This document shows positions 1-64,000 of a stretch of DNA of 64,000 nucleotides, in pieces. The notes under the pieces are model-generated. The model saw nothing but the letters and a program-made list of their open reading frames with translations, ran no database searches and was not told the origin of the DNA. The translations under genes and the position numbers were made by a program. This DNA is from Branchiostoma lanceolatum (taxonomy: Eukaryota; Chordata; Leptocardii; Amphioxiformes; Branchiostomatidae): contig NC_089739.1 of the NCBI RefSeq assembly GCF_035083965.1, positions 7,304,001 to 7,368,000 on the forward strand, in the 5' to 3' direction. Position 1 is the stretch's first letter, and each line of letters opens with the position of its first letter.

Positions 1-306
1 ACGGGCTATACAGTATTGTAGAATAAATAGTAAGTGTCGAAAACTTGATTGTCATTAGCATCTGATTTTTGTTTTTGCTTGATGAAACAGTTATGTTAAA
101 TGTTAAGTAGTGCTGTTAATTTACGTTGTTAAACTGGAGTGCAGCGCCACTTTGTCATTGTTTTTGTATTGTTTATTGTTAAAAGATTAAAAAGTGGCCA
201 GAAGCGGATTGGTCCGAGTAATTGCGATTGCATCCTCTATGATATACAGCTATGACATGAAAACATCACCAACAGTATTTCTTAGATAGGTTAATCAAAC
301 ATGTAC

Positions 307-520
307 CTGTGGTAGTGAGATAGGAGGGTCAATATCCACCCCAGCGAACCTGATTGGTTCTGGCGGGTCGAAGTCGTCCCCGCGGCCGAAGAACATGATG
401 TTGGTGAGCATGGTGCTGTAGAGCAGCGTCAGGCAGCAGGACAGCCGCTGGACACGGGTGAAGGGGCTCCGCGCCGGGCGGCCAACCACGGAGAACCACA
501 GGTGACCATCGTTCATGTCC
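307..520 (-). other. Post-PLAT exon of the polycystin-like gene
   Basis: The exon encodes the conserved segment after [24 protein letters not shown], then [20 protein letters not shown], the start of TM2. Polycystin-1 has the same order of basic 'SRFTRVQR' followed by a helix. The donor GTACAT lies at 301-306 and the remaining membrane helices are off the window. Positions 1-300 look intronic and I see no other exon there. Confidence 0.85.
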
Positions 521-3500
521 CTGATAGTGACAAAAATATGGTGTTCAGAAAAGAAAAACAACGTCATGGTGCTGTTTAAAGTAAGACTTTCTCAACAGCA
601 ACAATGGTGCAAAATATTGAGCATTTCAGTCTTTCACGGCTGATTGTACATTTTGGCTATTCAGCGGATACATCTAAAGAGACAAGTACACTGCCCTAGC
701 CATGACAAATAGAAATATTTTTCCAATCAAAGAAAAAATTCGTACATATTTGCATGTCCTCGTGACTTAGGAGTTGAGCTGTTGTGTATAGTAGTTTATA
801 GACAAAGACATTGTCAATAAAGTAGCCAAAGTACCCAAAGAGTACAGCATATAACGTAGCTATTGTTACACCGCGTGCATCTATTAGACGAAACTACACT
901 ACCTTGAACTTTTTGCTAAGAACAAGTTGCGGAACTTCTTCAAATCCTCTGGCACAGCCCTTGGGATGACCCGATGGACGTTCCCGTCATCTTCGTCCAC
1001 AGACAGCCATCTTTTTAAATGTTAAGATAATAAGTTACCAATATTTCTTTTTTGAAACATTATGAAATATATTCAATGTTTCACTGTCTACAGTCAGCTA
1101 TCCTGTCAGTGAAAGTTAGAGATCCATGTTCACAATGCATTATATAAAACAAATCAAACAACTGTCTTTTATCCGTGAATTAGTCAGTCCCCCATCGTTC
1201 ACCATGCTTTCCTTGTATGGCGTATGCGTAATGATGCAAATATTTAAATTAATGAAATCGTATGTCAAAACACTGTATTGTCACAGCAAGATTCCGGGAT
1301 TTCTTAAGGGGCAAAAAAAATCCTTGCTTACTTAGTTGGTAATTTTTCTGTGTTCAGTTAGGTAATTGTTTCTTTATATGTAATAATTTAGTTCTTGTTT
1401 TTTGTTATTCTTATTATTAGTTATTGATTTGTTATTTGTTACGATATTAAGTTATCATTTTTTTCTCTATATCTTAATTTATCATTGTAATTTATTCTGT
1501 TTGAAAAATGGGGATGGAATATTATAGACCACATTGGTCTCTACCTTCCCCGGCACTATGTGTATTGATCTGTCATATGTATGTAAAATTCTTTTACCTG
1601 TGCGAAATAAAAAGACAAAGACAAAGACAAATCAATTACTCAGCATGCGGATAAATCTAACCCACCTATTGCACAGGAAATACGTCGTGCTGTTTGTCGC
1701 TATGTTCGTCACAACAACCTGGCTCAAGAACCTGTCAACAATATGTAGGAAACAATACATTACTACCGAAGACAAAATCAATGCCACTACATAGTCTAGT
1801 ATTATACATACTGTATAGATATAAAGATAAAAAGAATATTATAGAATAAACATAAACCATATACAGTCAAGTCTTTTCTAGTTACCATCTCTGCATAAAG
1901 ATTTAAGAAGTATCGAAGATTACAAAGGTAATATTTGTAAGCAAATACAAAATGGTTTGCCTTTGGAGAAACGAAGCAAAAACAATATAACTCCCTTTCA
2001 AATATGAAATAGTATACACGTACATGTACATGTAACATTTGGACTATGTATCGATCTCTTATTTAGCTATAGGGAGAGTATGAATTCATACAAGTTCACC
2101 AAGAGAGGTAAAAAAATACTTAGTAGACTAACCATCCCGGACTATAACCTCCGTTGTTGTGCCACACCCGCAGATGTGTGAGTTCTCCCAGCGGTTCTTC
2201 TGTGGACACCAGAAATGAGTCCACACTACCCTTCTCGAACAGGACCCGCTGTTGGTCCCGCAGTTGGAAGGGGAAGCTCTCGTTGTGAAATCCATTGAGG
2301 GCTACTGTGACCTGTAGAGCATGATTAATTGTACAAAAACAAGTTTGCCTTATGCCACTGATTTGATTATGAAGATGACATACGTGCTTGCATCAAAAAC
2401 GTATCGACCGTATACTGTAAGTTGTAAGCTGCAAAATGTGCAAATGTATGCTGTACATTGTATCGGAAAACGGATACTAAGGAGAACAGTCTTCCAAGGT
2501 CAAAGGAGATTATGTGAAAGAACAGAAATAAAGAATTTATTATCTGTTATACTATGCTCTGTGTGTTCAAGCTACCTGACTACTTAGATTTCATAGTAAA
2601 AGCAACATATTTTTTTTACCAAATTTAATTCGCATCAGTTTTGGGGCGCCCAGAGGTAATCAAGTATGGCCTTAACCAAAAAATGTACAAGAATGTTCCT
2701 TGATAAAAACAACTGCAAAAGCCCTATGAGTCTATCTTAATCATGTAGTCCTCCGCTACAGTGCAGACGGTGTCTCACATGTTAGGTATGGGGATTGATA
2801 TCGGGTGTAAGTGGGGCGTTTCTGCACTGACAGAGTCTCGGTCTTCTAGTATGTCCTATCATAATGTAAAAAGGGTGGGTGGGTGGGTGGGGCGGGCGGA
2901 CGGGCGATAGTTCTCACGCCCTGTTTCCCTACCTACCCTCTGCCTAACCCTCAGCCCCCAACAACACACACCCCTCTCTCTCTGGCGTCTTTGCTGTGTT
3001 CCTCCAGATTCCCTCGCCCTTGCTCCGAACGTGCGACTTCTGCCCTGTGAACGTGTGTTCTTCTCGCTTATAAAATTATAAGAGCACACGGAATCCCTAA
3101 TTATCACCTGTCTGGTTTCACCTGTTCTTAAATGGATTGGTTACGCCGTCTGCATTTCCGCGGGAACTACATGATTAAAATATTGTGGTTTCTTGTGATT
3201 CAATTACCTCAGCAGTTGTCCCAGCGTTCCCACGGAAGCCGGTGTACACAGTGATGACGTATTGGCATTCTTTCCGCGGGTTCAGAATATGACCCGGAAG
3301 TATTCCAACTCCAGCCTAGGTCAAAGAAATAGAATCATAATAAGTGCTAGTAATTATCTGAAGCTTACTCTTGCTTACTGCATTCACAGCAAACAATATC
3401 TTCAGTAAAAGTAGATAAGTTTTATTTCATTTTACGGTACGCCATACAACGCCAAGTATATGGTACTTTCTAAACCATCTATTGATAGCTGTCTATCTAT

Positions 3501-6500
3501 TGCACCTTTTGTAGGTCTCTTCTGTCAGCCTTTCTCGTTAAGAGTATTCCAAACAGGTACAAAGCGAACACGGTCAGAACCAGCACCAGGCCCGCGGGAT
3601 TCTCCAGCACGTTAGCGGACAGCGCCTCTGCGATGTTGAGAGGGTTCGGCGGAACAAACCCGGCAAACTTGGTCAGGTGGTCACATCGGCAGTGGATATG
3701 AGTTGAGTTAGTCAGCGGGCCGACCTAGAGGGGGAATTATATTATGTTAGGCGTTGGAGATGTCGAAATGTGAGGTATTGGTTGTGTTAAGTAGAAGTTG
3801 TTCTAATAATCAAGAAACAATGAAATATAAAGTGGCAAAAGTTGTGAAGATGAATTAATTGTATTTGCAAATCTAAAGAGGAAATGTTGAAACTTGTATC
3901 GAAGCAAATAGTCACAATACTACACACTGTTGGGTCTTTATTCTAAGATCATCACTGAAGACAGTGATCATCAGTAATCATAATGATCACTGTTTTAAAA
4001 TTCAAATTTGCTGAATAGATAACTCAATATTTTACAGTGTGTCGTTATTCACTAAAAAGCGATCCACAGTGTTGCTTTAAAACATGGATTACTACCTAAA
4101 TCCCACAAAAGCCTTATGGCAGGGGTGCCAAGGCATATTAACAGTTGGAAATAAAACAATACAATGACATACTTCACAACCATCACTCTGCCACAGGTGT
4201 ACATTCTCATCAAAGTAAACACAGGAGGATTCATAGGTAGTAAAAGTGAAGCTGACGATTTCTTCTTCATCAACGTCCTCATCAGAACCGAACTGAACAC
4301 CTGTATATGATCATCACAGATCTTCAGATCACTGATATCAACGTAAGATCATGATATCATGATATTTTAGATTACCGCAAATCCTAAGATGACACTTCAA
4401 TACCAGAGCACCTGGCCTATGGGATGACGGCCCATTTTGTCAGAACGGAAACTGTCGGGGAACATATGTGTGACCAGATATCATTGTTCATTGAGATCAT
4501 TAAAGTATCACCCAGAGATGATTGAAAGACCTTGGGAATCATTGGACGCTCATTGAACGACCACTGAGAGATTTGTCAGATCTTGGACGATCAGTGGCAT
4601 GGTCTCTTTAGAATCTCTTTAACTAATCATAAACGCTTAATGACATATTGTATTGCAGAAAAATTATCAAAAATGGTTTCAAAGTCGCGAATCAACATGT
4701 AAAAGTCTAAACGACATTACCGATGAAGTATGCCGTCATGTTTCCAACGTCATAGTCTGTGATGTCAACCTCCTCTCTGGGCAGCAGCCATTGGTAGGGG
4801 CTGGAGGTGAGGTTCGTTCCGTTTATCCACGGAATAGAGAACAACTCGTCTTCTGGAAGAGGAAGTGTGGCTGTCCAGTTGAAGGTGTCTTGAGTAGGTA
4901 GACCGTCTTTGCGAAGAAACAGTGAAACGTTTTGAGGAAAACGGGTAGAGTTGAAGTCGATACTGAAGCCCAAGGCTGACTGTTCCTTTCCGACAAAGAA
5001 CTGGAACACCTGAAGTTCAACAAACCAAGGAAACTACAGCTAAGCTCAACTTCGCTTTTTATATCCACCAAAGGTGGCAAATGGATATTGTTTCGGCCCA
5101 CGGTCTACCTTAGAAAGCACTAATCTCCAAGCAGATCCTGTCCCGCCAACGTAGAATCTGCTTGGAGAAAAGCGCTTTTTAAAATACAAGCAAGGCAGAT
5201 GATCAAGAATGCGCTCTGGGGACTGGGGACTACTCCTTACGGTGGAACGTAGATCCAGTTAGTATTGCCCTAAAGGAGGAAGTCATCTGATGGACCACCG
5301 AAAAGTTTTAATTGTTATTGCTTATGAACAAAGAGCCTCAATACCCAGGTAAACTGACCATTTTGATTTGACATGTCAACATCAAAATTACCCGTTTCTC
5401 AGTAACGTTAAACGACTAACCGTTAGGCTGCCAAGGGGTTCCGAGGTTTCGAAGACATAGACGGATCCATCTAGACTTTCGTTCTTCCTCCTGGTCAAGA
5501 TGTCGATGGGTTCACTCAAACCAGTGACGTCATGTGTGCGGCTTCCACATTTCACCCCGAGACCTGTGACGTCAGTGCGGACCTCTTGGGAGTTGTTGGA
5601 GTACTCGAAGGGGTTAAAATTTGCCTCCAAAAACTGAGGAGAAAAAGAAACATTTACATAAAGCATTTAGTTTGTTTTCTAACACAGACACTTTGTTGCA
5701 AAAGTATGCATTTCTGCGTGAATGTTAATGATATTTAGTTGGTGGGTAGGCGTCGGCAAAATAAAGGACAACTTTGAATATGGGGCCCCTAGCGCCTTCC
5801 AATGGTATAACGGCTCAACTTCCGTTTTTTATCTTTCAGTTTGCGTACAATTAATGCCCATTACTTCTATTAAGTGAAGTAATATTGAACTAGTTCAGAA
5901 GAAGTCAATGAATAGATGAGCTGATTTTCCACTGCACAGATGCTATGTACAGTATTCACAGATTCATTGTGCCGGGAAAATTCTCCTAGCTCGTTTCAAC
6001 AAGTACAATGGACAGTGCATTTCAGCTTTATGTCCCATCATAAGGACTGTTACCCTTTCCGGTAGGGTGCACGTCGACAGCGGGCGACACAGCCGGGATC
6101 GAATTCACGACTTCTTGGCCCAGTAGCAGGGTGAATCACTGGGCTATGCAGTCTACAGGGATAATGCTATTAAGTAATACTAGTAGTATCAAGACTTCCT
6201 TACCTGTATTCCCACCTCAGAGCTGTCCCAGCAGGAATCCTCTAGCAGGTCCGGAAAGGAAGGGGCTCTGACCAGCGAGTCGCTGTCTCCTCCTACAAGG
6301 TACACTCTTTCCGAGAACCTCGTCCGGTTCTCTCGCTTGATTCTGAGGTGCATCTGAAGTAGATGCAATTTCAATATAAAGGTCACCATGCCAGATATTC
6401 CTGAGTATTAGTCAGCTGACGGTTCTACTCGTTACGATTCTACTTCTTCCAAAGTGGTTCGTCTTTTGTCTAAGACTAGGGCACTTTGAGTATTATCTCT

Positions 6501-9500
6501 CAGTATAAGGTTCAATGAGTCGATTTAGAACTTTTAAGATTACAAGCAAATCTAACATCAAGTCCAAAGACTTCATGATCAAAAGCAACATTACAGTCTC
6601 TGTTGAAACTGGTGCCCCAAATCACGCTTCATAATTGGGACCGCAATAACTACCGTCATGCCAAAATTCAAAGGATCTTGAGTTTTAATCAGCTGCACCA
6701 ACCCAGACAAAAACAACACTCATTTTTGGGGTTACTATTATATACTAACCTTCTTCACGGAGCAATAAGGCTTGGAATCAGACAAAATAAAATGCATAAA
6801 ATGACGCCATGTACCTTGGACATGGAAATGTCAGCAAATATTTCTGGATCTTCGAATTCCGGCATCAACTTGGTCAAATAAATGTCGTCCAAGATGTCAA
6901 AGCCCTGGAAGCATGTTGTGGTGGCATTTTGACTCTGCATGGTTGGAGAAAAACAGTTTGTCTAGCTTGTTCGTAATATTCTTGTTGCTCACAAAGGACC
7001 AAGTGAAGATGTTTGTAACAAATTAAGCAAACAAAGACACAAATCATCACATTATGATCAGATAGCGAGATATCAAGTAAAGTTTAACACTGTGTGTTGT
7101 ACATTTAGGAAAACTGTAGGAATATTTTCTTACAAGGATAAGATTTGGTGAGTAGGTCTTTCCCTCGAGGTGGTCCTTTTCAGCCATTGTGGAGGAGGCA
7201 GCCATCACGTTCACGGATCCTGGACAAAAAATGCAGTCATGATTGATATTGTTTTCACCTTATGATTAATATTTGATTAATTAAGACCAGACTGTAAGGT
7301 TTGATTCACTGTTATAATTACTTTGAGGTTTTGAGATGCAGCATGTCATCAATAGTTATTATCTCGGGATTCATTTCATCCAACCCAAATTGCAATGTTG
7401 AGCATGTCTAATGTTACGATTATCAGTGAGTGAACGAAAACGAAGTCTCCCTGACCAGAGAACATGAACGCTGCCAGTTTGTTGATAACTCCAACTGGTG
7501 TCGACTCTAAGTCTCCTGCAAGTTCCCTTGTCTTCTCGAATGCAGTTTTTAAGAGGCCGGCAGCAAGAACCTGAAGGTAGATGCGTGGAATTAGATGCTG
7601 CCCTTAAAGCACCCCCCCCCCAATTACTCATAGAGCCGTAAATGATTGCAGAAGGTCGTTACATGAAAGAAAATTGCGGTCCCTAATGTGACTAAGGGGA
7701 TATACAAACTTAGTCATGTTTTAGACTGCATTTTTCTCACAGCAGTGCCGAATAGCAGTTGAAAGTCATTATTGCCCCGAGGAAGGCTAGGTAGCAGGAC
7801 TTAGCCTTGAATCCAGCCTTGTTAGCTTCGGTTCGCTCCCAACGGTCGCCACTTGTTGGCGGAGTAGTAGTAGTGGTCGTTGGGAGCGGACGAAAGCTAA
7901 CAAGCCTGGACTTCAGGCTAAGCAGGACTACCGAAATGTTGCCAAGTTCCCTTGGTTGTGAGACAACAACAAAACGTATTTACCTATTTATTCACACTAA
8001 AGGAATCACTGGAAAGGACACACACCTGTGATTCTCCAGACACCATCTCAGGAACTCCCGTCGCCAGGAGAATGGACAAGGACACACCACTAATGCTGAC
8101 TTCGTCATTTATCTCCACATGTGACAGCGATTCTATCAACTTGTCGAAAACCTGTACACACAAAAAGACAATCATTACAAACAACGCGATGTGTTTAGGT
8201 CTATGTTTTGAATCTGCCTCTCCATTGACCAAGGCATGGTAGGAAGACACCAATTTATCTAACAAACGGATGAACCCTGGTTTTCATGCTAACCAAGGTA
8301 TGATTCCACCTTTAGTATGTGTACGAAATACTGAAATAGTAATATGGCATATATGAGACCTATGACAGTCACTAACTGTTAGCCTCTACCAGGCTCCGCG
8401 GGATGGCTCGAAAAATAGTAGAAATTGGCCAAGTAGAGTGAATAGTACTAGTATGCCAAGGGAGTTGGCTACGGAAAGAGGGTCCAATATGCCATTCACG
8501 GCAAACTGTACCCCTATAGCAGACTAACTCATCTTTCATGTTTTTCTGTCTATTTGGCAAATTTCTACTCTTTCCAGCCGCCTCTGGCGCCTGGTAGAGG
8601 CTAACTAACTGTAAGGATCAAAGATATCTTCTAAAACATGGTGCATTTAATTCCGAGTGCATTAATTGTCAACAAATTTATGCGCTCACCTCCAGTGTGT
8701 CTTCTCCCTCGTAAGCCATCCTCCCCACTATAGCCGAGGCAAAAATAGCCACGTTGAAAGCGGCTTGTGTGTCTCCTAATGCGAGCGAACGGAAGAAATC
8801 ACCGTCCGGGTAAGCAAAGTAGCTGTCCAGGTAGCTTTGAAGTTGAGCCATTGTGGGTATCCCTATCTGTAAGGGGAAGACAGTGGACGTTGCATTTAGA
8901 TTGTCTTAAGTAAGATTTAAAGGTGCTTTCCAACTCAACGGTGGTTTTACCCATATTTCGACTGCCCACCGCATCTATGACGTCTCTTCATGCAGATAGG
9001 ACACATTACTGAATAAGCAGTGGACAGAATGTTGACAAAGAAGGATACTGTGCAGTCGAAAATATGTTTGGTAAGATCTTTTTTTGTGTTGCAAATCACA
9101 GCTACATCCTGTCGCAAAAGGAATTCTATCAGCACAGAACTTTCAAATACTAAGACTCCCAATGACAAATCTATCTGTAATATTCCTTCGCACGTACAAA
9201 GATGAAAAAAAAGATTCTTAAAGGTAAAACAGTCACAAAAACGTAATGTTTCTCACGTCGATTGGTGTCAGATCAAACTCGAGAAAGCGCCCGTCCACGG
9301 AGGAAACGCGAACACTCAGTAGTATGGTACCGGCAGCCAGGTCGAACAAAGGCGTGTACAGGACCTGGAGAGAAACAAGGCGAAAAGGTATCCATGCCAT
9401 GAAATGTACAAGGACAACTTACGTAGAATACTTTGTTCGTTTGTTCGTTCAGAGTCTTCAGACCCTTGTAGTACCTAGTGGCACATAGGGCAGTAAATCT

Positions 9501-10751
9501 CTTTGATGTTTCAGTAGCAGGTCCATAGGTTTATTTCTACAGGGAGCGTTTGATCGCCGTTCCCCTTTGACGTGCTCAAGGCACCTCCTCGAACACAAGG
9601 ATTCGTCTATTTTACGTCACTTCTGAAAGACGGGTGCAGCCTCAACCAAAATGTCGTGTCCAGCGGTGAACCGGGGTTTAGCAACTAATAGGTACCAGGA
9701 GCTCAATTGTGAGGCTGCTACCAGTTGAGGTACAGGGACAAGTACCGGGCTTAAGAAAATGACTTGTAAACTAGACCTCACCCAAAGCGACGACAGGCTG
9801 ATGAGAATCCTGTTGTCGGCAGGAGGTCCGTCTCCTGGAAATGTTGCTGATGCGACCTCTACTCCAATTGGTATGAGCTCGAAACTGATGAAGACCTCCA
9901 GTGGGCCCAGGATGTCAGTAAACATGTCTAAAATAAAGGACATAAAGGATTCAAGAAACGGGTACACGTGTAAGGCTGATTTTAGGATGCACTAATAAAA
10001 AAAGTTCGGCGACCTTATGCTTCCATGAAATATTAAGAGCCATTCTTAGATTTGACAAATAAGGCTGTAATTAGCACTTATTTCAGATGATGGTCTTCTC
10101 AACCAAAGTATAGTGTATGTGCAAAATTTTGATAGAATTTCATGTTTAAATGTCATCATAAATCATGCAAATAGCTTTCCATAGTGATGTACACCTTTAA
10201 CTAATTTACATATGTCTTACTTACTTTAAATTTGGCGTACCGCCCATCCTTGGGCATAGGCCATGGACTAGTTCACTCCTATACATATGTCACAAGTATG
10301 CCATGCTTAGAATTTACAGCTAAGGAATTCTGGTACTTTCACATTGACTATGCAAATAAGACATCGCTGCTGTTGAAAGTTATAGAAAGCACAGAAACTA
10401 ACCGGGACACACGAGGCAGAACCTATCGATCAAAGAGACACCGCCTGCGGGGAGAAGAGAACAGGAATCCGCCAGGCTGATGCTTGGTTCCGGGCGTGCT
10501 TCTGGTGGAGGAAGGACCTCAAAACTATAATCAGCGATCCTGGACCAGTCTCCTGATGGAGTGACGTGGACGTCGGTTAACCGTATAGTGTAGTGTCCTT
10601 GTGCCTAGAGATATGAAAAACAGAAACAAATAAATGAATAGATGAATAAATAAATAAATAAATGGATAGATGAAAAGATAAATAAATGGATAGATAAATA
10701 AATGAATGAATGAATGAATGAGTGAATGAATTAATGGATAGATAGATAGAT

Positions 10752-10803
<52 letters not shown>

Positions 10804-13800
10804 GTTGGGTTGAGCTTCATGCACCCCGTTAGCTTTATATTTAACCTAGCTCTCATAGCCTGGAATTAGCCTGGAAACCATACCATCGGGGGCTCTCTTA
10901 TACCTCTACGGTGCTGGGAGTGATCCTCGCCCGCCCAGACAACTTAGTCCACTCGGGGTGTGTTAACGGCCTTGGATTAAATTAGTTCGCCCCCTAGATG
11001 GCGCGCGGCGGAACTCTCTGTGGCAGCTAACGTAGAAATTCTATATGGCAGGCAGCTAAGTAGAATGACTAACAGAAAACGGCTAAATAAAGTAGACTCA
11101 GGGCCCGGTAAAACACCCCTAAGCCGACCCCTAGAGATTGGGACCAGGTTTCTGTTTAGTTCCGAGTAAAAGGGAAGACAAAACTTACCCAGAATGTACC
11201 AGCGAGAACGCGAAGACGGTCGCTTGTTACACTCTCTATCCCGGAGGTCCAGTCCTGGCCCGCAAAATCCGCGGGAAATTCCGCCAGGGAAAATTCTGTG
11301 GTTCCGTACAGATCAGACTCCGTGTACAGCTCCAGGGATAGTGCTGCTAACGTGTCCACTGGGTTGCAGTTTTCCGCACAGCTGAATACAAAGAGTAACT
11401 GTATCAATCAAAACAGTATTACTGACGAGATTAAATCGTAGGAACCACCTATTTACTCCATATATATGTCACGCTTAATCTAGAGATCCGATCGGGGTGT
11501 CAATCAATTTTGCTAAAAAGAGCAAGACCTTTGCAAAGATACGTCCAAACAGATCTCCAACCCAACGTCCCCAACGTAATGCACTCCTGTATATCTGAAC
11601 TGTGCATACCTGGGGGATGCTGCACTAGTCTAGAGATCTCTCATACCCACTAGCTGTTTTTCAAAGTGGCGGATTTATGTAACCAGGCGGATTAATGTAT
11701 GGAGGTTACATAAGATAGTGCAATATTTGGGTAACATACAGTAGGTCCAGTCCTGTCAAAGTGGTGTCCGCAGCGACTCGAATGACGGTGTGAAGGATTA
11801 TGGGAGGGTTTTCTCCTGCGGTGATCTCGACGGTGACGTTGGCTATCGTACCGGGTGGACGAGCGTGCATCGGGGCCGCGTACAACAGCTCTCCGGGCGT
11901 CGAACCCGCGACCTCACAACCCAGCGTGTACGAACAGTCTGGCGAGAGAAGGAGGAGAAGGTTAGACATCAAGGTAGACTATCACGTAATCCAAAATAGA
12001 GAGTCAGGCGTTTCAAATAGCATCCACTGTCTTTTATCAATATCTCAGTCTTCTTGATGAAAGATACTGGATGTTATCTGAAACCTCTAGATCTCATCCA
12101 GTTGCTTGAATTATTTTGGAGTACAAAATGAAGAAAGCAACATTGTCAGGAACTCAGAAATCATCCATTGTTTTTAACATGACAAGAAAAAACAGAATAT
12201 CACGGTATGGTGGCCTTGAAAATGTGACCTTGACAAGGAACACCTATTTCACCATACCGTCCACTGCGTTGTAAAATCATAATTAACATGCAAGATAATC
12301 AAACCGAAAGTTCCGCTGCATTACCGCTTGGGGGCCCAAAATCTAATCATCTAGACGTCTCAAGAAGACTTACCCACATACCAAGTATGAAGACAATCCA
12401 TTCAGGTATTCTTGAGTTGTCGTGTTCACACACACACACACACACACAGACACACATGTACACAAGAACGCTGACGAACGAAAACATAACCTTCTAGGTG
12501 AAGGTAAATAAATGGATGACTTACCTTCGAACGGGATGTACTGATCGTCAACGAAGACCTGGATCTCACATATGTGCAGAACCCGGGCGGGCCCCGGCAG
12601 GAGCATCCCAACGTACCGTGCCGTCACGCCGCTCACGGGAATGGTCTTTACCGTCAAGCTGGATGAATAAAACATCCGTGAATAATTTCTTCAAAATCAC
12701 TGGATAATACCTTTCCTTTAAGCCCCTGTCTCAACTGAACCGTGTACGTTGGCGACCGAGCGATTTTCATTGATAAAATCTTTTTATGCTTTGTGTGTTT
12801 TGTTGTATTTTCAGCCATGCTTGTACCTTTTGCGTGATATCCCAATTATAAAGTCAATGATAACACAAATGCAATTAAGAACGCAGTGAGGCCGCCAACG
12901 TGCTGCGGGTCCAGTGAAGAGTTTAAGGGCAATACTGACTGGTAATATTCCATACTGCAGCTAGGTGTCGTTGCTAACAATGCAGTCCCAAACGTACATG
13001 TAAAGTAATGACATGCATGCGATCCTAAACGGAAAGAGGTGTCATATATACACGAATAATCATTATCATATATATACCTGGATGGATCGAAGTTTAAGTT
13101 GTTGCCAACTACAGGGTTTTGGGTGATGTCCGCTGAGTCCCCCATGTGGAGGTTAAAAGGGTTCGCCCTTTCGGGAAGCTCGTCGCCTCGGTTGAAGATG
13201 ACGACACTGTGAATATGACATTTCGAAATTTCGAAATAGAAAACAAGAAATTTCATTGCCCTCCGACGGTGGTCAACATGCCAAAAATTGGCAAATATGT
13301 CGTAAACGTTGACAGTCTAAGGTGTTTTATTGCATATGAATACCCAGTGTAGTTCCTGCCCACGATGGTATAATAACAAGCTGTTTTCTGCATTTGTTCT
13401 AGCAAGGACATGATATAAATAATAGGGAGGGGGGGTCTACTTAATTGAGCTGTATACACAAGGTGTTTCATCGCATATGAATTCCCAGTGTAGTTGCTTC
13501 AGATGATGGTACAACAAGCTCTTTTCTGCATTTGCTGTAGTTAGTCTATTGAGATGTATACACATCTACAAGGACATGTTTACATCAAATCAAGGAGGTT
13601 TTATATCATATATGAAACCTCATTGGTTGAATACAGGTATAAAAGACCTGTTGGTCATGATATCATATTTCGTCGCCTCAATTCTTGTTTAACAAGACTT
13701 ATGATGTCAAAATTTGAAAATATAGGAATCTTTTTTTTTGGCCCGCCTTGTTTTTTTCGCCTATCTCATTAATTTTGGAGTCTGCGGAGGATGTCATCCA

Positions 13801-16800
13801 TAAAATTTACTTGCTGTGGCCTTAATATCAGAACACAGAGCAAACTACCACGTAGAATTAAAAGTTGTTTAACGCTGTCAGAGAGGATGTGGAAGTTAAC
13901 TGTGTGTCCAAGAATCCCAGAAAGCTTATTGACGTTACCTGTTGATAGTGAAGGAAGTGCACAAGTCAATCTGAACCCAGGGGTCGACTGTGCCTGTAGA
14001 GGGGGTGTGCATGCAGGACCCCGACGACCAGACAGTAGAGGTGTCACCGTCGATGACGCGGTCAGGAACCGCGGAACCATCAACTAAAGTCGAGTACGCC
14101 TTTCCTCTTTCTGCGACGTTGACACCACTGTGAATGTCGATCCCTCGTGTAGCTTGTAAATCTGCGCAGAAATATATGTTAGCAAGGCTCAAATTGGCCA
14201 GGTAACCATACCACCGGGAGCTCCCCGGTGTCTCTACGGTGCTGATAATGTTGTCCACCCGCCCCAAAGCTGGGAATGTTCACGGGGCTGGTTCAACTAG
14301 GCCGCTCCTGATAACTCGAAAGGCCGGCTGGAAAGATTGGCTGTCGGAAATAGGCTTATGCTTAGCAGAATAGGCCTGGCAAAAACCCTTAGCCATGGAG
14401 AATGGCGACCAGGCTAGGATCGAAGCCCCATTTTCTGCATACATACGAAAACTCCAGGACCTAAGATGTAAAAACCGGAAGTCCTGCTGCAGTGCCAAGG
14501 TCGGCCACTAGGAGGCCCAAAATGGACATTGACCATCGGGCTCACAACACCTACTTAATGTACCAAATATCATCACAATCCGTCGAGAAGTTCTTAAGAT
14601 ACTCCGCCGGACACGCACGCACGCACGCACACACACACACGCACATACACACACGCGCACGTACGCACGCACACACACACGCAAACAGCAAAACGCAAAA
14701 CAATAGCAACCCTTTGTGACGTACCTACGCCCCTGTAGTCTATACAAGTCGGCCCACAGTTGCAGTGTAATGGCGAGCTGCCGCACCATCCCCCCGGGGA
14801 GCAGCACCGGTTGACACCGTCCGGGTCGCACTTCGCAGGGACGCTGTAGTCCGAGGAGTAGCCCGGTCCACAACGCCAACCAGCTGTGGCCCACTTCGGT
14901 AGAGCTAGTAGGGAAATAGACATACGTATATTGATAGTTATGTTCTCCGAAAGTGGCACTGTTTATTTAAGCTATAAAACTTGAGTGCTCTCTCACTCAC
15001 TCACTCACTCACTCACTCACTCACTCACTCACTCACTCACTCACTCACTCACTCACTCACTCATTCACTCACTCACTCACTCACTCACTCACTCACTCAC
15101 TCACTCATCTCCGCCGCTTTTCAGTCTTTCACTGAGGCGGGCCGTCAAAACTTGAGTGCTCTTTCTCCCTCACTCATCTCCGCCGCTTTTCAGTCTTTCA
15201 CTGAGGCGGGCCGTCAAAACTTGAGTGCTCTCTCTCCCTCACTCATATCCGCCGCTTTTCAGTCTTTCACTCAGCTTTCACTCAAAACTTGAGTGTAGTG
15301 CCACGTCGTCCTTGTCTGTCAAGACCGACGTAATAAAAATCATAATATCAATAACTAGAGTTCCACGACCTCATACCTTCGCCAAATGATTTTAACCTTT
15401 ATGACTGACGTATTAGGAGTGTTTCTCATAAATAATAAATCCTACTAGTCTTCTCCACCCAAATAACAGAAGTTGTCCAAAGTATGAGCTTAACAAAGAA
15501 GGTTATGCTAACATTTAACATCAATTATGCAAATGAGGTCCTTATTAGCATAATTTGATTCAACGATGTTGACATTCACATAACTTCCAAATGCCACAAG
15601 TATGAAATTGCCATCATTTACCAGTATGGTATGATAGTTGTATCTCATTAATTGTGCAAATTGGGCCCACATTCACATATTTTCTATTTATCAACATTAC
15701 CCTCTTTCTCAGTTACAAATATCACATATTTAAATAGTCATATCATGGATTACAGCAAGTTTTTAAAATTGCCTTATCAATTATGCAAATTAGAATCTGT
15801 TTTGCATAATTGCCGTCTAATCGAACAAAGCTTCACGTAAGCTACCTACATACCAAAAATCATGACCATCCATCAAGCCCATCTTGAGTTATAGTATTTC
15901 GCATTGATTATGCAAATGAGGTCTTCATTTGCATAGTTGATATCTATCAATATTTCTCTCTTCCTCAATTACATATGTCACATGTTTGAGAGTCCTATCA
16001 TAGAATTTGGCTGATTTATAAACTTTCCTCATGAATTATGCAAATTAGATATTGATCGGAATAATAAGTATCTAATCATGTAAATCATCACTCAAGCTAT
16101 CCACTTACCAAAAAGCATGACCATCCATCAAGCCCTTCTTGAGTTATTCCCTTTCACAGTCTGAAGCAAAACCTGCCCCTGCAGTTCCAGAAAAAGCCGC
16201 CAGGGGACCCAAATCTATACCACTTACTCTCTGTCCAAACAGCTACCTACCACTCAAAAATCACTTCCATAGCATGTCCAGAACACGAGATATCCAAACA
16301 GGAAGTTCCGCTGCAGTACCGTAACAAGCCGCTAGGGGGCCCAAAATCTAATCAATTCCAGGTCTCATCAAGATCTACCCACCTACCAAATATCAAGACA
16401 ATCCATTCAGGCCTTCTCCAGTTATTCTGCTTCTTTACATACACACACACACACACACACACAAACGCTACCCTCTGCATAACCTTCTCAGCGAAGGTAA
16501 TAATCAAGTGCCCTACGTGGAAGATACACCAGTGTGCAGGTCCACTTGTATTCAAACCCGCTGGAAACCAAGATCTCTTCTGGGTCGTAGGAAGAGTCAG
16601 CTTTCAGCAGGAGGTCGCCGGAAGCCTCGACTGTGCGCAGAGCGCTGCCCATGCTGTACACGACGGGCAGCTTGGCGAGCTCGATCCACGTTTGGACGGC
16701 GGAGACGGAGACATGGCCACTGCCTGGCACGGTCATGATGGCTTGCAGCTGACAATACAGTCATATCACAACCATGTGTAAGTTATGAGTAAAATAGTCG

Positions 16801-19800
16801 TCCTCTAATGAGGTGAAGGTGGTGCACACACACATTCACAAGACACACACACACGCGTGCGCCCGCAAACACATACACACGATACATACACACGTACACA
16901 TACATACATACATACATACACACAAGACACATACACTCAGACACATGCATACACGCTCATACATACAGACACACATACAGGCACACACACACGGCACACA
17001 CACGCACACACATGCATACATACACATACATACATACATACATACAAGACACATACACACAACACAAGAAATACAGACATACTGCGCTTCGTTGAAAAAT
17101 ATACCTGTATCATATATATTCCGAGAGGCAACGTTTTTGGTGGGATGAATAGATGAATGCTGTTTGTAGTGATGCTGCTGAGTAGAAGCTCATCCATTGT
17201 TCGGTCCGGATTTTCCTCGTCATAACCTCTTGCTGACCAGACCACCTGCACCTAAAGGAACGGTCATTACAATATCACTAATGTTATTATGTTTACCTTC
17301 ACGGAAGGGAAACATAATGGTTTTGCTCGTTTCTTCTTCTTCTTCTAGTTCTTCTAGTTCCAAATAAATCAGGTCAATGACCTGAACTAGACGCCTGTCA
17401 CCATGGTTACCAGTAACGTAAAAGTAGCAGACGCCCTGTGGTGTTCGATTGCATGATGTAGCAAGTGGCAGGACAGATGAAGGGGCTGGTCACCATGAGA
17501 GATAGAGATGCGCACTGACAAGCCAACTAAACAAAGTTGTGATAAAGAAATCTATGTACAAAAAAGTTATTGGGGAGTTGATTTTGCGGTAGGGAGAAAA
17601 TATTGCTCGCGATTGAAACAATGGGCTAAACGGACAGAATACAGAACAATCGCGATAGTTTTAAGTTGTCGGTGAAGAGTTCACCGTGAAAACTGCGAAC
17701 ATTGAACCACCGCGAAAGTTTTAAAATTTACGGTACTTCATCATCTATTCGTGTCTTACCTCATAATCCTCTCCACACTCAAACAACAGGTCACCGTGGA
17801 GGGTCAAGTTACCGGTACGATGCACGGGCAGGGGGTTGTCAAGACTGGAGAAGAAACAAACAAACAAATAGAATCAGATGAAACTAGAAGAGACAAAACA
17901 AGATGAACATAATGTTTCCATTTTTCATCTTTAAAAATGTGTATGTCACTATCTAATACTGAATTGAAACGTTGAATTATAAGAATTGGAAATTCATTTT
18001 AAGCAACACACTCATGATTTATATTTGCATTGATACATAGACAGATAGATAGATTGAAAGACAGATAGATAGGTAGACATAGATAGGTAGATTGAAAGAT
18101 AGATAGGTAGATCTAGATAGATACATAGATGGATCGTGATTGATTGATTGATTGATTGATTGGTTGGTTGGTTGGTTGGATGATTTCTTGATTGATTGAT
18201 TGATTGACAAACTACATTTATTGATAAACGAAAACATACCTTCGAGGTCCTTCGTGAATGTCAGCGGTGACATAACAGCTCTGGCCGCCAGGAGGCGCTA
18301 CTGCTACTGCAGTGTCACTGATGATGCAGCCCGTGTTGAAGGTGGGACAAGACAACCCCTCAGAACCACCTGTGTTCTCTATAGTACACGGAGAATTCTT
18401 CATGTTATAAAGATTTTCGTTAACACGACACGTTTGTTGTTCTGATAAGATGTTTTCAAAGTAATAATTGTGATTTTAAAGTAAACCGATGATACGATTT
18501 CGATCGATCCTTGCTTTTTACTTTGCTTCGTCTTCAACAACTTAACTTAATGATTACTTCCATTCACGTGAATGTTTCAAACCATACAAAACAAGCCGCT
18601 AGGCGGCCAAAAATCTAACCATTCCCAGGTCTCATCAAGACCTACCCCCATACTAAATATCAAGACAATCCATCCAGGCCTTCTTGAGTTATGCTGGTCT
18701 TCTACATACATACATACATACATACATACATACATACATACATACACACATACATACATATAAACCGAAAATGTAACTTTCTTGGCGAAGGTAAAATCAT
18801 CTCTTTCTATATTAGGACGAATGTTGACAGACATGTACCTATTCCGTAGAGGGACACCTCTGCAAGAATCGGCCTTGTTCCATCTTTTGTGTCCACTTTG
18901 AGCCTGAGGTACCGGCCGACACAGTGGAGTTCGAACTGTTGTGGGTTGGTGGCGCCAGGTACCACCGCGTCCGAGCTTAGGGCCTCCTCCCAAGTATATG
19001 GCCAGAGGGGAGAGCTTCAATTGGGTAATGCAAGACTTGGTCAGACAAGCACTAGGAGTCGCTTTAAGAGTTTTTGAATATAAGTAAGTAAGCGCCTATC
19101 AAAACATACACATTTATAAGGACAAGCCATGACTACAAACGTAATGCAATAATCAACATGTCGGACGCCAAATTACGTCACAGTCACGTGACTGCAAACA
19201 CACTATAATCCATCAACATGGGGACGCTTAATTACGTCACAGTCACGTGACTGCAAACATATTCCAATACACAACATGGTGGACGCTTAATTACATCACA
19301 GCCACGTGATAGCAAACATATCACAATACACCGACATGACGGACATTACATTACGCCATAGGCCGTGATAGAAAACATGCTATAATCCATCAACATGGCA
19401 GACACTATACTACGTCACAGTCACGTGACTGCAAACGTACCTTAATCCACCAACATGGCGGATGCTAATTTTCGTCACGTGACTATGATAACGACAACAG
19501 CTACCTTTCCAAAATGACGTTGGTGACGTCATGGACGAGATCCCCCGCATTGGTGACGGAGAGCCGGTGGATCGTGTAGCTGGTCTGGAGGTCCAGGATG
19601 ACCCAGTGTTGGTACCCGTCGGGCTGATACAGGGGTTCCCACGCTGTAGAGGCGTCGCCATCGAACGCGCTGCTGGCGTAGTCCACGGTGTAGTAACAGT
19701 ACCAGTACCAGTCCCAGCCCGAACAGGACGTCCCACTGCTTTCGTCCAGAACCCAGGAGCTCGGGATGGCCAACCACTGAGACGCTGGTGCGAGAAAAAT

Positions 19801-21475
19801 AAATGATAATCTAATAGTATATTCAAAAAAATATACTCTTATTCCACTAGGGCTCGTTGCGACCGCGCTGCAACTGCCCTGCGACCTGAAATTTGACAGA
19901 GAGCTTAACGAATTTCATAAATAAAAAGACTAATCTTTTTACGCTTTGTGTGTGTTGCTGTCTTTTTAGTCAAACTTTTACATTTTGCATGATATGCAAA
20001 CTATAAAGTCAAGGGCTAGACATGTACAATGTAGGTCACAGCGAAGTCGCAGCGCGATCACCGTCTAGTGGAATGGGGGCCTAAGAAAACAAGGCAAGTA
20101 GAAATGGTAGGCCCTCCCCCCTTATTCACACTCATTACCTACAAATACAATAAATACATTGCTCCTCTCTTGCGTAAAATCGTGTATCGGAGTGTTGCAG
20201 TTGCCTAGAACTACGTGCGATTGTCACTGTAGGTTATCAGCATAATGGCCTATTGGTTCACGAATAGACGGACATTAGTAGAATACATCATCAGTAGCAA
20301 AGCAGTAGTCAGAAAGGACTTAGTTTGGGATATAAAGGATCTCCCTGAAGGCGCTACAAATAAAATGAACTCACTGTTCCTTTCTTTACTTCATGTGTAA
20401 AATCGTTATTCAAAATACTCAGCGGACTGATATGAACATTTCTTAATACAGCTACGTGCGGTTGCCACTGTAGGTCGATTGTTTTCTGAACCGAAAGAGG
20501 GGACAAGGCCCCGTGACCGACCTGAACTGCGCTTGAAGGACATTTTGAAACATCGCCTTGGCCTGACGGGTACTGTGAATGCATTTAAGTTTGCGGCAAA
20601 AAATGCTCGCAGTGGTTTTAAGTTCGCGACGAAGTGCTTACCGCGAAAAACGCGAATATAAAACCACCGCGAACATTTCTGCATTTACAGTATGAGGCAT
20701 CAGCAGCTGGAGTGGCGAACGATAGGCAGGGTGGTTGGCAGAGTGGTTGGGAAGGGCGTCGAGGATATACACAAGGGCGCCGAGCTCGAGGCTGTGCACA
20801 GAGACTAGGAAGGCCTGGAGAACGAACGCGCATGCCCACGACGCGCCGCCAATGCTGCCAAGCAGGCCACCAAATTAGATGCCTGGACATAAACTATATT
20901 TGGACGTTAATTGTATAATTGTACACGTACCTGAAATTGAATTTGTACCTGATTTGTATATTGCCGTACTAGTATATTGCGTAGTAAGTCCTATCTTCTA
21001 GACTGACTGATAGAGAAAATGGACAAGTACTAAGTAGTGTGAATGTAGTAGTTTCTATTCCTATATCCTAATAAGGCCTATCAAGGATAGAATTAACTAT
21101 AGAAGAAAAACAACAACGTTCCAATGGTGCCAATGCCGGTGTGACAGGTAGCATAGTATGATTTAGGAAGTAACTAACTGACTCACCCTTGCATTGCCTG
21201 AAGTCCCCGTCCGGTGAGCATGCGCAGACCGTGCACGTCTCCCCGCTGCCCAGGAGTCCGTTCTTACAGGAGCACACCTCTCCTACAGGCGGCTTGCAGG
21301 GCGAGCAGTCCGCGTAGTAAACTGTCACTGCGGCTAGGCAGAACGCTGTCATGGAGAAGGCAATGACGAACAAGGCGATCAGAGATGGCAGACTTCACTC
21401 TCTTACCCATACTGATTTGAAGCCTTTTAGACAAATCCTCACACACATACAGACACACACACGCGCGCGCGCGCG

Positions 21476-21520
<45 letters not shown>

Positions 21521-21539
21521 ACATAGACACACAAACACG

Positions 21540-21575
<36 letters not shown>

Positions 21576-21955
21576 TACAAGCACAGACACCGACGCACAC
21601 ACACTGTGACACATACACACACACACAAACAAACACACGCAGACACACACTATCACACACACACACAAACACGCACGCACGCACACACACACACACATTA
21701 TCACACACACACACACCTCGTAAAGTGACGTGTAAAATTTCCCACATAACAACATTAGAGCGCTCGTGACAAGATGTCAACGATAGCGCATGTCATAAAA
21801 ATTAATTTCCAGGAAAAACCGATATGATATTTCACTACAAGTTGCGATATGTGCAATATGACAAGAGATGTGCTGTAATCTGTTGTATGGTAAAGGTCAA
21901 TTAAAAGCGCATTAAAATTCCGCTTACCTGCTGCGAGCTTAATGAAAGCCTCCAT
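307..21955 (-). CDS. Polycystin-1-like protein (REJ/GAIN/PLAT), 3' part missing
   Basis: This is a large multi-exon gene whose 5' end is inside the window and whose 3' end lies beyond position 1. Exons in transcript order: 21928-21955, 21187-21345, 19505-19784, 18839-19014, 18240-18369, 17760-17844, 17105-17251, 16517-16748, 14725-14904, 13939-14161, 13078-13206, 12525-12658, 11740-11938, 11189-11381, 10442-10604, 9782-9927, 9257-9364, 8690-8866, 8026-8151, 7456-7570, 7134-7219, 6815-6934, 6204-6353, 5421-5633, 4721-5009, 4173-4300, 3506-3724, 3208-3315, 2133-2311, 903-1010, 307-520. Phases agree at every junction except 2133/1010, where direct joining gives a stop, so one PLAT exon of about 60 bases is unfound. 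About 1,650 residues are covered. Family knowledge: polycystin-1 proteins are large surface receptors cleaved at GPS, with PLAT after TM1. Softest donors: 16517 and 10442. A family assignment beyond PKD1-like is not possible here. Confidence 0.85.
903..3724 (-). other. GPS second half, TM1 and PLAT domain exons
   Basis: Exon 3506-3724 completes GPS and encodes the first membrane helix ([20 protein letters not shown]), followed by basic residues. Exons 3208-3315, 2133-2311 and 903-1010 encode [23 protein letters not shown], the [20 protein letters not shown] core, then [13 protein letters not shown]. The expected strand linking 'SPGW' to 'WLSV' (about 20 residues) is missing, and direct splicing creates TGA. 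I searched 1,011-2,132 by eye and found no convincing exon. Confidence 0.8.
2872..2907 (+). repeat. (GGGT)n and GGCGGGC low-complexity stretch
   Basis: Short G-rich array in a polycystin-gene intron, capable of G-quadruplex formation on the plus strand. Confidence 0.6.
5056..5167. mobile_element. Inverted-repeat element, family A copy 1
   Basis: It shares CTCCAAGCAGATCC, the 'AAATGGATATTGTTTCGGCC' core and CGCCA-CGTAG with 40,807-40,938. The right end folds on itself. This copy looks truncated at the left. Confidence 0.5.
5935..6155 (-). mobile_element. tRNA-derived SINE candidate
   Basis: Read on the minus strand, the element has a tRNA-like head: TAGCCCAGTGATTCACCC (A-box-like, 6129-6146) and AATTCGATCCC (B-box-like, about 6095-6105). 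A body running to about 5941 follows. The same body without the head occurs at 60,101-60,225. It lies in an intron of the polycystin-like gene. Confidence 0.55.
7800..7922. mobile_element. Foldback (inverted-repeat) element
   Basis: Two arms of roughly 45 bases, starting CTTAGCCTTGAATCCAGCC and ending as its imperfect reverse complement, flank a short (GTA)n-containing loop. It is a nearly perfect hairpin in a polycystin-gene intron and resembles a small MITE. Confidence 0.6.
8378..8605. mobile_element. MITE-like element with terminal inverted repeats and TSD
   Basis: Termini GTTAGCCTCTACCAGGC (8378-8394) and its reverse complement (8589-8605) are perfect over 17 bases. TAACT flanks both sides (8373-8377 and 8606-8610), which looks like a 5-base target duplication. 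It has no coding capacity. Confidence 0.6.
8690..11938 (-). other. REJ region, central exons
   Basis: Exons 11740-11938, 11189-11381, 10442-10604, 9782-9927, 9257-9364 and 8690-8866 encode beta-sandwich-rich extracellular sequence consistent with the REJ region. It includes a 'F-V-PPPEARP' junction, typical of the boundary between REJ sub-modules, and repeated hydrophobic/hydroxyl strands. Sequence similarity is weak outside these motifs, as is usual for REJ. The GTGTCT donor at 10442 is poor, so a small exon could be missing after it. Confidence 0.6.
10615..10803 (+). repeat. (AAAT)/(GAAT)/(GATA) microsatellite
   Basis: Compound tetranucleotide array shifting from AAAT-type to GAAT-type to GATA-type units, in an intron of the polycystin-like gene. 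Confidence 0.85.
12288..12515 (+). repeat. Dispersed microsatellite-bearing repeat, copy 1
   Basis: Shared order: 'GCCGCTAGGGGGCCCAAAATC', 'AGGTCTCATCAAGA', 'ACCAAATATCAAGACAATCC', 'TTCAGGCCTTCTTGAGTT', a CA-type microsatellite, then 'AAACATAACCTTCTTGGCGAA'. Related copies are at 14,495-14,700, 16,300-16,502 and 18,590-18,795, all in introns of one gene. Confidence 0.65.
12525..14161 (-). other. Fucolectin-type F5/8C domain exons
   Basis: Exons 13939-14161, 13078-13206 and 12525-12658 encode one fucolectin (FTP) domain. The start has the 'NVAERGKAY', 'VIDGD', 'SCMHT' and 'DPWVQIDL' elements. The middle exon carries [13 protein letters not shown]. The last exon carries [10 protein letters not shown] and an ILHICE-type strand. 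Phases are 2-2 at both internal junctions. The family binds fucose with Ca2+. The His and Arg of the sugar site appear retained, but I cannot verify geometry. Confidence 0.8.
13318..13560 (+). repeat. Tandem duplication, period about 140 bases
   Basis: Two copies of 'AAGGTGTTT(T/C)AT(T/C)GCATATGAAT', 'CCCAGTGTAGTT', 'GATGGTA', 'AAGCT(G/C)TTTTCTGCATTTG' begin at about 13,318 and 13,459, in an intron. Confidence 0.7.
14495..14700 (+). repeat. Dispersed microsatellite-bearing repeat, copy 2
   Basis: Diverged left part ('GGCCACTAGGAGGCCCAAAAT', 'ACCAAATATCATCACAATCC') and an (ACGC)/(AC) array at 14,612-14,685. The right-hand CTTGGCGAAGGTAA end is lost. Confidence 0.45.
14725..14904 (-). other. 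Chitin-binding type-1-like Cys-rich domain exon
   Basis: A single exon with an AG acceptor at 14905 and a GTACGT donor encodes about 60 residues. The pattern is RCGP..., a central [11 protein letters not shown] and a closing [13 protein letters not shown]. The CCS-G-CG core resembles hevein-like (chitin-binding type 1) domains. It joins in phase to the following fucolectin exon. The name is based on pattern alone. It interrupts the REJ sequence, which is discussed in the findings. Confidence 0.6.
14980..15300 (+). repeat. (ACTC)n microsatellite followed by a ~67-base minisatellite
   Basis: An (ACTC)n array covers about 14,990-15,108. Three units follow, carrying 'TCCGCCGCTTTTCAGTCTTTCACTGAGGCGGGCCGTCAAAACTTGAGTG' (split: TCCGCCGCTTTTCAGTC and ACTTGAGTGCTC). 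The unit start also precedes the microsatellite at 14,978. Confidence 0.75.
15500..16140 (+). repeat. Degenerate ATGCAAAT-containing repeats
   Basis: Imperfect copies of a block with 'TTATGCAAAT(G/T)AGG', 'CTCAGTTACAAATATCACAT' and 'GACCATCCATCAAGCCC', spaced about 120-250 bases. ATGCAAAT itself occurs four times. No exon is seen here. Confidence 0.55.
16300..16502 (+). repeat. Dispersed microsatellite-bearing repeat, copy 3
   Basis: Well preserved copy with an (AC)n centre at 16439-16462. Its 3' end (CTCAGCGAAGGTAAT) stops within about 15 bases of the exon at 16517, so the element may influence that exon's splice donor. Confidence 0.6.
16830..17080 (+). repeat. (AC)/(ACAT) compound microsatellite
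   Basis: Low-complexity CA-rich stretch with ACAT blocks; all six long frames across it are spurious. It ends about 25 bases from the exon at 17105. Confidence 0.85.
17620..17735. mobile_element. Palindromic 'CCGCGAA' element, copy 1
   Basis: Degenerate copy of a dispersed element built from inverted GTTCGCGGT / ACCGCGAAC units. It lies in the intron between two PKD-region exons. Confidence 0.45.
18030..18220 (+). repeat. (GATA)/(GATT) microsatellite
   Basis: Compound GATA, GATT and GGTT tetranucleotide array ending about 20 bases from the exon at 18240. Confidence 0.8.
18590..18795 (+). repeat. Dispersed microsatellite-bearing repeat, copy 4
   Basis: It has the same flanks as the other copies, but the internal microsatellite is (ACAT)n at about 18,703-18,764. 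The variable centre shows the array evolves inside a fixed element. Confidence 0.6.
18839..19784 (-). other. Discoidin (F5/8 type C) domain exons
   Basis: Two exons (19505-19784 and 18839-19014) join in phase 2 and encode one discoidin-like domain. The first half has the typical 'A.DGD..TAW' start followed by [15 protein letters not shown]. The second half ends with the 'RYLRLKV' strand characteristic of the domain's C-terminal part. The family binds carbohydrate or phospholipid on cell surfaces. A six-copy 60-base minisatellite (19,140-19,490) lies directly beside the 3' end of the first exon, in the intron that splits the domain. Confidence 0.75.
19140..19490 (+). repeat. 60-base minisatellite with CACGTG and ACGTCA in most units
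   Basis: Six units of about 60 bases, each 'CAACATGGCGGACGCT', 'TACGTCACAGTCACGTGACTGCAAACAT'. Four of the six units keep CACGTG intact. It lies in the intron splitting the discoidin domain, ending 15 bases before the exon. Confidence 0.8.
20570..20698. mobile_element. Palindromic 'CCGCGAA' element, copy 2
   Basis: It begins near ACTGTGAATGCATTTAAG and ends with GCATTTACAGTA, with inverted GCGGTGGTTTTA / TAAAACCACCGCG segments between. It is the best defined short copy and lies in a polycystin-gene intron. Confidence 0.6.
21187..21955 (-). other. Signal peptide and N-terminal Cys-rich exons of the polycystin-like gene
   Basis: The first coding exon (21928-21955, 28 bases, ATG at 21953-21955) ends in a clean GTAAGC donor. 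It joins the acceptor at 21345 in phase 1. The joined sequence begins [20 protein letters not shown], a good signal peptide, followed by a compact CxxC-rich segment with about ten cysteines. Placing the acceptor inside the exon at 21345 matters: earlier acceptors give in-frame stops. The long AC microsatellite at 21,437-21,716 sits in this intron. No specific family is recognised for the Cys-rich segment. Confidence 0.7.
21437..21716 (+). repeat. Long (AC)n-rich microsatellite
   Basis: About 280 bases of CA-rich sequence with GC and AT interruptions in the first intron of the polycystin-like gene. Confidence 0.9.
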
Positions 21956-22079
21956 ACTGTTCTTCTAACTCGTGAAGACTGAAATATCAACTGGTATCAA
22001 GGCTTGACGATGTTCATTGTACCAAACGTAAGATGCAATTTTGCTGAATTGTTAATGGCAGTTATGACGCATATGTATA

Positions 22080-23880
22080 TGACAGCATTGTTCTCATATT
22101 ATTACCAGTTCGGACGTCGCCAGCGTATTTTTGTAGCTCGTGTTTTGTAGATGTTCACGGAAGCAAAGATAAGGTGCAATCTCCTAGATTGCCTTCTGAC
22201 GTTTCTGTAAATTTATGGGAAGGGTCTTGCCCTCTTAATTACCCGTTCGCACGTCGCCAACATGTGATAGAAAGAAGCTCCATTGACACGTCGGTGAAGG
22301 TTGGACATCCAGGTAATACAATAATATACTCCAAAAGACAGTCACTCAAGCAACTGGATAAACTTTTGAAACAGCCAGACGTTTCAAACAGCATCCGCTA
22401 TTTTTCGTCAGTGAGTGGATGTTAACCAGTTACTGACGAAAAATAGCGAGTCTCGAGAAATGTGACTAATGAATTATGTAAGACGAGATATCTAGAGTAC
22501 CCCATGACAAAGTGAAAATCATTTTCATTTTCTTCGGGAAAAAACAGCAAAAAGGTCAGTGACAGTGGTATATTGCTGTTTCTATATTCAATTCATGACT
22601 GCTTATTTTCAAACTATGCTATAACGTTACGAATATGCGCATGCCTAGAATTCTCCAGAGACGCCCTAGACCTTTTAACATGTACTGTAAATTCAAAGAT
22701 GTTCTCGGTGGTTTCATGTTCGCGGTTTTCGCGGTGGCGGTTTCACCGCGAACTTAAAGCCACCGTAAACATTTTCTCCAATACTGTAGCAGTATGTGAC
22801 TATAGCGCTGCCGTGAACTTAAAACCGCCGCGAACACTTCATTTATGCCTAAGCGCGATATAAAAACCAGGCGAACTTAAATGCATTTACAGTATATATT
22901 CCAGGTTTTGCTAAACGGTGATGAGCCATGACATGCTTTGAAAATGTTCACAAAAGCAAAACGCCTATTTTTTCTGAATAGTTCATGACGTCTGTCTGGG
23001 TGGGGCACATTGAAGGTATTGCCCTTATATAGTTACATGTACAATTTTGTACGTCGCCAAGAGATTCTTGTATCTCGTGACGGCATACAGACAATGTTAA
23101 CGCCTATTTTTCTAAATTGTTCATGACATCTCTCTCGTTGGGACACATTGAAGGCATTGCCGTCTTATAAATACAGTTTCGCACGTCCCAAACAGATTAT
23201 TGTATCTCGTGCCTACAAACGAATCAACCGGGGCGAACCTCAAAAATATATTTTGAAAATGTTCACAGGACCGAACGTAAACGCCTATTTTTCTAAACTT
23301 TTCATGACATCTCTCTGGCTGGACACATTGAAGGTACTGACCTCTTATGATTACAATCCTGCACGTCGCCAACAGATTCTTGTATCTGTTGACGACAGTA
23401 GAATAACCCGGCGGACCTAAAAAAAAACATGTTCATAAGACCAAACGTGAATTTTGAATTGTTAATGACGTCTCTCTGGCTGGGACACATTGAAGGTATT
23501 GCCCTCTTGTAATTGCAATTTCGCACGTCGCCAACAGACTCTTGTATCTCGTGCCTACGAATCAACCGGTGATGCTCAAAAATATGTTTTGAAAAAGGTT
23601 CACAGAGGCAAAAGTAAACGCCAATTTTTCTAAATTGTTCATGCCATCTCTCTGGTTGGGGCACATAAAGGTATTGCCCTCTTATAATTGCAGTTTCTCA
23701 CGCCGCCAACAAATCCTTGTACCTCGTGACAGTGAGCCTCGAAAAACATGTTTTGAAGATATTTACAGGACCAAACGTAAATTGGCGTCCCTATGAGACG
23801 AAGTGAAGGCATTGCCCTCTTATAACTATCATTCTGCACGTCACAAACAGGTTATTGTAGCCTGGTGCTACAGATTATTG
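22080..23880 (+). repeat. Degenerate tandem repeats, period about 130-180 bases
   Basis: Repeated 'GCACGTCGCCAACAG', 'TTGTATCTCGTG', 'AAACGCCTATTTTTCTAAA', 'GACATCTCTCTGG' and 'ACATTGAAGGTATTGCC'. Units start near 23,050, 23,180, 23,360, 23,522, 23,698 and 23,836, with weaker copies near 22,112 and 22,247. Element copy 3 of the palindromic family is inserted among them. Confidence 0.8.
22683..22895. mobile_element. Palindromic 'CCGCGAA' element, copy 3
   Basis: Long copy with two internal palindromes (GTTCGCGGTTTTCGCGGTGG and its complements) and the same ACTGTAAAT / ATTTACAGT ends. It is intergenic. Confidence 0.6.
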
Positions 23881-24347
23881 TAGATTATTGTAGACATGTT
23901 TTGGAGTCCATAACAACACAGATACAGATGAAAAGCTGCCTTGTACACACGCTGGCTCCTAATATGATAAGGGTCGGACTGTAACACATTTGGGCGTCAT
24001 ATAGTTTGAATTAATCAATTGCTATGGTAACTTAGGTCCAGTCACTGAAACAGAGAGACAATAAACCCATCTGGCGTGTTGGTGATTCATAGTTTTAATT
24101 TTTCTTACTTCAATTCACAATAAGTAAAATTATCATATAATTGTTCTTGCAAAGGAACGAGTTGGGATTGGTGCGGCAGTGCTCTCGCTATTATATATAA
24201 ACTCTCAGTTGTAGAGCGCATACAATGAAGAAAAGTAAAGGACAGAAAAAAATAAGTTCCATCTAAATGCTGTTCGTACACAATCTTCACAGATCATACA
24301 TGAAAACAATGGTTAGAAATACCTGATTGAACCCCAGAATTTGGTAA

Positions 24348-24353
24348 TTTATT
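24348..24353 (-). terminator. Candidate poly(A) signal, DD-TIR gene 1
   Basis: AATAAA on the minus strand about 110 bases past the stop codon. The third paralogue has the same hexamer about 250 bases past its stop (31264-31269). Confidence 0.4.
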
Positions 24354-24462
24354 CTTACATGATCATAAAAGCAGATACTGACGCCGGATTATTTAATAGA
24401 ATTTTCAGGAGAAAAGGCAGCACAGAAAACAACATATTTCCCTAATTGACAAGGAAACCTAC

Positions 24463-26430
24463 CTAGAGGTTTTGAAGGACCTTTCGAATCTTACTTGCAG
24501 CACCTGCAATGAAGTTATGATCCACCCTGTTCCCTGTTATGGAAATTTCTACCCCTCGTTTATCAGCCAGCGTTGGCGAATAATCTTTCCTGACTTCTTC
24601 AGGTGTCACACCATAGAAAATAGGGAAGAAACTTATTCTTCGCATCAAAAACTCCTCAAACTCTTTCCTAGGCCAGTATTTCTTCATCATGTCTTTGCTA
24701 AGAACTAGAACAGCTAGCTTACACGAACTATCCTGGATGGCTGAGGTTATTGATTCTTTAATGCCCTGTGTGTACCCAATGGACCACTTGTCATAGAAGA
24801 CGTTTTCTTTGGGAACGCCTTGATCTACAATCTCGTGGGCCAGCGGTTCCACCAGGGACTCCTTATCTTCGCCTCCATGGACGATGAACAGCTTTTTTGG
24901 ACCTGAAAATACGAAGGGGACATTGACAGCGGTTATAAAACACAGAGTTTCTATATCATTGGAATAGTGCTTGCTTTCAATCAGTCATCAACTTTCAGGT
25001 TTGGAGAAACCCAATTGTAAGGAGCACACCTTTATAGATGACTAGCACAAATAAACAGCATTCTGCAAGGTTTAAGCCCCTGTCACACAGTAGCCTACCA
25101 TGGTTGGGAGCTAGTCGTGAGCAAGGTCATTTGTAGTTGGGAATTGGGGGTTGGTCGGCGAAGTGGTCTTTAAAGTCGTATAACCGACTATACATTTTGA
25201 AAAGTCAAAGTCGGGAAAGTCATATTCTGCTTGGATATGATCAAGGAGCTCAGGATAGATTCCAGGCTACGTACAAACCACCGCACCGCTGATGGTTGGG
25301 GAGTCGCCGGGAGCAAAATCGTGGGGAGGTCTTGAGTGTGTGACAGACTAGGGGCTTTACTAACAAGTGTCAAGTATTCTACTTTGATTTACCTTCCGGA
25401 CTTCCAGGGGAGTCCGATGTAGAAGATGGTCCCCCAGTTGAAGGCGGCCCCGTAGTCTCCTGCTGAGGTTCAGCCCAACTCGAGTCTGAAGAGGATTGAT
25501 GCCCTGTCTCCTGCGTGGGTCGAGTTGTGTCCTGGGGGCTCGATGGTTGCTCCTTTGTGTTCTGCTGACGTTGCCGACTTGTCCCATGCTGAGGTTGCCC
25601 CCCGGTTTCCTGCCTCGCTGTCACTTGCTGTGTATACGTAGCTAGCTCTGTTGAGTATGAAGTACACATTCTTAATGTTATTCTGGACAGACGTATCACA
25701 GATGTAACAAAACCATATATGGCCATAGTTTATTTTTTTTTTAAATGCAGATCAGATTGTGAAAAGTGAATTTTGAAATGAGAAACAAAAATAAAACAGT
25801 GACTTTACCAGGAAATTTAGTCTTCAATCCATCTAGAACGTCGTGAAGGCCAGCGTCGGCCAGAGCCTTCATCAGGACCTCTGTAGTAGCGGCGTTACCC
25901 TTCGTCCTTTTCCACTCCTGTAACAGGTCCATACAGCGGGACCTGTCATCACGGTTTCTGCCTTCTATGTTCCTCATTGCCGGGTCTTCAAATCCCAACC
26001 AGTAGGCGAGGTCTTTCCAGCGATCGGCGACATTCTGCTTAATGTAGAAAAAGTACTTCTCAATCCCTGGAATGAGAAATATCGGTTGTCAGTTTTAAAC
26101 GCTGTCACCTACGTGTAATGGTGGATGGTCAATGCTAACAACACAGCAACGTTTGCGTATAACGTTATATGTATAAGACTGGAGATCAACAATATACCGC
26201 TAGAGGGCCTCATGTCGCTACCAGGCAACCTGTGTCATTTTCTATCAGACTTTTGAATAACATATCATTTAAGTAGATTTAAATGCTTGGTTACCAAGGC
26301 TAGAAGAAAATGTGAACGATCTCAAACGAAATAGAAGATGATGTTAACATCTAGCGAATGTATATAAATGGTTACAGTAAGACATGTTTACTCTACTGCC
26401 AGGCTAAAACGTCTCACCTTGACCAGGCAT
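24463..26430 (-). CDS. Death domain-TIR adaptor, paralogue 1 (321 aa)
   Basis: Four exons: 26418-26430 (ATG plus four codons), 25809-26066, 25393-25647, 24463-24902. They total 966 bases and close in frame with TAG. Residues 5-90 form a death domain (RWKDLAYWLGF near the start, LLQEWKR, AATTEVLMKAL). Residues 91-175 are a Gln/Pro/Ser/Thr-rich linker, probably disordered. Residues 176-321 form a TIR with [12 protein letters not shown] (box 1), [13 protein letters not shown] (BB-loop side) and [19 protein letters not shown] places a Glu near residue 256. Architecture is MyD88-like (DD then TIR), but the TIR resembles plant/bacterial TIRs more than MyD88's. Probably a cytosolic adaptor. All internal junctions are phase 1. 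I do not call it MyD88. Confidence 0.85.
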
Positions 26431-27927
26431 GTTTCACATACTCTCGCTCCGGGTTTGTGGTAGCATCAGACTTTAAACTGTGCACCTGTTCAACTGTAGG
26501 AGATATAAGGTCATCACTGTCTAAGATTATGACGTCACGGTTAGAACCATACGTAAACATGTACACTAGGAGCTGTGTAACACTGGGTCCGAGAATGGAA
26601 CTTGACTACACACATACCTATATGTTACGATGATGAAGATTAGACATCCAGGAACATAATACAGCCCAGATGATTCATTTACCTTCATAAGTTACTTCAA
26701 ACTAGTTCTACCATGGGCTTGAGGCCATCCTGGTTTTGTGGGAAACGTTGGAAGCGGTCCGAGACCCGAAGCACAACTGTTACTTCCGGGTTCCGACTAG
26801 TCAATCCTGTCGGCCATTACGCCACTAGTATTTCTTGGAATCATCTAGATCTGGTGCAAGATTCAGCCTGACTTGTGTTAGCTGGCATTCAGTCTGTTAT
26901 TGTAGCACTGTTCAAACAGAACTCACCTTAAGCAGTGCCTACGTGACTACATATGTATGCATGGCATATAAGTTGTACTGTCGTGCATGGTTGTTTTCAA
27001 CGAGGGGCGTCACTACTCAGTAGAAGACGTAAAAGTACAAATCGCCTGCCGTTACAGCGAAACGAACACATGGACATCTCACCTTGACTCTCTCAGCAAG
27101 TTGGGAACCATGAATGACACCTGTAAGACGTGTTTGAACACCTGTTTCCGCCGAGAACGCCTCTACCGTCTTCTGGAAAAGGTCGCCAGCGTGTTTGCCG
27201 TTACCTTTGACCTCAGGTGTGTGACAGTGACGTCATGCGGAAAGTACCATTTGACTCACCTGGTTGCACTTAGTTCACACAGGGTTTTGTGCCTGTGTGC
27301 GCGGCATGCACAAGTGTTCGGCTGTTAAGCCATGTTAATTTGATCATATGGATGACATCCTCTGGGAACCCCAAAACTGATGCGAGCGTGCGAATAAAAT
27401 ATATAGCTCAAGCTAAGAATATAAGAAGTGGCCTTTTGTTTCGTCGTTATCAAATCAGTTGATGTGGCCTTTAGAATGCTATTGAGGGTTTATAGGTAGC
27501 AATGAATTCCGTACCGTCGCGTTAGCTTGGGTCACATGGCGAGTGAGAGACTGGGTGAACAGAAGTGAAATACCACCCCCACGTGCAAGTAATGATGTAA
27601 GGCAGATACAAGAGCAACTTGTAAAGATGCGCATGCGCCTGTTTTTTCCTCCCTTTCACGTTGTGATAAACACAAACAAATAAACAAACAAGTTTATGAA
27701 CATTAATTTTAATCGATGTTGCTATATACATAAGCAGAGACTATTGACTCAGGCAGAGACCATAGATGTTACTATAATCTTGTAGTCTAGGATTGTGTTA
27801 ATACCGTACAGAAACGGGTGCTCGACTCTGGTCGGATGAAGAAGGGATCGTATTACTGTAGGTTATTGTTTCCTATAAAGCACATGTTCATGATGAATTA
27901 TCACTAAGTTACACAAATGGAGGGGTG
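26431..27927. other. Intergenic, 5' flank of DD-TIR gene 1
   Basis: No gene seen. Positions 27,060-27,330 form a block duplicated at 30,760-31,020 and 34,850-35,110, each upstream of one of the three tandem DD genes. The open frames here (to 113 codons) are not kept in the other two copies, so they are not coding. Confidence 0.6.
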
Positions 27928-30017
27928 CTAACAGCTATCTCGCTTCTTGTTACAGTCAATTTGCATAATTTCGAGTTCTTGTGCAACATCCTGGTGTCCT
28001 GTTTCCTTCACGGCCTGTATCAAGCCTTCTACCTTCGCTTCCCTACCGTTGTAACTCTGCCACATGTGCAGGATCTGCTGACAGCACATCCAGCTATCAT
28101 TATGGTTCTCTTGTTTTATAGCCTGGATCTGGGCAAATTGTAGTCCGAGGTTTGCTGCGAGCTGTGGCCAGCGTACAGCCATATTCGCAGCGATGTAGTT
28201 GAAATATGGCGTCAACTCTGAAGAGGATATAAACAAGATGAAATGTGGTATTGTCATGTGTGGTAAAACAATGGCACAATTGTTTATAATAGTCGGAGAT
28301 ATCGCCTGCGATTGCAAGCACATTTTCATGACTTCTGCGGGCAATCAGAACCGAGACATGGCTAGAAAACATGTTGCAAATATTTTACGTTGAGAGGTTA
28401 GATTTACCTCCCGCCATCGGCTGCTGAGGTTGTCCCATTGCCATTGCCTGAGGTTGCCCCCACATCATCGGTACAACCTGAGGTTGCCCCCATGGCACCG
28501 CCTGAGGTTGCCCCCATTGAGTCAACTGAGGTCGCAACCATGACATTGGGTGAGGTTGCATCCATTGAACCGACTGAGGTTGCACCCATGACATTGATTG
28601 AGGTTGTCCATGGGGAGGCTGTCCATGGGGAGGCTGTCCATGGGGAGGTTGTCCCCTTGTCAAATGCAGAGGTTGCTCTGTTGTCCCTTGAAGAGGTTGC
28701 ACCGATGAAGCCGACTGCCCCCTTGAAGGTTGTTCTATCGGCTCCTGGCAGGGTTGCATCACTGAAAGCATCTGCTCTATGACTGTAGCTAACTCTGTTG
28801 AGTGTAAAGAACACATGCGTATCTTATTACCTGGATGTCTAACCTTCATCAACGTGTAAAGAACACATTCTTAATTTATACACAATCGTATTACGAAAAC
28901 AAACAAGAGTTCGGAGATCTCATACTTCCATGAAATAGTTTGATTATGGAAATAACTACCACATTTGTATAATGTATGCCTTGATATGTACACGGTACAC
29001 CTTAAACTAAATTATACATGCCACAAGGACAAGATTCGTACAATTTAGAACTTGTCTTAGATAGATCATGGCAATTTTGAATTAATAAGGCAAATATCCG
29101 GAAACACAATTACAAACACGCAAGCAAACAACACACAAACAAAAGCACACACCTACAGACCAAAAATAATCCCTCCATTTTTCATGGAGGTAAAAAAAGG
29201 GAGTTGGTCATATATTTTTCCAATGCATAGGAAATGTAGTATTGAAATGACAGCAAAAAAATTCACCAGGAAATCTATTCTTCAATTTAACCAGAACTTC
29301 GCGTAGACCGGCGTCGGATAGAGCCTGCATAAGGGCCTCTGTGGTAGCGGCTTCACCCCTCGTCATTTTCCACTCCTGTAACAGGTCCATACAGCGGGAC
29401 CTGTCATCTCGGTTTCTGCCGTCAATGTTTCTGATTGACGAGTTTTCAACGCCCAAACATTCGGCCAGGTCCTTCCAACGAGAGGCGACTTCTTGTTTGA
29501 TGTAGAAAAAGTACCGCCGCGGAACGTCTGGAATGAGAAATGTTAGTAGTTTTAAATGCTGTCACATATGATATGTGCAATGATTAATGATGATATAGTA
29601 TCTACTAGAGTCCATTCCAAGATCATTCCTAGTCACCCAGAGGGTTGTTATTGTCATCCTTTACAACAGAAAGCATCATATTAGATATATATCTGTGTAT
29701 AGCTTTGCATATATAGGGCTGGAATCGCTGGATAGCGATAAAATTCCGCTAGAGGGCCACACGTCGCTACCAGGAGTTACGTGTATTTATCCTTGGTCGT
29801 ACTTTTCTAATAGACTTTAGAATGGAATGTTACCCAAGTAGAGTAAGTTGATTGCTTGTTATACATTCAGGTAAGAATAAGATGTGAGCGATCTCAAGAA
29901 AGGCAAGAACATGTTAATATCAAGTGAATGGATACATGAAGAGTTACAACGTGCAACGGGATTTGTTTATTTTAGTCCACCTCCACTGACGACAAAAGTC
30001 TCACCTTGGGCAGCCAT
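27928..30017 (-). CDS. Two-death-domain adaptor-like protein, paralogue 2 (316 aa)
   Basis: Four exons: 30005-30017, 29267-29527, 28408-28794, 27928-28217. They sum to 951 bases and close in frame. The first exon, first death domain (RWKDLAECLGV, then the same RNRDDRSRCMDLLQEWK stretch as its neighbours) and linker acceptor match paralogues 1 and 3. The linker is rich in short QPQ/W units. In place of a TIR exon, the last exon encodes a second death domain (RWPQLAANLGL, SWMCCQQILHMW, LIQAVKETGHQDVA) of the subtype found in the membrane genes at 43-52 kb. This appears to be a chimera made by swapping the terminal phase-1 exon. Likely cytosolic; it could bridge TIR adaptors to membrane DD proteins. 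Confidence 0.82.
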
Positions 30018-30649
30018 GTTTCACATACTTCCGGGTCCGGTTTGTTGTATTATAAAGATTCGACTTCTGTACACCTGATCAACTGCAGGATAGAAAAGAT
30101 CAACACCACGTAAGATTGTTACATGAGAAAAGGCTGGTCTGGAGTGTCTTAAATGACACTTAAATCTCTCTAGTTTTTCTTAGGTCGGAATGAAACCAGC
30201 GGACAGCAAAGTCGGACCGCTCTATGTGACGGTACGGCTAAGAGAAAGGAAAACCACACACACCTATAGGCTAAAATACGCAACGTCGTTGATAAAGGTT
30301 AGATATCCAGGAACGTAATAGCGTTTGTAGACTCACTTACATACTTACTATTAACTAGTCCCACCGTGGGCTATAGGCAATCAAGGTTTCGGTGGCAACT
30401 TCGGTAAGCTGTACCGCGCTATACCGGTGACCCCGAAGCACGGTTCTTACTTCCGGGTGCAAGCTAGACACTTCTTGCGGACTTCACGCACATTGCAGCA
30501 TACTTGTATCACCTACACAGTAAAACATTCAGACTTGTGTTTAATGGCTAGCGTTTTAGTCTTCTGTTGTAGCACTGTTAAAATAGAGCTATGTGTCTAT
30601 TTATGTGGCAGTGCTGTAGTGCTGTGCATTCCTGACGTTTGTAATGCAT

Positions 30650-30668
30650 GGGGGGGGGGGGGGGGGGG
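30650..30668 (+). repeat. Poly-G run (19 G)
   Basis: Homopolymer in the intergenic region upstream of the 28-30 kb gene. The run length is prone to assembly error. Confidence 0.9.
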
Positions 30669-31263
30669 CAGCAGTAGCAAGTTTTGACTCCTTGGTACTA
30701 GTCAGTGAGAACGTAAAAATAAAATTCGGTTATAGTGACAACGACTTGAACAAATACTTGGACTCACCTGGACTATTTCAGCAAGTTGTGAACCAAGAAT
30801 GTCACCTGTAAGATGTCTTTTGACACCTGTTTCCGCCTAGAACACGAGACCGCCGCTACCGTCTTCTCGAAATGGTCACCAGTGTGTTTGTCTTTACCTT
30901 TGACCTCAGGTGTGTGTAAGTGACGTCATGTGGAAAGAACCGTCTAGCTCTCTAGCTCAGCTGATTAAACCTAGTCCACACAGGTTTTGTGTCTGTGCGC
31001 GCGGCATGAATAAGTGCTGGGTTTCACGAGTATATACGAAGACAATCTTACTTGTCAACCAGAAAATTTGATATGTATTTTAATTAAAAGTCCAACTAAA
31101 TAAATATATAGCCCGCCATACGACGGAATGGTATTTCATGAAAACTAGAGCATTAGTATTGATACACACACATTTACTGGTGAAAACTAAAAACGCTGGC
31201 CGGCTATGATCATTGTTTCAATAAAATCCGAATAATCACGAAATATATTTCTGAATCCTTGAA

Positions 31264-31269
31264 TTTATT
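31264..31269 (-). terminator. Candidate poly(A) signal, DD-TIR gene 3
   Basis: AATAAA on the minus strand about 250 bases downstream of the TAG at 31521-31523. Position is consistent with a short 3' UTR. Confidence 0.35.
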
Positions 31270-31520
31270 CTGCATCCTTGACATAAGCTATAGCGGCTAT
31301 AATGCCGGTATGAAACACTACGCGCCATGGATGATATACAATATTATCAATTGAGCAAACCGAAATCATATTCGCAGCCAGCATTGCGTGATCATGAAGA
31401 AACACGAATATCCTAACAACGCATCCATACCACCAGGAAACACGAATTAAAATTCTATTGGGATACGGAACATGAGAGAAAACAGCATATTTCCCCATGC
31501 TAGTTGACAAGAGTAGCTGC

Positions 31521-34235
31521 CTAGAGGCTCCGAAGGATCTTTCGGATAGTACTTGCAGTTCCTGCTATCGTGTTATCATCCACCCTGTCCCCTGTTCTGG
31601 GAATTTCTACCCCGCGTGTATCAGCCAAAGTTGGCGAATAATTCTTTCGAACATCTGCAAGGTTCACGCCATAGAAAATGGGGAAAAACCTTATGTCTCG
31701 CTTCAAAAACTCCTCAAACTCTTTCTTTGGCCAGTATTTCTTCATCATGTCTTCGCTAACGACTATGACAGCTAGCTTACAGGACCTATCCTGGGTGGCT
31801 AAGGCTATGGACTCTTTGATACTCGTGACGTGTTCGATGGACCACTCGTCATAGAAGACGTTTTCCTTGGGAACGCCTTGGTCTACAATCTCGTGGGCCA
31901 GCGGTTCCACTAGGGTGTCTTTGTCTTCGCCTCCATGGACGATGAACAGCTTTTTCGGACCTGAAAACATCAAGGAGGCATCGGGTGTGATTGGAAGGCA
32001 CAAGCATGATGTTTGCCTTCATACATATCTAAGGTCTTTAAGTACATCTTGATACATGATTTGCCCAAAAAGTAACATAATTCTGTAGCGGAATGCAAGA
32101 CGCATACATCCAAATGCGAGTCAGATACGGAGGACATTATATTGCTTCATCGTTTTCAAACTTGTCTCAAGTTTATGTAAAATCAGAGCCGAGACATGGT
32201 AAAGAAATAGATGATAAATCGTTTTAAGTTGAAAGGTCAGATTTACCCTCTGGGCGTGCAGGCACGTCCGATTTTCTAGATGGTCCCCCCATCGCCGACA
32301 GAAGTTGCCAATTTGACACTGGCTCAGGTTGCCCCCTTGACACCGACTCAGGTTGCCCCCTTGACACCGACTCAGGTTGCCCCCTTGACACCGACTCAGG
32401 TTGCCAACTTGACACTGGCTCAGGTTGCCAACTTGACACTGGCTCAGGTTGCCCCCTTGACACCGACTCAGGTTGCCCCCTTGACACCGACTCAGGTTGC
32501 CAACTTGACACTGGCTCAGGTTGCCAACTTGACACTGGCTCAGGTTGCCCCCTTGACACCGACTCAGGTTGCCCCCTTGACACCGACTCAGGTTGCCAAC
32601 TTGACACTGGCTCAGGTTGCCAACTTGACACTGGCTCAGGTTGCCAGCTTGACACTGGTTCAGGTTTGCAAAATGACACTGGCCCAGGTTGCCGACTTGA
32701 CACCGGCTGAGGTTGCCCAATAGGAGGTTGCCCCCTTAAAGGTTGCCCCATTGTCTCCTGCTGAGGTTGTGTCAATGTCTCCGGCTGGGTAGTTGGCTCT
32801 GTTGAGTGAGAAGAATAAAATGTTAATGTATTTCTATACACAACAGTAACAAAAAAATCCTGTCACGGATTTTTCTAATGCAAATCAGATTGTGAGAACT
32901 TAAAAATGATATAGAAGAACTTTATTGCATGACAATTGTACATGGTACAAGGTATGGCAACAATTCAAAGTAGAAATATAGAATAAAACTTAACAGAATT
33001 ACTAATACAATGCAATAAGGGCTAGCATACGTTTTTGATATCCATGTAGTATTATAATCGAGTGGGGCTAATCATAAGTTTCGGTATTTTTTCTAATGAC
33101 AAAGCAGTCGTTTGAATACTTACCTTTTTCAATTGTGGGAATTGTTGCGTTTGAATATATATTAAAAACAATCTGTAGCATCGAGACTCTTACAACTTGT
33201 CGTACTTGTTTTGAGAAATGTGAATAACTTGTGAGTGTTGCTTCTTGAAATAAGAAAGAAACTAAAAACTTTCCTTACCAGTACGTATACATTTAGCCTT
33301 TAAACCATGCACAACGCTTTGCAGGCCTGCATTGGACAGTGCCTCCACCAGGACCTCTGTAGTTGCGGCGTCCTTGTTTTTCCTTTTCCACTCCTGTAAC
33401 AGGTCCATACAGCGGGACCTGTCATCGCGGTTTCTGCCGTCAATGTTGTCAATTTCTGGGCCGTCAAAACCTAAGAAGAAGGCGAGGTCCTTCCAGTCAG
33501 AGGTCACTTCCTGTTTCACCTGGTAAAAGTGCTTCTCAACACCTGAAATGAGATACGTATCGTTCAATATTCCATGCATTAGGTCCCTATCAATGCAACT
33601 AGATGTATACCAACACATTACCCAATGACTTCTTGTTTGACCTGGAGAAAGCACTTCTCAATACCTGTAATGAGATACGTATTGTTCAATATCGAATGCA
33701 TTAAGTTCCTAATGTCTATGACATTATCAATCAAAGTAACTCGATGTATACCAACACATTATCCAATGACTCTAGTAACTTACCTACATATTCGCTACAA
33801 CCGGTACCCCCCATGCCTGATGTTAGGCAATTGTCTAGGAAGTTTATACACGGTGTTTCAATATGTCGTGCGAATCATTGTTTTTCATTTGCATGTCTAC
33901 GTGTAATTCATTCTAATTCAGTATAGTTAGATTAATTGTAGAGTGCAATGCACAATTTGTATTTTTGTAAGGCAGAGACAAACACCTACGAAACACAGAA
34001 TGCCTGGTTTCTGTATGCAGAGATGTCCGTTGAAAAATGTAGAATAGTTGAAGAGAGGTCACTGACCAAAATAATCCCCTTGTCACTGGACTACTGTAGT
34101 TAAACATCAACGAACTATTCATCATCAATCTCCATTGTTAACTAATTTCTCTTGCGATATGTACAATGCTGAATAGTCAATGCTAACAACATGTCAAGCT
34201 CCACTGATTACAGATATATTACCTTGACCAGCCAT
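31521..34235 (-). CDS. Death domain-TIR adaptor, paralogue 3, repeat linker (422 aa)
   Basis: Four exons: 34223-34235, 33279-33542, 32247-32798, 31521-31960. They sum to 1,269 bases and close in frame. Residues 5-92 are the death domain (DWKDLAFFLGF, LLQEWKR). Residues 93-276 are the linker, dominated by 24-base tandem units encoding QPESVSRG and QPEPVSSW. Residues 277-422 are the TIR, with [25 protein letters not shown] and [14 protein letters not shown], and WPKKE placing a Glu near 357. Domain order equals paralogue 1, with a linker about 100 residues longer, explained by unit expansion. A partial copy of exon 2 sits in intron 1 (33,627-33,664). Confidence 0.85.
32303..32711 (-). repeat. 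24-base coding tandem repeat with higher-order pattern
   Basis: About sixteen 24-base units lie inside the linker exon of the 31.5-34.2 kb gene. Two unit types, encoding QPESVSRG and QPEPVSSW, alternate mostly in pairs (AABB), giving a 96-base higher-order repeat. Units are nearly identical within a type, pointing to recent expansion. The length keeps the frame. Confidence 0.9.
33503..33780 (+). repeat. Direct duplication containing a broken copy of exon 2
   Basis: Period about 122 bases. The second copy (33,627-33,780) repeats the exon 2 acceptor and its first dozen codons, then diverges and hits a stop. See findings. Confidence 0.75.
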
Positions 34236-36227
34236 GTTTCACATACTTCCGGATCCGGTTTGTCGTAGGATCAGACTTCCGCACACCTGTTCAACTGCAG
34301 GAGAGAAAAGATCATCACTGCTTAAGATTACGACGTCAGAGGACGCCAGTCTGGGGTGTCTGGAAACATACCTGAAGCCTCCTAGTTTCTTGAATACACA
34401 CTATGTTAGAATCATACATAAGCAGCAATTAGACGTGCTAGTGACACGTTAGTTTAGACATCCAGGTACATCTACCGTAATACAGTTCAGAGACACTACA
34501 TGTACTTCACAAAATAGTTCCACCATAGACTATAGGCCATTCAGAACTTGCTCGGGTTCGAGACCGGCCTCAGCGTTACTTCCGGATGAAGACTGGGCCC
34601 TTCCGTCGGCTTACAAGCACACTGCTGAATTATCTAACGACATTCAGACAGGTGCTAGCTGGCGTTCAGTTTCGTTATAACACTAGTCAAGTAGATTCAT
34701 CTTAGGTATGGCCTGTGTGTTCATGTCACGGCGGCATCATGAGTTCTGCGGCGGTTGTGCACAATGTTTGCAGGCAAGGGGGTCCTAGTCAGTATTAAAC
34801 ACAAGTAAAGCATTATCTAACCTTCATCAACGTAAATCAATCGTCCGTCGTTGAAACGAAACGCATGGATATCTCACCTTAACGCTCTCAGGAAGTTGTG
34901 ATCCATGAATATCACCTGTAAGACGTCTTGAACACGGTGTCACCTGTTTCCGCCCAGAACACAAGCCGAACGCCGTCGCCGTATTCTGGAAAAGGTCACC
35001 ACCTGACGTGTTTGCTGCTATTACCTTTGACCTCAGGTGTGACGTCACCAGGTTAAACTAAGTCCACTCAAGTTTTGTGTCTGTGTACGAGGCATGGACA
35101 AATGTTTGGTTGTTTTCGACACGAACCCAGTCTTTCTAGTCAATAAGAATTGAAAATGCAAAGAAGACAGAGTTGTTTTTCTATTCATGAAAACTGGAAC
35201 ATTGATTGTATTGATATAGACACAGTCATTTACTTGCTTGCGATGGAATTCATGCCTTATGGTAACCAAATCAGCCAATGGCACGAAAAGTTTTTTTTCG
35301 TGTCTTTTTTATGATTTGGGTGGGGACTTTCCCTTATAGAACTCAATTGTTTTTGTATCTATTATCATTATTGAAATATTTGATTGTTTTGTATCATTTT
35401 TTCATGATGTACAGGTGGTTTGAGTTTGGTGGATATAAGTTGCACAGCTTGAGCCCGTTGTTACTTTGTATTGTTTACTTTTTTTGATATCTTGTGAATT
35501 GATAAATACGAAATACTCGAATAATTTGAAATCAGCGTTTCTATAAAACCCGAATATTCTCAAAGCACTTTTAATCATTGAATTAATTCTGCAGAGTTGA
35601 CATAGTAGATATAATCTATGAAATATTACCCTCGATTGATAACAAACAATATCGATTATCAAACGAATCATTGTACAGTAACAATATCACTATGTAGTAA
35701 AACAATTGCCCTATCTACATGTATCAACATGATATAGCAGCTTGATTTACCGTGTAACCCTGGGTACTCTTTTCTTCCATAAAACATGTTTATTGTCTCC
35801 TATCTGCGCACAATGATTTCTTACTAGTGGTAATCTTGATTAATGGCATAACTGTACGTTTCATTGTTATTCTTACGTCTTTGTCAACTATAACATCCAT
35901 ATACACTTTACAACTATTACACACAAATTACCTGTAACATAATAGACACAATAGATCAAAACGGAACTTTCTTTGAACGCATGTTTCATTGTAAGTAGAT
36001 GACAATAGAGGACGCCTACCAAAGTTATCCAATCTTTTCAATGTTTTGGGTTGTGAAACTTTCAAGAATGTAATATTTTACCACAAAAAGGCGTGTCATC
36101 TATCATTTTGTCAAAATCAAATGAACACCAATACAGAAAATCAGGATGACCAATGTTTGGAAATATCATAATGACTAAGTAATTGTTCCATAGACTTTTC
36201 AGCTTCTCTATTGATAGTATCATGTCC
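34236..36227. other. Intergenic, 5' flank of DD-TIR gene 3
   Basis: The third copy of the upstream block is at 34,850-35,110 and a kappaB-type site at 35,323. From 35,340 to 36,220 it is AT-rich and I see nothing further. Confidence 0.55.
35323..35332 (+). promoter_or_regulatory. NF-kappaB-type site
   Basis: GGGACTTTCC, a canonical kappaB decamer, lies about 1.1 kb upstream of the first coding exon of the DD-TIR gene at 31.5-34.2 kb and downstream of the receptor gene. Isolated matches are expected by chance in 64 kb, so this one alone is weak. Confidence 0.35.
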
Positions 36228-39200
36228 CTAGAGTTTGCCCTGTAGAATCTTGCGTATCTGACTTGCGGTTCCCGCTATCCAGATTTCATCCACCCTCTCC
36301 CCTGTCCTAGGCACCTCCACTCCCCGTGTATCTGCCAATGTTGGCGAGTAACGCTGTCTAACTTCTGCGGGAGTCACGCCATAGAAAATAGGGAAGAACG
36401 CCTTCCCTTGCCTCAAGAATTCCTCAAACTCTTTCCTAGGCCAGTATTTCTTCTCCATGTCTTCGCTTATCACAATCACTGCTAGTTTACAGGACCTATC
36501 GTGGATTGCTGAGGAGATAGTTTCTTTAATACCCTGTGTGTATCCTATAGACCACTTATCGTAGAACACGTCTTTCTTGGGGAAACCCTGATCTACTATT
36601 TCCCGTACAAGTGGCTCCACTAGCGAGTACTTGTCTTCCCCTCCGTGGACGATGAACAGCTTCTTGGGCGATGAGAATGGCAAGGAGACTGTAAGTGATA
36701 AAAAGTTGGTAGAAAAATGCCAAACTAACAATCCTATCGTTACAGATCTTGAAAGTTGATGTAAAACAATGTTTTCAGTCTTCCCTGAAGTCAAATACCT
36801 TCTTACGATAACTTTCACATGCATACAACTTATCGCCGTAGTGATAAACTTAGAATTAACTTATGGACAGAAACTGTACTTGTGCATGCATGGGAAATAG
36901 TGAATGGTAGATGCTGGATTTTTCCACTTCGTTTTTCGTGACAAATATTGATGATATGATTAACGTTGCATGAAAATGTAAAATACTTAACAGCGCAATT
37001 TTTACCTGAAGTTATGATCCTTTTCATACACCACGGTACAAAAACGACACCAACAAGGAGTAGGCCTATCACTATTGTCTTGGCGATGTCTCCTGATCCA
37101 GAAAATACTGAAAGTAAACCCAGTCAACGGTTATGGAGAAATTTCTATATAATAGCAGATTTTATACCCTCAAGATATATATTCATGATCAGTTGGCCCA
37201 TGTGGCCATGGAGTATGTAACAAATGTTTCAAGAATCTTATTATCACGACAAGCTACTCTTCTTGGATTTTCTAAACTTAGAAACGCCAACAAAATAGAC
37301 CGTTGGATCCGCTTTTTTGTAGTTTCGTCATGCAGTATATTCTTCTGATTCTACTCCGAAGACTGCTTAGCTAACGTACCTGTACAAGGCTGTTCAGTGT
37401 CGCATGCCTTATTCTCCTTTTCTTCACCGACACATTCTTTCCCTCCGTTGGAGGCTGCCGGCTTGTCACAAACACGTAGGCGGGACCGGGTGCCGCTACC
37501 ACAGGTCACGTTACAGGCAGACCACGGGCTCCAACTGGACCAGGAACCGTCAACTACGACAGGAGAGAAAAATCTACAATTAAGTATTGCAATTCTTCTG
37601 ACACAGCCAGTGTGGATTTACCTACCGACGTTTTGATAAGTTGTTTGTCACCTTCCTCTGGGGCCTAATGACTGGTTTTACTTTGCACTAGACTCTTAAT
37701 TAAGTATAGAAAATCACTGTGCAGTACAAGGTACTAGAACTTTTTAACTTTAAGTGAAAAAAGTGTAGAAAATAACTGAAACTGTTCGTTTCCACAGGGT
37801 TTTCTGCAATGTAAAGTTAGCGATGTTACTCTCTGTTATATTTCTATAATACCACAACACTCATTCTATAAGACAGTTCACAATTGGTGTTACAAAATAT
37901 GTGGTGAGTATAATGTAAGTTTTTATTCTTCAAATTAAGCTTCATTTATTGTAATATAAAATAGCAATGGCGATAGCCATGGATGATAAAAATTGAGCAG
38001 TTGCTATGGCTACCTAGAGTACACTGTACGTTATGTAACAGTGTGGTTCAAGCGCCACTGTCTGACCAGTCTAACTGGTCCGGACCTTTTAGCCTAGGGG
38101 TACGTGGTAGGTGCTGTTACACTACCTGGGCAGCCTGTCCCGGTATGGCAGTCCCAGGTACTAGTGTCCTGTGCGGGCCCCTCGCACGGTGCCCCGCCGT
38201 TTGCCGGTGCCGGGTCGGTGCAGGTACGGCTACGAGTCTGTGTCCCGGACCCGCATGTCACGCTACAGGCCGACCAGGGGCTCCAGTCAGACCAGCTGCC
38301 GTCAACTTTAATGGACAAGTGTCGTAAGAAAGGTTGTTGCTATGTAGCAAAAGATACCACACGTTCTGCCTTGTGCAACGGTTGTGCAATACAGTTTATC
38401 ATCATAATGAATTATAGCATTTTCACAGGTTATTAGTAAAGAATATCAGTCAATAACCTAGTTTCAAGAGCAAGACTTTGAGGCGGGCTGGTGGTAATCT
38501 TAACGATAAAATGATAAACTTTGTATCCATCGAATGTATTAGACTCAAATTTATAAAGATTCAACGCCCCCGTACACGTGAGATGACATCAATAATTGTT
38601 CGAAGGTCCGCTTATAAGGTGTCCACGGGCTATATACTAGAAATCGGTGGATACTGGCAAAAAATGTGTTCTACATGAAAATCTACAACGTAGCCGACGG
38701 AAATAAAATGAAAAGAACCGTGTTTGCGTAAGACATGTACTGACCAATCGCCTGTTCACAGTACGTTCCCCGGAACCCCACCGGACATCGGCAGGTCCCG
38801 TCCTGGTTACAGACACCGCCGTTCTGGCACTGGCAATCTGGTCAGAAACATCGGAGGAAACCAAAATTACTAGTAGTTTATAATAGGGAATAACTCATCA
38901 GCTTGGAATAATGGAAGCTCTCTGCAAAGTGAAATCAGACCTGCATCTGTTTCTTTTTAGGCGAAAGGCATAAAGAACACACACTGTTGTAGCTATTACA
39001 TCTTACAAAATGAGTACTTGAATATTGACGAATCATGATACAACCTTAGATATCAAATATTAAACTATATGCAATATGCAACCTGATTTGGCAAATGGAT
39101 GGTTTTTGTAAACGATCAGACGTTTCAGATAACATTCACAATCTTTCGTTAGCAACTGAGCAATTAACTTCATGATTGTCCAAAGTGATATTTCAGAGGC

Positions 39201-40028
39201 ATACCGCGTCATTTTGTTAACGACATATTGAAAAATAAATCTCAACAGAACTCACCTGAAGTACAGAACTTGCCGTACTTCCCAGGTGGACACCTGGCGC
39301 AGCCGTCATTCTCACCGTAGCTGACGTCACGGCACTCTGCGCAGAAGCGGTATTTCTCGCACACCTGGTCATGCTTGACGCCGTCACACGGGCGGCAGTA
39401 GTGCTCCCACTTGTAGAACGCAGAGCATCTGCAAACATACATTAACGTGCCATGGTGAACAATAGCTACAGAGTTAGTTACTAGAGTAGGCTGTAAGAGT
39501 CTCTATAGTACTTCATATACATAGAGTATATAATACCAACCAACCAACCAACCAACCAACCAACCAACCAACCAACCAACCATCCAACCAACCATCCAAC
39601 CAACCAACCAACCAACCAACCAACCAACCAACCAACCAACCAACCAACCAACCAACCATCCAACCAACCAACCAACCAACCAACCAACCAACCAACCAAC
39701 CAACCAACCATCCAACCAACCAACCAACCAACCAACCAACCAACCAACCAACCAACCAAAAAATAAACAAACCAAACAAACAAACAACAAAGCAACCAAA
39801 TAAACAACCGAACAAACAACTAAACAAACAAGAACATAAGCTTCTTAGCGAAGGTAATAAGTACATTGTACATAACGAGCAGACTTACGCCTTGTAAGTA
39901 ATGATGAAGTTGATTCCGGCTGATCCACACGCACAAGTCTCCCTGGTTACCGAGCACAAGCCGACGTCTATGTCTCTGGCTGACGTCACGCCAAACAGGA
40001 ACATCGCAGCCGTTACCAGAGCTGACAT
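36228..40028 (-). CDS. EGF/TSP1-type transmembrane TIR receptor (440 aa)
   Basis: Seven exons: 39889-40028, 39256-39428, 38745-38837, 38126-38305, 37380-37553, 37006-37107, 36228-36688. They total 1,323 bases and end in TAG. Signal peptide 1-17 ([17 protein letters not shown]). A Cys-rich module follows, to about 104. EGF 105-135 ([18 protein letters not shown]). Two thrombospondin type-1 repeats at 136-195 and 196-253 ([18 protein letters not shown] and [18 protein letters not shown]). Membrane helix about 264-281 with basic MKR after it. TIR 296-440 ([44 protein letters not shown] with Glu near 374). Extracellular TSP1 plus cytoplasmic TIR suggests a pattern-recognition or adhesion receptor feeding the neighbouring DD-TIR adaptors. 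The ligand is unknown. Confidence 0.88.
39534..39800 (+). repeat. (AACC)n microsatellite
   Basis: About 225 bases of AACC with single ATCC interruptions at intervals, grading into AAAC-type repeats, and ending in 'AACATAAGCTTCTTAGCGAA', the right end of the dispersed microsatellite-bearing repeat. It lies in intron 1 of the TIR receptor. Confidence 0.9.
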
Positions 40029-40732
40029 AACCTAGTGCATAGGAGAATATCCTTACGGTAAATCGTAGGTGATGTGCTAGACGTGCTACACGTACACAAC
40101 AACTATTCTATAAACAAGTTCACGGTTTTAACTGAGCATGCGCGAGGTCAAAGGTGAAGGTCCCTAACTTGTTAAAATTTCCGATTTTGGCTATGCATGA
40201 TACATGTTCAGTCAGACGTGTTTTGTTTATGATTCTAGGGATCTTCAACGTTGATATAATTACTTACAATGCAGTACACTGCGCGTGTGCAGTTAAAATC
40301 ATGAAACGGTTTACACCCGAACATCTATATATGATAATCATATGAAGTGTCACTTGGAAATTTCCTTTTCTGTGTGTTATTGATAAACTACAGTCTATTT
40401 CTTCTGCTTCTAGTCAAATTAGATGGTGAAAGTTGTTTGACCGGATGAAGTGAAAATCTTGCTATGTCAGTATTGTATATAATCATGAAATTACTAGTGC
40501 AATGGGATACGATTCTGATAACTAATGATAATGTGATAGATTTGTATTAAGGTTACCTCGGTTTTCGGGATCATCCTTTAGTTGATATTCGTCAAAATGG
40601 CAGCGCCTGGAAAGAAGCAGTAACTTTACTTTCAATTTGTAGTGCAGTGTAATGGATTGATATAAGTTTACATACAGTTGCATTTGGTATCAAAAGACTG
40701 TCGACTGTCTAAGGAACTGGGTAAACCCCTTC

Positions 40733-40779
40733 GGGAAATCCCTGGAAGTACTTGTATGTTAGCTTAAATGGGAATTCCC
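40733..40779 (+). promoter_or_regulatory. Paired NF-kappaB-type sites upstream of the TIR receptor
   Basis: Two perfect matches to GGGRNNYYCC, GGGAAATCCC at 40733-40742 and GGGAATTCCC at 40770-40779, lie 37 bases apart and about 0.7 kb upstream of the receptor ATG at 40028. A third, GGGACTTCCC, is at 41902-41911. Such clustering fits immune-inducible transcription, but function is inferred. Confidence 0.5.
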
Positions 40780-40806
40780 CCAACAATTTCTGAGTAGTCC
40801 AATAAT

Positions 40807-40938
40807 CTCCAAGCAGACCCTACGGTGGCGCCGGCGGGACAGGGCCAAAAAAAAATATCCATTTGCCAGCGCACGGTAGAAAATGGATATCGTTTCGGCC
40901 AATGGATATTGTCCCGCCACCGTAGGATCTGCTTGGAG
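40807..40938. mobile_element. Inverted-repeat element, family A copy 2
   Basis: Complete palindromic copy (132 bases) with terminal CTCCAAGCAGA...CCTACGGTGGCG arms in inverted orientation. It sits just 27 bases beyond the kappaB-type pair upstream of the TIR receptor. Confidence 0.6.
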
Positions 40939-41901
40939 TTTAGGTAGCCCCCTCAACCCTTCAAATTTCTTATTGAAAGCAAATTCGCGTTGACACAAGT
41001 TGTACCGTAGCATCAACCTCCCTCCTTCGGTAATGGTTTCTTCCGTGATTGATAGCTTGTGACGTTTCTACGGCAACATTACGACGCTAAGCGCGGCAAC
41101 CGATGATATATCAGCACATGAACCCAGATATTTATGATGAAACCATAGTTCTTTGGTTCAAGAGCTGTAATAGCTTAGTACACAGTGCCGTCGAGTATGT
41201 GTTAACGCGTGACAACAGGAAACATTACGTTTAGTACCATATAATGTCGCCTAGTCCTGATCGCAACCGAGCTTAGCATTTTTTTAAAGAACGATACTCG
41301 AATTTCCGACACTTGTAGGCATTACCGTAGGCTGAACACTTAAAGAAATATTGAACACCAATAGAATGTTTGAACTGGACAACACTGACCGATATCAAGG
41401 CTATCAAGTGTAACCGTCTGCGTACGTGTTTGTGTTGAACAAAATGCGGAAGTGAAACTACAAAGGAAACGCATAATTTCTCTACCTGACCTATCATGGC
41501 GGCATGCTATCTAACATTCTGTAAACCCAAATAGGTTATCCCCTTTAACCTCTATGGTAAACTGCAATGTCATCACCACTACATATAATATACATACACA
41601 CTTTTGCAACATGCAAAACAAACATTCGACACTACTGAAATATCCTTTTCAGAGATTTTCAAAGGATCGCAAGTCTCTCTAGTCTAACCGGCATGATCTC
41701 ACTTACTTGTGTCTCTGAGTATCTCTCAACGTTGCTCCTCGAACTGACCAGTGTGATAGCGTCAGGTCACCCGTCTTCGAAGAGTGGGCAGCAATTGTCT
41801 TTATGTGAATATCTCATGAGAAAGGTATGGACTAATGGGGGTCTATCTTGGCTTTGGTCAGAAACTTGAATCCAAGATGGCGGCTCGGTAAACAACAACT
41901 T

Positions 41902-41911
41902 GGGACTTCCC
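41902..41911 (+). promoter_or_regulatory. NF-kappaB-type site
   Basis: GGGACTTCCC matches the kappaB consensus. It is about 1.9 kb upstream of the TIR receptor start and lies in the same intergenic stretch as the pair at 40.7 kb. Confidence 0.3.
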
Positions 41912-43127
41912 ATTGCTTAGTCATGCTTTAGTTAGCTAGGGGGTGTGACGCTCACAAAACAACGGTGAGGGCTTCATTACAGTTCAAACTTTTGCAGTGT
42001 CGTCATCGATTCTAACATCCTTGCATGCGCTTAATGCACAGATAAGGAGTCAACTAGGTACACAAGTTAAGGTAAATAAATCTATCTGTATTAGGCTTTT
42101 ATTTGACACCAAACTCTCTTTCTTGCAAACCCTTTCTTGAATTTTTATTACGTTTCATTATTAGTTCAGAACCTATGCTTGAGTTTTTCCTTAATGGTTC
42201 GGATACTTCGAATCTTTGTCGGATAAACTACAAATATTACAGATTACCGCTCCCTGTCATTATTTCAAAGGTGACTCACTTTACAGGTCACAGGTGAAAA
42301 CCAGGTAAACATATGACGTAATGCCAACACGTACGTACCTGACTGACTGACTAGAGTGTTTGAGTTTTCTGCAACTACACGGCTGTTCTGGAGAAGTTAA
42401 AGGGCTGGGAAGGTCGATTCAAAATGCATAAAACAATCTTAATTTTTGGCATGTTGTGCATGTGATTTTTATACTGTTCAACTGTGATATCATGGCCCTT
42501 GTCCCTTTGTTGAAAAAAAAGAAGATATAGGTACATTGAAGAATATCGTTTAACATTTTCTCTCAAGTTCTTTTTGTGTCTCGTGCCCTTCCAGTTTCCA
42601 TCTAGAACAGCCAGCTCATTGTGCAGCTTAAATGTGCAAAACACCTTAGGCAGGAAAAGTAAGGTTCATTTACTAGTTACCTTCGCCGAGAAGGTTATGT
42701 TTTTTCTGTATTCGTTTACCATATACATGGTGTCTACCTTTGGACGTTACATTGAGAGTACTCAATAACTGTAAGAAAACGGATACATTTCAACACCAAT
42801 CTTTATTTATGAAAAGTCACGATAGCCTCATCTACAGCACTGCGTTTTCGCGATGTCTTCAAACCTAATCTAGCAAGGATTCTATGCCTTTTAGCTTTAC
42901 ACAAATCTAAGTAATACAACATAGTTGTGTATTGAACAGACATATCCTAAATGCACACATTTTAGAAAGACAAAAAATTACTTATTTGCTATACAAGGTG
43001 TATACAAAAAGGTTAAAGATTAAACTTTCCATGTGGCATGTGCAAGTAACGTTGACAAAAGGGAGATGCAAACAAATATGAAGGCGTCTAGTTAATATGA
43101 CGTAGATACATAGAGTATATCACAGTT

Positions 43128-44841
43128 CTAGTCAGCCAGCATGGCTTCCAGGTTTTCTGCAACATCCTCGTTGCCTGTTTCCCTCACGGCCTGTATCAAA
43201 TCTTCCAATGTTGCTCGTCTGCCCTTGTTTTTGCGCCACGTGTCCAGAACCTGCTGACAACACCTCCAGCAGTTACCGGAGTGCTGTAGCTCCACAGCCC
43301 GGATCTGCGCCCAGGGTAGTCCGAGGTTTCTTGCCAGTTGTTGCCAATCTGCGGGCATCTCTTTGGCGATGGTGTCGATATACTTCTTCATATCTAATGT
43401 CAATGTATGAATAAGGTAAAGATATTGACATCAGATTAAAACTGGTCCAATAAGATTAAACATATGTCAAGTATTGAATACAATTGATATCCTAAGGAAA
43501 AGCGGGCACAGGTATGTAATCCAGATATCATTATAGTCATGTTTCCAAATGTTTCAAAAAGAGAGAAGAAACTACTAGTGATCATCATTAGTTTAGCAAT
43601 AGCCCATAGCTTGTAGGTTTTTCAGTTTTCAATGTTAGAATGTAGCATTTTATCAATTCATGTTTGTAGACCACGTGTGGTCATCTATGCATTTAGCCCC
43701 TTTGGGAAGGAATATGCAATTATGCTATTATTACGTCCCTTCTAGACCACTCACGTGTCCTCTACCCCGACTCGTAAGAAAACTATGATCGATCGCGACA
43801 TCTACTTGGAGATTGTTATCATCACGCTGTGATGTCCATCAACGTTCATTCAATGTTGTGCATGGTAAAACACCAAAAGCATATCTTTTTATACATGTGG
43901 GCGAGTCATGTAACGGATTAAAACAGATCTAGTACGTATTCTTTACGATCATTCCGAGTTTTGCTGTTGGTTATATTTCTGTTCAAACACTGCAGCTAGT
44001 CTGACAATGTCTGAGTGCAAAAATACTATATAGTCATCCGTATGACCGAAATACAGGAGTGCTTACCATCTTGGATGTAATGCACTCCACCTATTACAGC
44101 TGCAACCCCTCCAGTGTAGCGATTTAAAGCATGGGTAGAGGCAATTGCAACCGCAGCAGCGACGTCGACTCCAGCAACAGATCCAACTGAGGATATCAGT
44201 TCCATGTCCGGATCTATATTTCCACGCGTTCTTAAGACATCGAGTAATGGTACGGTTGTTGCCTGGTTTGTTGACACTGAAGGCCATATTGATTTTTCTT
44301 GGGTTTCATCAGAAGACGAGTCTACTTCAGTTATTACTGGTGTTCTATTAACTGGGACATGAGACTGGAACCCTGTTGCTATAGGAGAGTCTATTACTTC
44401 CACGTCATCGTCTTCGCTAGTTTTAGAATGATGCAGTTTTTCTTCCTCACAAGCAACGCTCTCTCCCATGATCACCATTGGTATTACTGTACCTTCAGTG
44501 TCCTCTTCTTGCCTCTTTTCTTTTTCGGACAGCTTGCCGTTTTTCTGTGTCGTCAGATTGGACCTTTTATTCATGTAAACATATATAAGGTAAGAGAGCA
44601 CGACAATGATGGCGACACCCACAACTACTAGAATGGCTTTCAATACGGTCTGATACACGGCAACGAGCACAAAAATGCAAACTATCGCGGCCACAAAAAG
44701 CGCGTATTTCAGCCGCCATGTGCAGAAGTTGTTGGTAGGACAGCTAGCACTGACGGTGACGGTTTCCTTATCTGCATCCGTTCCGGACTGAGCAGTGGTT
44801 GCTTCCGGCTCTTCGGTCGGCAAAGGGGCGTAACGGGCCAT
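43128..44841 (-). CDS. Membrane-anchored death-domain protein, paralogue 1 (346 aa)
   Basis: Two exons, 44067-44841 and 43128-43393, joined in phase 1, total 1,041 bases. The N-terminal 45 residues are Thr/Glu-rich. Two hydrophobic helices follow at about 46-65 and 67-88 with almost no loop, then NKRSN. An acidic Ser-rich linker with EDDDVEV follows. The C-terminal exon is a death domain (DWQQLARNLGL, CWRCCQQVLDTW, LIQAVRETGNEDVAENL). No signal peptide or ectodomain is seen, so the protein is probably a hairpin or single-span membrane anchor with a cytosolic DD. It has the same design as the genes at 46.5 and 50.5 kb. Target membrane is unknown. Confidence 0.83.
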
Positions 44842-46512
44842 TTCTTGGCTGTATTCTCGTCCGTGATTTGGAATCAGTTACTTGGCACCGAAAGGACTCG
44901 ATTCCTCTTTCAGCAGTGAGCTTGTCCACTTAGACTGTTCTTGTCAGCTGACAGCTAGTAGTGTAGCTGTAGTGAAAAAAAAGTAGTTTTTAAATCTAAA
45001 TGAATTCACATAATATGCCAACACTATAAGTTCGGGTATGCACAAATACATCTGTAGTAAACTACTGCCCGTATAGTGTACGTGGCATTACGTGTGCAAT
45101 ACCGCACTAAGGGGATGTCCGTTACGTAACCCTTACACCATTGTTTGTCACCGAAAGAGGGACTTGTGCTCTGCTGCACCCGCCATGTTGCAACCGGGAA
45201 ATTCTGGGGTCGATGCTGTGTAACCGCCACTTTCGTAATTCGACCAAGAAACCACGCAGTAAATCAGTAAAGCTGTTAATGTCTACTAAGAACTTGTAAG
45301 ATGTTGTAACCAGGAAATTCTGGGGTTGACGCTGTTTAACCGCTTTCGTAATTTGACCAAAAAGCACGCATTAAATCAGTAAAGCTGTTAATGTCTACTA
45401 AGAACTTGTAAGAATACACCTACAACTTACGAGGTCTTATACATAAACTTTACCCCCAGGGGCTTGGTGGGAAATGTGTTTTGCAGTAGAAGTAACGGTA
45501 ATACACGAGAGTGAAAGTACGTTTCATGTATTAAACTCAAAGAGCTCTCCATGGCCTTCCGGACTGTTTTGTATCTGAACTTACGGCCCAAATGTAAGCT
45601 CAGTCGGTACAATATATCCTTACAAGAGCTAAATAGTATGGCAATAGGCTTGTGCCGACTATTTAAAATTGGGAAACTTACCTCAAACCGAGAGACCAGC
45701 TTGACTCGTCGATGCGTCGCAGTCTAACTTGAATGACCCCAATGGTTCAATGGTATTTGCCTTATCATTATTGCAGAGTTGGAACTTGGAACACTGGACC
45801 GATAACTGTTTAAAATAGTTGTGGCGCATATAGACGACCGCTGTTGCCTATTTGGTATGAGGTGTCCAACATTTAGTATGGTAACACATGTATCTGTCTA
45901 CAAGTTCGCCGCTTTGGGGCCTATGGGGCCTTTGCTCACTAGTAAGTCAGTGCTTACCGTGTAATCTGATATGGCAGAGTCGGGCCATGAACTTTGAACT
46001 TCCGGCACAGGTAAACATAACAGGTGCGTTTGAATGTGGTGACGTAAACCGTGCGAATGGTTTGTTGATAAGGAAGGCAAAAAGTGGTAGAAATGCATTT
46101 AACTTCTTATAGATCCACAAAAATGACTACGCAGTTATAATGATATACGTAGAATGTCATACCTTTTTATTGTCATGCACAAGACATACATTCAAACATA
46201 CAAAAGGGACCGTGAAGACAAAGTGGTGGCGGACTCAAGTTATATACAACTTATATCCTTGCCGCCACTTGCACAGCATGGAAAATAACATATCTAGCAA
46301 CACAATCAAACATTCAGTGGACAACAAGAAATAAAATAAAAAACACAGTTCAAGTGTAAATCTACGCCTACGTCCAAACTCCTCGCCCAAAGGAAAAAAA
46401 GTTGGACACATATATAAAACTAAACCTCATGACTTTCACAGTATTTATAGGTACGATATCTAATGAAAATAAACCCCACTAGCGCTATAACACGAGTGGT
46501 TTTACTGAGATG
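44842..46512. other. Intergenic between membrane DD genes 1 and 2
   Basis: It contains the 115-base direct duplication. Short open frames here are not supported by family similarity. Confidence 0.55.
45185..45412 (+). repeat. Direct duplication of about 115 bases
   Basis: Copies at 45,185-45,300 and 45,303-45,412 share 'GGAAATTCTGGGGT', 'TTTCGTAATT(C/T)GACCAA' and an identical 'AAATCAGTAAAGCTGTTAAT' end. It is intergenic between two membrane DD genes. Confidence 0.8.
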
Positions 46513-48511
46513 TCAGTCCTGTGCAATGGCCGGGACATCTGTAGACACGCCGTCCAGGTTCTCCAGCATTTCTGCTACACCTTGGTCACCTGTGTCTTTG
46601 ACTGCCTTTATTAAAACTTCCTTCGTTGCTTTGTGACCATAGTTACTGCACCACAAGAACAAGACACGCAAACAACACATCCTGATATCCGTTGGATATT
46701 GCACAGCCACTGTCTCAATCCGAGAGAAAGGTACTCCAAGGTATAGGCCCAGTTCTTGCCAGTGTGCAGGCATCTCCCTGGCGATGAGCATGAAATACCG
46801 CGTCATGATCATCTCTGGTGGAAAATAACATGAAATTGATTTGTTTTCTTGTTTGTTTGTTTGTTTGTTTGTTTAATCACCAATATCGCCACCAACAAAA
46901 AACACCAGACATGAAGTTGCAAATGAGGCCAGTCACATATAAACAAATGTAAGAGTTTGACAGTAATCAGATTGGAAAACGATATTTTGTAATCTGAAGA
47001 TGTGTCTGTTTGTGAAAGTATGTGAGCTATGAAATTGAGGGTCGCTTACCATTTTGTTGAAAAGTCGGTCCTTCCTCAGCACATGCTTCTGTGACTTGAC
47101 TAACAACATCTTGACTTCCCATATACAGTATTGCTCTGGCGACAGCACGATTTTCTAAAGGTAATTCAACTACTGGAAGTGTAAAGGCAGTTCGTTGTAA
47201 TTGTCTTCCTGGGGATTGGCCGAGAACCTGTGACATGAAGTCACTTAGTTGCCTTTGTTGTTGCCATTGTTGGAATGCTTGTATCACTTGTTTGAAGGTA
47301 CTTTGTTTCACTTGTCTTCGTTGCAACCGTCGGAGTCGTAGTGGTCTATAAAGTGGGGTCACCTGCTGATCTTCTTCAGGGTCGTATTCATCTGAAGATG
47401 ATTCTTCCTTATCTTCATTTTCCAGGGCATTATCTGCCGCATCAGATTGGGATATGGTAGTTGAAGATTTCATTTCTTTGTTACCCTGTAGATTAGGTGC
47501 AGTTGTATGCTGCTGATATGTAGTTGGAGCTTCCATGCCTGTGTTATCCTGTAGATTAGGTCCAGCTGTAGGTTGCTGGAATGTAGATGGAGCTTTCATT
47601 TCTGCGTTACCCTGTGGATGAGGTGCAGTTGTAGGTTGCTGGAATGTAGTTGGAGCTTCCATGCCTGTGTTATCCTGTAGATTAGGTCCAGTTTTAGGTT
47701 GCTGGAATGTAGATGGAGCTTTCATTTTTGCGTTACCCTGTAGAAGATTATGTGCAGTTTCAGGTTGCTGGAATATAGTTGGAGCTTCCATTTCTGTGCT
47801 AGCCTGTAGATTTTGTCCAGTTGTAGGTTGCTGGAATGTAGTTAAAGCTTTTATTTCTGTGCTATTCCGCTGATTTAGTCCAGTTGTATGCTGCTGAAAT
47901 GTAGTTGGAGCTTCCATGCCTGTGTTATCCTGTAGATTAGGCCCAGTTGTAGGTTGCTGAAATGTAGATGGAGCTTTCATTTTTGCGTTACCTTGTAGAT
48001 TAGGTACAGTTTCAGGTTGCTGGAATGTAGTTGGAGCTTTAACTTCTATGCAATCCCGTTGATTAGGGGGTCCAGTTCTAGGCTGTTGAAATGTAGTTGA
48101 AGATTTTGTTTCTCTGCTATCCAATTGACTAGGTCCAGTGTCTGGCTGTTGTCTAGTTGAAGCTTTCATTTCTGTTCCATGCTGTTCTGTGGCAGATGGG
48201 ATTTCTTGGCCCTCTGTTGATTCTGCAATAAGCTCTGGGGGTGCTATGCGGTTTTCCTGACCATCTTCTTGTTCTTTTCCGTTTGTGAGCGGATTAGCTT
48301 TGCTCTCCAACAGTTGTTTGACTTTATTGTTCACGTAAACAAATATGCGGTATGAAGATACGACAATGGTGAGAACGACAATGGTGGACAAGGCAATAAT
48401 GAAAACGATGATTACAAGGGTGACTAACACTTTAAGAAGGTCGGAGATACTCGTGATACTGATGTTCACATTGAGGTTGACAATGTTCGTGTCGGTATTG
48501 GACTGACTCAT
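46513..48511 (-). CDS. Membrane-anchored death-domain protein, paralogue 2, long repeat linker (587 aa)
   Basis: Two exons, 47050-48511 and 46513-46814, joined in phase 1, total 1,764 bases. Residues about 25-60 are one long hydrophobic stretch ending FVYVNNKVKQ, homologous to the membrane segments of its paralogues. A linker of roughly 400 residues follows, with about ten imperfect 21-residue units (TFQQPTTGPNLQDN type), then an acidic patch and an Arg/Gln-rich segment (RRLQRRQVK). The last exon is the death domain (HWQELGLYLGV, LIKAVKDTGDQGVAEML), more diverged than the others and with a short extra C-terminal tail. Repeat expansion explains the extra length. Confidence 0.82.
47460..48170 (-). 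repeat. 63-base coding tandem repeat
   Basis: About ten imperfect units of 21 codons (TFQQPTTGPNLQDN-like followed by MEAPT) in the linker of the 46.5-48.5 kb gene. The two variants, MEAPT with NLQDN and MKAPS with GNA, tend to alternate, so the expansion unit may have been a 126-base pair of units. Confidence 0.85.
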
Positions 48512-50457
48512 GTTTGCTGGCTATTTCCAGCTTGGTTGCAGGCGGGGAAAACGGTGACATACAACGTGTGCGACAGTGTGGCTGTAGTGGAAATAACACA
48601 AGATTCACATTGTATGCACTGAATTCACACGACGCTTTATGCAAATACCATAGGCTTATGAAGTTACATTACTCGATATCGCTTGGTGTCGGCTCTAAAT
48701 ACTTGCGCCTCCACTCTGAAATTCTATAAACCAAACGCCAGAGGTTTCTCCATTACGTAGCCACTTATAACGGGAACACCTCCTCGCGATTGCTGCCTGG
48801 AGATAGACATTGAGTATGTTATGGAAAACCCTAGTTCATGCCTACTTGCATGTTATTTCTTTAGAATAGCCTTACGGGATCGAAATGAATTATTAATGTA
48901 TTGTGGTCATAAAGACCGCACCCGTTATTGTTGTCACTGTGTATTGTTAATGTCGCAGTTGGCCTGCGCTTAGTTTGATCAAAATTGAAAAAGAGCAACA
49001 AAACTGGTAATGATAACGAGGCTAGTTCCTACGAGTCGTTTGAAAATCGAGAAGACTCATTTAGATAGAGTTCCCCGTGGCTGCCACAGGCAAAAAATCC
49101 ACTTTTATATCGGAATCATTTTCACAGCAGATTGAAAGTGAAAGTGCTTCCATAGAACTTGAAGATCTTCAAGCCACACTGCAGGAAGATCCATTCGCAT
49201 CTTAGTTCACGTTCTAGATACAAGGACCCTTTCCACCACGCACGTCCCCTTTAAGCCCTTAATACCTTTGCAAGACGTTACGGGTATCTGAATAGGTGCA
49301 TGCGGACTGGTAAAGTTGTAAAACTCACCCGGAAACTCACTTCAGGCACTCCATGGGGAAAACGAATCGAAACCATGACCCGAGTAAAAAAGGTCACAGA
49401 GACCGCGGTGGCGCGAAAAGCATTTGCTTAATGTTTGCGAGTTCGCGTATTAGATTAATAAAAAAACAATACGCATGCATGATTTATTCACGGAAAATCA
49501 GTTGTGTACAATTGAGCGCGTTATGGCCATGTATTCCCTAATTTCTGTGGAAGTTGTTTGCATTCTTTTGCCTTCTTTACATGCCCATGAGGCCTTTTGT
49601 CAGGTAATCCGATCTGAAGGGTTGACGTCACACAAGGACTCTGGACCTGTTTAATAAACTTGTCGCACCTATCAAATAGCGAACATTCTTTGAAAAGTAG
49701 CTGGGGGTTGTAGTCGCATTTGTTTCAAATACCCTTATTTCAAGTTGTATGGCTACGGAATACTATATTCTATCGGTGTACGAAAATCCTGATATTGAAT
49801 TTTTTTCAAGTAATGCACCGCTTAATGTCCGGTGACGTGCTTCGCGAAATGGAGTATGAAATTAAAGCTACTTGGTAAAACTAGGAAGACTGAAATATCA
49901 TCATCATTTATGGGTTCCGCATCTGCATCTGCATCTTATTATCATATTCATATTTCTTGTCTGTTATTTCCTATCATCTAGAAAAAAAAATCAAAGCATT
50001 TGATTCAAAGCAAATCAACTTCTCTCTTACTCTTGCTTTTATTTGTAATGCGCATTGATACAGTATAAACTATGGACAAAGTATGATACATCAGGTTTGA
50101 TCAGTGAGAAAAATGTAATATTTACACATAAATGATGCAGCACTGATCTTGAAGTCCTTTACACAAGCTGGGGTAGTACAATATGCACAAACTGGACACT
50201 GACTTGAGCCTCAAATCTAAACATCTAAAAACATCCTCATATGACAGAGCAGTATCTTTACACCTATATGTGATGTATATATTTATATCTCATATTTCAA
50301 AACTAAAAAAAAGCTATTACTTAAGGCAGAACTTTATCCTTTATCGAGTCATTGGTGTGGCTGTTCAGCACCCACAGCCAGGGCTGCCCAACTAGCATGT
50401 AACATACAAGCAAACATTAAGGGATCTAGTGAAGACAACACTCGTTTGGCATCAGTT
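48512..50457. other. Intergenic between membrane DD genes 2 and 3
   Basis: Positions 48,780-49,600 resemble 52,490-53,400, so the tandem duplication extends well upstream of the coding region and includes the putative noncoding first exon. Confidence 0.55.
49329..49350 (-). other. Putative 5' noncoding exon end of the 46.5-48.5 kb gene
   Basis: The counterpart of the 53.0-kb site: TTTCCGG then GTGAGT at 49323-49328, about 0.8 kb upstream of the ATG at 48511, within the duplicated upstream block. It supports an untranslated first exon, but no transcript evidence is available here. Confidence 0.35.
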
Positions 50458-52083
50458 CTAGTCTAACTGCAAAGCTTCCAGATTTTCTGCAACATCCTGG
50501 TGACCAGTTTCCCTCACAGCCTGTATCAAGTCTTCCACTGTTGCTTGTACGCCGTTGTTACTGCGCCACATGTGCAGAACCTGGTGACAACACATCCAGC
50601 ATTCGCCGGAGTGCTCTGCTTTCACAGCTCGGATCTGTTCGAAAGTCACGTGGAGGTTTGTGGCCAGTTGTTTCCAGTCTGCAGGCATCTTTTCAGCGAT
50701 GATGTTGAAATACGGCTTCATCACTAACGGAAATAAGAATAGACACCAGATGTAAGTGAAAGATCAAAATTATGTGACTGTTTCGCCATTATACAGCCCC
50801 TTTTTTAATAGCTTGTTTACAAGTACTTGTGACATCACAGCACCAATGCTGCTTAGTTTAATTTGGAAGTTACAGTATTATAAGCTATAGATTTTCACAT
50901 GTATTGTGTTTTTGTGCGTCAATATTACGTATAACGTTACGCTTCGAGCACCTTCATAATTAAGGAATAGCAAAACGTCCTTTGTCATCCTATATCAGAT
51001 GTATAGCAATGCACATTAAACAGAACGCATTGCAGAAACTGGAATGCGCATCAAAAGCCAGATGTCACACAGTCAATCATTCAAGTTGGAATTAAGGAAT
51101 TAAGGAATAAAGGTTTGCATACCGTCTTGGTCCACAAAATACGGTCCATCCACTGCTGTGGTTCGACGGCGAACAACCATGCTTTCGCTTCCGGTAGTAT
51201 GCCTTGCTCTGACGACAGCGCAGTTTTCGGAAGGGAATCCAGCGAATCTAAATATTGGAGACGTAGACATGAAGTCGTTCGGTTGCATTAGTCTTCCTGG
51301 CAGCTGTTGAAGAAGTTGTGACCTGAAGGCAGCTTGTTGAAATTCTTCTTGTTGTACGAGTAGCTGGATTAGTAAACGTTGTGCTACTTGTATGTCGTTA
51401 CTTTGAGGCGATTGCCTTTGTCTTTGTTGCTCGTGGAATGGTTGTGATCTACAAAGTGGGGTCATCTGGCCATAGGCTCCACCAGGAACAGGATCGTCTT
51501 CATCTTCAATCGGAGGCAAGTCATCCTCTTCTGTAGCCATGGTCACTGGGGCACTGTTGACTACATCCGGCTGTAACCCAGCAGTTGAACCGATGATTTC
51601 TGTGTCATCATGTTTGTTGGTAACAGTTTCAGCCGGGCGCCGATGTGCATGTTGTGTTTCGTTCGTGCGTGAAATTTCGGAGTCTATATTTCCCATGTTG
51701 ACCACTGAACCCGCAGCACGAATTTCACTACTCTGATCTTGTCTCTGTTCTTTTGTGAGGTACTTTATGATGTTGAACTGTGTCGTGAGGTTGACTTTGT
51801 TGTTCATGTATACGTACATCACGTATGAAAGCGCCACCATGACGACAACGACTAGGACTATTATGAGGGCTTTCATGACAGTTTGGTACACGGCGACGGC
51901 CACAAAAAGACAAACTGAAACAGCCACAAGAATCGCGTATGCTCCTCTTAGGTCGGAGATGTTGGTAGAATAGCTGAAGTTCAAACGAATGTTGAGGCTT
52001 ATGTTGACCGTGTCTGTGTCAGTATCGGAGTGGATCATACTTGTTTCTGGTGCTTCGGTCGGTGCAGGAGTGTAGGTAGCCAT
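50458..52083 (-). CDS. Membrane-anchored death-domain protein, paralogue 3 (408 aa)
   Basis: Two exons, 51123-52083 and 50458-50723, joined in phase 1, total 1,227 bases. I chose the ATG giving MATYTPAPTE because it aligns with MARYAPLPTE of the 43-kb paralogue; an in-frame ATG 18 bases upstream (52,101) would add six residues. Hydrophobic helices lie at about 48-67 and 70-91, ending YVYMNNKVNLT. The linker is acidic, then Gln-rich. The death domain has DWKQLATNLHV, CWMCCHQVLHMW and LIQAVRETGHQDVAENL, very close to the second death domain of the gene at 27.9-30.0 kb. Confidence 0.83.
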
Positions 52084-52471
52084 TTCATCGATCGGTTGCA
52101 TGCTTCAGGCAGGAACACACACGATCTGCAGACTACACTTCAGTCTGACTGTAAAGGAAGAAATGCAAGATGCCATTTACTCTCCAATGATTCACATACA
52201 TGTACTTGTAACATGCGCATACCTTAACAAGTTTTATGTAGCTGAAAAAGGGACACTTCACAATCAACGCGGATGAATATCCGGAAATAAGGCTCGCACC
52301 CACACTCAATTTTCACCCAAAACACACCAACTCATACGCTTTTCAGCCATGTTAACATTCAATGTCAATTCGAAGCACATAATTTATGTGAAATGTGAAC
52401 TCAGACCCTCGAAACTCTTTCGTGACTTTTTGTCGCACACTACCACGGGAACTGTAGTGTGTCACCCTTAA

Positions 52472-52481
52472 GGGGAACCCC
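52472..52481 (+). promoter_or_regulatory. NF-kappaB-type site
   Basis: GGGGAACCCC fits GGGRNNYYCC. It lies between the coding start at 52083 and the putative 5' noncoding exon near 53030 of the third membrane DD gene. The homologous position upstream of its neighbour (about 48,770) does not keep the match, so conservation does not support it. Confidence 0.25.
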
Positions 52482-53029
52482 CTACGTCTGGTTCATAAAA
52501 ATAGACATTGTTTACGTAATGGAAAAACCGCGATTACGCTTACTGGAAAGGGTAGTTCCCCACTATTCTAACAAAGTATTGCTGCAATAAAAGAGGAACT
52601 AACAAAGGGATATTCTTTGCTTGCTGACCAAGTCCGCTATTCTTGTCAGTGGATTGTTTATGTCACAGTTTGCCTGCGTTTAGTATGATCAAAATTAATA
52701 ATTATTTCACAACCTAACTGGTACTGATAATTCGTTTGAAAATACTAGAGACACATGTTTACAGCGTTCCCTGTCTATAAATCGTTGCCAAGAAATCCGG
52801 TTTTATATATTTAGACACTTTAAGAGCATAACTAAAAACGTAACTATGCGGAAGTGAAAGTATTTCTGCACAAGAATTAGGCCTTAACGCAGGTAGTTTC
52901 GCACCATAGTTCACGGTCCAGATACATGGACAGCGGACCTTTCCAACACTAACGGTGTCTTTAATACCTTTATAAGGCGTTACGGGTATCTGAAATGCCG
53001 CATGCGACAGGTAAAATTGTAAAACTCAC

Positions 53030-53050
53030 CTGGAAACGTCAGGTATGCCG
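53030..53050 (-). other. Putative 5' noncoding exon end of the 50.5-52.1 kb gene
   Basis: A strong donor (TTTCCAG then GTGAGT at 53024-53029) lies about 0.95 kb upstream of the ATG, in a block conserved with the 49.3-kb region upstream of the neighbouring paralogue. The block has the same order: 'ACGGGTATCTGAA', then 'GTAAAACTCACC'. Only the donor end can be placed; the exon's 5' limit is unknown. Confidence 0.4.
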
Positions 53051-54497
53051 TAGGGACTCAATGGAAACCATGGCCCCAATGAAGAGGACAGTCTAGGAGA
53101 CCACAATGGCGCCGTGAGTATATGCTTGATGTTTGCCGAGTTCGCCTATTAGATTGATCGGAAACAGTACTCATGCTGATTTATATACGGAAAATTAGTT
53201 GTTTTTGTAATAGACTGCGTTGTTGTGTTGATACCGACGACCTAAAACATTTCAGAGGAAGTTATTTGTTTGTACTGTTTTGCCGTCGTTTCATACCTAT
53301 GGGGCCTTTCCTCGGGTAACACCGTTAACGCGTGATGTGATCGATTGCAATGACGTCACAGGGCGACTTTGAACCTGTTGATTTGACTTATGGTATGTAA
53401 GATGATAAAACCGCCAAAACAACAAGAAATGGCAAAGAAATCAGGCTTAGGTACAGAAAAACTTGTTACAACCAAGGAGGTTTAATAGAGACCTCCTTGC
53501 TACAACAATACTAAATAGATTGGCAGAATCTCCAGTATCCCTGATGTCATTTAACGTTATGGTTCAGTAATATCCTACAGGTGGCATGTTAGAGCTGAAG
53601 ATAGAGGCTGCCCACTATCTAGCTTCCCAATTGGCCCCAGAGTACACATAAGAAATTGTTTCAAAATTATAAAGATAGGCCATGTTAACCTTTGTTGATA
53701 TCTAATTGTTGAACACTAAAGCATTATTTTTATGAGAACAAAAGAAATGACACCATAGAGCAGTAGGCAGAAACAAGAATATATTTCTTCTGAAGAGCAA
53801 ATTTCTAACTACATTCTAATATCAAATGATCATATTCTTAGAACTTCATCTAACTTTATCTGAAACTATCAGTCTTTTCAAATCTGTGTGAATGATCAAG
53901 AAGTAGTAGAATTCTCAACTATTCCTCGTAAAGCTTAATACAACAGGTAAGTAAGATCATAAAATTGATTTGAGGTGAAAAGAAATGCCAACTAGAAATT
54001 TCATATCTTTCGCCATCAGAAAATGTTAGCAAACAGGACTTCATTTCAAAAGTATGCACGTACAATAAATGTACATGCATATAGAAGTGTTACTTTTGTG
54101 CATGATGGTATAAGGTGGTACACTTTTGGAGAATTTTAGCAGGGAAAGAAAAATGCTTCTACATTGTATCACCAAAAAGTGAAAGATTTAACACCTACGT
54201 ACTTACTGGAGTACAGTCAATGGTTAGAAATGTAGGAAAGGTAATGTGAATGCTATATTGTGCATTTCAATATTTGTACCAGCTCAGAAACCCGCCGTAC
54301 ACCGGGCATCAAAAAGAGCCCACGACTAAGTCACAGTTTCTTTTCCACAACATGTTTTAATAAGAAAGTTTGTTCATCTTTAGCTCTGGCACTAGATACA
54401 TGTACATGTAAGTACATGTATGGCAGTGGGTTAAGATTCCTTGAAGACATGGCTCCAGTGGAAGGTCTAAGACACCTTAAAGACATGATTCTGATGT

Positions 54498-63914
<9,417 letters not shown>

Positions 63915-64000
63915 CTGGAAAGAGAAATACATCTGTCGGTCTCCAAACCTTCATTAGTTTTCCTTAGAAACCTATCTTTTCAGCCACTAAACAAATTGTG

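Follow-up and report, generated by a model that had tools for sequence, protein, structure and literature searches.

Animal TIR receptors are usually interpreted through the pairing of Toll-like receptors (TLRs) with MyD88. Other combinations have been listed, however, with EGF-TIR given as a class in oyster (PMC4346834) and represented by two genes in Aplysia (PMC9334734, table 5), and with 28 TIR domain combinations recorded for amphioxus, 20 of which are reported to be specific to it (PMC2575513). As far as the domain listings in these sources go, they make the premise of an earlier note on the DNA studied here, that animal TIR receptors use LRR or Ig ectodomains, too strong, and because of them a partner that is neither LRR nor Ig does not in itself constitute a new class. 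The architecture described below is noncanonical, as that note had held, but it is a variant rather than the new sensor class that was also proposed. No joining of TSP1 with TIR was found in a literature search covering titles and abstract openings, and the amphioxus partner list of PMC2575513 may already include one.

The ancestry of such TIR domains has also received attention. It has been argued that animal TIR_2 domains arrived by transfer from bacteria (PMC11797021), and a preprint (PMC13142454) supports a bacterial origin for the TIR of SARM1, cautions that function is not determined by TIR kinship, and describes several eukaryotic TIR clades as still unstudied.

The present analysis covers a window of 64,000 nt from Branchiostoma lanceolatum (NC_089739.1), this being the whole stretch of DNA that was analysed, and coordinates are given as positions within it. 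The window contains a predicted receptor that seems to bear the TIR type of bacterial and plant defence enzymes, and this TIR, together with a flanking Death-TIR array, is more unusual than the ectodomain; neither of the two was raised in the earlier note. The main reading, to which a probability of roughly 0.45 is given, is that an exon-shuffled receptor signals by TIR-TIR assembly with neighbouring Death-TIR adaptors, possibly cutting NAD+. The parts are seen in the sequence, and each step of the signalling is proposed on the basis of how such domains pair and where the genes lie.

Receptor gene and predicted domain architecture

The receptor gene was rebuilt from splice sites on the minus strand, where it runs from 40028 to 36228 over seven exons totalling 1323 nt, or 440 codons and a stop, with zero internal stops. 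All six introns are GT-AG, their phases being 2, 1, 1, 1, 1 and 1 (five of six in phase 1), and an in-frame TAG starts 6 nt upstream of the ATG. This rebuild bears out the seven-exon frame of exactly 440 codons reported earlier, down to its coordinates.

Exon 1 (39889..40028) holds the ATG, a hydrophobic run predicted to be a signal peptide, and the beginning of a Cys-rich module that continues in exon 2 (39256..39428); these two exons alone matched zero Pfam families up to E = 1. A (CCAA)n array of 297 bp occupies 39535-39831, inside intron 1. Exon 3 (38745..38837) encodes an EGF-like domain, scoring 0.011 in Pfam and thus below the cut-off, and exons 1-3 matched the PDB sequences of WIF-1 (7e-10) and Tie2 (5e-5), although these are whole-chain E values and the best single stretch of WIF-1 reached just 0.0017. 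Two TSP1 repeats follow in exon 4 (38126..38305) and exon 5 (37380..37553), with two stretches matching Pfam TSP_1 above the cut-off (3e-25). Both repeats bear WxxWxxW and CxxTCGSG, the latter as CSVTCGSG in the first and CNVTCGSG in the second, which are sugar-addition motifs of the TSP1 domain.

Exon 6 (37006..37107) encodes a predicted single transmembrane (TM) helix followed by KR, and this is the one TM-like stretch besides the hydrophobic N-terminus (Kyte-Doolittle 19-residue mean of 2.24 at residues 261-279). The predicted cytoplasmic TIR, apparently of the bacterial and plant enzyme type, is encoded by exon 7 (36228..36688). The Pfam search up to E = 1 returned TSP1 families, TIR and the weak EGF only, with no LRR, and the Pfam search likewise gave no Ig, ARM or SAM domain. 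For the predicted transcript, an architecture in which a single TM helix links an EGF/TSP1 ectodomain to a cytoplasmic TIR is well supported. The domain order that had been put forward for this gene, from signal peptide and Cys-rich module through EGF, the pair of TSP1 repeats and the helix to the TIR, holds as a prediction from Pfam, PDB matches and hydropathy.

Genes flanking the receptor

Repeat scanning and tblastn place the receptor in an array of genes that all lie on the minus strand, with genes A, C and B downstream and three transmembrane-Death genes upstream. Gene A (31521..34235; exons 34223-34235, 33279-33542, 32247-32798 and 31521-31960) encodes a Death-linker-TIR protein of 422 aa (Pfam Death 8e-15, TIR_2 4.5e-9), as does gene B (24463..26430; exons 26418-26430, 25809-26066, 25393-25647 and 24463-24902) with 321 aa (Death 1.7e-13, TIR_2 4.3e-10). 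Both thus carry a Death domain, an intermediate region and a TIR, as MyD88 does. Gene C (27928..30017; exons 30005-30017, 29267-29527, 28408-28794 and 27928-28217) encodes a Death-linker-Death protein of 316 aa (Death 2.9e-15 and 3.9e-14). Each of the three opens with a 13-nt start exon (MxxQ), and every junction is in phase 1.

The upstream genes each consist of a TM-bearing open frame and a Death exon, with provisional starts and with splice sites that were read by eye and are also in phase 1. The first (50458..52104) has a TM-bearing open frame at 51100-52104 (Death exon 6e-15), the second (46513..48520) an open frame with tandem repeats at 47027-48520 (1.6e-7), and the third (43128..44877) an open frame at 44026-44877 (8e-17). 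All seven Death exons tested across the array exceed the Pfam cut-off. They fall into two groups. One, 63-73% identical, comprises the Death exons of A and B together with the first Death exon of C; in the other, the second Death exon of C shows 41-59% identity to every one of the three transmembrane-Death exons. Between the two groups, identity among the tblastn matches found is 27-31%. Gene C therefore joins both kinds, its first Death being of the Death-TIR kind and its second of the transmembrane-Death kind.

Such a gene content would suit a lancelet, given the expansion of Death and TIR genes in that group (see also PMC12373286). Several further features of the array were observed. Genes A, C and B (24463-34235) have common 5' blocks, with a second Death in C in place of the TIR of A and B, which amounts to a last-exon swap. 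The linkers of gene A (32247-32798) and gene C (28408-28794) are Gln/Pro/Ser-rich, that of A with 24-nt repeats, and 63-nt repeats are found at 47457-48175 in the second transmembrane-Death gene; the length of repeat-built linkers may vary from individual to individual. A conserved block containing ACCTGAGGTCAAAGGTAA lies upstream of the three Death genes A, C and B at 34853-35041, 30763-30914 and 27059-27221, and is perhaps promoter or 5' untranslated sequence. Coding exons were considered at these positions (about 34.9, 30.8 and 27.1 kb) and rejected because the frames break. To the right of the array, an MSH6 exon on the minus strand (59719-60051; PDB MSH6 4e-18) is a possible gene-order anchor, and the minus strand at 12-22 kb holds an F5/8 type C domain exon (8e-7) with weaker F5/8 and chitin-binding matches.

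Continuity between ectodomain and TIR

The seven-exon transcript is a prediction from genomic sequence, and the array contains two Death-TIR genes, which lends something to the view that two separate genes are present, namely one for an EGF-TSP1 protein, either secreted or in the membrane, and a degenerate copy of a Death-TIR gene reduced to its TIR exon, with no fused transcript. Intron 6 also stays open in frame beyond the TM exon as far as 36830 (ORF 36830-37123, minus strand), so that a TIR-less form with a retained intron is conceivable. The frame is nevertheless intact, with matching phases, over all seven exons, and the TM exon sits between ectodomain and TIR, as a single fused gene would have it. 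Counting exon 6, the minus strand has three places where a phase-1-to-phase-1 exon carries a TM-like stretch, which puts the chance of either other candidate landing in the 691-nt gap between the TSP1 and TIR exons at about 2%, under an acceptor rule that was relaxed post hoc, the stricter rule having missed exon 6 itself.

A degenerate Death-TIR copy also fits poorly with the contents of the gene. No Death exon of the neighbouring kind was found inside it by tblastn, nor was any linker resembling those of A, B or C, or a start exon of 13 nt like theirs, the linkers of A and B having served as queries. The TIR itself is under strong purifying selection, with dN/dS of 0.08-0.13 against the two paralogues in genes A and B, compared with 0.29-0.39 between A and B. 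Two separate genes are considered improbable.

Affinities of the TIR domain

The receptor TIR matches Pfam TIR_2 above the cut-off (1.6e-7) and PF01582 TIR below it (0.0025). By sequence profile and predicted fold its nearest relatives among the matches listed are bacterial (PdTIR, AbTIR) and then plant, with SARM1 more distant, and it also matches anti-phage TIR profiles. At E 1e-5 the window TIR reaches bacterial TIRs only, whereas the TLR2 and MyD88 controls match each other and zero bacterial TIRs. Neither TLR nor MyD88 appeared up to E = 10 in the sequence comparison of the receptor TIR, the window TIRs reached bacterial sequences and not MyD88 at E 10 in blastp, and both TLR and MyD88 are absent among the best 50 fold matches listed, which does not prove that they are lacking further down, so that the fold ranking agrees with the sequence but could have missed a family beyond those listed. 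The stretch common to window and bacterial TIRs lies around PIxxxVTxxEV and SPxLAD, and in seven of the eight bacterial proteins compared by eye the TIR is C-terminal, behind another region, with no ectodomain like that of the receptor noticed in this inspection. In the TIR alignment that was used, the first 6 or so codons of the A and B stretches are intronic according to the gene models, which affects the profile and fold model; identity and dN/dS recomputed from coding sequence alone changed little. TIR relatives were also sought in viral and genome contig scans, with none found, but the close peptide patterns used mean that this result says little.

Together, these comparisons suggest that the receptor TIR appears to resemble bacterial and plant enzyme TIRs more than animal Toll TIRs. 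This bears on whether the protein is an ordinary Toll-like scaffold, whose TIR recruits MyD88 and drives NF-kB, its enzyme-type likeness being mere ancestry. A single TM helix with a cytoplasmic TIR is, by prediction, the membrane topology of a TLR, and PF01582 is matched by all three window TIRs, that of gene B above the cut-off and those of the receptor and gene A below. The behaviour of the controls at E 1e-5 points the other way, however, as does the fold ranking of the best 50 matches, and such a scaffold is therefore regarded as doubtful, well short of an even chance.

A further alternative is a ligand-gated NADase receptor, in which the TIR would act alone, clustering leading to NAD+ cleavage and then to ADP-ribose signals or cell death, as in plant TIR immune receptors or SARM1, with the Death-TIR neighbours not acting as partners. 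Consistent with this are the bacterial and plant affinities in sequence and fold, some of these relatives being named NAD+ hydrolases in PDB, the anti-phage profile matches, and the WxxxE motif of the receptor TIR (W370, E374). Here E374 is equivalent to the glutamate of WVHKE in SARM1, E642 in the chain numbering of the control, a residue altered in PDB entry 7cm7 according to its title. The motif is present in all three window TIRs, all eight bacterial loci, AbTIR, PdTIR and SARM1, and is absent from MyD88, but it is also carried by TLR2. It was therefore rejected as proof of NADase activity, for which it is not diagnostic, and in the receptor it permits such activity rather than demonstrating it. 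A receptor working alone would also leave neighbours with closely similar TIRs without explanation, and this alternative is considered unlikely, although it has more in its favour than a Toll-like scaffold.

Origin of receptor and adaptors

The TIR exons of the receptor, A and B are alike in phase and sequence, the receptor TIR being identical to that of gene A at 105 of 145 residues and to that of gene B at 110 of 145 (72-76%). The receptor exon has its acceptor 18 nt farther upstream, in what is intron in A and B. Synonymous divergence (dS) is 1.2-1.7 between the receptor and the adaptors A and B, which is near saturation, and 0.36-0.46 between A and B. By this measure the receptor-adaptor split would be older than that between A and B, and the arrangement would not be a very recent accident, both forms having been kept. 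The TIR protein tree instead pairs the receptor with gene A (94/83), weakly and against dS; it is not decisive, because the human sequences form very long branches whose placement may be wrong.

In the main reading, the receptor is a type I membrane protein built by phase-1 exon shuffling. Taken further, the locus may be a second Toll-like pathway, independently assembled: an animal would have acquired a bacterial-type (anti-phage-like) TIR, which exon shuffling then divided between a membrane receptor and cytosolic Death-TIR adaptors. The genes for the receptor, the adaptors, the Death-Death bridge and the membrane Death outputs would have remained neighbours within about 28 kb, and NAD+ cleavage would form part of the signal. 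This wider history is offered with considerable doubt.

Proposed signalling

In the main reading, assembly of the receptor with its neighbouring adaptors, contact of a ligand or surface with the TSP1/EGF part would cluster the receptor. The clustered enzyme-type TIR would then form an assembly with its counterparts in the Death-TIR proteins, in a manner comparable to TLR with MyD88 but in another TIR lineage. From there, the Death domains could relay through the Death-Death protein of gene C to the transmembrane-Death proteins, and cleavage of NAD+ by the assembled TIRs is also possible. With adaptors of matching TIR adjoining the receptor, the locus offers a compact test of whether animal enzyme-type TIRs are wired to surface sensing, and of whether one exon can give rise to both receptor and adaptor.

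Comparison with known systems

Plant TIR immune receptors are intracellular NB-ARC-LRR proteins, in contrast to the amphioxus membrane receptor with its TSP1 and EGF modules. Bacterial TIRs of the PdTIR and AbTIR kind and anti-phage TIR effectors appear closest to the receptor TIR by sequence and fold among the matches listed. SARM1 offers a likeness within animals, its TIR being regarded as bacterial in origin (PMC13142454) and having the WxxxE glutamate in common with the receptor, but its ARM and SAM domains are absent here. With the mollusc EGF-TIR proteins of oyster and Aplysia the receptor has EGF and TIR in one protein, its EGF being below the Pfam cut-off and matched in PDB, while its TSP1 repeats are unmentioned in the domain listings of those sources, on which the comparison is based. 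The TLR and MyD88 system is similar in combining a receptor bearing a cytoplasmic TIR with Death-TIR adaptors. The amphioxus receptor differs from it, however, in having no LRR and a TIR that appears nearest to bacterial and plant ones, and in that the adaptor genes adjoin the gene of the receptor itself.
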